The translations under genes were made by a program, and so were the position numbers. Shown here one piece after another: positions 1 through 64,000 of a DNA stretch of 64,000 nt (position 1 is the first letter of the stretch; each line of letters starts with the position of its first letter). The stretch comes from Gadus chalcogrammus. Its lineage: Eukaryota > Chordata > Actinopteri > Gadiformes > Gadidae. Below the pieces are notes generated by a model. It was not told the origin of the DNA and did no database searches. It worked only from the letters and a program-made list of their open reading frames with translations. Location: the NCBI RefSeq assembly GCF_026213295.1, contig NC_079418.1:4339887-4403886 (forward strand), read 5' to 3'.

Positions 1-1
1 T

Positions 2-460
2 GGCAAGTTTGGAGTCCTCCTGAACTTTCCAAACATGACCAAAGTAGAACAGCTACAGCACTGTGAAAACCTGAGTGCTGCACTGACCCATGATGGACAG
101 ACAGATATTGATGGGAGGCAACTTGCTGCGGAAATGCTGAATTTTCCACATTTCCCTTCCAAAAAGATGTCAAACATGGACCTCTTGACCTTCCTGCATG
201 ATGGAAGGCTGACAGAAATATACCCTAATATGTGGGTTGCTCTGCAAATCTCTGCAACTCTTCCTGTCACAGTGGCTGCTGCCGAACGAAGCTTCTCCAA
301 GCTCAAACTCATTAAAACATATCTCAGAGCTACCATGGTGCAAGGACGTCTAAGGGGTCTTGCCATCATAAGCATCAATCATGTGGTATCGAACCAGCTG
401 ACATATGATGATGTTGTTGACGAGTTTGCTGGAAGAAAGGCAAGAAGAGGGAGGTTTTAG
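2..460 (+). CDS. hAT transposase C-terminal part (ZMYM1-like), partial
   Basis: An open frame runs in from the left edge and stops at 458-460. It carries the hAT C-terminal dimerisation signature near residues 75-125: a conserved segment with ATLPVTVAAAERSFSKLKLI, then an LR...RL.GLAIISI pattern. In complete hAT/ZMYM1-like proteins this region mediates dimerisation and closes the RNase-H-like transposase fold. The first ATG in frame is at 35, but the reading continues upstream of it, so that ATG is probably internal. Only the last ~150 residues of a protein normally several hundred long are present. Most likely a transposon copy; a host gene derived from such a transposase cannot be excluded without the left flank. 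Confidence 0.75.
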   Translation, partial: GKFGVLLNFPNMTKVEQLQHCENLSAALTHDGQTDIDGRQLAAEMLNFPHFPSKKMSNMDLLTFLHDGRLTEIYPNMWVALQISATLPVTVAAAERSFSKLKLIKTYLRATMVQGRLRGLAIISINHVVSNQLTYDDVVDEFAGRKARRGRF

Positions 461-1020
461 CAAGGTGGGGTGAGCCTGTTGAGGTGTGAGATTGAGGTCA
501 GTTCTAGACGTAGACAGATGTTACTTGTTGGAATAGCGGTAGAATTTCAAGGCAGGTTTCGGTAAATATTTTCTTTGTAACATAGTTTTTCAAGTGTTTA
601 ATTATTTAAAGTTCTAACGTCTGCAGTATTTTTTGCATACCTTATTTACAGTATATTGTATTTATGATTCATTGTGTGTTTAATTTTCTATATAAAATAA
701 AAGAGTCTCTCTTGCCTAGGGCACCAAATTGGTCGGAGCCGGCCCTGCCTACAGACCCTGGTACTGTCACACCTAGATTATTGTTCGGTGGTCTGGTCAG
801 GTACCACAAAAATGACTCTAGGGAATCTTCAATGGGTACAAAACATACCAGCAAGGTTTACCCTTAAATGCACACCGAGAGCAGCCATAAAATAAAACAT
901 GCATGACCAACTCTCATGGCTGATAGGTTACGTGAGGTTGATGTCATCACTTCTTTCTTCCATGAAAAACACATTGATACATTAGATAGCCCCAACTGTT
1001 TACTAATCTCACCCTTAGCT
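461..1020. other. Non-coding 3' flank of the hAT fragment
   Basis: No gene seen. Around 710-750 the text resembles the G+C-rich end of a hAT element (a GGAGCCGGCCCTGCC stretch), which may be the 3' terminus of the element encoding the transposase just upstream. I found no matching left terminus or target duplication inside the window. Confidence 0.35.
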
Positions 1021-1025
1021 CTAAT

Positions 1026-1220
1026 GTGCACACATACCCCACCAGACATGTGGTAACTACTCAATTCCATCAATCAAAACAAACTCAAAATAACACACTG
1101 TACTATATAGCATCATGGTTGAATGGAACGCCCTTCCATATCATATTTCAAAATCCAGAACAATGCTATCTTCAAAAACAAGTGAAGCGACACCTCCTGG
1201 CTGTTTGCAATGAATCCTAG
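1026..1220 (+). pseudogene. Non-LTR retrotransposon C-terminal remnant
   Basis: This short stretch reads like the last residues of a CR1/L2-type LINE ORF2: a histidine/arginine-rich segment (HTYPTRH), then a WNALP-type motif readable only in a second frame, then a basic KRHLL ending before a stop at 1218-1220. Two frames are needed, so the remnant is frameshifted. The family is inferred from the order of these short motifs only. Confidence 0.45.
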
Positions 1221-1850
1221 TATGTATTACTATATTTTAGGAAAGGCAAGGCAACTTTATATAGATATATATATATATGTAGCACTTTTCATACACACAG
1301 TAGACTAGTAGTACTAGTAGTGCTTCACATACAAACATTGTCATACACTACAATTAATTACTAGAAAATAACACCTATGCAGAAATTTGGTAAAATAGAT
1401 AGAACGTAAAAGCTAAAGCTAAGAAGCATTTTAGAAAGAAGTAGATAATAAAAGGTTAAGTTAAAAAGGCTTTTATTTAAAGAAAGTGCAATGTGCTTAA
1501 GATTTAGCAGAAACCTAAAGTAAACATAAAAGTCTTCAGCCTTGTTTTAAAAGTGGTCTGAGTTGGAGTCAAGTCTTAAATCCTCAGGGAGTTTATTCCA
1601 GCTATTTGTTGTATAATAACTAAATCCTGCTTTCCCCATGTTTCCCAATTAACAGATTGGTCTCAGAAGATCTTAGTGGTCTAGAAGGCTTATGCAGTGG
1701 AATCATATCAATTAAATATTTCAAAACAGAAAAGAAAAAAATAAGCCATAACCATGTAGGGATTTATAGGTTACGAGCATGATTTTAAATCTTGTTGAAA
1801 TGTGGAAACTTGTCTTGATATATGTTATGTGTAGACCCAGGAAGAATAGT
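1221..1850. repeat. Degenerate interspersed repeat, class unknown
   Basis: Starts with a GGCAAGGCAACTTTATATAG-like stretch followed by a TA run and a GCACTTTTCATACACA segment, a pattern that recurs in fish genomes near the 3' ends of non-autonomous elements. The segment near 1550-1620 (an A+T-rich text with CTCAGGGAGTTTATTCCAG) also looks repeat-like. It has no coding capacity and no clean ends. Confidence 0.35.
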
Positions 1851-2239
1851 TGGTGTCTTCTGCATCAACTAATGGGGGATCCATATAAAATCGGTAAATC
1901 CATATAAAGCTCTTGACCACAGACCACCTCGGGGGTGTCAGACATCCTGTTAGCAGTTGCCTGTCCTGGTGGTAGATAGGCCTACACCATAATGCATAAT
2001 GCCTGCCATCGAAATAGGTTACATACCTACTACACACTTTAATATACATATATATGAGCGAATATATATCGTATATACATCCCATCTTTTCCCCCCTATA
2101 CTCATTTGGCATGTTACTATACGGATAACTATAGTGTTTCATATCATAGATAAAACACTCCTTTTAACGTTCACAGACTCAAACTCTCACTCCCCATACC
2201 CCTAGATTGGGTATGCCTAGATTTCTGCTCATGCGCTAC
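1851..2239. other. Spacer without recognised feature
   Basis: Short open frames on both strands show no recognisable domain. No repeat boundary found. Confidence 0.4.
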
Positions 2240-2933
2240 ATCATGGACTATGGCTATTCACTTTGCTAACTGGGGGGTAGACAACTTTTCGGTCTGATAA
2301 AATTGCTGTTCTCATATTGTCTGGGGTCTTGGTTTCAAAGTCTACATGCAGATATCCATGCGGTATACTAGTAGCTTGGTTAAAGGAGTCTAGAAAATAC
2401 TTTGTCTTACACAGAAACATCTGTCTGACTATCAAAAAATTTGAAATTTGTCACGAGGATTCTTAAACAAAACCATGTAATTTGTATTTGAGCTTATTGT
2501 TTGGCTGGTTTTACCTTTCATAAATAAATTCTGTACCAGATACATACAACTGAGGTTACGATGGTGTACATATTTAGTAAAAAAAAACATGCTGAACCTC
2601 TAAATCATTGCAAGCATCATTCAGCAAGTCATCAATAATGAGCAGATATGTAGTATTGGATGGTAAGATTGAATCATCGCCCAGAGAATTAAGGATCCCT
2701 TCCACAACGTTAATGCATCTCATTTTAACCTATTCGGCATATAGGTGGCCAGAATGAATAAATATATGCAATATTGTCAATATTTTCTGAAAATAGACTA
2801 TCATATTTTCAACAACTGTTTTGACAAAGTAGGTTTTGCTGGTGTTTGATGGTCCTGCTGCTACTACCATGCTGAAGGGTTGTTGAAGCCTAGGGTCAAA
2901 CATATTGTGTGTACCACATCCAGTGTACCACCC
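2240..2933 (-). pseudogene. A32-like DNA-packaging ATPase remnant (Polinton/adintovirus-like)
   Basis: On the minus strand three broken frames in order resemble the A32/FtsK-HerA type packaging ATPase carried by Polinton, adintovirus-like and related double-stranded DNA elements. First comes a P-loop-like segment (GPSNTSKT, where the family has GxxGxGKT/S-like text, so a key glycine is replaced) near 2850. Next is a hydrophobic Walker B segment LLIIDDL near 2620, then a segment with KNPRDK near 2460, and last a C-terminal GYLHVDFETKTP near 2350. Stops and frame changes separate the parts, so no functional protein can be made. It lies just downstream of the FAM111-like remnant on the same strand. 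The assignment rests on motif order alone. Confidence 0.5.
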
Positions 2934-3271
2934 TGCTTGCATCCCCTCTGATGGGATGGATACTTTGTGACAAAAAAAAACAAAAAAAAACTTTAAGCAT
3001 TCAACATTTAACATACGATATATGACATTCTTTATTAACACATTAATATACAAATCATCATTACAAAAGAGACCGATGACACCAACATATAATGCATACA
3101 AATAATAAACCAATAAAAAACAAACAATGAACCAAAACATAATCTGTACAAAACTCGTACCACTTCTTTATCATTACGGGTGATAGCCTTATAGCTAATA
3201 TCCATAAATCAGTGTGGCGTTATCATGAAAGATCCTAAGTATGTTTTAAACCACACACGAACGTTCAACTA
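2934..3271. other. Spacer between ATPase and FAM111-like remnants
   Basis: A+T-rich, with short A runs near 2971-2990. No domain recognised. Confidence 0.4.
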
Positions 3272-4228
3272 TCACTGCGTTTTTAAGAGGTGACCTCTTG
3301 TTATCTTGAAACATCTACCATCTAGATAATCTGCATAGGTGGACATTTCCGTACGTATACCATTCTTTGTGTCCTGCAGAGAATAATTGCTTTGTAATAC
3401 CTCGTAACTAAAACGTCCATCTTGCTCCAGCACTTCTCACTGTTTGACCTTTGTAGCCATACACTGTAACCTCATCCGCTAACTTTCTCAGCCCCAAATT
3501 GTTCATAACCTTAGTAAGAATGTTAGTATCGCCAGTTGTTTTCACGTCAAATATTACCATCTCTCCACGATATTCCTTTTTGTCCTTACTGCTTGTGCTG
3601 GTTGTCTGGTTCCTTCCTGCACTGATGTACATAATTACGAGGGTTTCAGTGCCAATCTTGGTCATTTTGTGGCATGGAAAATGCATACTAATAGCTCTTT
3701 TATGAGATGTTAAAATAACAAGATCTTTGCCTTGGTTTTTGGAAGCCTTTTCTTTAAACCTATCGCATGTCTGAAGTAATTCGTACATAGTCCCCGCCTT
3801 ATTGCATACAACATCATACGGATCTTCCTTCCCGAACCTGCAGGAAAATTGATGGCAGTGCAGCTCTTTGGCCTACAGAAGAAACATAATGTGATGGAAG
3901 AAACGGATTATGACGTCTGAATGCAATAACATTTTCAAAATAACTTCCGCAGGAATGAAGAGAGTATTCACCAGACCAGATCTGTGAAATTAGATACTTT
4001 GTGCCAAAACAATGGCATTGTATGAAAATAGTTAGCTTACAGTTAAAAATAAATGGGTGCAGGCTAATGATTATTATATTCTTGTTAAGCATAGTCTTTA
4101 TCTTGTGTCATGCGGTACCTTTTCCTCCGGTTCATCATATATTACCTTTTTCACATCCATTATCCCATGAGGCTGTGGCCCTCTGGTATGAGAGACAGCC
4201 AGATTTAGCGGCAGACCGTAGTTGATTC
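3272..4228 (-). pseudogene. FAM111-like protein, N-terminal region, frameshifted
   Basis: Two exons are visible: 4119-4228, ending at a good donor (AAG|gtaccg), and 3872 down to a stop at 3272-3274, starting after a pyrimidine-rich acceptor. The second exon matches the region N-terminal to the protease domain of FAM111A/B. It has a KDLVI...HFPC block, then VTVYGYKGQTV, then (after a frame change near 3437-3445) QDGRF and a YLDGRCFKI block, parallel to the VYAFKGETIKDAL...DGRF...LEGRYF order in mammalian FAM111A. FAM111 proteins are nuclear trypsin-like proteases linked to replication-fork protection. The trypsin-like domain is absent downstream. The frameshift (one extra or two missing bases) and missing protease domain make this a pseudogene or gene fragment. 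Confidence 0.65.
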
Positions 4229-4335
4229 CTTAATAAATACACGAACAACTGCAAACGTACACTATATACTGTCAACAAATACAATATTTTGTGAATGTGT
4301 TATTCTTATTTGAGTACAGGTAAATCAATGTCACA

Positions 4336-4373
<38 letters not shown>

Positions 4374-5371
4374 CAATAGATCCCATATCGCATCTTTGAA
4401 ATATTCACGGACTATTAATCTTGTACTCTATTCCTAACTCCGCTAAATACGCCGCTTGTCATGATCATTGCACCTAACAACATAAACTGAAGACATACAA
4501 TACAGAAGAATGTAAAGTTATGGCACAGCGGGGTGCGCATTGCTCTTGTATCAATATTCACAGCCATAGTTGTTGCCCCCAAAGAAACCCATCCGGTTTT
4601 CTATGTAGTGATAGTGATGAGACACAAAGAATAGACATGTATTCTTTATACATGTTTTAATAGCTTACAACTGCGGGCCCCAGTCCCACGTTGTTCAGAC
4701 CACCAGCAGCTGTTCAATGCTTATTCCGAGACCCCGCATCAGACAGACCTACCACATAACAGAAATTCGTTTTTGCCGTTTTTTCTATACACTTAAACTA
4801 CTACTAATGTTTATAGTGGGATAGCAATGCTAAACACAGTAATAATAATAGAGTGATAGAGTAAAACGCTGTGAAATAAAAACAAACGTGATCGTAGCGG
4901 AGGTTGGATGTTTCATGGCCTCATCGACATCTCAGAATATCACTATTGAGATACTATTCATCAGTCAGATATAGACAACAGATGCACACTGTCATAGTCA
5001 TGATATCCGAAATATAGCAACGGTCAAAGAACTACTTAAGGCAGGTCAACATGTTGTCGTCGGCTGGAGTCACTGCTTCCACAAAAAGACTTTGCCTGTA
5101 TGCTAATCATTACCCCCGACCAGTGGTGAAGTCTAGTTTTTTGAAGTGGGTATACTGTGATGATTACCTCCTAGCCTCTTCCACACCCGTCCTTTAAACA
5201 CCACCACACTCACTGTCGCACACATACAGCCTACAACTACCGCAAGTAACTGAGATTATTCAACACTCAATGTTATCAGTTTCTAGGACAATATATTCAA
5301 ATTAAAATCACCATTCGGCAGTAGCATCAAATAAACTATAAAGCATCAATAAATAAATAACTTGGCTATAT
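4229..5371. other. Spacer with a CA microsatellite
   Basis: No coding signal found apart from the microsatellite listed separately. The segment near 5110-5160 (a CCAGTGGTGAAGTCTAG stretch) may be an old hAT end, but no partner terminus was seen. Confidence 0.4.
4332..4375. repeat. (CA)n microsatellite
   Basis: About 20 CA units with single interruptions. Confidence 0.9.
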
Positions 5372-5379
5372 ATACACTA

Positions 5380-6438
5380 TAGGGCTGTCAATCCTCCCCT
5401 CAAATCATATTCGAATTTCTAATGCTTCTTATGTTGAATATTCTAATAATATTCGAATATTTAAATGTTTTTTTTTATTTATTTTTTATATCATTATATA
5501 CACCGATACCATCTTATTATTAGGCATACGTCCCGCGTCCACTAGAGGGTGCGTCAACCAAATCTGTTATGTAACATTTGCAACAAGTTTTACCAAATCA
5601 ATACAAAACTAATATAAATAGGTAAGATATAACGCCAGAAATATTCAAGCAATGATGTTTAATGAAGAAGCTCGGCAACATTCTCGGCAGTGTGGCTTTT
5701 TTTTAATTCTGTCGTTTGGAGAACGATATCCTTCATTTCCCAGTCCTTGTTTATGAAATGTGCCGTGACCGTCACATGTGAGTCCGTGGCCACTGATGTC
5801 CATCCATCTGTGGTTAGGGCGATCGATTGTCCACTAATAATTTCACGGATGTTTTCTTTAGTGGTATCATACAGCTTTACAATTCTGTTGGTAATTGTCC
5901 CACGAGAGGGAACGTGTACCGTGGCTCAATCTCGCGGATGAACTCCTTAAACCCGTCCCCCTGCGAGATTTTAACTGGCCTCATATCTTTGCAGATAAAC
6001 TCAGTCAGCTTTTTCGTTATTGTCTCTTGCCGCCCAGCTGGCAGACAACGAGATGAGGAGGGAGGCAAAAACGATATTATTCTTGGCTGTTTTGACCGTG
6101 GCTCTTCCTCACCCGCTAACTGTTCTGCGTACTCCGAGTAATGCACTGAATGGAGGTGTGCGCTCATGTTGCTCGTAGTCGAGTGGTACTTTAACGACTT
6201 ACAGCATAATTTGCAAATGACGGTTTCTCTGGATGTAATCTTCCCGTTTCTCGATGGAAATCCAATTTTTTTCCAGACAGTGCTTTTTAAGTTTTTAGGA
6301 GTTATGCTTTCCAGCTCTGTTTCTGCTCGCGAAAAAAAAAAAAAAAAAAGTTCGAACGTTAGTTGCCGCACTCGAATGTTCTCCTATTTTAAAAATTCGA
6401 ATTATATTCGAATAGCGAAGTTCGTTTTGACAGCCCTA
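5380..6438 (-). mobile_element. hAT transposon, internally deleted, with 8-bp target duplication
   Basis: The ends are inverted: TAGGGCTGTCAA at 5380 and TTGACAGCCCTA ending at 6438. They are flanked by the perfect direct repeat ATACACTA (5372-5379 and 6439-6446), the 8-bp duplication expected of hAT. The interior carries the 5' part of a transposase gene on the minus strand; the rest of the gene is missing. At 1059 bp the element is far shorter than an autonomous hAT. Both ends are rich in ATTCGAAT-like text. It needs transposase in trans, if it can move at all. Confidence 0.9.
5659..6371 (-). pseudogene. hAT transposase N-terminal half with BED-type zinc finger
   Basis: Reading leftwards from 6371: an A+T-rich start with a lysine/phenylalanine homopolymer artefact, then a BED-type finger (VICKLC at the CxxC, then H...H in SAHLHSVH, about residues 50-80), then a linker and an ITKKLTEFI...FKEFIREI block typical of ZBED-like hAT transposases. 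After a frame change near 5903-5912 the text continues with ALTTDGWTS, the conserved start of the catalytic domain, and stops at 5659-5661. The catalytic core and dimerisation region are missing. The frameshift plus truncation make it non-functional. Confidence 0.8.
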
Positions 6439-6752
6439 ATACACTACTACTGTATGTAACCGGCCAGGACTCAGTAAGAATGTGCGAAGGAGACAATGGG
6501 AATTTACATTTATTAATGTTCTAAAAAGGCTCTGAGCCTTTTTTGGCCTCTCAGGCGCTGAGGGAGCATGACCCATGCAAAATAAAACAAACTTCACATT
6601 AGAAAGAGATATATATTTGGTGGAATACAAAAAAAGTGCACAACAGAGCAGGAATCAGTAGTTTTTGGCAATATAACAATGACAATAACAGTGAACAATC
6701 ATTTTAACATGTGTGCAACAGCACTTGAATGAGTATGAGTATTTCTGACTCA
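6439..6752 (-). other. Probable 3' untranslated region of the minus-strand HECT gene
   Basis: Lies immediately downstream of the stop codon at 6753-6755. An AATAAA hexamer on the minus strand (TTTATT at 6509-6514) could be the poly(A) signal, giving a 3' UTR of about 250 bases that ends short of the hAT element. Confidence 0.4.
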
Positions 6753-9700
6753 TTAAATTAAGCTGAATCCAAACTCACTGGTGCCAAGGCACATTTCTAG
6801 ACTTTGCCTGAAGTCATCGTAGGTCTGGTAGTGTGATGGCAGACGGAGTGTGCGGAAGCACGTGGATGCCCTTGGATAATGGTTGCTATCCACCACCTCC
6901 ACCTTCATTTCGGTCATTGGGATCTCCCAGCCCACCCAGAACTTGACGAGCTGTTTAAGCTTGTCCTGGGAGACTGCATATTAAAAACAGAAGAATAAAA
7001 CACAAATTCCTTTATAACTCATTGCATCATTCCAGTCATAATTTCTTCAATGGGGTCTGACTTGTACATATCGTCTAAACAGTAGGGGTGAAAAATGTGG
7101 CGCCTCTCAGTCATCTGTCTTTGGTGCAGTTACGCAACTCACCTACTGTCTTGCAGGACACTGGACAGCGTTGCAGGAGACAGTATGCTAATGACACATG
7201 CCACTAACAGTACTCTACAGATTTGGCTCCTGGTGTGGCATTTCATTAACTTTATAATGTGGTTAGAACATCGACATCAACATGCTGTAATCATACCTGT
7301 GCTGATGAATTGCATTAGGAACTCTTTGATTTTTTTTGGTTCCTGGCCATCATCTTCCTGAGGCCACTCAATAAAGTCTAGAACAACCCAAGAAAACAGA
7401 ATGAGCATTACTTACTACCGTTTAGATTTTGTTATTAGCACTTAATACATCTGTAATGAAATAGTAATTGTAATATTACATATGAGTAGGAAAATAAGAG
7501 TTATTACCTCGGGACTGCAGGTAGCCTCGGCCTCGGATGGGAACACTTGTGTGATGGCATCAGGTCTTGCCTCCAACAAGTCCAGAACATAGGTCTCTTT
7601 CAGACCTTGCTTGATCTGCTTCAGCTGTTCTTTAATCCGTCCAAAAACCTTAAAAGATAAGAGTTTGTGAAGGCTTAATGCTTTTGGATGACGCACCCTC
7701 ACCCTAGACCGTCCTGAGACAGGTTGTTTTTACCCAACTGATATGTTTTAATACTGCTCAGTACGAGAGGAACCGTAGGTTAAGACATTTTCCCTACATA
7801 TTCAACAGTCATTCAGAAGCATTAACTGCATTTAGGAACATCTGACTTAGAATCACTGTTATGTTTTGCATGATGAACTGCTAATGCACTCATAGTGGAA
7901 ACAAATCCAGGCTCATATCAACATACAATACAGCACAGCGTGAAAATCCTGCTGGGCTCTGGAAAATATATTACATTGGCAAACATTTGAAAAGTTATAG
8001 GGGCATTTCCATCTTGGTGTTCCTGGAAAGGCTTAAGATTCGGTTATGCTTCTACAACCACGCACCAACCTTGCATGCAAAGAGACTTCAGATACAGTAT
8101 TAGGGGACCAGTAAGGCCTATGTAAAAGCACCAAAAAAATCAGCATGTCAAAGGACCTTTAAATCTAGACTGGTTCACATTGCTGTAACATAAATGGCTA
8201 ACCTTAAAAGTAATCCACTCAGATAAGGACTACCCGGATGATGTAAATTTTCTAATTTTCACCGTACGGCCCATCTGGGCTGAACCTAGAATCGCTGTCC
8301 ATAATGATCTTTCCATTAGGAACGACATGCATGTGCATTCACATTTCGCAACACCTGCTTGAGGATATGGGGGTGAACTTTGACCAGCTCTACATTACAA
8401 AACCATTTGGATTTAAATATCAGTTTGCTTGGTGGATAGACTATTTGGACACCATGATTATGCTGGTGCAGATACTTAAGATACATAGTGGTATACATAG
8501 TGTTATGCTCCAGACAACTGCAAACGTATCAAAGACCAGTGTCCGAAGATGTATACACAAGTCTAAATTAGGTGCTAACAGTGCTGTACAACATTGCTGT
8601 AAATGTGGACTTACTGCATCCTGAAGGAAATTATGCAGCAGCCAACAGCGGTTGGTCTCTTTCAAAATGGAGTAGTCCATTTCCACAGCGAGTTTATTTA
8701 TGGCATCCCTTTGCTCCACAGATAGAGTTGTGAGGTTCCCATTGTTGCTCTCACAGACTTCATCAAGCTTGGACAGAAAAAGTATGAAGTCAGCAACATT
8801 TTATATCAATGTATTATAAATTGGTCCCTCGATGTTCAGTTGACTTCTCCAAACACACTGTGTATCTCAAATAAGATTGACAAGCACTCTGGCATTTGCC
8901 AGCACAGTAAAGACCTGACAACAGTAAACCAATGTATTCATTGTGCACTCCCCTTTACTTACTGGTCCAATGGTTTCTCGAACATCAATGTCATTAATGT
9001 CTTCAAGGGCAATGGTGGCCGTTTGTGGGGTGCCACCAGCCAAAACATGTAGCACGGCCGGGCTAAGGCCTGTCAGGCGCGGGCCACTATGAAGAAAGGC
9101 ATGCCCTATCATCCGCCCAGCCATTATGAACATGTCATTTTGCATAAATATCTTTGAAGAAGAGGGGACAAGGTGATCCGACTGGCCCTCAAAAAGCATG
9201 GCACCACATGAGTTTCCTAAAGAAAAAAAAACATACAGAAGGCCAGTGTTTACTGATACTTTTATATATCATTGGGTCAATCCAGAAAAACAAGTTCTCT
9301 TTGGCATGCAGAGAATATGGGGGAAGATATTACATTTCAAATGAATTAATGCATTACACATTAAAACCAATTATTACTGAACCATGAAATCCTCGCAAGA
9401 TACCAACAAATGCAAACTCTTCTAGAGAACCTTGAACTTACCAACATCGATAGCAAAGCCATGCTTGAGCTTGTGGATGACCAGGCTCAGGAAGTGCCTT
9501 GCCACCCCATTTCCAATAGCTACATCCCCTGAAAACACAAGGATTAGTTTTATAAATAGGACAGTCCTTGGCAACAAATGTAATTAGAAGTGAGCTTTCC
9601 TGCAGGCCATGCACATCTTCCATTCTTCTAAAGTCTGTAAATTATCCCTTTTTCACTCGTTTCATGAGTGATTCTCAGATCATTCAGCTCCCAGAGCTTT

Positions 9701-12700
9701 TGAGATGGGTGTTACAATGTTGAAACGTCTGGCCCAAACCAGTGTGCCATGCTTACCAAAATGGGTCAATTGTTCATTATTGTTATCCCTGTTTTTAGCC
9801 ATTGGGATGGGGCGGAACATTGACAATGTAGGGGAATTTTCAGATATCAACAAATGACTTTGTCTGTCTACGGCAACTAAAGGTCTCTAAAGGCATTCAA
9901 TTCTATCTATATCAACCCTTGACTGCTTTTATTGTGAGTATTGGTTTTCAATGTAGTGCTCCAATTTTGTTGTATTTTAGATGCAATTACAATAAAACAC
10001 ATTCTGATTCTGACTGTACCTTTAGGGTGACCAGACGTCCTCTTTTTCCCGGACATGTCCTCTTTTCGAGACTTAAAAAATGCGTCCGGCAGGGATTCCA
10101 AAAACGTCCGGTATTTTGCCTTGTCGCAAAAAAAAAAAAATATATATATTATTGTTATTATTATCTTTTTATTTTTTTTTGCCTCGTCGCATATTTGTGT
10201 TTCTGGGTCTTTCACATAACCTACTAGTTATTACCATTGTATATGTCTATGGTTATTACGGCCTTCCAAGTTCTGGAAATGGTATCTCCCTTACGTTCCA
10301 CCTTCTTGCGCGAGCTGACCGTAGAGAGAGTCTGTCATTGGGCGACCGATCTCATGTGCTCGTTGAGAAGGTGCCGTGTATAGACGGAATGAAACCCCCA
10401 CTGAAGTACGTAGGCTCACGATACAAACCCCCCCCCCCCCCCCCCCCCCCCCCCCGTCCCCCCCCCCCCCCCCCCCCGTCCCCCCCCCCCCGTCCGTCCG
10501 TCCGTCCCCCGTCCGTCCGTCCGTCCGTCCGTCCGTCCGTCCGTCAACAATCTTGCCCGGGGCGCAATTGGACCTACGATCGCCACTGTCTGCAGCCATG
10601 CCCAAACGTAAATGTAAGTTCACGGACGAACTAAAGAAAAAATACCCATGTTTTCGCCCCCCCCCCCCCCCCCCCCCCCCCCCGCGACGAAGTGTCCTCT
10701 TTTTCACAAACTCAAATCTGGTCACCCTAGTACCTTGTAATTTGGCATGAAAAGGTCTTGCCCAGTCAATGTTTGGGGTCTTGTAAAAGTTAATTATCTG
10801 GCCTTCTCTGTCCTCCTCATCTTCGGCCATGTCCAGTTTGACCTTTAAATTTCGCTTGTCTTCTTTGGAGACAAAAAGTGCCTGTCTGAAATGATCAGCC
10901 GCCATACCAACATCAGCAATGTTCCTCCAGGCTGACAATGGAAGAAAAAAATAGATTCATAGCACTTCTACATTGGGGTAAATCATATTCACTGAAACTG
11001 TAAAATGTAGAAAAATTTATCTCACCACCATCATCCACTCCTTCAGGTCTGTCCTGCACTCCTTCAGCTCTGTCCTGCACTCCTTCAGCTCTGTCCTGCA
11101 CTCCTTCAGCTCTGTCCTGGAGTTGAGGCTGGGTGGAGCATGAAGGCATTGGCGTTATCATGTAGAGATAAATGGTAAAGTATAAATAAATGTGCACTCT
11201 AGGGATGTCACAAGACCCGATACTAAGGAAAAAAGCACCAATACCAACATTCATATAGATTGATATGCTTTTCTAAGTATTCAAAGCATTAAAATACGGT
11301 GGGTAGCGTGTTTTGTTTATATGTAATACTTCAGATGCTACGTGGATCCTCTAAATCTTTTCTGGCAATTTCAATCTATGTACTTTACAGCTACATGACA
11401 CTTGACACTAAAAGCTAGGATATCGATTAGGTATCAAGAAATGTGGAACGTCAATGATATTGTTATCGATTCCAAATTTTCTTGTATTGTTACATCAATT
11501 GTAGGAAACATGCAACCACATAGAACCTCAATAAACAACCCAAAAAGCGACACAGAAATACAGTAAAATGTACAATTACATGGGCAAAGCCATATACTGA
11601 AACATGACATTTCTCGTACTCCAGCCTTCAATACCTTTCATCACACCATGCTGCATGAGTAGGCAAGTAGTCAACAGCAAAGTCCTGCCCACAAATTGGA
11701 CATGATTGCTAAGAGACAAAGGGTCATAAATAAGTATATGATTAAACAAAGTAATGTTGCCAGTAATGCTGATGTATTTCAATCAAACAACGATTTGTAT
11801 TATTTCCTGAATTGTATTATTACGTATGAAACTAAAACATCAGTGGAAGCTTACCATGGCAATGACGTCATCATTAACGTCTTTGGCGGCTGCTGTGTCT
11901 TCGGCGTCGTCTTCGTCATCGTCATCAATAAGGTCGGGCTCATCTTTCTGAAATAACACAAAAGTAAAAAGGACTTTGCACCATAGTGTAACGCGGCATA
12001 CGTAAGTGTAACAACAACACCAAAAACAAAAGACTTACATTGCATAATTTGATATGGTGTGGAAGGAGCGGAAGGGGAATCTCACTCCTACATGCCATGC
12101 AGGGGTGTTTTGGCATCTTATGGAATTCCACAGCAGTATGTGCCAAAGGTCTCAGATCCAGGCTCTCCTGGAGCGGTACTATATATAAAACATACTTTCC
12201 GCTGTTGGATGATGTTTTTAGGATCTTCCCCGTGTACCCATGTGTCCCCTGGGGTAGGGATGTAATTTTTCTCTTGCCACTGCCACCTTGACAAAATAGA
12301 ATATAATTTAATAGATTACAATTCAAACCACTTTGTAAGGGGGACTGATTGACAGGAAACAAAAGAACATTACTGGTTTCTGAATTGAACACAAAAAAAC
12401 AACGTTAAAAATCAGCAGCGTGAGGGCCTGCAAAAAACTGGACAGGAATAGTACAAGGCAGCTAATGATGAATTTGTGGCGGTATAACTGAATGTTTGAA
12501 AAATAATAAATAATTACTCGTTGGCCACAACAGTCACCTTAAACCAGGAGTATGCTCATCTGACAACTGTGCATTCACACAAATTCCAAAATGTATGCGA
12601 GGTAATACCAGAGCATACATTCCGCGATGCAACCAAAACAAAAAACTTTACAGAATATGTTTTTAAAAATATTTTTTTTTTTAGTTTCCAGAAACACATA

Positions 12701-15700
12701 CTTCACCACCAGAAACACTTCAATAAAACATTTGGTTACACTTCATTTGAAGGTACCTACATAAGGATGCCATGATACCGTCTTAACTATGACATGACGT
12801 CGTTCATGAACTTCTAATACACTTTATTAATACTTATGACTGATGGATAACAAAAAACAAATAACACTTCAGTCATAATACTAATGAAGTGTATTTGACG
12901 TTCATGACAGTGTCATGCCATGTGCTTTCACTTTGAATAAAGGATTTCTTGCCAGGCGATATGAAAGATATGAATCAGAAGCATTGTAAATCATAACCCT
13001 TACCAGTGAAAGCAGTACATTAGACTGTTGAAAGATTGGAAGTGTCCAATTGTATGGAGTGCCTCGTCACTAGAGTTAAGTATTCAGTCTGTCTACCATA
13101 CTGTGCCTGGCGCACTGCAATGTGATCAAGTGTCATGTTGGGTACACTTAAAACCCAGGTTCAATGCTGGTTGGGGTGACCATGACCACTCATCAATGGA
13201 GCATTATATTAGTATCAGAGGAGCTAGCATAGGAGAAGAGCAGTAGGTAATTACATAACGAAATTATCATCTCACCTGCAGCCTTTTTTAAAAGCCACCC
13301 TCCACATAGTCCCCTCATTTTGGGGTATTCCTCCTGAAGGGCTCTGCTGATCTGTAGAAGATTAAAGTTGTCATGTAGACATTGTAAAGCCACTAAAACA
13401 ATCATTTTTTTCCAATCATAGTGCTTGAAATCACACCAAAAATAGGATACAAAGTTATGGAATCTATACGGACGGACGGACGGACGACACTCTGGCGACA
13501 GACAGACAGACAGACCGACCGACCAATAAAAACGTCAATGATATTCATAGTAACTAATAGCTTACATCTTCATGGTCGGCATTCTCACAGATGTTCACAG
13601 TCCTCCTGCCGAGACCTGCCTGCAGGAGGACGATTTCATCTTTGGGTATATGCTCTTTGTTGCCTTCCAATAGACAAACTTGCAGCTCCATATATTTCAC
13701 TGTCGGTGGTGGTTGAACTGTTTTACGTTTCCTTTTCCCGCCGCAACCAAAGGCAGCTGGGAAATTTCTAAAGTAAACCATTGACAGATATTTGGCATAT
13801 ATTTAATATTACATTTTACAAGAACTCAGACTACTTTTAGAAAGAACCATATAGTCTCTATATCTGATATACAGTCCCTCCAGAAAAACGCGATTATGCG
13901 ATCGCATAATTCAACGCATAATCAGCCAAAGTCCCACTTCACCGTCAACGGAACCAAGTAAAGGTTCAAAATTAGCTACAGAGGACAGTAAAATTAATGC
14001 AGGACCCAGGTTAAATAATAAGCTATCACTTATACTGTAAATTTGGATATAAAAAGACAAGGCATTGAAATTACCTCTGCAAGGCCGTCTGGGATGTATG
14101 CCGAACAGCTTGAGGAACCAGTGGGGCAACAGGAGCTGGAACCTGTGGGGCAGCAGGAGTTGGAACCTGTGGGGCAGCAGGAGTTGGAACCTGTGGGGCA
14201 GCACGAGGTGCTGGTGAGGCCCTCTCGCTCCTGATGCAGCTCAACAGATTCCTCACTGCTGCCTCAATAGTGTGTTCTTCAGGCTATTTTTGAAAGATAT
14301 GGTTAGATAGTCATGTACATTTGGACAATAGCATTATTTGAAATTTAAAACTCAGGCTATATAGCACAAGTGAGAGTGGGGTTCGTAAAGGACATACGCA
14401 CGGGTATAACTAGACCAGGGATGGGCAACTTTCATGATAAAGAGGGCCACATTTTTCATCATAACCATCGGAGGGCCACATGACTGCACACTTCAACTAA
14501 ACGTGAGCTGAGAGAAGCTACACAATTTTGAATTTGGTAGATTTCCTGTATTCTGGTGCATTTTGGGGATGGCCACTACCTAAAAAATCATCCAGAATCA
14601 TAACCTATGTACGGTATGTTAATTGAACCAACATACATTCATTTCATGTTTTCCATGCTCAAACAGCCACATGAATGGTCAGTGGCTCACATACATCATC
14701 ATTCAATGAAGTCAAAAAACTGAAAAACAGTGGCCCAACATTAAGTGCAACAACTCAATGAACTCAAACCCAACAAGCAGTTGTAGTAGTTGTAGTGGCG
14801 ACTTAAGTGGATATCTTTAATGACTGATATCGCTTCTAAGCAAACTAGACGCATGGGTTTGCCTTCGAATTCTATGAATTCTTCTCATCTTTCTTGACCG
14901 AGTTTTCTGTAACTCGATCAATTATTATTCTTTTTTTTTTTTTAATTATGTGCAGGCCTGACTGAGTGAGGATGCGGGCCGCACTGAGTGAGGATGCGGG
15001 CCGCCAGTTGCCCATCCCTGAACTAGACCGTAGCCACTAGGGGTGTGACGAGATCTCGTGCCACGAGATCTCGCGAGATTAAACTCGACGATATTACCCG
15101 TCGCGTTAAAAATCGGTCTCACGAGATTTAAAAATAAATAAATAATAATAATAAAAAAAATAATAATACCCGTATTACCGTCGAAGATGCCCCCGCCACT
15201 TTTAAATGATTTGTTTGTCAGCATTTTGGGTACCCGGCGGAAATTATGAATGGCAGTAGAGTGACTGATAAGACACGGACAATACCAAGTTGTCAGTGAC
15301 ATACTTGGTCAGACTCTCTGTTTGCACTATTTGCACTCTGTATTGACGGAGTAGAACTTTGATTTGGTTTTGCACATAATATTGTTTGCACTTGAAAAAA
15401 AAGAGAATTATTTAATTTACTTCAACTTTTATAAATTTTAGTTTTAGTTTCAATTTCATGAATGTTAAGAGTTATAATAAAACATTACAAAATGCATGTG
15501 CAACTCGGTTAAATAAAAGTCTGTTGGTCCAGTCATATATTTTGTCATTGTAGTTTTCTTAAAATCTTGTCTCGATCTCGTGAACCGAATATCGTGTCTC
15601 GTCTCTTCTCGTGAGCTGAGTGTATCGTCACACCCCTAGTAGCCACTATATTGCTGTTGATACACATGCTATTTCTATTAAGTCCTGTTGCTTGCACAAT

Positions 15701-15769
15701 AAGTCAACCTTATTATATTATGCATTCAAAATAAGAACTTACACGAGAACTTCCTGAAGCTTGATCCAT
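6753..15769 (-). CDS. HECT-type E3 ubiquitin ligase-like protein, 15 exons
   Basis: Exons read on the minus strand: 15743-15769 (ATG), 14075-14283, 13566-13767, 13276-13351, 12039-12286, 11855-11947, 11635-11708, 11026-11111, 10734-10931, 9442-9528, 8963-9216, 8615-8767, 7480-7648, 7297-7377, 6753-6973. All have GT-AG junctions and the phases agree throughout, giving 2178 nt (725 residues). The order is: a proline/alanine repeat region; two C2HC fingers resembling UBZ (CMAC...H...C and CPICGQ...H...C) separated by an acidic stretch; a repeat linker; then a HECT domain. HECT text includes FYKTPNIDWARP, the GRMIGHAFLHSGP block, LVKFWVGWEIP and the C-lobe STCFRTLRLP, whose cysteine would carry the ubiquitin thioester. 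The protein should transfer ubiquitin from an E2; the fingers may bind ubiquitin. It resembles G2E3-like genes that are multicopy in fish. Least certain junctions: the acceptor at 11111 and the donor at 7480 (a donor at 7508 looks better but breaks phase). Confidence 0.78.
10023..10729. mobile_element. hAT-type MITE inserted at a splice donor
   Basis: Inverted ends TAGGGTGACCAGA (10023) and TCTGGTCACCCTA (ending 10729), flanked by GTACCTT at 10016-10022 and 10730-10736. Seven of the expected eight duplication bases match. The interior is non-coding and dominated by C and CCGT runs. The right-hand copy of the duplication forms the splice donor of HECT exon 10734-10931. Confidence 0.8.
10429..10544. 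repeat. Poly-C and (CCGT)n tract
   Basis: Long C runs broken by GT, followed by CCGT tetranucleotides. A second C run lies at 10657-10683. The complementary strand has G runs able to form quadruplexes. Both tracts lie inside the hAT-type MITE. Confidence 0.9.
11041..11119 (-). repeat. 21-nt coding tandem repeat in the HECT gene linker
   Basis: Four near-identical 21-nt units encode a seven-residue repeat (DRAEGVQ). The unit is a multiple of three, so copy-number change would not break the frame. It lies between the second UBZ-like finger and the HECT domain. The last unit has one changed residue (DRPEGVD). Confidence 0.8.
12724..12945. mobile_element. Palindromic MITE in a HECT intron
   Basis: Two arms (about 12789-12842 and 12870-12918) are imperfect inverted copies; for example a CTAATACACTTTATTAATACTT arm pairs with its complement near 12880. 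It is non-coding. Ends and duplication are not resolved. Confidence 0.55.
13469..13524. repeat. Tetranucleotide repeats (GGAC)n and (GACA/GACC)n
   Basis: Two short adjacent tetranucleotide tracts separated by about ten bases, in an intron of the HECT gene. Confidence 0.85.
13871..13945. mobile_element. Terminal fragment of a hAT-like element
   Basis: The text CAGTCCCTCCAGAAAAACGC and the following GCGATCGCATAA region recur nearly identically at 60496-60560, so this is a solo terminus of the same family. No second terminus was seen here. Confidence 0.65.
14110..14205 (-). repeat. 24-nt coding tandem repeat (proline/alanine-rich)
   Basis: About four 24-nt units encode an APQVPTPA-type repeat near the N terminus of the HECT protein. 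The unit length preserves the frame. Confidence 0.8.
14416..15020. mobile_element. hAT MITE with perfect 8-bp duplication
   Basis: Inverted ends CAGGGATGGGCAACT and AGTTGCCCATCCCTG, flanked by the direct repeat AACTAGAC (14408-14415 and 15021-15028). The interior is non-coding, with GGGCCACAT-like subterminal text. It lies in intron 1 of the HECT gene. Confidence 0.92.
15038..15638. mobile_element. hAT MITE with perfect 8-bp duplication
   Basis: Inverted ends TAGGGGTGTGACGAGA and a CGTCACACCCCTA right end, flanked by GTAGCCAC (15030-15037 and 15639-15646). Subterminal ATCTCG-rich repeats are characteristic. It sits only 17 bp from the preceding MITE, in intron 1 of the HECT gene. Confidence 0.92.
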
Positions 15770-16348
15770 TCTCTATGTAAAGAAGGAGAGAAAAGAACAA
15801 TAAAATGTATTAATTTGGTCAGTATATCTTCCGACTATTAGGTTGCCTTCTCAGATAAACTCGCGCTGGTCATGTCAAGGTGGATTGCTGCATGCCAACT
15901 GGCATATTATTTCAGACTAATTCAAAAGTACCAAAGGCTATGCGGCAGCGGCGACCCTCCCGAGGCTATGTCAAGTGTGCAATGGACAAGCATGAGTAGC
16001 CTATCTATCTGGCGATCGCGTAGCATATTGTAATTTTACCGGTTCAAACCAGCGCTTAAAACATTTTCGAATCATTTGGGCGATTCAAACTATTTTTTTA
16101 ATCTTTTTTTGGGCAACTTCACACAGGCGGCGCAGCATCCAACACATTTCTGAATTTATGTTATGGCGACCATTAAAATACATTGAAGGACATTTGCGCA
16201 TGTTAATGCAATACTTTGGGGGGAATTCACTTGAACAAAGTCATTTCATTGAACATAATGTAGGATACCCACCTCTGTTCAGTCGGACGCCCTCTTCACT
16301 TCTCCAGAAAGAAACGTATCCCGCGGAAAGATGGCTGGTACGCGGTGG
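15770..16348. other. Upstream region of the minus-strand HECT gene
   Basis: Holds the 5' flank and presumably the 5' UTR. A possible acceptor (acatag) lies just upstream of the ATG, so transcription may start in a separate upstream exon. No promoter motif could be supported. Confidence 0.35.
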
Positions 16349-16709
16349 GTCCCAGTGTAATTTGAGAAATGCATCCCTGCCGGCGATTTTCATTGGATTA
16401 GGAAATTATGGGCGGAACTATTTTGTCCTGCCCACGGACGAATTCTGGCATCTACGGCTGCGGATACGAATACTTTTGCTACACATTTACCACCTAGACA
16501 TGGTGCAAAACTACCTGCAAAAAAACCCACAGCTGAGACTTGCAGGAGCAGATTCGAGCAGTTGTCATTAAAATGCTGAATTAACATAGCGTTCTTTATC
16601 ATTTTATTTGTGAGGACATTTTTCACAGATGTGCAACTTCTGATGCATTAGTTCAAATTTGGGTTTACGAATGCACACCTTTTGGGCATGTTCTTAGATT
16701 ATTAAACAC
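16349..16709. repeat. 655-bp tandem unit, first copy, left part
   Basis: Nearly the same text recurs from 20711 (for example GCATCCCTGCCGGCGATTTT in both). It is interrupted at 16709 by the L2-like LINE and resumes at 20432. Confidence 0.85.
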
Positions 16710-19700
16710 GGATAATAATAATAATAATAATAATAATAAATTGTATTTATAATGCACTTTATATTCAAGAATCTCAAAGTGCTTCAGAGAAAAAAAAATA
16801 CCAAAAAAAACTATTAAAAAGGGGGAACCTCAAAGAAAGTTTAGCTAAATGCTCTTTTAAAGAGATGGGTTTTGAGGTTCCGTTTAAAAAGAGCTGTAGT
16901 CTGTGGAGCCCTCAGGTGGTCAGGGAGGGCGTTCCATAGTCTAGGGGCAGCAGCAGAAAAGGCCCGATCACCCATGGTGCACAGCTTTGTATGTCGGGTT
17001 TGGAGGGTGTGAGTGGATCCTGAACGGAGTGTACGTGAGTTTGTCGGGGGGGTGAGGAGTTCCTGAAGGTAGAGGGGGGCAAGTCCGTGAAGGCACTGGT
17101 GGGTGAGGAGGGAGACCTTGTACTCAATTCTGAGTGAGACAGGGAGCCAGTGCAGTGATTTCAGGATGGGGGTGATGTGGTCATGCTTGCGCACCCTCAT
17201 CAGGACCCTGGCAGCACTGTTTTGAATGTATTGGAGCCTCTGGATGCTCTTGCCAGGGATCCCAATGAGGAGTGCATTGCAGTAGTCCAACCTGGAGGAG
17301 ACAAAGGCATGGACGAGCTTCTCTGCATCAGCCAGGGTGAGTGATTGGCGGAGTTTGGCGATGTTCCTGAGGTGGTATAAAGCTGTCTTACAGAGGTGTT
17401 TGATGTGGGTGTCAAAATTAAGTTGTGGGTCCATTTTAACACCGAGGTTGGTGACGGATGGGGGGATGTTTTTGCCAGAGAAGGTGATATTGGTGATGGT
17501 GGGGGAGCGGAGCTGATGTGGCGTGCCAATAAGGATGGCTTCCGTTTTATGGCTGTTAAGTTGTAGGAAGTTGAGCTTCATCCACGCCTCTATCTCCTCC
17601 AGGCAGGTGGTCAGTGTGGATGTTGGCAGAGGGGCAGAAGAAGTGGGGGTTGTCCTGATGTAGAGCTGTGTATCATCAGCATAGCAGTGGTAAGACAAGC
17701 CATGCCTGCTAATGACACTACCCAGGGGGAGCATATACAGTGAGAACAGTGTGGGGCCCAACACCGAGCCCTGGGGGACACCGCAGGTGACGTTGTTGGT
17801 GTGTGATTTTGCTTTGCCCAGGGCAACGTGCTCAGTTCTGTCAGTGAGGTACGAGGTGAACCAGTTCTTCACATTTCCTGATAGTCCAATGGTGTATTGC
17901 AGGCGGTGAAGGAGAATATTGTGGTCAACCGTATCAAAAGCAGCTGTTAAGTCCAGGAGGATGAGGAGAGATGGGGAGCCGGTGTCTGCTGCCATCAGGA
18001 GGTCATTTGTGACCCTGACCAAGGCTGTTTCTGTACTGTGGCCATAGCGGAAACCAGACTGGAATTTTTCAAACAAGTGATGTTGTATGAGGTGATCCTG
18101 GAGTTGTGCTGCAACTGTTTTTTCCAGAACTTTTGACAGAAATGGGAGATTTGAGATGGGCCTGTAGTTGGAGAGGACTTCTGGATCAAGGGTAGGTTTT
18201 TTTAATGTTGGTCTGATGACAGCAGTTTTTAATGCAGATGGGATATGGCCGGCCAGGAGGGAGTGGTTAATGATATTGGTGATGAGTGGAGAGACAGCAG
18301 AGATGTTGGCCTTCAGCAGAGCTGTAGGGAAGGGGTCTAGTGCACAGGTGGATGGCTTCATTTTCCTGATGACGTCCTCCACCTCTTCCTTTGTGATGCT
18401 GGAGAAGGAGCAGAGGGTCTGGACAGAGTCAATCGGTGGGTCAGCAGTTTGAAGGGGCAGGGCAGTAGTGATGGAGAGGTGTGAGCGGATGTTATTCACT
18501 TTTTGTTTAAAAAAGTTGATGTGCATGTTGCACCTCTCCGTGGTGGCATCAGATTGGGATGGTAAAGGGGGTTTGAGAAGGTGATGAACAGTTGAAAAGA
18601 GCTGTTTGGAGTTACCAGGGCTATTGTTGATTATTGCGGAATAGAACCTGGACCGTGCATTATTCAGGGCTTCAGCATATGCCCTCCCGTGTTCCCTGTA
18701 TGCCTGTTTGTGAACGGTCAGACCAGAGGCCTTGAGTCGCCGCTCAAGGACACGCCCAGCAGCCTTCATTGTACGTAGTTCACTGGTGTACCAGGGTGCG
18801 GAGCGCGAGAAGGAGACTGACCTCGATGTTAAGGGGGCGTGGAGATCCAGGAGACTGCTCAGGGACTGGTTGTATAAGTCCACTGAGTCAGCAAGAGAGA
18901 GGGAGTCAGTTGAGCCAGAGGAGAGATGTTGAAGGTCCAGGGCCAGGGCATCCATGTTGATATTTTTCAGATTCCTGAAGTGGATCTGCCGCTTTGGTTT
19001 GGTGTGGGAGGAAGGAAAAGGGAGCTCCATTGACACAACTCTGTGATCCGAGACGCCAAGATCATAGACCTGTAGGTTGCTGATGGGGGCGGAGTTTGAG
19101 ATGACCAGGTCAATTGTGTGTCCTCTGGAGTGTGTGGGGGCATCAACATGTTGTTGTAGGTTGAGGGAGTCTAGCAGCTGAAGAAAATCAGCAGCGGGCT
19201 GGCATGAGGGGGTGTCAACATGAATATTTAAATCACCCAGAATGATGGTATTGGCAGAGGTAGTACAGAGTGTTGTGAGGAGATCAGACATTTCCGGGAT
19301 GAAAGCAGAGTTGGGTTTAGGGGGCCTGTATATGAGTAGAACAGTCATGGGATGGGGGGGCTTGCATGTGAATGCAAGACATTCAAAGGAGGAAGTTGTA
19401 GGCAGCACCATGGGGGACAACTCCAGGTCCTGTTTGTGGATGACAGCTAGGCCACCACCGCGTCCAGTTCTGCGGGCTGCCTCCAAGTAACTGTAGCCTG
19501 GGGGACAGGCTTCGTTTAGGGCAGAGTAAACCTCTGGCTGGTGCCAGGTTTCTGTTAGACACATGAAGTCAAGTCCTTTTTCCCTGATATGCTCTTCAAT
19601 CAAGCTGGATTTATTATTCAAGGATTGAGTGTTGAAAAGTTCAAATTTAACCAGTGACTGTGGAGTTATTCTCTGTACAGGTCGCAGAGCCTTAAAATCC

Positions 19701-20431
19701 ACTCCGCGCAGGTTGGAATCCACTCCATGAAATCTATCCAGCCGGGAGTGCGGGGATCTCGCGATGTTACGTCTTTTGCCCTCAGCCGTCTCAGCGGACC
19801 TAATGGATGTGATGAAGCCGGCAGGCTGACCATAAATAAAGTTTCTCCCTGAGCCTCTGTGGATATATCGAGGTCTACGCAATAGTCCTAGCTGCTTAAT
19901 GGTGGAAATACAGGGTGGGATGGAGCGATTGTTGTACTTCAGCAGCTGTGGGGCGAAGTACGAGAACATCGAACCTGATGTTGAGTGATGTTTGCCTGTT
20001 AGCAGCTAGGTACGGACCCGACGCATCTGGGGAAGAGCTGGGAGGCAGTGCAGAAAATCCACGAGACAGTAGAGACAGCTTAGCAGGTTGACCAGGGCAT
20101 ATTCCTCACCAGGATCGCCGAAAAAAAACAAAAACGCCAGCAGTGACCAGGAAAATGTCAAATCAGCTACTAGTTTTTAGCCGTTGTTTTTAGCCGTTAC
20201 TAGGGAAACCAAAATAACAAGTGAGCTACACGGCTCTTCACAATAACACAATAACACTGGAACAACTAAAGACAGTCCATAAGCTTGCTTTTCGTCGCTG
20301 ATGTAGCTTGGGAACCAAGTAGAGATAATATGTCAACAAAAAAATCACTTTTTAAGTAAAATTGCTTGGAAAAGCGGCGAACAGACAGCGCCAGCGTCCT
20401 CTCCGTTTGTTGCCTAGATACCGATTTGCAG
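16710..20431 (-). mobile_element. Near full-length L2-like LINE
   Basis: The boundaries come from comparison with the uninterrupted second copy of the tandem unit: sequence between 16710 and 20431 is missing there. The 3' end (left) finishes in an ATT/TAA microsatellite at 16710-16740, as L2-type LINEs often do. The 5' UTR is about 460 bp (19970-20431), followed by one long ORF. No clear target duplication was found; at most a few bases. Confidence 0.85.
16841..19969 (-). CDS. LINE ORF: AP-type endonuclease plus reverse transcriptase
   Basis: An uninterrupted 1042-residue ORF. Residues ~105-325 form an AP-like endonuclease: FNTQS at 112, the catalytic glutamate in TETW at 139, GDLN at 245 and SDHR at 307. 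Residues ~580-860 form the reverse transcriptase: NYRPIS at 601, DLTAAFD at 673, GVPQGSVLGP at 730 and YADD at 763. Then follows a C-terminal region with a WLPV...RI.YK pattern, as in L2/CR1-related LINEs. The enzyme nicks DNA and reverse-transcribes its own RNA at the nick. All key residues visible to me are intact, so this copy may be, or recently was, active. The ATG at 19969 is chosen as first in the open frame; upstream residues have no family support. Confidence 0.92.
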   Translation of the reverse strand: MFSYFAPQLLKYNNRSIPPCISTIKQLGLLRRPRYIHRGSGRNFIYGQPAGFITSIRSAETAEGKRRNIARSPHSRLDRFHGVDSNLRGVDFKALRPVQRITPQSLVKFELFNTQSLNNKSSLIEEHIREKGLDFMCLTETWHQPEVYSALNEACPPGYSYLEAARRTGRGGGLAVIHKQDLELSPMVLPTTSSFECLAFTCKPPHPMTVLLIYRPPKPNSAFIPEMSDLLTTLCTTSANTIILGDLNIHVDTPSCQPAADFLQLLDSLNLQQHVDAPTHSRGHTIDLVISNSAPISNLQVYDLGVSDHRVVSMELPFPSSHTKPKRQIHFRNLKNINMDALALDLQHLSSGSTDSLSLADSVDLYNQSLSSLLDLHAPLTSRSVSFSRSAPWYTSELRTMKAAGRVLERRLKASGLTVHKQAYREHGRAYAEALNNARSRFYSAIINNSPGNSKQLFSTVHHLLKPPLPSQSDATTERCNMHINFFKQKVNNIRSHLSITTALPLQTADPPIDSVQTLCSFSSITKEEVEDVIRKMKPSTCALDPFPTALLKANISAVSPLITNIINHSLLAGHIPSALKTAVIRPTLKKPTLDPEVLSNYRPISNLPFLSKVLEKTVAAQLQDHLIQHHLFEKFQSGFRYGHSTETALVRVTNDLLMAADTGSPSLLILLDLTAAFDTVDHNILLHRLQYTIGLSGNVKNWFTSYLTDRTEHVALGKAKSHTNNVTCGVPQGSVLGPTLFSLYMLPLGSVISRHGLSYHCYADDTQLYIRTTPTSSAPLPTSTLTTCLEEIEAWMKLNFLQLNSHKTEAILIGTPHQLRSPTITNITFSGKNIPPSVTNLGVKMDPQLNFDTHIKHLCKTALYHLRNIAKLRQSLTLADAEKLVHAFVSSRLDYCNALLIGIPGKSIQRLQYIQNSAARVLMRVRKHDHITPILKSLHWLPVSLRIEYKVSLLTHQCLHGLAPLYLQELLTPPTNSRTLRSGSTHTLQTRHTKLCTMGDRAFSAAAPRLWNALPDHLRAPQTTALFKRNLKTHLFKRAFS

Positions 20432-20709
20432 GATGTGCGAATGTGTTTTGCACCAACTGCACCGCAATAATTGTAGCAAAAAGATTTGTGCACCTGTAAC
20501 ACAGATTTGCGTACACGTAGACCCTATTTTGTGTTTACAATGGTATAAAAAAATATTTACGACTACAAATGTACTGTTACACATTTGTGACTTTAGAGTA
20601 CACATGCAAAATAAATATATACGACTTCAAATTTACTGTGACTTTAGTGTACGCATTCAAATTCTGCAGTTACAGGTGCTAAAGACTTTTGCTACAATAA
20701 TACCTTCAT
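20432..20709. repeat. 655-bp tandem unit, first copy, right part
   Basis: Continues the unit interrupted at 16709; it matches 21055-21366 (for example GTGCGAATGTGTTTTGCACC in both). Confidence 0.85.
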
Positions 20710-21366
20710 AGTCCCAGTGTAATTTGAGAAATGCATCCCTGCCGGCGATTTTCATTGGATTAGGAAATTATGGGCGCGACTATTTTGTCCCGTTCACGGA
20801 CGCTCTGGCATCTACGGATACGAATACTTTTGCTACACATTTACCACCTAGACGTGGTGCAAAACAACCTGCAAAAAAACCCACAGCTGAGACTTGCAGG
20901 AGCAGATTTGAGCAGTTGTAAAATGGATTTGTGCTCGCTCATTAAAATGCTGAATTAACATAGCGTTCACAGATGTGCAACTTCTGATGCATTAGTTCAA
21001 ATTTGGGTTTACGAATGCACACCTTTTGGGCATGTTCTCCGATTATGAAACACGGGTGTGCGAATGTGTTTTGCACCAACTGCGCTGCAATAATTGTAGC
21101 AAAAGGATTCGTGCACCTGTAACACAGATTTGCGTACTCGTAGACCCTATTTTGTGTTTACAATGGTATAAAAAATATTTACGCCTACAAATGTGCTGCT
21201 ACACATTTGTAGTAACAGCACAAATGTGCTGTTACACATTTGTGACTTTAGAGTACACATGCAAAATAAATATATACGACTTCAAATTTACTGTGACTTT
21301 AGTGTACGCATTCAAATTCTGCAGTTACAGGTGCTAAAGACTTTTGCTACAATAATACCTTCATAA
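20710..21366. repeat. 655-bp tandem unit, second, uninterrupted copy
   Basis: Follows the first copy directly. It contains a small internal duplication near 21190-21240 (a TGTGCTGYTACACATTTGT segment twice). No coding domain recognised; nature of the unit unknown. Confidence 0.8.
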
Positions 21367-21745
21367 CCCACACCCACCTGAGTGATCAGACCCATAGACC
21401 CAATAGGGATTCAACCCCACCCGTCCTCCGCGGGGTCATATGCCATTTACCGTTGAGATTGAGCAAAGTTAATACACCTACATTTATTTGACGAAATTAA
21501 TAGAATAGTTGTTAATAGGTTCATAATAACTAGTCGTCTATGTGAACTATCGCCCGTATCTTCCCACGTTTCCCTCTGGACCGTTGGTGAACCCATATTT
21601 ACCACATATGGATATATCCCGTAGGCCTATATGTGTCGCTATACGGATAATTATGGTGTTTTTTTTTCCTATCAAAATAATGCACTCGTCATGACTTTGA
21701 CTTATTAAGAGGATTCATAGAAAAATATATTCGATACAACTTGAT
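21367..21745. other. Spacer without recognised feature
   Basis: No domain, repeat boundary or RNA gene seen. Confidence 0.4.
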
Positions 21746-22200
21746 TACAATACACACACACACACACACCCACACCCACCCCTCCCTTACGAAAAAACAC
21801 ACCCACCACAAACACACACACACCAAAACACAAAAACATTAACAACACACACACCCACACGCACGCACATGTTCTAATCACATTCCTTTCATTATACTGG
21901 CGAGAATGATCCCCCCTATACACCCCTCCTCCCCCGCGACCCCTACAGGCCGCCGAGACACACACACCCACACACACCAAAACACATACACACACACATA
22001 ACACACATTCCATTCACTATACAGACAACAATGAATCCCCTCTATACACCCGCCTCCCTGCGCCCCCTACAGGCCGCAGAGACACACACACCCACACACA
22101 CCAAAACACATACACACACACGCGTCATAACACACATTCCATTCACTATACACACATTCCATTTCACTATACAGGCAACAATGAACCCTCTCTATACAAT
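21746..22200. repeat. CA-rich minisatellite, unit about 125-130 bp
   Basis: CA tracts alternate with a TATACACCC...CCCCTACAGGCCG segment. Two fairly complete units lie at about 21894-22018 and 22019-22147, followed by a partial third. Confidence 0.75.
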
Positions 22201-22231
22201 TTATTTTAAAAATCGTCCAAACCGGGTAGTA

Positions 22232-22660
22232 TTATATACTACTGTTATTGTCCTCACACCATGACACCAGACTGGCCACCTCCCTCCTGTAGGCCGCTTC
22301 GTCCCCGCCCGTGATGCGTCCTATCACTGCGGTGTCGTCCGCAAACTTCAGGATGGTGTTGTCTATGTGGGAGGCGACACAGTCATGAGTGAACAGGGTG
22401 TAGAGGATGGGGCTGAGCACGCAGCCCTGTGGCGTGCCAATGTTTGTGATGATGCTGGCTGAAGTCCTATTTCCAATCCTGACAGATTGGGGCCTGCCAG
22501 TCAGAAAGTCCTGGAGCCAGTCACAGATGGTGGGGTGCAGACCTAGTGTAGACAGTTTGTCGGTGAGTTTGTGGGGGATGACTGTATTGAAGGCGGAGCT
22601 GTAATCCACAAAGAGCGTCCTGATGTAGGAGTCTTTACTTTCCAGATGGGAGAGGGAAAA
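22232..22660 (-). pseudogene. Rex1-like LINE reverse transcriptase fragment
   Basis: Reads [11 protein letters not shown], then [20 protein letters not shown] and the catalytic FADD box, as in Rex1/Babar-type LINEs. The frame is open over about 140 residues, but the element is truncated at both ends. It closely resembles the longer Rex1-like copy at 45.7-46.8 kb. The 5' junction carries a fold-back. Confidence 0.8.
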
Positions 22661-22683
22661 TAAAGACTCCTACATCAGGACGC
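22615..22683. repeat. Perfect 23-bp inverted repeat at the Rex1-like 5' junction
   Basis: The arms at 22615-22637 and 22661-22683 are exact inverse complements, with a 23-base spacer. The left arm is LINE coding sequence. Confidence 0.92.
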
Positions 22684-22914
22684 TATTACACAGCTTTGTT
22701 GAATATTCGATTCTGATTGGTCAATTAGGGCATTCTACGGTCTGTTATTTCTGTATAGCAGACCGCTGCTATGATTAACAGACTTTTGTTATGGATGCCG
22801 TTCTGATCATATTCCAGTCGGGGTCCTGCATCACCCTGTTGGGGTTAATTTCTCAATAATGACCGTCTCACTGTACATTATCCCATACATAATATACACT
22901 ATACCTGAGGATGG
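22684..22914. other. Spacer with repeat-like text
   Basis: Contains a TTCGATTCTGATTGGTCAAT stretch and two CTGTTAT-type segments that look like a common fish repeat, but no ends could be set. Confidence 0.35.
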
Positions 22915-24104
22915 TATGCTGATGTGATTCTGTGCTTGACACCAAACTCCTCAAACAGGGACTTGTTTACCTGAATTAAGGAATTCAACAGTTATTAGGT
23001 TTCTTGTTTGCCAGTGTTAATCAATCACTGTTAAATGGCACATCTATATGTGTAAATACTCCACCTTGTTCCAGAATTCACGACCCTGGTCTCATCTGTC
23101 AAGATGACCTCAGGAGCCCCATGGGTGTAGAAAATGTCCATCATAGCCTGTGGAACATCAAAAGAAGCTAAAATCATTCTCCATCCCCCCGCCAAACCTT
23201 TCTGTCAGTTGTAACAACATTCTGCATTCACAATATGTGGCTACGCTGCAAATGTTGCTATGATTTACACACCTGTGATGTGGCAGTTGCAGTCTTGTCC
23301 TTGATGGGCCTGGCCTCCACCCACTTGGTGAAGAAGTCAGTTGCTGTCAGACAGAAGCGGTTCCCATTCTTTGAGGCTTTGAATGGTCCAATTAGGTCAA
23401 CACCTAGAGTAGGGACAGAAATAAACACATACCCACAGGCCATGACGTTAGAGAGGTAGAAATGGCAATACAGTACATTAAGAAAATAATACAAATTAAA
23501 CTATGACTTTGAGAGGTTGTAGCCATTTCACAGAACCCAAAAGCAAGATATCTCACCAATCATATGCCATGGTGAATTTGGTTTGATGGGCTTCAACTCT
23601 GGTGCCTCCGTTTTCACTTGCTCAAACCTCTGGCATGACATACTGGTTTTCACCTTTACAACACAAGGAGCAGATTTAATAATATGCTCTAGAGTAGAGG
23701 TGATGTTCTTTGCGTGTCACAGTAGTTTGAATGAACAATTACTTATATAAGGCAATCACTATAAATTATTCTCTCATTCAAATGACATAAGGGTCATTTG
23801 ACCCCTCTTGTGGCGCTAGTAGTAAGTAAAAATGGCCCGGCGTTCCTAGTGTTAAATCTCATGTGCCTCAGGAAATATTAGAGCTGATCTGGATCAAACA
23901 CAACTTGAACAAATTGATCACTTGCCCATTCCTTAACATCTCTGGTAATTCCCTTCCAGTAGAAGCGTTGGTTGATCTTGTCCAGCATCCTCTTGACTCC
24001 AAAGTGGCCAGCATGGACTTCTGTCAGCACCTCATCCTTCTCCTTCTCAGTGAGGATCACCCTCATTGAAAGGCCATTCTCCCCAAGGTAGTGCATACAA
24101 TTCC
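22915..24104 (-). pseudogene. GIN-like integrase gene fragment, five exons, frameshifted
   Basis: Exons: 23926-24104, 23557-23653, 23273-23403, 23065-23147, 22915-22970. The first carries the HHCC-type zinc-binding start (EVHAGHFG...). The next completes it, with the first cysteine replaced by serine (KTSMSCQRF). The third begins the integrase core with GVDLIGPF and the catalytic aspartate. The fourth holds FYTHGAPEVILTD and the second aspartate, but five extra bases just after it break the frame. The fifth has HRITSAYHPQ. This order matches GIN1-type genes, which derive from a Ty3/gypsy integrase and kept introns. The first intron has a GC donor (TGG|gcaagt). No further exons on either side; the C terminus is missing and a gypsy element lies upstream. 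Confidence 0.75.
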
Positions 24105-24120
24105 CTAGAAAGAGGGAGAG

Positions 24121-24634
24121 TGTTACGGTACGGGTAACTGGGACCCAAGTGCAGGACGCAGGGAGGCGGAGACAGGGTAAAGGCAGGAATTTATTCGAAG
24201 AGCGTTCGGGAAGTCAGGCGGGCGGGGGTCTGGTAACGGGCTGGCAATCAGGTGGTCACGGGCTAGACGGTGGACGGGTAGTCAGGCAGGCGGGGGTCTG
24301 GAACCGGGAGGGCGATCGTGCTGGTGGGGGCTAGGCGAGGATCGGGTAGTCAGGCAGGCGGAGGTCCGGTAGCGGGTAGACAGGCAGGTAGCGGGAGAAC
24401 TAGAGAAGGGGAAATGGGATTACTAGAGGGACAGGGAATTCGAGCAGGACTTGGTAATAGAGCGGGTAAGACGATACAAACTTGCTGGAAGTGTATGACG
24501 AACTTGGGCCGGCAGACTGGGGATCCCCGACTGAAATAGGGAACGTAGATTGCAGATTGAGGGAAGAGGAATCCGTTAAGCCCTGCCGCCGCTAGAGGTG
24601 GGTGTTGGACCGAGTAGCGGGACGAGGCGTAACA
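24121..24634 (-). repeat. 3' LTR of the Ty3/gypsy element
   Basis: 514 bp, with TG and CA ends; its 3' portion matches 26501-26607. A purine tract (GAGGGGGGGGG on the minus strand, at 24640-24655) lies next to it, as expected of a polypurine tract. It contains internal tandem CAGGCGGGGGTC-like units. Confidence 0.88.
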
Positions 24635-25551
24635 GTACCCCCCCCTCGACGGACGCCTCTTGGCGGACGCCCCACCGCAGCGGGATGATCCTGGAGAAAG
24701 TCCTGGATGAGAGATTGGTCCAAGATGTGGCTCCGGGGAACCCAGGAGCGCTCCTCAGGACCGTACCCCTCCCAATCTACGAGGTACTGGTGACCCCGCC
24801 CACGACGCCGCACATCCAGGAGTCGACGGGCCGTCCAGGCTGGATGATTCCAGTGGCGAGGGATTCCCCGATGTACTCCTCCATTGACTCACGTTCGGGA
24901 CGGGAGAGGTTGAACAAACGGCTGCTTGGAAGGGGGGTTCCGGGGAGGAGATCGATGGCGCAGTCATAAGGGCGGTGGGGGGGCAAGGACAGGGCATGAG
25001 ACTTACTAAAAACGGAACCCAGGTCGTGGTACTCCTCCGGAACGAGGGACAGGTTAGGGGGTTCGGATACGGACTCGAACTCCGTCGCCCGAGGAGCCTG
25101 AGCAGACCGCAAGCACTGGACAAGCAATGGGTACTCCATGACAGGATGCGTCCTGTTCCCCAATCGATCTGCGGGTTGTGAATTCAAAACCAGGGGTAGC
25201 CCAGAACGACCGGGGAAAAGGGGCTAGAAATCACCAGGAGGGATATGGACTCGTGGTGATTCCCCGACACGAGCAGGTTGAGAGGAACGGTGCGGCGTTC
25301 CACCCGTGTGAGGGTCCTCCCGTCCAGCGCCTGGGTCTCGATCGGGAGATCGAGGGGAATGGTGGCTATTTGCAGGCGCTTGACTAAATCCAGATCGATG
25401 AAACTATCATCGGCTCCAGAGTCCAGGAGAATGGAGAGCGGGAGGGTTAGGTCTCACCACAAAAGGACGGCTTCAAGGAGGGCGCGGGAGACCGAGGGAT
25501 TCCGAGAGCGACTCGCCAGTAACCCCCGAGTTACTGACGAGCCCGATCTTT
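24635..25551 (-). pseudogene. Ty3/gypsy pol remnant: protease, start of RT, chromodomain
   Basis: Reading leftwards: an aspartic protease motif LLDSGADDSFID (about 25391-25432), an in-frame TGA at 25184-25186, the N-terminal lead-in of reverse transcriptase ([10 protein letters not shown]...ATGIIQPG), then a jump near 24840 straight to a C-terminal chromodomain ([16 protein letters not shown]). The RT catalytic core, RNase H and integrase core are absent. Confidence 0.82.
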
Positions 25552-26484
25552 TCACGAGCGGGCGGGACATACGGAAATAAGATGACCCGAAATTCCGCAA
25601 TAAAAACAGGCTCCCGATCGCATACGACGCTCCCTTTCCTCGGGCGTAAGGTGTGTGCGTCCTATCTGCATCGGCTCGGGGGAGGGGGTCCGCACATGGC
25701 GAGGAGGAACGGCAACCGGGAGGGGAGACCGCGTGGCGACCGGTGACTCGAAGGGGGGCGTGGCGAATGAGTGTGCGCTTCTCTCTCTGCGACGTTCGCG
25801 CAAACGGTTGTCCATGTGTATCGCGAGGGAAATCAGATGATCTAAGCCCGTGGGTTCTTCCCAGGAGACTAAACGGTCCTTCAGATCACTGCTGAGCGCA
25901 TTTTGGAAGACCCCCTGGAGCGCTTCCTCGTCCCAGCCGCTCTCTGCGGCGAGGGTCCGGAACTCGACCGCGAAGGAGGCGACGCTGCGGGATCCCTGGC
26001 GGAGCTGCAGGAGACATTGGGAGGCCTCCCTGCCCCGGACCGGGTGATCGAAGACCTTCCGCATCTCGTCCGTGAAGGAACTGTAGTCGTAGCAAACCAC
26101 GGACCCGCGTTCCCACACCGCCGCTGCCCACGCGAGAGCCTCGCCACTCAGCAAACCGATCAAATACGCTATTCTTGACCTCTCGGTGGGGTAGGTCTGG
26201 GGCTGCATTTCAAAAACTAGGGAACACTGAACTAAAAACGACCGACAGGATCCTAGGTCCCCTCCGTAACGTTGGGGGGCTGGGATGGTCGGCTCCCGGG
26301 GAGAAGCCGACGGACCCGGAACTGGGGCTGCAGGTTCAGGAGCGACGGAGGGTCGAGAACTGACGGCGTGGGTCAACTCACGGAGGGCGGTGGAGATCTC
26401 CTGCAGAGCCTGATCGTGTTGGCCCAGGAGAGTCCAGTGGTGAGCGATCATTCCCCTGAAAGCCTCTGCGTCTGCTGGGTCCAT
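25552..26484 (-). CDS. Ty3/gypsy Gag with zinc knuckle
   Basis: An intact 310-residue ORF starting 17 bases inside the 5' LTR. An N-terminal coiled region and proline-rich linker (residues ~45-70) precede a retrotransposon Gag/capsid fold (YGGDLGSCRSFLVQCSLVFE to MDNRLRER, ~75-240). A CCHC zinc knuckle (CFYCGISGHLISVC) follows at the end. Gag builds the particle that packages the RNA. The ATG is the first in frame after the LTR. It may still be translated although pol is defective. Confidence 0.88.
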   Translation of the reverse strand: MDPADAEAFRGMIAHHWTLLGQHDQALQEISTALRELTHAVSSRPSVAPEPAAPVPGPSASPREPTIPAPQRYGGDLGSCRSFLVQCSLVFEMQPQTYPTERSRIAYLIGLLSGEALAWAAAVWERGSVVCYDYSSFTDEMRKVFDHPVRGREASQCLLQLRQGSRSVASFAVEFRTLAAESGWDEEALQGVFQNALSSDLKDRLVSWEEPTGLDHLISLAIHMDNRLRERRRERSAHSFATPPFESPVATRSPLPVAVPPRHVRTPSPEPMQIGRTHLTPEERERRMRSGACFYCGISGHLISVCPARS

Positions 26485-26500
26485 CTTGGCCAGTTCGTAC

Positions 26501-26607
26501 TGTTACGGTACGGGTAACTGGGACCCAAGTGCAGGACGCAGGGAGGCGGAGACAGGGTAAAGGCAAAGGAATTTATTCGAAGAGCGTTCGGGAAGTCAGG
26601 CGGGCGG
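26501..26607 (-). repeat. 5' LTR of the Ty3/gypsy element, truncated
   Basis: 107 bp nearly identical to 24121-24224, with a few extra bases (GGCAAAGGAAT here, GGCAGGAAT there). It then changes to unrelated repeat sequence. Confidence 0.88.
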
Positions 26608-27195
26608 GCAGGGGTGGACTGGCCATCGGGAGGTTCGGGAGATTTCCCGAACGGCCGGACGATTTCAGGCCGAGCCGGGTGGCCGTAATTCTTTTTTATT
26701 TTATTTTTTATTATGATTATTATTATAGATTTATATATTTTTTTTGTTGTAAAAGATGTAAAAAAAAATGAAAAAGTTAAGTAAGCTGTGATTTGGGGTG
26801 GCCTGCTGCCGGATATTTGCTTACAGCGCGAAACGGAGCTCTTGCCTGAACTTGAAACGGGGCCTATGTATTACTGTCAATTAAGAGGGGGGAGCACCCC
26901 CACAGTGTATGGGGGCAACGCGAGCGGCCAAAGCGAGCGGCCGAACGGCCCCTCCCAACTTGGACTGCTCCGCGGTCTGTCATTTCTGATTGGCTCAGCC
27001 TGATACACGGCCGGGTCACTTAGCCTACTTCTCGTTGATCTCACTGAAGTTACACAGAAATACGAAAATGTCAAAAAGGAAAAAAGGTGGTGGAGAGGAA
27101 AAAGAATTGGGTGGCGCTCCGAAGTTGAGGTTGAAAAGGAAAAAAAATGTTAGAGCAAGACGCAGCCAAATTAGCTAAATTAACCGACCTTTTCC
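26608..27195 (+). mobile_element. 5' fragment of a ZMYM1-like hAT element
   Basis: Begins CAGGGGTGGACTGGCCAT, a hAT-like terminus. An ATG at 27068 opens a lysine-rich N terminus (MSKRKKGGGEE...), continuing in a second frame with a KLAKLTDLF block, as at the start of ZMYM1-like hAT transposases. The rest is absent and no right terminus was seen. Confidence 0.5.
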
Positions 27196-28241
27196 GTGTT
27201 AAATTCGTGTCAAAGTTTAAATTTGTCGCGCCACAAATCCTCGTGAACGCGCTCGCCTGTGCACGGCGAAAGTGTGGCGCGACAAATCAAAAACATTCAC
27301 CCGATACGCGTCTATACGTTCACTTTGTATGGGATCTTGTCGTCCCGTTGCGTTTGGTGTGAACGCACTGGAGAAGTTTCAAGACAGACAGCCAAAATTG
27401 ACATTTTTATTCAGAAAATAGCCGGTCCTTTTGCTTCCTATAAAAATCATGTTTGTGACACTGGATATCGATATGGATACGTCATCTAGCCTGCATGTGG
27501 AGGGCCACATAAGGTAAGAAATTGGTTTACGTAAACGTTGCTGCTGGTTCTGTTTGCTCGTGATGACCTGGCCAAAGGTTACCCACGGTCCTAAGAGATT
27601 GTGATCTGATTCTGGTTTGTGCTCCAGTTAGTATGCATTGTATATATAGATTGCAGCTAGTAGCAGCTACACACGGTGCGATTGCTATGCCAATGTGGTT
27701 ATAGTTGGTTTTGTCTGATTGAGATATGTGACGACTTGGAGCCCGGTAGGCCTATCCTGACATAAATATGTTCTCGCATAACCTGTGTGATTATCCTAAA
27801 CTGAAGGGGATTTTATTTGCGGACAATTTTCTTATGATGTTGTAACGAGTGAAGGCTACATTGGTCCTTCGCAAGTGTTTACTGGTGGTCAGGATTTGGC
27901 AGATGCAATTCTCCTCTGGGTGCTTGTATTTTTCTTCTTTTTTTTAATGCAGCATAACATATGCTACCAGCAGCCCTTGCTCGTCTTCAAAAGGCTGATC
28001 CTCAGTACCTCGTTTCATTTCGTACCCCCTTTACAGTCTGGCATTGTTTGTCTGGTAAACTGGTTTGTCTGGTTGATGTCAAGATAAGTGTTAAATTGCC
28101 AACACTGTTCTTAGTCCTGTGTGTATTAGTATTAGGCCTACATATCCCGAGCCAATACCCTGGTGTTTCCAACGCCGTTTTGCAAAACAAGCCAAAACAC
28201 AAACTGTGGTTTTCAACTTTTATTGTTCGAATAGGATCTTC
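27196..28241. other. Spacer
   Basis: No coding domain recognised. Contains the stem-loop listed separately. Confidence 0.4.
27221..27287. repeat. 15-bp perfect inverted repeat
   Basis: ATTTGTCGCGCCACA at 27221-27235 and its complement at 27273-27287, with a 37-base loop. Confidence 0.85.
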
Positions 28242-28995
28242 ATAGGGCTGGCCCGAATGCCATTTTTCAGGCTTCGAATACTCGTTGGTTTTTACGAGCG
28301 AATATTCGAATACTCGTTCCAGAAAAAAACACTATCAAAAACAACATTAATAATCCTTATATACTCCCTGGAACCGATTTTGACAGTATCTGAATATTTT
28401 GTTGAAGATTGAATAGCTTTTGAACGTTAATTAGTAGGCCTAAGTAGGTTGAAGTTCCTTTGTTTTTCCCCGTGAAAGCGAACAGCTGTTGCTCCGTTCC
28501 AAATCAGCTGTTCTCTGCCATCTCAGCCCTTACGCGAGCTTTTCAATTCATCCTGGAACGTGCATCTTTTCAGGGAATTTGTACAATAAATCCATAACAA
28601 ATACCGAATATTGATTGTCTTATGTGTCCATATTATATCCATTATATTGACCGGGTATTCCCAGGACGCTCACGCTCTGCAGCAAGCCAGTCACAGTTGA
28701 TTGGCGCGGCGCTGTACAGCGAACGTAAACAAACAACTAAGCTAAGGTTTTAAGTATTACTTTTCCTCCAGAGATCCCGCTAATGTTGTGTTATAAAGTA
28801 AAGGGAAACAAGATATCTATTCTTCCTCCACCTCTCTCGCTTCTCTGCTTGGTGTCGCTGACGCTTATAGTTTGCCTCCCTCCCTCGCTCTGGTAAAGTC
28901 ACGTACGTGAAAAAAATAAATAACGAAGCTCCGAATACTGATTTAAGCTTCAAATACTAATTTTCCGAACCTGTATTCGAATAATTTCAACACCT
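28242..28995. mobile_element. Possible hAT-like non-autonomous element
   Basis: The left end TAGGGCTGGCCCGAATGCC and subterminal ATTCGAATA repeats resemble hAT ends. Similar ATTCGAATAA text occurs near 28975. The right terminus is not a good inverse of the left, so the boundaries are uncertain. Confidence 0.35.
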
Positions 28996-29429
28996 GACAA
29001 TACACTATACAGCATATTGTAATGCAGCGTTGAATGGATGAATAGCTTACATAAGGGTACCCAGCACTTTTCAGACCACACTCAAGCTTATGGTTATTGT
29101 CCCCACCACTTCTAAAAACAAACTGACGCCCTTGAATACAATACAAATATAAAGTTAGCAACGCTAATAAATGTAATTTGTAAGTGTAAGTGTTATCTGT
29201 CTTGTCACGGTCAATGTTATCGGTCTTGTCTTGGTCAATGAACAAGTGCGAATGAACGAGCTTGAAGGTTCGCGAAAGTTCGTGAACCTTTCACGTCATT
29301 CGACGTGATCGTCCGTTGCCAAGCAACGGACGACGCGATCATCTGTTGCCAGGCAGGTTTTGAATGGATTACGTATGGATGACGTGCCCGGTACAAATTT
29401 GGCACCCGGTACAAATTTGGCGTGACAGG
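28996..29429. other. Spacer upstream of the plus-strand HECT pseudogene
   Basis: Contains a short hairpin (CGTCCGTTGC with its complement after three bases, near 29310-29332) and a twice-repeated GGTACAAATTTGGC. No gene seen. Confidence 0.4.
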
Positions 29430-29950
29430 GGCAGACGAAAACATCAGATCTGTGTGGAGCGACGAGGAGACTGTAACCTTCCTCAAATTAATACATGAAA
29501 CAAACATCAATGTCATATTTTCATCGTGTTTTCTACATTGTTTTTCAACGTTTTGAGGTTTGATTGGCGCTGCGCCACCTACTGCTTATCTCGATGAACC
29601 AACTTTTGAGCCACCAACCGAAATTAACCTTAGCATAAGTATGGGAATGTGTAGTGACATGGTATTATCTGTGTTACTGCGTGGTGGTGAAAATGGCTTA
29701 AACACCTAGCTAATAATACTTTCCCTGTTTCCCAGAATGGAAAACCACCCTGGCAGATCACAGGCCCAGGTAGGGTATTGGCAAATTTTTTCAAATTTAT
29801 ATTTGTTCATGGTGTTGTAATTGTGGGAAATAAGAGATCAAATATGACTTGTTTTCCAGTATTATCCTGTAGTTTTGTACAGCTTGTGCTTTACCGGAAT
29901 CAATTGTTAATAACATTTATGCTATGCTCTGTATGCTACAATGTTACGCA
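29430..29950 (+). repeat. Duplicated segment, plus-strand copy
   Basis: Matches 47641-48190 in inverted orientation over roughly 500 bp. It includes the start exon of the HECT pseudogene and, upstream, sequence that could encode a Myb/SANT-like start (RSVWSDEET). In this copy the corresponding ATG is lost. Confidence 0.8.
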
Positions 29951-30282
29951 CCTTAACTCCCATTCCAGTATGACCAGTGTTCAGCAACTGATGCTGCTCA
30001 GCATTTCATGTCCTTGCTCACCAGAGCAATTCCTGAAGATCGTAGACAGGGTCAGAGTACGAGTGTGGAGAGACCTACTGTTTCGTTTGAGATGGCCAGG
30101 TAGAAAAGCATAAGGGCCAGTTCAGGTGTTACACAATGTTGCTAAACATTTCCATTTGCCATTGTGATTCAAGGCACCTGCAAACATGTTTCTTCCAAAA
30201 ATAACCATACACAGTTTCTAGATATTCATATGATTTGCAAATTGAATTAATTCATTACATTGAATGACCTAATCATTGCTGT

Positions 30283-30937
30283 TGTGATGGAAAATCTACA
30301 TGTTGTATTGTTTTGGTCTATATGAATTTAAGTTTTGTTGCTATTCTGTGTAATTTTATATAGTGTCTGCCTTCTGGGCTCCTTTTGGGTCATTTAAAGT
30401 GTAAACCGTCAAGGGTAGAGTGATACATTTTTATTGCCTGCCCTTTCCTATGTTTCTTGTCATGTAAATCACCCTCCATGCAATCCTCTGATGTGTGGGC
30501 CTGTTTTCTCGACCCCCTGGTTAGCGTCAACCAAGCCAGGGGTTTAGATGACACGGCCGCTACCCCCTCCAATGGCATTCCCCACAGCTGCAGTTGTAAA
30601 GATAACCATCTGGTACACAAAGGCTTTTGGTATTGGGGGACCACCCCCTAATAAACCCAAACGAATAAGAACTCATCGATTGGAAGACTCGGTGGACTTG
30701 TCTGAGCGTACCTTCAGAGAATGAAGTAACACGCAAAGAGAAGCTCCCATCTGGGGCCCCAGATTATTGTAATGTATGCCTGTTATGTTGTTTGTTGATG
30801 CATGTTGTGATGTATCTTTGTTCGTACTTTTAATACAAATATATATAACCACTAATTGTCAACAGTATTGTGTGCTTTTTGCATCTAAATATCTCATCTG
30901 CTTAGACGCAATATCTGATACAGAAATTGCCACGACA
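30283..30937 (+). repeat. 5' LTR of the endogenous retrovirus
   Basis: Starts TGTGATGG and ends CCACGACA. Contains an AATAAA near 30650 and a TATATATAACC near 30839. The short ORFs inside it occur identically in the 3' LTR and are not genes. Confidence 0.93.
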
Positions 30938-30940
30938 GTT

Positions 30941-30958
30941 TGGGGGCTCGTCCGGGAT
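30941..30958 (+). promoter_or_regulatory. Primer binding site, tRNA-Pro type
   Basis: TGGGGGCTCGTCCGGGAT, three bases after the LTR end, is the 18-nt site complementary to the 3' end of tRNA-Pro that gammaretroviruses and related endogenous retroviruses use to prime minus-strand synthesis. Confidence 0.95.
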
Positions 30959-31536
30959 ATCTAACCTGAAGATTCTATGAAATATCAGCTTCCAATACAG
31001 GTCTGAGGATTCGTTCTCAGTCCCAAAGCTCTGCTTCGCCTCCAAGTGGTTACCAAACCAGAGGTCGAGGAAAGGGTGCCTGTGGGGATAAACTAGTGGT
31101 TCTTCAGTACGATATCCAAAGGAAAAAAGAATTCGAGCAGGTGAGATCACAATACTGTTAAAGCTTCAAAATAAAATCCGTTACAGAAAACGGTATATAA
31201 ATGTTTCGGTAAACGTAAACTTATATCTGAACTTAGGCCTCGTTCAAAGAAACTCTGTTATAGGAACATGCGGTAGCTCCGTTTCGCTTCCGTCAATATA
31301 TATATAGCTATATAGGTAACAGAAAGGGCAGCTAGGGTCTGTCAGTGACGGTAAAGGGAAACCCGTTGAAGCGCGGTTGGTGTTATATATATATATAAAT
31401 AATAATAATAGGTATTCATTAATAAATATATGTATATGTGTGTAGTAACAAGGAGGTTTCGGCGATATTAGATAATTTGTTAAATAATAACTAGTGTAAA
31501 AGGATAAATAATAACTAGTGTAAAAGGATCTAAAAT
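30959..31536 (+). other. Retroviral 5' leader
   Basis: Non-coding, A+T-rich, between the primer site and gag. A direct duplication of about 22 bp (AATAATAACTAGTGTAAAAGG, twice, 31480-31530) lies just before the gag ATG. Confidence 0.6.
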
Positions 31537-32703
31537 ATGGGGAACAAATCTGGAAAAACTGAGATAACGGGACCTGCGAAGGTGATGTTGGAGAAGCATG
31601 GTGAATCGGCTCTGGAGGGTTTAAAATATTGGTGCAAACTGGGTTTTCCTGAAATGGGGAGTTTTAGCTTAAAACGATTACAGGAGTTAGAGAAACGATT
31701 GTTGGAGTCAGAAATGAAAAAGAAAAGTTCCAAACTATGTTGGTGTGCATTTTATTTGTGGGAAAGAGAGGGCCAGGATAGAAAAAAAAATCAGCCAGGG
31801 ACAGAGAGCGTAGAGAGTGTAGGGATTTTTAATCTCAATGTCACCCGAGATATAGACCCGGACCTGGACTGCACCGGCGGACCGCGTGCGAATCCCCCAT
31901 CTCCTCCCCCGTATGACAACGCCCATGAAGCCGCCTCATCGGACAATCTCTACCCTGACCCCGAAGAAGAGGAGAAAGCCCCCGCTCGCAGCGCGAGAGA
32001 AGATAGGCCTGCAACTCGTAGCCAGAGGAAAGCTCCACAGCAGGCGACGGCCACACCGACCAAGCGGGAGCCCGTCGCCAGCCACTTGAGGAACCGGGGA
32101 ATGGCGTTCTCCCCAACTCCTCAACATGGGGACGTGATGGATGGACAATTCCCCATGATCGAAGTACTGAACCCCCAGGATGGCAGACCAGCATACGTTT
32201 TCCGTGCATGGAGACCCAGTGACATTAAGGACATAGCGGAATGGCTCCCAGACCCATCTGCAGTGGGAGGGGCTGCCTTCGCCACAGCCCTTCAAGAGTT
32301 GGTCCAACAACACAAGGCCTCCATCAGCAAAGTTCGCCAACTCTGTACGTACAGCCAAGGCGACATGCCCGGGAGGGACGAAGCCAAGAAGCTCCAGCTC
32401 ACCCGACTGGAGGCCCTGGAGAATCCTAAGCCCACCCGTCGCACTTGCAACAGAAACCAAAGAGGCGACCGGCCGAAAGAAAAGAGAAAGGAGAACGCCG
32501 GACGATGGAACTGTCATTGTTGTGGAGCCAAGGATCATTGGGTCAAAGACTGTCCGAAAGAAAAGAGAAAGGAGAACGCCGGACGATGGAACTGTCATAA
32601 TTGTGGAGCCGAGGATCATTGGATCAAAGACTGTCCCAAGAAAAAAGAATCGACAAAGACAATGGAAGGGCCGGCCGGCAGTTCGCACCTTCCTGTGAAG
32701 TGA
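31537..32703 (+). CDS. Retroviral Gag with most of capsid missing
   Basis: A 388-residue ORF. It starts MGNKSGK, a probable N-myristoylation signal, followed by a matrix-like domain (~1-100), a linker with a PPPY late-domain motif (residue ~128), and the beginning of a capsid domain. It then passes directly into a basic region with two CCHC zinc knuckles (CHCCGAKDHWVKDC and CHNCGAEDHWIKDC). A full Gag of this type is longer; the capsid core appears to be deleted in frame. The two knuckles sit in an exact 81-nt tandem duplication. Gag would form the particle shell, but this version is unlikely to assemble alone. Confidence 0.85.
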   Translation: MGNKSGKTEITGPAKVMLEKHGESALEGLKYWCKLGFPEMGSFSLKRLQELEKRLLESEMKKKSSKLCWCAFYLWEREGQDRKKNQPGTESVESVGIFNLNVTRDIDPDLDCTGGPRANPPSPPPYDNAHEAASSDNLYPDPEEEEKAPARSAREDRPATRSQRKAPQQATATPTKREPVASHLRNRGMAFSPTPQHGDVMDGQFPMIEVLNPQDGRPAYVFRAWRPSDIKDIAEWLPDPSAVGGAAFATALQELVQQHKASISKVRQLCTYSQGDMPGRDEAKKLQLTRLEALENPKPTRRTCNRNQRGDRPKEKRKENAGRWNCHCCGAKDHWVKDCPKEKRKENAGRWNCHNCGAEDHWIKDCPKKKESTKTMEGPAGSSHLPVK

Positions 32704-34462
32704 CTGTGAATCATCCAAGAGGCGGAGGTGGAAGGGGGCATTCGCATTGACGGGACGCAGGAGCAGACCAGGTCCAAGGAGGAGGTATGAGCACCATAAC
32801 ACAAACACAACGCACACAAGCACCACATCCAAATTATTGTTGTATGGTTCACCAGCCTTAAGCGAGCTAATCAGCTAAATTTTATTATTAGATATGGTTA
32901 TTTTAAACAAAGGGCTATTGTAGACAGTGGATACTCGATTTTTACAATCTATCACAACCAATATAATGGTCAAACATATCACACAGCCATGACATGACCC
33001 CAACTGACCCAGACTAACCCCGACTGACCCCCGACTGACAACAGAAGTGTATTGCCTAATATTGAAAATGCAGATTTTTATATTATGATATTTTGTAAAT
33101 GTTTTATGGCCAAATGGCAAGAAGGTGAATTAATGAACGTATGAGAGAGATTGGAAGAAGTATGTGTTATGGAAGGAGAAGAGATAGATGAGAACGTAAG
33201 GCAAGACAAGATAAGGAAAGGGGTGGGGAGAGAGATAACCCATCTGCATCGAGTTTGTTCAAATAGATCCGGACCTGGACAACGCTCCTCCCTCTCCTGC
33301 TTTCAGCCCGACCAGTGGCCCAATACAGTGCAAATACCCCACGTCACGACTCCTCTTCATCAGACTTTATGAAGTTACAGACCATGGGAGGCCCACCTGA
33401 AGAGCTACGGAACGGTCTGCTGGACGACACAAGGAGACATTCCAGCAGGACCAACAGCACCAGAGTGGTGGCCTCCATGGTGCCTGTGTAGCCACATTGA
33501 AGTGGCCTGAACAAAGAGACAAAGGAGGGTCTCAGAGACGGGAGAGACGTGGGGACAGGCACTTCAAAGGACAGCCCGGGATGCGGATGAGAGGCAGGAA
33601 GCAGAGAGAGAGGTGGAGGCGTGTCCAGGCGGAGGGAGAGAAGAGCAGTGTACGGAAAGTATCACACTAGACACAGCATTACTGTCTATATGAGTGTGTG
33701 ATAGTTTCTAAGAAGTATATCTGAAAGGTTTGAAAGTTATTAGGAAAAGTAGTTTGAAGGATCAAAGACAAGTAGAAAAGTTGAAAGTTAAAGAAATGTT
33801 TTTTTCAGAATTAAAGTAGAAGGTTTTTGGTGCACTCGCAACAGAAAGCCATGCTTACAGGCCTGGGCTTTCCCTTATTATGGTAAATTGACGCATGGGA
33901 AAGTCCATGCGTCAAGAGGGGGGATGGGGAGCCCACAACAACAACCTTGAACAACAACCTTGGGTATACTAAAGCAAACCCAAGGAAATAATTACTAAAA
34001 AAAAAAATTATTAAACAAACCCCATGTAGGTCCCCCAGAGACATCATGAAGGACAATGGGAAAGAGAAGAGGAATACCGTTTAAATGTTGGGTTATACTG
34101 TGTAATATTAATACTGACTGGATTGACAATTAATGTTTAGAGTAGTAAACATTAAGTGCTTGCCAACTACTCATGTGTTTGTATCACGGAAGCAGCATTA
34201 AGGACACATCAAATAAGAATATTTTTGTTTAGAAATGTTTTTAAAAGGTAGCCTTGTTTCTTTGTTTTGGTTTTCTTTTCTGTTTTTATTTTTATGACTT
34301 TTGAATATATGGAAACAGATGACTTGATTGTGATGTTAGGTGATCTTATGCTACCTTCTGTAAAAGCGAACGGTGGTATAAATAGTCTGAACAACCTCCT
34401 ATAAAAGCGGAGAAGTGCTGATGGTCGGACATGATAGATTTTTGAATTTGTGATTATAAAAT
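32704..34462 (+). other. Retroviral interior without pol or env
   Basis: No reverse transcriptase, integrase or envelope motif found in any frame. Around 33250-33400 a short stretch resembles the gag linker again (DPDLDN...PPSP), perhaps a duplicated piece. Near 33000 there are short GACTGACCCC repeats. Confidence 0.6.
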
Positions 34463-34477
34463 AATCAAAGGGGGGAT
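34463..34477 (+). promoter_or_regulatory. Polypurine tract
   Basis: CAAAGGGGGGAT directly before the 3' LTR, where plus-strand DNA synthesis is primed. Confidence 0.85.
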
Positions 34478-35132
34478 TGTGATGGAAAATCTACATGTTG
34501 TATTGTTTTGGTCTATATGAATTTAAGTTTTGTTGCTATTCTGTGTAATTTTATATAGTGTCTGCCTTCTGGGCTCCTTTTGGGTCATTTAAAGTGTAAA
34601 CCGTCAAGGGTAGAGTGATACATTTTTATTGCCTGCCCTTTCCTATGTTTCTTGTCATGTAAATCACCCTCCATGCAATCCTCTGATGTGTGGGCCTGTT
34701 TTCTCGACCCCCTGGTTAGCGTCAACCAAGCCAGGGGTTTAGATGACACGGCCGCTACCCCCTCCAATGGCATTCCCCACAGCTGCAGTTGTAAAGATAA
34801 CCATCTGGTACACAAAGGCTTTTGGTATTGGGGGACCACCCCCTAATAAACCCAAACGAATAAGAACTCATCGATTGGAAGACTCGGTGGACTTGTCTGA
34901 GCGTACCTTCAGAGAATGAAGTAACACGCAAAGAGAAGCTCCCATCTGGGGCCCCAGATTATTGTAATGTATGCCTGTTATGTTGTTTGTTGATGCATGT
35001 TGTGATGTATCTTTGTTCGTACTTTTAATACAAATATATATAACCACTAATTGTCAACAGTATTGTGTGCTTTTTGCATCTAAATATCTCATCTGCTTAG
35101 ACGCAATATCTGATACAGAAATTGCCACGACA
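34478..35132 (+). repeat. 3' LTR of the endogenous retrovirus
   Basis: 655 bp, the same length and apparently the same sequence as the 5' LTR. Followed by the CTGT duplication. Confidence 0.93.
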
Positions 35133-37270
35133 CTGTTAGCAATAGTGCTACCATTATGTCACAAAGTGGTATTGTAATGATATTGCTTCAGCAATTCAAA
35201 TTCTGTTCTTAATCTGATTTCTGTTCTGACTGCAACTTAGTGACATTAAGATTGTTCTAAAAATCATATAGATCCTTCCCTGGATTTTTCAAACGCAATG
35301 GAAAAAACCGAAGTCAACCTTTAGAAGACCAGCAAATGTTGTGAAGACGTGGAAGCCACTTGAAGTACCATTTTTCTTGCTTGGTTCAAAAACGGACACA
35401 ACCCCATCCATATCTGCCGAGCTGGAGCTCATGCAAGCAGGGCTGGGAAAGAGGGCGTTGTCTATCACATCTGACTTAACGCATGCAGAGGTGGGATGTC
35501 TGATGAACTTAAGCACACATATTTTGTTCCCAAAGTGTATCAACAGTATTGATTGTGTGGCAATAGAGATATACTGTCTAAATTCAAGCTGTTGACTTTT
35601 TTTCTTTCCTATTTTCATTAGTTATCCAGTTCACTAAGGACAACATATCCGAAGATGAATGATCTTCAAGACAGATGGCTTCTTTTCAAAGCAGCAGGTG
35701 CACTTTAAGTCACCACTAGTGACATTTCCCAACAGCAAGTTATTCATCGAATAGAGAAAAGATAAATGCACTATGCTTTAGGGTTATGCACCATTAATTG
35801 TTGCGTTGCTTTCTTTAAAAGGCGGAAATGGAAGGAGAAAACTGTCTGCAATCGCATTAGAGGCAGAGGGATACACTGGTTCTGTCATCAAAAGAGCCTC
35901 AGGTGGAGGAAAACAGCTGTTATATATATATAGTGCCCCTCCAAGATGAGTTCGATTTAACACCACTACCAGCAGATGCACCGGAATTTTCTCATATGCC
36001 AACAGCAACATGCAAACAATGCAAGACAGTGATGCCATTGCAGATGTTGGCTCTGCACATTGACCACTGCAACAACACATCAAACTCGGAAACTGAGGTA
36101 AAACTGTTTCCTATGTCACTTATGCATGTGGGATCAAAGCTGTAAAAGTCCAGCTTCCAGTTCTAACTTCAGGGTTATCTGTTGTGATGAACTCCACCCC
36201 CAACCTCAGCTTATCAGTAAAATGGCATCAATGTACAGGAGGCAGATGTGGTGTTCCTGGAAGAAGCAACATCTCCTAACCCAGTCCTAGGACCTTGTAC
36301 AGACGCACCATGGTCCAATGAGCAACATTGCTTTCAGCAGGTACAGCAACTGAGTCAAAAAGGAGGATGGCATGGAGGGCAACAGCCAAACAATGTGTCA
36401 TAAACATAACGGATACATTCTACGTTCTTTACAAAGTTGTCAGTCTTTGTTGCACTTCAAAATTATCCCGTGATATTTATGCCTTAAAGCTGCCTAGTTT
36501 AACTTATTTTCATTAAAATACACTTACATTTTCTGTAAGAAGAAGAATGTAAATGAGTTAGAACTTAGTGAGCGGGAAGGGAGTGGGCGGGGAAAGCTTT
36601 GTTTTGAATCCACCGCTTATTTTGAAAATTCGCTCCTACTTATGACTCAGACATAATCTTCCACACTGCAGGTTTAACAATTCTGTTCTCATTTTCCATG
36701 GGCCTGCATATAGGCAGGTGAGGTCCAATGTCCAATATGCACAAGAACATTTCCAGTGTCAGACATAGAACTACATGCAAGCTTCTGCGGTGAAAGGTGA
36801 CTGTGGGTCAACTTGCATTATGTATCTTTGTTTATAGGGTTGCTCGAATTCCTAGGCAGTTCCAAGATGGCTCTGTGCTCATCATGGTTATGATGGATTT
36901 TTACACAAACATAAAATTATATTTATCTCACAGGTCAGATGTCAGGTAATAGAAAATAATCTAGAACTGTATGTTTAAAGGACAAGTATAAATGTATTCC
37001 TTTTGTTTTTACAGTAGTATGGGAAAGGATCTTTGCCAGCTTGACATAGTCAAGATATGCTCCGATCTGGATCATATATCATGGTAACCAATCTGGTCGT
37101 GTAACATTTCATTAATTTGTTAAAATACAGTGCATTGTGTAGTTCATTTGAATAATTTAGAACTTTCAACAGTGAGGAAAATGTTCTTTATTGGGTAAAG
37201 GAACAGATAGATTGTAGCAAGACCTTTGACATCTGTGTGGCCAGAGACGGTATGGTTGAAAGAGGTCTTA

Positions 37271-37915
37271 GGCCCCGTTTACACGAGGACGCTTGCGGGT
37301 AAAAACGACGAAATATTTTATCGGAAGTGCCTTTCGTTTAGAGGGTGACAGCGTTTTTGGGGCATGAAAACGCATAAATCTGAAACCACCCTCCAGAGTG
37401 GAAAAGTTGAATACACTCAGCCGTAGCGTTTTTTCGTCTACACTGCCAAGACGCAAAACACTGCTCAGATCTGCTCACGTCGCGTACGCGTTTACGTCAC
37501 ATACATGTGCCAGAACCAGGAAATAAACAAACATGTCAGATTATTTCCATGCGTCGGACCTTCAAGCTGCTCTGGCAGCTCTAACAAGCATACAGGAGTA
37601 TTTCCACGAAATGTACAGGATATGTACAGATAGGATTACTGAACAGAGAAGGATCTTTTGGTTTTTGCGGCACGGATAAGAGAAGAAGGAAGATTCTACG
37701 CATGCGCTCAGACATGGCGGTGTTGTGTGATAGTGTATCACAGCACCACCTAGCCGCCTGGCATGCATACCCAATTGAATTCCACACATTTTTTCGCGTC
37801 ACCGTATGCACGCAGATTTCCTCCCGAAAGCGCTCGTCTAATCGCGGAATAAAAAGTTAAGACGCAACGCCACTTTTGCGTCTTCTGTTCAGACCGTCAT
37901 CGTGTAAACGTAGCC
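37271..37915. mobile_element. Harbinger-type MITE inside a HECT exon
   Basis: Inverted ends GGCCCCGTTTACACGAGGAC and a right end that reads GGCTACGTTTACACGATGAC on the other strand, flanked by TTA on both sides (37268-37270, 37916-37918), the PIF/Harbinger duplication. Non-coding, 645 bp. It interrupts the pseudogene exon 37173-38026. Confidence 0.9.
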
Positions 37916-39933
37916 TTAAACTCTGGAAGCGTTGAAAGAATGGCGGTCCAGTGAACCCTTTGAAAGTCTCCTCCCTGGGAGAACCAGGGGTTGACACTGG
38001 AGCACTAAAAAAAGAGTTCCTGTCCAGTGAGTAGTATGCTGTCATCATTAATTTAGCAGATATGTAGAGTATGTTGTAGAATAGCTGAAATTAAATTTTT
38101 CACAGTTGCTATACCATTGTCAAACAACTGGAACGAAAGCTCTGCTGTTGGGTGTATTTTTGCTGCATCCATCCATTTCCCAAAAAGAGAACAATAACTG
38201 CCTGTGGGCTTCTGCAGGACACAGTATCAAAGTGGTCAGAGCTTGAGAAAAATTTGGCTAAATTCTTGTTTTTTAGATGTTTTCCCCCAGCTAGTCTAAT
38301 GCTGTTTTATCATTTGTTTTTGGCTGTAGCGATGGTTGCTGGGATCGAGAAGCGACTATTTGAAGGCGAAAGTGAGAAGGGCAAAGTACCCAAGTATTCC
38401 CTCAACGATTTGGACAATGAACTGTTCAAGTATGTTATTCTTATTTCTAAAACGTATAATTACTGATTATTGTTATTATCTGATGGACACCTTTGCAATA
38501 CTTTCATGAGTGAAAATATGTAATGATACTTGGGTTCCTTTACAGTTTGCCTAGAGGGGAAGTCAGTGCCTCAATCTGTTTTTCTTTCAAACTTTCATGT
38601 TCATGGCAAATTGTTAGAAAAACATTCAGAACAGGGCTTGAAATGTACCAGCTATTTTAAATATTCTGTCATATTTTAAAGGTATAATCTCCTTCAGTGT
38701 ATGTGTGACAATAGATGATAGAGGTAATGCATAAATTGAAGTAAGCACCTGAGATAAGTCTTCTAGCTGGGGTGTTATCTCAATATTAGTACTTATAATT
38801 GCCAATTTCTTTGTTGTCTTTCATCCAGAGTTGCGGGTGAAATATTCGGTGTGAGCATTGCCCAAGGAAGACCAGCACCACGGTTTATGCAGGAGTGGTG
38901 TTACCACTACCTCGTCACTGGGAACCTTAAAACTGATGGTGTGCATGACACAGAGTTGTCACCATTAATCAAAACGGTACGTTGGGTAAATCGCTTCAAG
39001 CCATCTTAATGAGGCCAATATTTTTCCATAATGTTTGCGCTCTTTTGATGTTTATGGTACATAGAATAAGTTCAAAGTAAAGTGATCCAAGTTTAAAACT
39101 TTGCAAACGATGTTGCAGCTGTGTTAGGCAGTATCTCAATATATCCTAAGGTTTACTAAATTCCAATTCATCAATAAGTTAGTTTCTTGCAATAGCTTAT
39201 TTCCTGTTGACATCAAGCGACTGACAGACTAGCCTCACTAAAAAAAGTATCTGATATAGCTGTAAACCAATAATGGTAAATGTGTGAGATGTGTGATAGT
39301 GTAGATGTATAAAATAAAAGTTGTGAATACATAACAAATGAAAGCTTAATTATTTTTGCTTCTAAATCATTATTTTAGATTCAAGATGCATCTGACCTGT
39401 CCCTCTACGTTGAAGAAATCCTGGATTGTAGCTACAATGGTCAAATCAACATTGACCATAAGGAAAGCATATTAAGGTTTGTTAACTATAGGAGTAATAT
39501 TACATTATGGATGAATTATGTAAAGGTCAATAGTAATTTAAGCCATGCAGTAATGTTCATTCATTAAGCAGGAAATTTGAAGCCGATCAAGGTTTTGTGC
39601 TGCAAAATCTTTGACGGCTTTGAAAGGGTTTTATCATTATATCATGCAAACATCAGTGTTATGGCTAAATTTCAGTTGACATCATAATTTTAAATGGCTG
39701 TCATAAAATGTATTATATTCCTTTTGAAAGGGCTATCGTACTGCATGTGACCACAAAACGCACACCAATGCTGCAACAGATGCGTGAAGAGCTTGAGGTG
39801 TACAACCTGATCAAGGTCATGCAGATAAAGCAGAATGAGTGTCGCAATCTCTTTGTCGTATGGGGATGATGACAAGGTGTGTTGTAATTCAGCTCTGGGT
39901 ATTTTCTTGATTTTTGCCATTTAATGGCATAAC

Positions 39934-41180
39934 CAGGGTGCGATTTGTGAAAAAACCAGAGGGGGGGATAATTTTGAGAAACATTTTATTCAGGAAAAAT
40001 AACCACACAACAGTGTGAAAACTTATGAAAACAGTTGATCTTGTGACCTTGTGTATCTAAACCTTACACTTACGCTTCATAACGTAGGCGGTAGGCCTAT
40101 TTTGAACGCGAACTTAACCACTGCATTTGCAGAAATATTTTCTCATAGCTAATATTGTTTTTAAATGTGCCAAATAAAAAAAAAAATTTTTTTTCCCCGA
40201 TATCAGTTCAACAGAAAATATGAAATACCACAATGTGCTGTCAAGACGTTTTTTTTTTTTTTTTATGGGTTAATCGGGTAGACTATAGGTCAGACTACGA
40301 AAACAGTCCGCTCTGATGACGCACTTCAGCCTCTTTTTTTTGCTTTCCTGTTGGCGGATCGATAGCAGCGTGGTGACCCTGCTTCAACCACATCTCTGCA
40401 AATCTGCGGGCCGGGAAGGAGGCAACATCTGGTGCATTTACAGAGATGAAAAGCAGATTGTGCAGTGTGGACACATTCATTCTGTTTCTGCCATCTGTAA
40501 GAATGTGGTTCATGGCGCTTTAACCTCTTTCACACTCGGCTGTGGACACTGGGAGCGTGGAGACAGCGGTGAGAACTTTGCGCATGCTCTCTCCTGTGAC
40601 ACCGTGACATTTAAACTCTTGGAACTCCTTCAGGAGTATGGGACTGGTTGCGGCCCCTACAGCAAGAGTTTTGTGTATGGCGAGAAGTTTTTCATCGCCG
40701 TAGAGGATGCGCTCGTCTTCATCAGATGGCTAGTTTGATGGATTTAGAGCGGCTGCGGCAGAGATGATCCCGTTGTCATCCAGCCTGCGCTCAATGTTGT
40801 CAGCCAGAGAGACAAAAAATCGCTCGCAAAACACCTCTGCCTTGCGCAGCCCCCCATCACCTGGCTGAGACACACTGACCCCCTTGAATGTGGAAGATTT
40901 TTCAAATTCCTCCCTCATGCATTTTGTGTTCACACCGTCGGCTTTCCTCATTGATCTCAGTGCGCTCAGTGCCACGCCCACCTCAGTGTTGGCACGGACA
41001 GCTGTTGCGTCAGCGTGTTGGCACGGACAGCTGTGTATTTTGGTTGTTAATTATTACGATGTAATGGTGAAAATACTTTGGGTGGGGGGGATAATTTTTA
41101 TCCCCACCGAGGATAAAAAATAATTCAGCAGAGGGTAGGACGTGTAATTCCCACCATCCCCACCGGCAAATCGCACCCTG
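39934..41180 (-). mobile_element. hAT element with perfect 8-bp duplication
   Basis: Inverted ends CAGGGTGCGATTTG and CAAATCGCACCCTG, flanked by GGCATAAC (39926-39933 and 41181-41188). It carries the 3' part of a transposase gene on the minus strand. It lies in an intron of the HECT pseudogene. Confidence 0.93.
40299..40981 (-). pseudogene. hAT transposase C-terminal part, interrupted by a stop
   Basis: Reading leftwards from 40981: a block with FCERFFVSLADNIERR and then the dimerisation signature around STLPVSTAECERG. A TAA stands where a phenylalanine is usual, next to a SAMNHIL continuation, and the frame ends with a FAEMWLKQGH-type tail. A frame change also occurs near 40730-40745. Not functional. 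Confidence 0.75.
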
Positions 41181-41216
41181 GGCATAACCTTTCCTCAAGT
41201 GCTAAATGGTATTTCC

Positions 41217-41688
41217 TAGAGCTGTCAGTTAAACGCGTTATTAACGGCGTTAACGCAAACCAATTTTAACGGCGTTGAAATAATTATCGCCCGATTAACG
41301 CAATTGCTTTATTTAAAAAAAATACAAATAATTTTTATTTATTTTTTTCTTTGGCTCAAAACATAGAAGCAGTAGCCTGACTGCTATGTTCAAATGACAT
41401 TTGTTCAAAACATCCGTTTAATTGCACTATAGGCTCTTTTTTTGTATCGTCCTGTTTTGATCAGTATATGCCAATGTTGTTATCAATAAAAAATCATTTG
41501 CACAAGGCAAGCCGATGCACTTCACCATGTTGATAAGATAATTAAAATGAGAAGAATTATGGGACAAAAAAATCAAGGGATATTTAGCATAGAAAAATAA
41601 TTTGCGATTAAACGCGATTAATCGTGAGTTAACTATGACATTAATGCGATTAATCACGATTAAATATTTTAATCGCTTGACAGCTCTA
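41217..41688. mobile_element. hAT MITE with perfect 8-bp duplication
   Basis: Ends TAGAGCTGTCA and TTGACAGCTCTA, flanked by GTATTTCC (41209-41216 and 41689-41696). Subterminal GATTAA/TTAATC repeats. Non-coding, 472 bp, only 36 bp from the neighbouring hAT element. Confidence 0.93.
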
Positions 41689-42800
41689 GTATTTCCATAT
41701 CATCAATACCCAGTGGCGATTTAAGGGGTTTAAAACAGGTAAAAAAAGTTTTATTTAAATTGTTGTCATTTATTTGAAAATAGTAATATTTACATCCCAA
41801 CAGAAGGGGGTACAAATGCACCCCCTGCACCCTCAGTAAAATCGTTACTGTCAGTACCTGTGTATGAGTGATGTTGGATCCATCTTGATCTGTTGAGCTG
41901 TAATTCTCTTTTGTTCTCAGGTGGACTCGCATTATGTTCTTTCACACCTGGCCCCAGAAATGAGCCCACATGGTTTGACTAAACACGTGAAGGAGTCATA
42001 AAATCTTGGAATACTTCCAAGATTTCCTCATTGAAATTGAGGGTATGTAAAACCTTCCATAAAAGTTCTGATCCCCTAAGAAAGTTTGATATAGCTTAGG
42101 AGATCCTACACTGATATGTACGTCATAGATGTATGAAATCTGGATTTTATGCCTGAAAGTTACGTATATGATATCCAGATTTCAAAAAGTCTTCTTGGCT
42201 ACTAAGTACACTGGTACAGGGAGTTTTGCGACTTTTTCAAGTGACCATTGAAAGAAAGTGTATCTCGGCAGTAGCGCAACACATTTTCATGATGTGGATA
42301 TCGAACTGTCAGCAAAAAAGAACTGGTTCCATAGATATGACGTGCTCATCAGTGTAGGATTTTGTTGGTGATTTTTGTCGTGAGAGTTTTATATATTACA
42401 AAATATTGCTCTGCACTTACCTTGTTGGTATATTTAAAAGCTTTGAAAGTTTGTCACTTCAGAAGAAGACATTGATTCTAACATCCCCTTTTCTTTCAAA
42501 GACACACAACCAGAAAATGAGGTTGAAGGAGAGACACCCTCTGTGCCCATGGTGATGCAATGGATGACTGGGCAAGCATTCAGGCATTTGCTTGTCTCAG
42601 AGAGACAGAAATTCAAGACAGCGATAGTATTTGACCACAACTGTCTAGAGCACATGCCAGGTCACACTGTATGTTATCCTATTGTTAGTGCTTGCACCAA
42701 CACAGTTACACTTCCAACAGCTCATCTGATAGATTACGATTCCTTTAAAACCAACCTGCAAACTGCCATTAAATATGGTGCAAGCTTTGACAGACTGTAG

Positions 42801-43361
42801 CTTGTAAACTCTACTCTGTTCTAGTCTACTCTGTTCTACTTAGTTTGTTCATCTAGTCTTTTCCCATCCATATCTAATTCTCTTGTTAGTTCAGTTCTTG
42901 CCACTCCCCATTGCAATGACATCACCTCATGTTTGGGTTCAATCCTGTTCTAAGTAAGCGTTTGTAACAGACATTAAGAATCCAAACATAATGTCTTAGC
43001 GTTTGAAATAATGTCAGTTATGTCCAATTGTCATTGCGAAGTGTATATTAATGTGGTTCAAAACAATATGGCACACATTTTGACAAATGTTCTGTTCTGA
43101 TTGAATAAAAAAAAAAACATTGCACTAAACTATTTGAGTTGTATGAATACATATGTGAATTTCTAAATCTCTTAATTTTGCCTTATAATGCTGTTTTTAA
43201 TTACAGGCAAGTCAAATTTAGATAAACCAAAACACTTGTGCTCGAATTGGGCTTTATTTGTGCATAATTCACATAAATGCTGGTTGAGAAAGTGAAAAAC
43301 TTTGTTAGAATCTGAGGTAATTATGGCGGGTTGGAAATATGCATTCATGCATATCAGAATG
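42801..43361. other. Intergenic region between two converging genes
   Basis: Contains an AATAAA at about 43104 that could terminate the plus-strand HECT transcript. No other feature seen. Confidence 0.45.
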
Positions 43362-45600
43362 TTAGAGTCCAAAAGCTGTTCTAAGAGCATGCAAGTAGAT
43401 GTCCCGACCAAAGGATGAGGACTCGGTGGTGGGGTTCACTTGGTGCTGTAGTGCAGCAAGTCCTTCAGCTGACAGGGGGCATTGGATGTCTGGTACAATA
43501 ACTCCATGCTCAGTGTTGTCACTTTGCTGTTCCTGAGAGGGTTGCTCCTCAGCTTGCTGGATCTGGAATGAACAATAAAAGCCATCAATACATCAGACAT
43601 CAGATTACTGGAAAGTAGAATGATCATCTTCTACACCCATATATCAGATCAGAGATCACAAATAGTCTTCATGCCCTGTTTACATTAGGATGCCGTGTTT
43701 TAATTTAAGTTTTGCTTCCCCCATCCGACCCTTTTTGCAGGTTAGTCTCATATGACCTTAAACATACCTCTACCAGGTCTGGCTCTGACACAGGTGCTTG
43801 CAGCATCCCGATCATCCATAGCTGATTCAGTGTCAGATTTCCCTCTGTGCGCAAGGGGTGACGATTCCAGCTCTCCGTAAAATGCTGCAAATCTAATCGT
43901 AGTCGTGGTATGAAGACATACCCCACACAGAAGAGGTGGACAGCAATGGACAGGTCAATAAAGCCCTCTTCCTCCAAACTGTGGAGCACGTCGTAGTACT
44001 GACACGTTACACTCCACACATCTCTCCATGGGCGTTCCACTCTAAAAACGAGCGAGGGGATACAGATGAGACAAGACCGTGTAAGGCTTTCACTACACTG
44101 AATTAAAACCTGAAAATGTCCACTATTAAAAAGCAGCAACACCTGAAAACAGTCATTACAATCAACAATCAATTTAGAACTGCAAAATGACTTCATGGCA
44201 TATTCGATTTTGAAACTGATGGGATTTAATATTAACATTCGTACTTTTTACCCGAGGGGTTGGTTTATTTTACTCTGGTTATGGACGCTTTTTCCAGCAA
44301 TAAAGCTGCCATGGGCTGTTCCTCGCACAGTTAACATGCATCTAGCGATGTCTACATTTTCAACCCCTTGATCGGCTCGAACTCAGAAAGAGAAAGACAA
44401 GGTACAAAATAATATATTTTACTGCGTTAGAAACAAGCATAATTTCCCCTTATTTCTTTAATATTACAACAGGTCTCTTCTATGCCACTGAATTAACTGT
44501 AAATGAGTGCAGGTAAGCCCCAAAATGTCATTGAATTGAAGCAGAGAAGTGATCAAACATTCACTACCAGTGACCCCAGCTGTTGGGAACATGGATTGGT
44601 ATTTTGTTTGTTTTTAAATAACTCATTGCATTTTATTTCTAAAATTATGTGTGTTGACATTTTATCGTCATCTTTCATCTGAACACTAATTTAATGCGCT
44701 TGCCTTGATGGCCATCCATTTTTCCGAACTCCATCCATGAAGAATCCAAAAGCCGTCTCTGCTTTGTTATTCCCAGCAGTGTCCAGGTAAAAGATCTGTA
44801 ACGAAGCGGGACACTTGTGTAGTAGTTCTCAAGATAAATAGTGAATGACGGATTGAAAAAAGAAAGAAAAAAAACATTACCGTCCTTGAAAAGCCATCCA
44901 TTGCTCCAAAAATGACTATGTTGTACCTAACAAAGAGGTAATTTTTATACAGCACTGATATTACGATTGGGTGACATAAAATCACCAATGATTAGAAATA
45001 GTTCAGTAGGAGAAATAACACCTTATCAACTTGTGGTTTGTGTCGATGTGGACAAGAGACAAGGGAGCGGGAACAGAGTACGTCCGTCTTGCAATGCATG
45101 ACAGCTGGACCATCCTGGCAATTATTCCTGCACCATCCACACGCTGCAATTACATCTTTTACTCTTCTCCATGAAATCCGATGCCCCATTGCTTGTAGCG
45201 ATCCTTTCACTAGCCTGTAGCCAGCATGGGGCATTCTTGCCTTTATAGACCTAACTTTCAGATCTAGCACATCATCTGATATGTCAGAATAGCATTTTCT
45301 GACAGAGAGGTTATGCTCTTGCATCCGTCTATACAGAGTTGACCTTGAAATCCCATGGAGGTCACTCAAAGAAGTCAGTGGCAACCCAGTGCTGAGTAGA
45401 TTCAGGAGGGTCTGACTTTCTATGTTTAGCCGGGGTCGCCCCACACTCCCACTCCATTCAACCACAGCTACATCATCCAATAGTGGAGGGACAATACTCT
45501 GTGAGAGATAAGCGCTGATAACTTCAGACAGCTGTTGTAGACTGTCTACCACACACTCAGGAACGTCAATATAGGCTGCCCCAGCTCGAAGAAACTGCAA
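43362..45600 (-). pseudogene. Integrase-core domain gene, spliced, with frameshift
   Basis: Exons: 45022-45600, 44881-44926, about 44705-44790, 44274-44381, 43768-44039, 43362-43562. The first has a helix-turn-helix region (GRPRLNI...STLYRRM) and ends with SLVHIDTNHKLIR in a second frame; one extra base near 45141-45152 shifts the frame. Next come FGAMDGFSRT, FYLDTAGNN, a block with VHNQ/MERPWRDV, and FIPRLRLDLQHFTESWNRHP. The last exon ends in a VNPTTESSSFGRDIYL tail. This order is that of a widespread fish family of rve-like integrase-core genes, apparently derived from transposons. The third exon ends at a GC donor (AAG|gcaagc) whose phase does not fit the next exon as I read it. Because of the shift I call it a pseudogene, but a single sequencing error would rescue that point. 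Confidence 0.65.
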
Positions 45601-45724
45601 CTACTGAGAGCAAACAAAGTGCAGGTATTCAAGTCAATGGGTTGCTTATATTAAGGTGCATAACATTTTAATGTGATCATACAAGTGCTTTGAGAAGCTA
45701 GTCCATAGTCACATCATCTCATCC

Positions 45725-46802
45725 ATGCCGCCCAGACTAGACCCACACCAGTTTGCCTACCGAGCCAACAGGTCCACAGGAGACGCCATTGCGACGGCTC
45801 TCCACTCCACCCTGTCCCACCTGGAGGAGAGGCGTAGCTACATCAGAATGCTCTTTGTGGACTTCAGCTCGGCGTTCAACACCATACTTCCGGACAGGCT
45901 GGTGTTTAAACTGACAAACCTGGGGCTACCACTCAACACCTGCACCTGGATTAAGGACTTCCTGTCTGACCGCCCCCAGAGGGTGCGGGTAGGCTCCAAC
46001 ACCTCCACTCAGAGTCAGCACTGGGTCCCCTCAGGGCTGCGTGTGGAGCCCCCTGCTCTACTCCCTCTATACTCACGACTTTATCCCCGTTCATCCCAGC
46101 AATGACATCATAAAGTATGCAGACGACACCACCGTGGTGGGCCGCATCTTGGGGGGAGATGAGACTGCATTCCGGGACGAGGTGGAGCAGCTGAGCAAGC
46201 AGTGCAAGGCTAATAACCTGCTGCTGAACCAGCTCAAAACCCGGGAGGTCATCATCGACTTCAGGAGGAAGAAGACTGCGATCCAGCCCCTGCTCATCGA
46301 CGGTGGCTGCGTGGAGAGGGTCGCAGCCTTCTGCTTCCTGGGGGTGCACATCCAGGAGGACCTGTCCTGGAGGACCAACACCACAGCCATCATTAAGAAG
46401 GCACAACAGCGACTCTATTTCCTGAGAGTCCTCAGGAACTACCACCTTAGGGAGGAGTTGCTTGTGACCTTCTACCGCTGTTCAGTTGAGAGCATCATCA
46501 CCTACTGTATCTGCGTGTGGTTCTCCAGTTGCACAGCTGCAGAGAGGAAGGCACTACAGCGGGTCGTTAACTCGGCCCAGAAGATCATCGGCTGCCCTCT
46601 CCCCTCTCTGGAGGAACTGTACAACACCCGCTGCCTCAAGAAGGCTACCAAGATCTCCAAGGATCCAACCCACCCGGGTAACGAACACTTTGTGCTGCTG
46701 GGCTCAGGGAAGCGGTTCAGGACTATGGCTGCACGGACAAACAGACTTGTATCTAGTTTCTACCCCAGGGCCATACAGGCGTTGAACGTTGCCAACACCT
46801 GA
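45725..46802 (+). pseudogene. Rex1-like reverse transcriptase, frameshifted
   Basis: The first frame has HQFAYRANRSTGDAI, LFVDFSSAFNT and DRPQRVRVG. Near 46020-46045 the frame changes, at the GVPQGC-like box (read as a proline/serine mixture then VWSPLLYSLYTHDF). The second frame holds the catalytic YADD and the C-terminal LLVTFYRCSVESIITYC region through to a stop at 46800-46802. The N-terminal endonuclease is missing through 5' truncation, so the copy is dead. Confidence 0.85.
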
Positions 46803-47055
46803 CCTTGTACTAGCACACACACATAACATGTGGCAGCTACTGGGGAACTGTGCAATTCCCTTCGAACAATCTATTTATTTATCTATTCATTTATATTATT
46901 ATATTAAATATATATATATTTTTTTTCTAGTTAGATTTATATTAGATGTGTTAGTTTTAGTTAGATATTTATCAAGTGTTTTATTTATTTTTTATTTATC
47001 ATACTGTATATATTGTTTATGTATGTTCCTTGTCCTCTTTTTCACCAGGGGGGAG

Positions 47056-47578
47056 TGTCGGAGATTAACCGAGATATAAAACACTTAGACTAATTCAAGA
47101 GAGAGAGTAAAATGAAAACGAGGGGTCCGGAGCAAGAATTGACAAAAGACTTTATCGTGCAGCAAAACAACAACGACAACAGCCTGAGTGGGTTTGCAAA
47201 GTCACTGGCCCCACATTGGGCTGCAGCCTCACTTATACACGTATAGGAATTTCTTTGTTTACAATGGAGTCACAACAGGGTTTCTGCCCGTCAATCTTCG
47301 TCACAGCATGTTATCAACTGCCCAGTTCTGTGGTCTGCATGGATCAACCTCATTAGCCAAGATGACCCAAAGCTGAAAAGGCTGAGGTCAACTTTAGCTT
47401 GACCCAAGGCTGAAAAGGCTTGAGACCAACTTAGCTTCCCCCCAGTTCCCTATACATTCCTGTGCACCATCTGTTCTGAATCCAGATTCTGCAAACACAA
47501 TGCTTTCCACTATTTAAAATATAAAACCTATTAATAATCATGGTTTACCATAGAATATACTCACTAATTTCTACCACA
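47056..47578. mobile_element. Solo LTR with 4-bp duplication
   Basis: TGTCGGAGATT...CTACCACA, 523 bp, flanked by GGAG (47052-47055 and 47579-47582). No internal retroelement sequence remains, as after recombination between two LTRs. Orientation not determined. Confidence 0.75.
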
Positions 47579-47640
47579 GGAGCTCTCCCAAATTTCGATT
47601 TACCTGTACCTGTACCTGTACTTTGACAATAAAGATCATT

Positions 47641-48190
47641 CATTCATACAGAGCATAGCATAAATGTTTTTAACAATTGATTCCGGTAAAGCACAAGCTG
47701 TACAATACTACAGGATAATACTGGAAAACAAGTTATATTTGATCTCTTATTTCCCAAAATGACAACACCATGAACAAATATAAATTTGAAGAAATTAGCC
47801 AATATCTTACCTGGGCCTGTGATCTGCCAGGTTGGTTTTCCATTCTGGGAAACAGGGAAAGTATTATTAGCTAGGCTATTAGCCATTTTCACCACCAGGC
47901 AGTAACAAAGATAATACCATGTCACTAAACATTCCCATACTTGCCATTCCCATGCTAAGTAACCATAAAGCCATATTCCCAAAGGGTAATTTCGGTTGGT
48001 GGCCCAAAAGTTTGTTCATCGAGATAAGCAGTAGGTGGCGCAGCGCCAATCAAACCTCAATACGTTGAAAAACAATGTAGAAAACACGATAAAAATATGA
48101 CATTGATGTTTGTTTCATGTATTAATTTGAGGAAGGTTAGGGTCTCCTCGTCGCTCCACACAGATCTGATGTTTTCGTCTGCCGCCATTA
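47641..48190 (-). repeat. Inverted duplicate of the HECT pseudogene start region
   Basis: Matches 29430-29950. On the minus strand it has the start exon 47811-47843 (MENQPGRSQAQ, donor CAG|gtaaga), one residue different from the plus copy. Upstream, ATG at 48186-48188 opens a Myb/SANT-like stretch (MAADENIRSVWSDEET...) of about 44 codons. No downstream exons follow on this side. Confidence 0.75.
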
Positions 48191-48387
48191 TTAACATTGA
48201 AAACGCACTTAAAAACATGTGGATGGAAACCCAGACAGCTCAGCTAGCGCGACACCTAAGACGAGAAAGTGACTAACGCTAACTAAGCTGGCTACAGGCT
48301 GATAAAATAATACAGCACATCACAAATATAACATAAACTAACGTTAGATCGTTGAACACAAATAGTCCTGTTAACTAGTAGCTACAT
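48191..48387. other. Presumed 5' region of the inverted duplicate
   Basis: Non-coding. Parts of it (TACAGGCTGA..AAAATAAT, AGATCGTT) recur just right of the LINE at 58409-58490. Confidence 0.4.
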
Positions 48388-48465
48388 GCACAACGTCATG
48401 CAGGCTAATAGGCAGCCTGGGCACGTAACGTACCTATAACTAGGTAATTGAGCTAAGCTAGCAGC
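48388..48465. repeat. 78-bp direct repeat flanking the LINE, left copy
   Basis: Differs from 58331-58408 at a single base by my reading. Either a long target-site duplication or a pre-existing repeat. Confidence 0.9.
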
Positions 48466-48479
48466 CACGTCTCCCCCCA

Positions 48480-49205
48480 ATTAGGGCTTTTATGGATGAC
48501 ATGACAACCATGACGTCAACCGCTCCGTGCAACCGCAGGTTGCTGGATAAGCTAAATAGCAATCTGCAATGGGCTAGAATGAAGGTGAAGCCAAGTAAGT
48601 CTAGGAGTCTCTCAATTGTTAAAGGAAAGGTAGTTGATAAGAAGTTTGCTATAAATGAAGAGGTGATGCCTACAGTTCTGGAGAAGCCAGTGAAGAGTCT
48701 GGGAAGGTGGTATGATGCAAGCCTTAGTGATAAGGCACAGGTTGAAGAATTGAGACAGGAAACTAGACAAGGTATTGCAAAGATAGACAAGTCAGGGCTG
48801 CCAGGTAAGCTTAAGTTGTGGTGTCTGCAGTTTGGTTTATTGCCTCGGCTAATGTGGCCATTGACAGTGTATGAAGTTCCTCTGTCAAAGGTAGAAAGGA
48901 TGGAAAAAATGATCAACTCTTTTGTCAGAAAGTGGCTCGGAGTCCCACGCTGCCTAAGCAGCGTGGCCTTGTATGGGAAGGGCATTGTAGAGTTGCCCAT
49001 ATCTAATCTGACAGAAGAATTGAAATGTGCTAAGGTTAGACTGGAGATGACTCTTACTCAGTCCAAGGACCCAGTGGTGAGGAGGGTTGCACCCACAGTT
49101 AACGCAGGGAGGAAATGGAAACCAAAACAAGCGGTCCAGCAAGCTCAATCGGCACTTAGACATAGAGATATTATGGGCCATGTTCAGCACGGGCGGGGGG
49201 GCTTA
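48480..49205 (+). pseudogene. LINE reverse transcriptase, part 1
   Basis: Opens just before the catalytic box (AFMDDMTTM, with methionine between F and DD) and continues with PSKSRSLSIVKG, an LGRWYDASL block and a thumb/linker region (LPRLMWPLTVYEVPLSKVE, ELPISNLTEE). Everything upstream of the catalytic box is missing. The frame is open to the insertion point. Confidence 0.78.
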
Positions 49206-49790
49206 TAGGCTAGTGACAATGCCCCCCAAATTCTGAGATACCCCTACCGGAGGTAGAACTAAACCCAACAATGTTTTTCCTCATCTCTAAGGTCTCCCAT
49301 ACATGAAAGTGATTCTTGGCTAAAATATTTTTACTGCTAAGATTGTGAAATTGACAGATATTGTTATATACCTCCAAACAAAAAAAGGCCTCAAATATAG
49401 CCTGTCCGTATGGGAGTTAAGACATATAAACTAATGCAGAATGATAACACAAGCTCTGAGAGCTTTGAGACTTGGCAAGTTTGTAGCCAGGGAGTCAATG
49501 CACCTACTGGAAAAAGCTGGATGTGAATATCTTGATGTATGAAGTAGATGGAGACCTATAAACACATACCTAAAATAAGCGGACAGTGAAAAAAATGATT
49601 TCTATGCAGAATGTTATCATTTACTTTGTAGTTGCTTTGCCAGGCATTATCATAGGAACACATAAGATGGCTTGTTGGAAAGGTGGGATTGTGCTGAATC
49701 CAGCAATACCAAATATGTATATATGGTATGAACAATAAAGATGGTATGTCACTCAATGTATGAGGTGTCCAAAATGAAAGAAAATGAAAC
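49206..49790. repeat. Left long terminal inverted repeat
   Basis: 585 bp; the inverse of 56351-56945 with scattered single differences and small indels. Confidence 0.92.
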
Positions 49791-50296
49791 TCTGATATAA
49801 AAGTCCAAAGCTGCAAATTGCAAATTAAGTAAGAGGTTAGTGCTGCTCTATACTACACATTTAATAATGACACAAATAATATAGCACATTGTATATATAC
49901 TGTATATATCTATACAGTTCATATGGAAACAAAGACTGAAATTGAAAGATGACACGTTTACAGTGACTACTTGTACTGTCCTCGAAACTCATAAAATGGC
50001 TTGTTGGAAGGATGTCATTGCGCTAAATCCAGCCAACCAAATATAAAAATATAATATGAATATATTATATATATAATATAAAATAAACCATGCAACCATT
50101 CATAATTAGATGTTTTAGCTGTCCCAAATGAAAGAACTCATTGCATTGCAATGTGCTGTAGTGTCCTATCTGAGGCGAGTCTAGTTATGGCTTAGGGCCT
50201 GGCAATAGCACACACAGGAGACCAGGAGTCAGGATTGCAGTTTGGCATTGATGAGCCTTTTAATAAAACTATTACTTAAACTATAACATTTCATTG
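49791..50296. other. Non-coding interior between left repeat and gene end
   Basis: A+T-rich with TATA runs. A short text near 49990-50030 (ATGGCTTGTTGGAAGG) echoes the inverted repeat (ATGGCTTGTTGGAAAGG), suggesting an older internal duplication. Confidence 0.5.
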
Positions 50297-53200
50297 TCAC
50301 TCATCCACATCATCATCAGTGACAAAATGAGTCACATTTGGACAGTCTGGAAAAGAGCAAGAGCAAAACTCAGTGCAAGTCAATCCCACTGCAAGACACT
50401 GGCATTTGGTGGTATCATTGCATTTTCCATCTTTACAGTACATATGGGTGATGTCTCTGACTTCTTTAGGTGCTGGTTCCTTCTGGAACATCACAGGTTC
50501 AATGGACCCATCTTCTCTGAGCTTCCATCCTCTACCAACTGGGTTCCAGAGATGAGGCCTGGCCAAGTGGCTGTGACGCCACACTGCTGTTTGATACAAG
50601 GCTCTCAACACATGTTGCTGGAAGGCATCTTCTGTTGGAGGTAGATTTGCTGCAGATGCATCTGTGGTAGATGCAAGTGTGTACCTCAGCTCATCCAGAT
50701 TGGTGCAAAGATGTCCATCCACCCTTTTCTTTTGGCCATACAGGAGCAGGGCATATTTTCTTGCCACAGGCAAAGCTTCTTGCAGGCTTCCAGAAAGTCC
50801 AAACTTAGTCATTTCCTTCAGCTCACTCAGATGGGACTTCAGTCTTGTGAAGGCAGTGGTCTTCCCAATTCTGTATAAGCTGCTTGTTGTATCGCAACCT
50901 GTGAGGGCATGGCATGCCGGCAAACAATCACAAAGAACCGGTCCAAGCTTCTGAGTGATTGAACAGACTGGGATGAATCTTTCCTTCAGGCCATGTCCAG
51001 AGTGCATGAAAACTGCAGAGGATCCAAACATTCCTTTGCTTGTATAGTAGATCAGCAAAACCAGCACATCTGTGTCATCACATTTGACTATTAGACGAGA
51101 ATGTGACCTTGCAAGGTGTATTGCATGTAACACCAGTCTCGTATCTGCCTCCTCCTGGTCACTGTAAAGCTCTGTCAAATTGTCGATGCCTGACTTCCTA
51201 ACCCTCTTTACTTCCTCACCATTATCAAATCCACCAGCCAAGATAACTGTGTTCTCTGAAGAGAGTCTCATCGGTCCAGTACTTGTGATGTAGTTACTCA
51301 CAAAGCTACATAGAGCAGCCTTGTTTCCACTTATCTTAAGGTATTTCCTATAGTTTGGAACACTTGCTTGTCCTGTGATGATATGTGTTCGTGTGGTTTG
51401 AATGGTGCCTCTTCTTTGCCTCTCTAGATCTTTGACTGAGTGTTGATGGTCATATCTGTCAAACACTACAACAACACAGCTGATGCCTTCCTTTCCCATT
51501 AACATTGTGATCTTTTTCCAGACACACTCGGCCAGGTCGTTGAATGTTTGAAAGGCTGAATCATGGAGAGTCTGTATAAGAGCCATGCCATCGATGATGT
51601 ATGCTGATGGTACGTCAACATTTGGCAGCTGCTGTGACTCTTCAACAACAGCCTCCAGTTTCTTGGCAAGGTCAGCTTTAGTTGTCTTCCTCATGCTTCC
51701 ATCATCATAAAACAAAGAGGGCGGGACAGCTGCGAGTTCATGAGACATCACAGTTTCCATGGACACCTCTCGCTGCTTGGAAACAGCCAGTAACCTTCGA
51801 AAGAGCACATCTGAGTCCATGTGAACCTGTCTAGACTGGACTCCAACTGATGTTTTCATATCCTTGAAGGTTGCACACTGGTTTCTTTTCTCAGACTCCC
51901 AGAAGCTCTTTGTTCTTTTTGATTTTGCCAGACGTTCTTCAATAAAGACGGCATTCTGCTTTGCACCATCTTGGAGGAAGCTTGAGAGCCCTTTTGCAAC
52001 CTTCTCAGATGCAACCTGACCACTTGCAATATTGATCAATTCCTCAGGAATGCTTTCAAGATCAAAAGGATTCTGTCTCTGCTCCACAGCTTCCATTATC
52101 TTCTGTATGTCTCTCTCGTCTCTTTCCGTTCTGGATGCTCCATGCTCCTGGTGTACTTTTTGGCCCTTTGCATCAGTGTCACAAAGCTCTTTCATGGCAT
52201 CCACATATGCTGTGGTCACATGTCTTGTCATCAGCCATCTTGTGAGAGCTCCCTTTCGCAATGTAAAACCAACAACTCCACCCTGACTCTTGCCTTCACG
52301 ATTAATGGTTTGCTCCAGTGCCTGATCAGATGCCACACAGTTGAAGCTTCGATGCTCAGACCGGCGAACAACAAACCCACCTTGCTGCATGAATGTGTAT
52401 GCTTCTGGTTGTTCATGTTCAAGAGCTTTCATTTCTGCAACATAGACAGGCATGTACTTGGAATAATTGGTCCTTCCAGCAGCTCTGAACCAAGGCATAA
52501 CTTCACACATGCAATTCAGGTGAAGTTGAAAGTCAGCTTCGCGTTCTGAGCGAAGGATCCGTAGCAACAGATCAGCACCATTTAGGAACATTATCCAGTA
52601 TCCAAATGTTGCTGATTGCTTAACTCCCTCATTTGTGAACTTCTGGATTTTCTTCTGAATCTCATGGAGTTCAGTCTCCACCTCACCGATGAACTGTTGA
52701 GCAGTGGCCTTGTCATTACCATGAAATGCATGCTGTACATCTCGTAGGAGTTGCTCTTGTTCTTCAGTCATTGCACATTGGCCTTGTTTTTCAAGCCATG
52801 ATTGCATAGCTTTCCAGAAGAGCCTGAACAGAGCCTCAGAGGCTAGCTTTATGCTCCTTACTCCTCTTGCCAGCTGTTTCCCTTGAAGCATCTGTCGAGC
52901 TGTTCCCTCTGCATACACATCTGACTCAGTAAGTATGTCAAAGAGTCCACCATCGCCATACAGCTTTCCGATGCTTGCCAGGTAAGCCATCGTGATATGC
53001 ATACCTCCCAGTCTCATTGTGATCTTTCCTTGTAAAGGAAGTGGTTTGCTCCACATTATCTGTTGTGCTTTACTATAAATAGCAAGGTCTGCAGTCACAA
53101 GAATATGGTCCTGTCCCAGGTCTGCAGCAAGCTGTACAAGTCTTATCAAAGATGTATAGATGGTGGACAATTCTGAGGGTGATTCTCTTATGAAGGGCAT

Positions 53201-55264
53201 GTAGAGTACACTGGCTACTGAACAAGCAGTGTCTGACGTGAAGGCATTGAATGCAGACCATGAAGGGACATGCTGCTGATTCTCAATTACATTTCGGGAC
53301 AGCTTCCATACCAGATCTCTGTCTTCAGCTGCTTTAGAGACTGTTGTGTTTGTGTTTAGTAACTCAGGAAGTTCAGGTGGTTCTGGTCGCTTTGTTGATT
53401 TGATGTATCTGTCAATTGAAATGAGAGGATAATCTTGTGATCATATGCATTGAATATTATATCACTTTAAAACTTCACAGCATACATTCACTTCACTATT
53501 AAACATTTCATCCACCCATTATATTTTTAGCAGTGCATGTGAATAAGTGGATACTATAACATTAAAACATAAAAATTGATTTAAAAAAAATGTCAATGTC
53601 AAAAATAAGTACCTGTGAAGTGTATCTCCATTCAGGTCGAATGTGTTTGAGGTGGTGAGGGACCTCTCTGGAACCCGTGCTAGGCATGTATCTGCTGTGG
53701 AGACTTGGCCTCTTCGGAACACAACAGAAGCCATAGCATGAGTTGTATGCTTCCCATCCAGGGTATCTTCATTTTGGTCAAAGTTGTCGATGGCTGCATC
53801 AACAATTCCATGTTCAGCGACTCCAGTGAGGCCTGTTGGGATGTAGACACCTCTTTCTGTCCTTGATATCTGGTCTGCTGCCACAGATGTGAGGAAATGC
53901 CTAACCTCTGTATAGGAAACACAGTGCCCCATTGCACTGAGCTCATCGATGAGTGTCTTACTACCAAACTCATGATGAATCAAAATGGCGAGTCCCAGTG
54001 TGATTGGCGTATGGATGTGACGGCTCTGCCCAATGAGATCATGACAGATTGCTATCACACACAGATTGTCCTTCGAAGCTGGGTCATCATCACATGTTTG
54101 GTAACCTCTGTGGGCACGTGAATCAACACACCAGTTCACAAAATCATACAGGGTGTTTGGTACATACTTGCTGCATTGACAACGTGATAGACGATCACTG
54201 CTGACATATGATTTACTGTCATGCTCTACCTGCTCCATGCTTTTCCTCAATATGTCTGCAGCCCTGTGTAATAATTGAGTTTCAGAAAGACTCTGACTTG
54301 TCTCTGGAAGTGTTGGCTCATAGTCTTCTTTATGTTCTTCAGTCTTTTCTCTGAGTTGAGCAGCTTCCCTCAGTGCACAACCTACAGTCATAGTCTCCGA
54401 ACACACCAGATCTGACTTTCCTGGACGTGGAACAAATACCAGCCTGTCTTTGTAATGCTGCATCAACTTTCCCTTTAGTTTCCAGGATCTGTGTTTCTTG
54501 TGTTGGACCGTGGACACATCTTCCTCAGAAATGCTCATTAGTATGTCATCGTAGCTATCAGTCAAATAGTTGAGAGTTCGAACTTTCATATCCTTGGACA
54601 ACACTGTTTTATCAATTTCTTCAGTTAGCTTGATAAAGGCTTTGTCATAGACATTTGTCTGCTTCTTTTCAGATTCTTTTCTTCGTCTGGCAGCTGCTAT
54701 ATTTCGTTCAGAGATGTAGTGTGCAAGACACTTTTTATGGTATTTAGCATCATATGCAAAGAGATCTGGGCATGAAAGAATCCGAAGATGTACATCTTCA
54801 TCAAGCCTTTCAGAAGCTGCATGAAGTACCTTTTCTCTGGTACTCGTGCCTGTACCAGTTGAAATGGCTGTCAGAGGTTCTGGTCTAGTGCTGGCCTTCT
54901 CACAAATGAAACAATCTCTCCGTATGTTAAATGATGCTGTATCAGACCTACTCAGCCTTCTTGGCACAGATGTGCTCTCACTCTCAACATCTGCAACTTG
55001 CTGCTCACTGTTTTTTTTCTTGCAGTAGTTTGCTCTACATGATACATGATATGACACTTTAATTTTGGCTGAAAGTATGTCATCTCTATATGGAGCAAAG
55101 TTTTTATGGACATCATCATCTCTCTGCTGAGCAAGAGTAAGTATGCGTTGGAGGCCTTCTACTGTGGGGTTTTGGACATAGGGATCTTTTTTCTTGCCCT
55201 TTTCCAAATGATTCCCACAAATGATACAAAGATTTGGATCCAATGTCTGTAAGACATCCTCCAT
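50297..55264 (-). CDS. Putative transposase/nuclease, FEN/XPG-like, two exons
   Basis: Exon 1 is 53613-55264 and exon 2 is 50297-53408, joined by a 204-bp intron with good sites (CACAG|gtactt ... gacag|atac). The phases agree and give about 1587 residues with no stop. The N terminus has two similar zinc modules: C13, C16, H73, C76 and C118, C121, H176, C179. In exon 2 a set of acidic motifs follows the FEN/XPG order: IIDGMAL (~1154), FDRYDHQ (~1198), QEEADTRLVLHA (~1300), CDDTDVLVLL (~1325). Next is HALTGCDTTSSL...IGKTTAF (~1380-1397), like the GSD plus helix-hairpin-helix of FEN1. A cysteine-rich CXC-like tail (~1538-1573) ends the protein. Known FEN/XPG enzymes cut flaps and bubbles using two metal ions; here the role is probably mobility of the element (inference). 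Exon 2 could also be read as a separate 967-residue ORF. Confidence 0.8.
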
Positions 55265-55351
55265 AATTCAACTGACTAGGAAAAAGGGAAAATAATATAC
55301 ATTTTAGAATTAGAATTTTTATCATAAAATGTTAAATTACACATTCACTCA

Positions 55352-55735
55352 AGGGCTGAACGATTTCAGGAAAAGATCTAATTGCGATTTTTCTGGTAGA
55401 TATTGCACATCTATTCTATAAACAAGGGGTGTCAAACTCAAGGGGGGGGGGGGGGGGGAGTTGACGCGCCAGGGTTACCGCGTCAAGACGCACGTCAACG
55501 CGTTAACGCTGAAATGCGATATGCCGGCGGGCCAATTGCTTTACATTAATTGGGGACATTACATTATAAGGTATATGGTGAGGTATATGGTGATTTCTCA
55601 AGTGCCGGTATAAATAGTTGACAACATATCTCGGGTCAGTCAGGAACACGGAAGAAACCGCGGCTTTGGCGATCACGAGATCGCGTTGTCTGAAATCGCA
55701 ATTTCGACCAGAAAACGATAAATCGTTCAGCCCTA
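55352..55735. mobile_element. hAT-like MITE near the start of the nuclease gene
   Basis: Inverted ends AGGGCTGAACGATTT and AAATCGTTCAGCCCT. The interior includes a G run at 55442-55459 beside GGGGTGTCAAACTCAAGG, which looks like a further nested fragment. No target duplication was found. It lies about 90 bp upstream of the ATG. Confidence 0.65.
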
Positions 55736-56350
55736 AAATATAATAACATAATAATATAATAACATAATATAAACATAAACATAATAAAAACATAACATAA
55801 CATAATAATATAATTCACTCTACAGTTTTGTTGCTAGCAGAAAGAATGGTGCTAATTCAGAGGGCTAAGCACTAATTTACTTGTATGATTCTAGGTCAGC
55901 CTTTTGACATGAAATGTAATGATTGTAATGCAATGATTTACCTGTCAGTTTAGGAAAATATCCATGAAGACAATGATGTAGCTAGCTTCATCATTGGTCA
56001 CATCAAAGGTCAAATCAAAGGTCACATCAAGGGGGTAGTGGGTTCTACTGCCCACTTCTGGTCTGGAGAGACCAAAGCTGCCAACATTATTTCCCATTAT
56101 TCAGTAATTACTTGACTACAAAGAAATTCAAGTGGATGTAAATATTTTGATATAGGTGTTCTTTTCAATTATAACCTGATTCAATTGGATCTTTCTTTCT
56201 GTATGAACTATATAATACAATGTGCCATATTAAAAATATAATCATTAAATGTATTATAATATACAGCAGCACTTACCTCATGTAAGTTAATTTGCAGTAT
56301 TATTGAATTTATCAACATTCCTCTGACCACTGATATTGGGCATTGGACTG
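55736..56350. other. Non-coding interior between gene start and right repeat
   Basis: Has (ATAATA/ACATAAT)-rich text at 55740-55815 and a tandem TCAAAGGTCA near 56005-56030. The gene's promoter should lie here, but no motif can be supported. Confidence 0.45.
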
Positions 56351-56945
56351 GTTTCATTTTCTTTCATTTTGGACACCTCATACATTGAGTGACATACCAT
56401 TTTCATTGTTCATACCATATATAGATGTTTGGTATTGCTGGATTCAGCACAATCCCACCTTTCCAACAAGCCATATTATGTGTTCCTATGATAATGCCTG
56501 GCAAAGCAACTACAAAGTAAATGATAACATTCTGCATAGAAATCATTTTTTTCACTGTCCGCTTATTTTAGGTATGTGTTTATAGGTCTCCATCTACTTC
56601 ATGCATCAAGATATTCACATCCAGGTTTTTCCAGTAGGTGAAGTGACTCCCTGGCTACAAACTTGCCAAGTCTCAAAGCTCTCAGAGCTTGTGTTATCAT
56701 TCTGCATTAGTTTATCTGTCTTAACTCCCATACGGACAGGCTATATTTTAGGCCTTTTTTTGTTTGGAGGTATATAACAATATCTGTCAATTTCACAATC
56801 TTAGCAGTAAAAATATTTTAGCCAAGAATCACTTTCATGTATGGGAGACCTTAGAGATGAGGAAAAACATTGTTGGGTTTAGTTCTACCTCCGGTAGGGG
56901 TATCTCAAAAACTAAAGCCCTTTCTGACTGTTTGTCACTAGCCTA
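56351..56945. repeat. Right long terminal inverted repeat
   Basis: 595 bp; the inverse of 49206-49790. Confidence 0.92.
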
Positions 56946-57900
56946 TTAGGGAGGGACGTAGGTAAACCCTCGTGGGGTAAGGCTTCTGCAGGGGAAAGGA
57001 GAAAAATGGTAGTGGAGGAAATACATAGGCAGGAGGAGATTGTAAGATGTACTAAGGCAGTATCACAGGCAAAAAGGGCAGTGGGTGAATTGGGAGGGAG
57101 TGGAGAAGAAGAAGATAAAGTGGAGAGATCTATGGAGCATGGAGGCTAGCAGGATCAGATTTATGATAGGTGCCACTTATGATGTGCTCCCATCTCCCCA
57201 GAACTTAAATCAGTGGTATGGTGAGGATGAGACATGCACACTATGTTCCTGTGTATGCAGCCTCCGCCATATCCTATCAGGGTGCAAGGTAAGTCTCTCC
57301 CAGGGGCGGTATACGTGGCGTCACAACCAGGTATTGAAATGTTTGGCAGAGGCTGTTGATGATAAACGGGGAGAAGCTAATTCATCAGCCGCTAGTAAAG
57401 AGGGTAGGCAAATTAACTTTGTGCATCAGGGGGAAAAGGCTAGACCATTTAGAGGCAGGCACAGAGTCGGGCAGCTAAGTAATGGAGGAGCCTGGGAATT
57501 GAAGGCGGATCTTATTCAGCAGGTTCTTGTGCCTCCACACATTGTTAGCACTCGGCTAAGACCAGATATGCTATTGTGGTCAGACTTAGAGAAGATTGTT
57601 TATTTTATTGAACTTACAGTTCCTTGGGAAGACAGAGTTGAAGTAGCTAATGAGCTCAAGAAAGCGAAGTATGCTGAGATGGCTGAAGAGGCAGCACAGA
57701 GAGGCTGGAGTTCGCGACTAAGGCCTATTGAAATCGGTGCACGGGGGTTTGTGGCTAGATCTGCTATTAGCTTGCTGACTGAACTGGGTATTTGTGGACG
57801 AAGTCTGAGGCAGGCGGTTAGTAACATGTCCGTGGCAGCAGAACGAGCAAGTGAATGGCTGTGGGTAAGGAGAAAACATACTTCCTGGGGTGCAAGCTGA
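56946..57900 (+). pseudogene. LINE C-terminal part with CCHC finger and restriction-like endonuclease
   Basis: Continues the frame cut at 49205, though a stop or frame change precedes 57085. From there 271 residues are open: a CTLC...LRHILSGC CCHC finger (~47-66), a basic linker, then RPDMLLW (~155) followed by YFIELTVPWED (~170), the PD...E arrangement of restriction-like endonucleases in R2/R4/HERO-type LINEs. These enzymes nick the target before reverse transcription. Ends with a serine-rich tail and TGA at 57898-57900. Confidence 0.82.
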
Positions 57901-58330
57901 GGTAAGCCAGCTGTGCTAACGTGAGCTAATATGCCAACGTGTTTGTGTGGTCAGGGTTAGGGGTAGGGCTAGGGGTACGATGCAGGAAAGAGTGTTTAGA
58001 TGCATTAAATGTGGCAATGTGGTGGCAGCATTGAGGGGGGTGAATCCAGGACGCTGGTTTCATTGTTAAGCCTTCAGGAGGTGTCGTGGGCCTAACTTAA
58101 ACGAAACATCTGTGAAAGAGGGTGCCCACTTGATAACCCCAATGATATTCTGCTTACTGCTTACTGCTGTTAATTGGGCTAGTTGTCTCGTGTTTTTTTT
58201 TCACCTTTGGTTGGTAGCTCAGTAGCCAGCATGCTTATAAGGTTGGTTTGGATAGGGGCTTCTGAATATGTGTTTTCCTTGGATTTTGGCACAAGGGATT
58301 ATAACATCTGATCCTGTGTATTAATGAATT
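57901..58330 (+). other. 3' UTR of the endonuclease LINE
   Basis: Non-coding; includes GGTTAGGGGTAGGGCTAGGG near 57953. Ends at the right 78-bp repeat without a clear poly(A) tail. Confidence 0.55.
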
Positions 58331-58408
58331 GCACAACGTCATGCAGGCTAATAGGCAGCCTGGGCACGTAACGTACCTATAAGTAGGTAATTGAGCTAAG
58401 CTAGCAGC
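58331..58408. repeat. 78-bp direct repeat flanking the LINE, right copy
   Basis: Matches 48388-48465 except at one base. Confidence 0.9.
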
Positions 58409-58930
58409 TACAGGCTGACAAAATAATGTGTATTTTTTTTAACCCAATAAAACATCCACAGATCGTTAAACATAAGCAATCTACATGCACCAGTTCAAAC
58501 ATAACATTCTTGCTATTACTATGATGGAAGACATACCTGCGCATTGATTTTCTTTCCTCTCAGCCCCCGACTCCCGCTCTGTCTCATCATGGACTTCAAA
58601 ACTCCCTCTCTCGTTACTGTGTATGTTGCCAAGCTGTCACTCCGATCGAGACTGGCCAATAGAGACGTGTCTTACATCTTTCGGCGTAGGTCCCGCCCAC
58701 GAGATTCAGCTCAACAGCAAGCAAAGCTTTTGGATTTGCAAGCAAAACTTTTTGATTCGCAAACAAAACTTTTGGATTCGCAAACAAACCTTTTGGATTT
58801 GCAAACAAAACCTTTGGATTCCCATTAATTTTTTATCACATTTATTTATCTTGCAATAAAACATTTTTTGATGGCAGTGTCGATAGTTTTGCTCTCAAAT
58901 CTATTTTTTGATTGCAGTGTGGAAAGTTTT
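58409..58930. repeat. Spacer with a ~22-bp minisatellite
   Basis: At 58727-58818 a unit like TTGGATTCGCAAACAAAAC repeats about four to five times. A second pair of about 50-bp units (GCAGTGT.GA.AGTTTTGCTC) lies at 58875-58945. No gene assigned, although the minisatellite is open in one frame. Confidence 0.7.
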
Positions 58931-58943
58931 GCTCTCAAACCTA

Positions 58944-60066
58944 TTATTTTTGATTGCATAATAAAGACACAAATCTACCTCCATACAGCTGCTTCAGTTT
59001 GGTGTTGACAGTAAACCCAAAGAACCTGTCCTTCATCCTTCTTTCCAGCTTTTGTTTTAGTTCAGTCATTACCTTAAACACCGATGTAATGCTGAAGGAT
59101 TTTGCCTCAAGTGCTTCGATCGTGTCGGAGAACACCTTAAGAACATGGCTGAGAAACAGAAAATATGACTCTGACACCTAATTTCTTTCCTCTCCAAAAC
59201 ATCTCTGCACAATTCTGGCACATTCCCCCACACCCTCACTCTGGAAGTAGCTGGTCAGGGCCTGCCAATATTTCAGGATTCTGTCAATGGATGGCAGCAG
59301 GGACAACCACCTGGTGACAACACGCCGCAGCAGGTTGCATTTCTCCACCTCCACAAACTCACAGAATTCCTTCAATTGTGCTGTTCTGCTTGCTGATATG
59401 CTGAAATGGCTGTAAACCTTCAGCACAGCATTTTTCACATCAACATCAAGGCTGCTTGCTGCATATCTGGTTGCATTATGCAGAATATGGGCCAAAAAGT
59501 TTTCTTTTTGGATCAGTTTCAGCTTCTGATACACAGAATGTTTGCCATAAGTGACACTGGCATTGTCTGCTGCATATGCAGACATCTCAAGTTTTGCCAG
59601 CAGCTGGTTTGCTATGGCTTCAGACGTTTCGTTGCTGTCACTATAAAAATCCAACAGGACATGTTGGATGCCTTCAAAGTGAAAATACCTCACCACAATG
59701 GGAAAACACTTGGTTGTTCCTTTATTTGAGGCATCGGATGCCACGGAAAAGGGTTGGTTGTTTTCTTTTATGAAGTCGGTATGTAACTGTACCGAATAGG
59801 GAGTGGTGAAGTTCTCTCGGTCTACTTTCACGCCACAGTCTACACTTCTGTAGGACTGGTGATGCTTTACAGCATGGTACACCTTGCACAGCTCGGCAGC
59901 GGTTATTTTGTCATCCAGGGGCGACGAAACTTCACGAAAAGATGTCCTCATTGAAGAGGTACCTGCCGCACGTTTATTACTTTTATGTTTATCGGTACCC
60001 GCATGCCGTTCAATTGCAGCTTTCCCCCTTACTGCTTACGTCGACATCGCATCGACAAAGTGTGCA
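58944..60066 (-). pseudogene. hAT transposase fragment
   Basis: The frame 59178-59951 reads as the central part of a hAT transposase: VASDASNKGTTKCFPIVV, a YAADNASVTYG block and VVTRWLSLLPSIDRIL, as in KIAA1586-like hAT proteins. A stop at 59178 separates a further block (58944-59177) with LKQKLERRMKDRFFG. Upstream, to about 60066, a broken zinc-finger-like text (ERHAGTDKHKSNK) is visible. The dimerisation region is absent. Not functional as read. Confidence 0.75.
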
Positions 60067-60495
60067 GAAGCCATGGAATGAGTCTTGACTACTTATCATT
60101 ATAAATTCATGCTCTTTTGTCCATTCAGGATTAAACGAGGTCTTGCGTTTTGGCTAACTTTCTGTCAATGTCATATGACGTAGCAGCACATGGACTCCTT
60201 GTTGACTTTTTTAACAAATGATAAGCAGGTCATCTGACACCGCTCTTAGCCATCTGCGGCCACACATTTCGGTGGGTCGCAGAATTCGGTGTAACACTGA
60301 CAGACGCACAGTCGCACACACTCATCTTATGCAAAACAATCCGTTTTATCATCAACATTCAGTCACTGCAAAGATTTAAAGACTAGCCTCTTACCATAAG
60401 TTAGAATGGACCCAAAGTATGTGATTGATACAGTCTGGTTTAGCTTTCGCTTGCTATCCGTTTTTAGTATGCCTTCTCAACATAACGTCTTTCTT
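60067..60495. other. Spacer without recognised feature
   Basis: No domain or repeat boundary seen. Confidence 0.4.
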
Positions 60496-60572
60496 CAGTC
60501 CCTCCAGAAAAACGCGATTATGCGATCGCATAATTCAACGCATAATCAGCCTAAGTCCGCATTTTTTCAAAT

Positions 60573-60938
60573 ATGCCGCACTTTCACTGCATAAATTGCC
60601 CATTTCCGCGAAAAAAGCTGCCATTTCCCCCTGTTGCCATGGGAATGTTATGGAGTGACGTAATTACGCGACGTGAACGTCATCGCAAACCCCGCGACGA
60701 AGGCAAGATGAAGCGGTCTCATTTGCCAACAAAGATAAGTGCAAAAGACCGTGCAAAGCAGTTTCCCGGATTGTTACACGACAGTGGAGTCAAATTATTT
60801 TGCACTCCGTGCAACTGCATGTTGGACCATAGGCGGAAGTCGGCGCTGGAAAACCACTTTGCCGCAGCCAAACATGCAAGGATGGTTAAAGAGATGGACG
60901 TTGAGGGAGAGGGGATGGAGGATGAGGATGAGGAATGA
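60573..60938 (+). CDS. Zinc-finger N terminus of a hAT protein (CGGBP1-like)
   Basis: A 121-residue ORF. From an internal ATG at 60708 it reads MKRSHLPTKI, then a finger with FCTPCNCML, followed by HRRKSALENHFAAAKH (CxxC...H....H), and an acidic end. CGGBP1 and related hAT proteins begin this way. It is probably the DNA-binding exon of a transposase whose catalytic part has been lost; whether it is still expressed is unknown. Confidence 0.65.
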   Translation: MPHFHCINCPFPRKKLPFPPVAMGMLWSDVITRRERHRKPRDEGKMKRSHLPTKISAKDRAKQFPGLLHDSGVKLFCTPCNCMLDHRRKSALENHFAAAKHARMVKEMDVEGEGMEDEDEE

Positions 60939-61244
60939 TTGGCTAGTGTTAGAGGCTACACACTTAGTTTTCATTTTCACAGTGGACTGATGTAGTTTCA
61001 TTCAAGGAGTTGATGCTACTTTACAGTTGTAAGATTGCACTCTTTTGTTAAACTTTTGAAAAGCTTCCTCTGTAAAACAGGAACATTTATTTTTTTATAT
61101 TTTATTTATTTATTTTTACAGAAGTTGTAGCAGATTCATTTTGAAAAGCTACAGAAGTTGTTGTACCCAATGTTTTGTAAGTTTGAGCCATGTTTTAAGG
61201 TCTCACATAAAACAAGATGAGAACTTAAATATTCCAATTTATAA

Positions 61245-61300
61245 TTAGGGCATTTAGCAGACACTTTTATCCAAAGCGACTTACATAGTTTAATACACAC
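61245..61300. repeat. Short interspersed fish repeat
   Basis: CATTTAGCAGACACTTTTAT followed by CCAAAGCGACTTACAT is a text found widely in fish genomes. Class not determined. Confidence 0.5.
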
Positions 61301-61795
61301 ATTGACACACCGGCAGCAGAGTCAACCATGCAAGGCGACAGCCAGCTCGTCAGGTCAAATTGTAAATTGTAGATTGTAAATATTCCCAGCACTTTCTGTG
61401 ATGTAGTATGCTTGTTTATCATAGAAAGTAATAAGAAATGACTCTTTACATTAAGGTAGTAGCCTAGTGAGAACAGGGTGTTGGGGGAATCAAGTTCCCG
61501 CATTTCTTCGCAAGTTCCCGCATCTTTTGCAAGTTCCCGCAATTTCATCGCATAAAATTGCATAAATATGCCGCATATTTCATCGCATTTTTTAAGAAAA
61601 CGTGCTGCTTAATCAAGGATTTCTGGCCGCATAAATCACAAAAAAATGCCACATTTTTCTGGATGGTTAGGCGCACATGGCTAATTTGCATACGCGCACA
61701 AGATAGGCAGGCTCCGCAAGGCAAATAATAGAACATATTTAATTATCTTTCTATCTATCTATCAACACATGTGTCTAGTTTTAATGTGATGTATT

Positions 61796-61828
61796 TTGTG
61801 TATGTCCAGTCAGACTGGACATACACAA
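61796..61828. repeat. Perfect palindrome, 15-bp arms
   Basis: TTGTGTATGTCCAGT, three bases, then its exact complement. A TATC microsatellite lies just upstream (61746-61763). Confidence 0.92.
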
Positions 61829-62139
61829 TGTTCAAGGCCCACCTGGGCTTTACCACTTCGGGTGGGGCCGCTCAGTTACTCCCCTCTAGACAAAATCGAC
61901 ATGGTTGCGACGTTGACAGTTTGTCGCGTCTGAGTGAGAGGATGCGGGCGCAGAGTTCAGGCTGCCGGAAGGCGCTACAAGGAACTTTTATCAATGCAAT
62001 ATAGTTATCCCGCAGTAATCAGCCCGACAGCCCCGAAACGTTAACGGCTCACCGGGAATTCTCCCGACTCTCCCGATTACCACTCCGCCACGTGTGTGTG
62101 CGTGTATGTGCGTAGGCGTTATTCGATCGGTTAACGGTC

Positions 62140-63690
62140 TGAAACGCAAGTGGGAAGCGCAAAGCGCAAGTAGCTTTGTGGGCGGTTCTACGGCGCTATC
62201 GCTATTTTACAGGCGGATAAATGACGCTTGCGCCGCGGCGCAAGTGTCAAAAGGGTTGGTCTGAAGCAGCCTAATTACCCGTAGGTGTGGTTTGGGCGTA
62301 ACGTGCAACAAACCAATGAGAGTGCCAGCTCCCATCCCCTTTAAGAGCCATGAGCGCATTTGAATCGGACGAGTTGATATTTTGACAGCGCGTCTGCAGT
62401 CTCCGAGAATTTCATACTGCAAATGGCTTAGTTTATTGCCAAATAGCCTAATATGGCATAATTCACACATGGAATATACTGAGTCCTCAAATAAATTTCG
62501 GCAAAGAAAACGTATGATAGGCTATAACATATGATATGCGGTAACTGTGGTTCTATTTAATGATATACGCAATACATTATAAACATTGTTTCTTATCAGT
62601 ATTGTATGCTATCCTAATATGCATGTGTCCCCACGGTAATATAGGCCTACATTGCCATTGATTGTATTATGCGTTACGTGTTTAGTTTGCCCAAGTGAAG
62701 GAGTTCAAGTACCTCGGGGTCTTGTTCGCGAGTGAGGGAACTATGGAGCGTGAGATTGGCCGGAGAATCGGAGCAGCGGGGGCGGTATTGCGTTCGCTTT
62801 ACCGTTGTTACGAAAAGAGAGCTGAGCCGCAAGGCAAAGCTCTCGATCTACCGGTCGATCTTCGTTCCTATCCTCACCTATGGTCATGAGGGTTGGGTGA
62901 TGACCGAAAGGACGAGATAGGGATAGGGTGAGAAGCTCAGCCATCCGTGAGGAACTCGGATTAGAGCCGCTGCTCCTTTACTTAGAAAGGAGTCAGCTGA
63001 GGTGGTTCGGGCATCTTGTAAGGATAAGAAATACCATGCAAATTAAATTTAAATGAAGTGAAATTTCGAGGTTGGAAACTGGGCGCCTTACAGAGCACAC
63101 ACGCGCGCCCGCATTCATTCATTATTTTTAACACTCACTCGCGGTAAAACAATGTTTTTCACGATCAAATAGGCCTACTCATCAATCCTAAAAGTTATGG
63201 GCATGTAGGCCTACACGATGTCTGTGTCAAGAAAATATGTGTTTGCTGTACGGTGTTTGCAGATGCATTGATTTAAAAGTACAACTTATTACCGCTGCAT
63301 CAGCTGTTCTTTCCCAAATAATTTACCAAGAATGTGCGGCTAGGTAGATGAGAGAAGCAAAGTGTATGCGCGAGGTGCACAAGCAATCCGTATGCATCGC
63401 ATGCGCATGTATGCATCCGCCCTTAAAATAGCGTCTGAACAACGCGCCACTGACTTTAAACCAGGTATTTCCTGGTCAGTAGCGCAATGGTATTCAGAGA
63501 CGGCAAAATACCGTTTGCGCCAGAACACACCTCCTCCTTCCGCCGAACCGCCCCTTGCGGCGCATGATCAATCCCTAATTTACCGGCGAGTGGCGCTGGT
63601 GGGAAAAGAACGCTTTGCGCCAGTTGTAAACTAGCAACGACACATGCGCCAGTGACTAAGTCACTTGCGCCGGATGCAAGATAGGGCCCT
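62140..63690. mobile_element. Non-autonomous element with GGGCCCT end, interrupted by a LINE piece
   Basis: The right end reads CACTTGCGCCGGATGCAAGATAGGGCCCT (positions 63662-63690). Related GCGCAAGTG-rich text occurs at 62150-62260, taken as the left subterminal part. The left tip is not identified. Probably a MITE; superfamily unknown. Confidence 0.4.
62692..63040 (+). pseudogene. LINE reverse transcriptase C-terminal fragment
   Basis: Reads KEFKYLGVLFASEG, then after a frame change LSRKAKLSIYRSIF and a YGHEGWVMTERTR block, then in another frame LGLEPL...SQLRWFGHL-like text. This order occurs at the end of fish LINE reverse transcriptases. At least two frame changes. Family uncertain (RTE-like is one possibility). 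Confidence 0.65.
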
Positions 63691-64000
63691 CAGTGTCTAT
63701 GGGCAAGAGCGACCAAAGCGACACAAGCGTCAAACGCTACCAGCGGCAAAAGGTGAGCGACCAGAGCAACCAAAAGAAGTTGAAGACGACTGAACTTGAT
63801 GCAAATTACTATGACACGTTTCAGCGGCAAAATACTGACAGCCAATCGGAATGTAGACGCTCTTCGCTTGCGTGGATCCCAGGGAACACCGAACACTTTG
63901 GTTCCTACCTACTTTTTTGGTTCCTACTGACTGAACAAAATGTCGACTGAAAAAATAATCGCAGCTGTAACTGGGCACCAGTTACAGCCGAGCCCTTATC
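63691..64000. other. Spacer to the window edge
   Basis: Short ORFs on both strands without recognised domains. Confidence 0.35.

Follow-up and report, generated by a model that had tools for sequence, protein, structure and literature searches.

A 7740-bp transposon in Gadus chalcogrammus, most likely of the AcademX branch, encodes a protein with a predicted DDE core and a FEN/XPG-like nuclease

The window, a 64,000-nucleotide stretch of Gadus chalcogrammus contig NC_079418.1, holds a transposon copy inserted in a LINE copy, and the features of both are collected in Table 1. By direct reading, TAGGCTAGTGACAA begins at 49206 and its reverse complement finishes at 56945, and the TTA direct repeat that the initial annotation had placed at the outer edges is present on both sides. 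That annotation also described inverted repeats of about 590 bp. The ends are indeed inverted, but they are not continuous and consist of 14 bp, a spacer and 560 bp, since the spacers diverge between the left and right sides. When the LINE flanks were joined with one TTA, the reading frame was continuous over the junction, in agreement with the earlier claim that the LINE frame is interrupted and resumes on the other side. A frame change further downstream is a property of this LINE copy. Empty sites had been suggested as a check on the insertion, and the joined 237-bp site found matches at seven further LINE loci in this genome. Six extend over the whole query (four at 98.7%, one at 93.7% and one at 86.6%), while the seventh match (98.1%) starts 15 bp ahead of the junction. 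No gap interrupts the TTA junction in any of the seven; in the 86.6% copy (L019) a 2-base gap lies a few bases to its left. A tRNA scan of the window found none.

Table 1. Positions in the window of the transposon, the interrupted LINE and the encoded protein domains.
Feature	Position	Strand	Basis
Transposon copy, 7740 bp	49206..56945	.	Ends and adjoining TTA read in the sequence; five more insertions with same ends
Target-site duplication TTA, left	49203..49205	.	Single TTA at empty sites
Target-site duplication TTA, right	56946..56948	.	Single TTA at empty sites
14-bp terminal inverted repeat, left	49206..49219	+	Same in all six insertions
14-bp terminal inverted repeat, right	56932..56945	-	Same in all six insertions
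Long inverted repeat arm, left, 560 nt	49231..49790	+	98% complementary to right arm
Long inverted repeat arm, right, 560 nt	56351..56910	-	98% complementary to left arm
Interrupted LINE copy, left part, through TTA	48462..49205	+	Open frame; other copies in genome
Interrupted LINE copy, right part	56949..57900	+	Frame across junction; other copies in genome
Exon 1: two Cys/His zinc-finger-like pairs and first candidate catalytic aspartates D493, D496	53613..55264	-	
Predicted intron, 204 nt, GT-AG, between D493/D496 and D658	53409..53612	-	Comparison with one-frame relatives such as P0012
Exon 2: rest of predicted DDE core, FEN/XPG-like nuclease, CXC domain, stop	50297..53408	-	
Two N-terminal CxxC...HxxxC zinc-finger-like pairs, residues 13-179	54728..55228	-	Pattern read in sequence
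Predicted RNase H-like (DDE) core, residues about 486-935, intron included	52256..53809	-	Near-invariant D..D..H..E; DUF6589 in distant members
FEN/XPG-like nuclease domain, residues about 1154-1420	50801..51601	-	Seven conserved acidic positions; weak profile matches
C-terminal CXC (tesmin/TSO1-like) domain, residues 1542-1573	50342..50437	-	Motif in window protein; Pfam TCR in relatives

Five further insertions with the same 14-bp ends were found in the same genome, giving six in all, and target-site duplications flank 6/6 of them. Five duplications are of 3 bp (TTA, GAA, AGG, AAG and TTC) and one is of 4 bp (TATA). The expectation that other copies would share ends and TTA duplications thus held for the ends and for the presence of a duplication, but the duplications are not all TTA. 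A target preference for TTA was rejected, TTA being one of six different targets. Counted in columns without gaps, identity to the window copy is 99.4-99.9% for L010, L011 and L012 and 97.2% for L009, and both exons are stop-free in 3/5 long copies; the family is young and apparently intact. L013 has an odd right end. Own-genome relatives ended by TAGTCAGG (n = 4, in two families) have 3-bp duplications, and no clear duplication was found for L029 and L032, relatives with long inverted repeats.

The transposon carries a single gene on the minus strand, with two exons encoding 1587 amino acids and no internal stop. This upholds the intact two-exon gene reported between the repeats, with the splice placed by comparison with relatives. 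A Pfam scan of the two exons gave no DDE, XPG or helicase match and no name for the N-terminal zinc-finger-like pairs. The CXC domain was matched by Pfam TCR at E<=5 in 12/23 relatives (best 7.7e-6), and its region matched LIN54 with E=0.041. One relative of the protein carries the annotation 'Beta-glucanase'.

The initial annotation found no recognisable DDE transposase, and this did not stand: a near-invariant D-D-H-E pattern is present, in a region that corresponds to Pfam DUF6589 in distant members. Among 69 aligned relatives, counting only rows with a letter at the position, D493 was kept in 39/41, D496 in 40/41, D658 in 58/59, H688 in 58/58 and E916 in 65/65. This pattern, which is split by the intron and an insert of about 230 residues, fits a predicted DDE core, and a propensity-based strand and helix guess for the region was compatible with an RNase H-like fold, but weak. 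The window protein itself scored 13.9 bits against DUF6589 (E=0.022), below the cut-off of 27. The cut-off was exceeded in the distant relatives P0070 and P0077 and in the own-genome XPG-type loci L023, L027, L030 and L031, and in distant XPG-type members DUF6589 covers much of the D-D-H-E core. Seven of the 23 members of profile A1 matched at E<=5, and no match at E<=0.1 was obtained for P0012, P0043 and P0063, which are nearer relatives. Because P0070 and P0077 sit in a different supported clade of the tree, the link of the window protein to DUF6589 is indirect. In the PDB, no RNase H-fold chain was among the matches of two profiles at E<=10, and a search with window exon 2 alone returned nothing at E<=1.

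For the second predicted nuclease, the acidic positions D1157, D1201, E1304, D1306, D1329, D1331 and D1390, which we take from the roles of FEN1 residues to be the seven expected of a FEN/XPG nuclease, were kept in 50/52 to 54/54 sequences of the same alignment. As in the FEN1/EXO1/XPG family, the IDG, VFD..(I/S)K..ER.R, EAD, DTD and GCD motifs occur in the same order; unlike in that family, the domain is embedded in a transposon protein. Searched at E<=10 against 177,635 distinct PDB sequences, profile A3 retrieved four (E 0.25-0.52). Every one bears the name Exonuclease 1, and the matches form two collinear stretches at VFD and GCDY. PDB matches to the XPG family had E values of 0.25-0.7, not significant alone. 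Against six host XPG_I loci, the nuclease profile reported 3/369 ORFs (E<=1), all at the GCD motif. In hhalign with the nuclease profile, a host asteroid-like protein reached 12.1; its reverse gave 15.6 and three shuffles 12.7-17.6, so that this score does not stand out. Neither XPG_N nor XPG_I of Pfam matched the two exons or any relative scanned. The FEN/XPG-like nuclease of the initial annotation is thus retained, with all seven expected acidic positions conserved and weak Exonuclease 1 profile matches.

DUF6589 was also found in elements of another type in the same genome. L040 exceeds the cut-off beside DEAD and Helicase_C frames, and tblastn located an L040-like helicase at 5/6 of the non-XPG DUF6589 loci fetched, L040 included, and found none at L042. 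Both ends were located in two helicase-type copies, and one of these (L041) has a 9-bp duplication; L040 showed no clean duplication. The helicase-type ends begin with TAG, as do those of the window transposon, and in P0070, P0077 and L040 an ungapped count back from where the Pfam match stops puts the last E at profile position 358. The core profile did not find the helicase-type ORF of L040 directly (hmmsearch, -1.2 bits), and its hhalign score of 22.1 was not significantly above the best of 30 shuffles (21.6).

The AcademX nuclease is of the XPG type. As far as the available text of PMC10045372 goes, AcademX elements have duplications of 3 or 4 bp and an encoded nuclease (Kojima 2020, as cited there), described in that text without the word XPG, and AcademH elements have 9-10 bp duplications and a helicase. 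An excerpt of PMC4746887 records Academ from zebrafish, medaka and stickleback. Here, 3-4 bp duplications in 6/6 insertions and an encoded nuclease with no helicase match in the two exons agree with that account of AcademX, so that Academ, earlier named as a candidate home, is likely. The core is tied to helicase-bearing elements only through the DUF6589 of its relatives and the shared last-E position. The C-terminal CXC domain is a difference, not being named in the portions of the Academ descriptions at hand. With AcademH, the distant members of the protein family and the helicase-type elements of this genome have DUF6589 in common; the 9-10 bp duplications and helicase gene of AcademH stand against 3-4 bp and an XPG-like domain here. 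Because XPG-type elements have 3-4 bp duplications and the helicase type has one copy with 9 bp, the same-genome elements mirror the AcademX/AcademH split, as outlined in the text cited. We therefore place the transposon most likely in the AcademX branch of the Academ superfamily, by its features and the published description, not by named reference sequences. With high confidence, this is a 7740-bp transposon with 14-bp ends, 560-bp repeats and a TTA duplication that is most likely AcademX and predicted to be moved by its own 1587-residue protein. Our best call is that the family is a new AcademX member, that is, a known kind of transposon.

Kolobok elements make TTAA target-site duplications, and hAT elements 8-bp ones. 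It is improbable that the transposon belongs to another or undescribed superfamily (for instance Kolobok-, hAT- or P-like) with an independently gained XPG nuclease: the six sites are all different, with 3-4 bp duplications and none TTAA or 8 bp, and the link through DUF6589 to elements with a helicase, of which one has a 9-bp duplication, corresponds to the AcademX/AcademH split in the passages of PMC10045372 available. In its favor, the Academ comparison was made with published descriptions, and the Kolobok lineages KolobokP, E and D, in the part of PMC9587614 at hand, bear various extra nucleases beside a DDD/E transposase. The combination of such a transposase with a second nuclease in one element is a true likeness to those lineages as that part presents them, but their nuclease folds are other ones, and the duplications of this transposon fall at no fixed target.

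Duplications of a fixed length at dispersed sites are the trace of DDE strand transfer. Their presence here speaks against the slightly less probable reading that the FEN/XPG-like nuclease is itself the transposase and D-D-H-E is structural, with no RNase H chemistry. That reading draws on the seven acidic positions, as conserved as the DDE-type ones, on sequence searches of the PDB that returned no RNase H match, and on constraint, which between L024 and L029 is no weaker in the XPG region than in the DDE region (dN/dS 0.35 for DDE and 0.20 for XPG, with synonymous divergence near saturation at 0.97 and 1.31). The same two ratios also count in favor of the preferred AcademX reading; against it, near-copies had dN/dS near or above 1 (L024-L032, XPG 1.03 at dS 0.10 and DDE 2.43 at dS 0.004; L024-L025, DDE 1.79 at dS 0.004). 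However, in other same-genome elements DUF6589 adjoins a helicase with no XPG motif detected, in a crude scan that also missed the XPG-type locus L028, and one such element has a 9-bp duplication and TAGTC ends; for this reason it is the core that appears to be shared, not the nuclease. The initial annotation had offered mobility by the nuclease or a hidden diverged core, and the conserved residues and DUF6589 make the hidden core the better option. Judged from sequence, a hidden DDE-type core likely moves the transposon, helped by the predicted FEN/XPG-like nuclease, and therefore the transposon is probably not without a transposase. DUF6589 is probably the Academ transposase core. A chance composite of two dispersed-repeat copies flanking a host gene is ruled out, and so are the unrelated repeats and the lack of shared ends that the initial annotation had named as dangers: inverted dispersed repeats can give rise to long arms, but six insertions share both ends and have duplications, the long copies are 97-99.9% identical to the window copy, and empty sites exist in LINE copies.

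In an AcademX element of this kind, binding to the transposon ends would fall to the Cys-rich fingers together with the CXC domain. The RNase H-like core (D493 or D496, D658 and E916, with H688) would cut the ends and link them to target DNA opened by staggered cuts of 3 bp or, in some cases, 4 bp, and the duplication would arise from gap filling afterwards. Branched or flapped DNA at the junctions would be the substrate of the FEN/XPG-like domain, which would most likely trim flaps or cut the non-transferred strand during excision and joining. Tentatively, we propose a two-nuclease AcademX model in which the shared DUF6589/RNase H-like core may join the ends, the CXC domain may bind them, and the FEN/XPG-like nuclease may cut a branched intermediate and set the stagger at 3-4 bp (9-10 bp in the helicase-bearing sister lineage).

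A young family with 3/5 long copies open in both exons offers a way to test why the transposase of a cut-and-paste transposon should be fused to a flap-type nuclease. DUF6589 is a Pfam family of unknown function, not discussed under its name or number in the literature searched; a tie to Academ would supply that function, and it would help annotators to stop naming such genes as host proteins, as with 'Beta-glucanase'.

A search of the 630-Mb genome with the left end of the transposon detected five insertions besides the window copy (loci L009-L013), and all six carried identical 14-bp ends, read inwards as TAGGCTAGTGACAA at both ends of the window element, together with a target-site duplication. 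The initial annotation had proposed looking for copies with matching inverted repeats and TTA duplications; copies with the 14-bp ends were found and each had a duplication, but its sequence differed between insertions, i.e., TTA, GAA, AGG, AAG, TTC (3 bp) and TATA (4 bp). Five of the six were long copies of 7461-7862 bp, and the sixth, L013, was a rearranged derivative. In L013 (G000:C14:26357300-26366500), positions 657-7384 held the left end of this family and a fragment of exon 2; its right end had only the last 14 bp in common with the family, and the TTC duplication still flanked it. Identity to the window copy over ungapped columns was 99.4-99.9% for L010, L011 and L012 and 97.2% for L009; since the matching BLAST pieces of L009 reached 99.3-99.7%, its lower value is probably due to a replaced stretch. 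Both exons were stop-free in three of the five long copies (window, L010 and L011), while L009 lacked part of exon 1 and contained a stop, and L012 had a frame change near residue 1045.

When the flanks of the transposon were joined with a single TTA, this empty-site query matched LINE copies at seven other places in the genome, and the TTA junction was ungapped in all of them. Six matches spanned the whole query, four at 98.7%, and the seventh began 15 bp before the junction. The LINE reading frame runs on across the joined junction, in line with the earlier claim that it is interrupted and resumes beyond the transposon; a frame change further along is a property of this LINE copy. The window element is, thus, a real mobile element, and its 7.74-kb extent was confirmed to the base. 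The long inverted repeats were also present, but instead of simple ~590-bp repeats the layout was 14-bp ends, a short stretch that is unlike on the left and right sides, and then the arms. The single intact two-exon gene translates to 1587 residues without a stop, the predicted intron being placed by comparison with relatives carrying the same protein in one frame. Coordinates, including those of neighboring features, are listed in the table.

Features of the transposon and of its surroundings, in window coordinates
Feature	Position	Strand	Details
Transposon copy	49206-56945		7740 bp; ends and flanking TTA read directly
Target-site duplication	directly outside both transposon ends		TTA, sequence read
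Inverted arms	49231-49790 / 56351-56910		560 nt, 98% complementary
Exon 1	55264-53613	minus	
Exon 2	53408-50297	minus	
Intron	between exons 1 and 2	minus	204 nt, GT-AG
Direct repeats, 82 nt	48387-48468 and 58330-58411		98% identical, 9.9 kb apart; flank the LINE copy containing the transposon
Non-LTR retrotransposon open frame	16841-20005	minus	1054 aa; endonuclease and reverse transcriptase domains
Gag-like open frame	25552-26502	minus	zinc-knuckle match
Open frame	31534-32703	plus	zinc-knuckle match; presumably Gag-like, by resemblance
Open frame	59178-60035	minus	presumably hAT-transposase-like, by resemblance; no Pfam match at E ≤ 0.01
UnaL2 LINE 3' element	61244-61297	minus	Rfam RF00436

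Homologues of exon 2 numbered 81 at E ≤ 0.001; 37 were found with alignment A1 of relatives, and 191 at E ≤ 0.01 with the core of the relative P0077, the best 120 of which were listed. Named hosts among the matches listed were fish such as Dissostichus and Epinephelus, hagfish, insects, a sea spider, a sea cucumber, a priapulid, a limpet and cnidarians. Two relatives, P0082 and P0150, are filed under bacterial MAG names (Sedimenticola and Candidatus Thiodiazotropha) and are probably animal-host DNA within symbiont bins; another, P0034 of Dissostichus eleginoides, carries the name 'Beta-glucanase', probably a misannotation.

Conservation was counted in alignment A2 (69 relatives), using only rows with a letter at the column. 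Near-invariant positions were D493 (39/41), D496 (40/41), D658 (58/59), H688 (58/58) and E916 (65/65), and this D..D..H..E order, with an insert of ~230 residues ahead of E, is that of a DDE core. The claim that the transposon lacks a DDE transposase is, therefore, probably wrong, as judged from this pattern. One reason the pattern is hard to spot by eye is that exon 1 encodes its first aspartates and exon 2 the remainder. A crude, weak propensity guess on A2 put a strand just ahead of each of the first two D positions and a helix at E; with alignment A3, both this helix and the strand ahead of the first D were less distinct.

A second acidic pattern followed FEN/XPG family order (IDG, VFD..K..ER.R, EAD, DTD, GCD), its residues presumably having the roles familiar from that family, with D1157 (54/54), D1201 (53/54), E1304 (51/52), D1306 (51/52), D1329 (51/51), D1331 (50/52) and D1390 (48/48) near-invariant in A2. 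Against 177,635 distinct PDB sequences, profile A3 gave four matches at E ≤ 10, all named Exonuclease 1 (E 0.25-0.52), the matches covering the VFD and GCDY regions as two collinear segments. Profile A1 gave seven: LIN54 (E 0.041, a match at the CXC domain), four Exonuclease 1 (E 0.54-0.7), an enkurin-domain protein (E 0.45) and a hydrogenase (E 1.2). Among 369 ORFs of six host XPG_I loci, three matched the nuclease profile at E ≤ 1, all at the GCD motif, with values of 7e-4 to 6e-3 that apply to this small set; a host asteroid-like protein gave no match to the profile. No single one of these matches is strong; taken with the order of the motifs, they make the FEN/XPG-like assignment of the initial annotation appear sound. 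Pfam TCR was matched by 12 of 23 relatives at E ≤ 5, and a CXC pattern stood near the protein end in 18 of 30 rows, the window protein among them; the predicted last domain is a CXC domain.

The 11 own-genome relatives had the same letters at the covered DDE and XPG positions, apart from Y at H688 in L025 and Y at D1390 in L027, L030 and L031; outside the match lay D493-H688 (L027/L030/L031), D493 and D496 (L026), H688 (L029) and D1201 (L028/L033). Inverted repeats of at least 260 bp were found in six of the 11, four with clear 3-bp duplications, i.e., AAA in L026 and CTC, TTT and TCC in L027, L030 and L031, two other XPG-type families starting with TAGTCAGG; L029 and L032 showed no clear duplication. 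L027, L030 and L031 (G000:C16, C4 and C18) are near-identical 4.7-kb elements, each with its own duplication. The part of the core from first aspartate to histidine is missing from their match to the window protein, but they retain an open frame of 813-834 aa; they are probably non-autonomous copies moved in trans.

Between L024 and L029, dN/dS was 0.35 over the 301 codons compared in the DDE region and 0.20 over the 236 codons compared in the nuclease region, at synonymous divergence near saturation (0.97 and 1.31). L025 and L032, both near-copies of L024, agreed when compared with L029. Ratios for L024-L032 were 1.03 in the nuclease region (dS 0.10) and 2.43 in the DDE region (dS 0.004), and for L024-L025, 1.79 in the DDE region (dS 0.004). 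Because of the two L024-L029 ratios, in effect one distant comparison, both domains seem to have been kept over long times, with constraint on the nuclease no weaker than that on the core.

Academ has been listed among superfamilies with a DDD/E transposase (PMC9587614), and duplications of 3 or 4 bp in AcademX and 9 or 10 in AcademH have been linked to nuclease and helicase, respectively (PMC10045372). Our 3-4 bp duplications and the nuclease fit AcademX, and relatives provide a link to DUF6589 (PF20231), which favors Academ, the home first suggested; the transposon is very probably best called an AcademX family. The window protein scored 13.9 bits against DUF6589, under the cut-off of 27, which the distant relatives P0070 and P0077 passed; seven of 23 A1 members matched at E ≤ 5, and P0012, P0043 and P0063 gave no match at E ≤ 0.1. 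In a 30-row tree, the window protein fell in a supported nine-row clade including P0012, and since P0070 and P0077 sit in a different supported clade, its DUF6589 link is indirect.

The own genome held 20 DUF6589 places, 19 above the cut-off; four were XPG-type relatives (L023, L027, L030 and L031), and six of the other 16 (L040-L045) were examined. A frame similar to the L040 helicase, on the opposite strand, was detected at L040 itself, L041, L043, L044 and L045, helicase-bearing, AcademH-like elements, and not at L042. Pfam, checked at two loci, matched DEAD and Helicase_C at L040 and Helicase_C at L041. A crude scan, which also missed XPG-type L028, found no XPG motifs in the six. L041 had TAGTC ends and a 9-bp duplication; L040, the other helicase-type copy with both ends located, had no clean duplication. 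Counted back ungapped from the Pfam match end, the last E fell at profile position 358 in P0070, P0077 and L040, and counts from the match start, gaps being ignored, disagree on this position. Direct profile comparison of window-type and helicase-type cores was not significant, so this link runs through the Pfam family. These comparisons suggest that DUF6589 may be the Academ transposase core; 'DUF6589' did not occur in the papers searched, and 'PF20231' occurred in one unrelated paper.

Beside the directly observed ends, duplications, empty sites, open gene and conserved residues, a mechanism may be sketched: the predicted zinc fingers and CXC domain would bind the transposon ends, the predicted RNase H-like core would cut and join with a 3-bp stagger, repair would make the target duplication, and the FEN/XPG-like domain would cut the non-transferred strand or a flap. 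Of interest are the second nuclease fused in a young, apparently intact transposon family and the suggested role of DUF6589 as the Academ transposase core.
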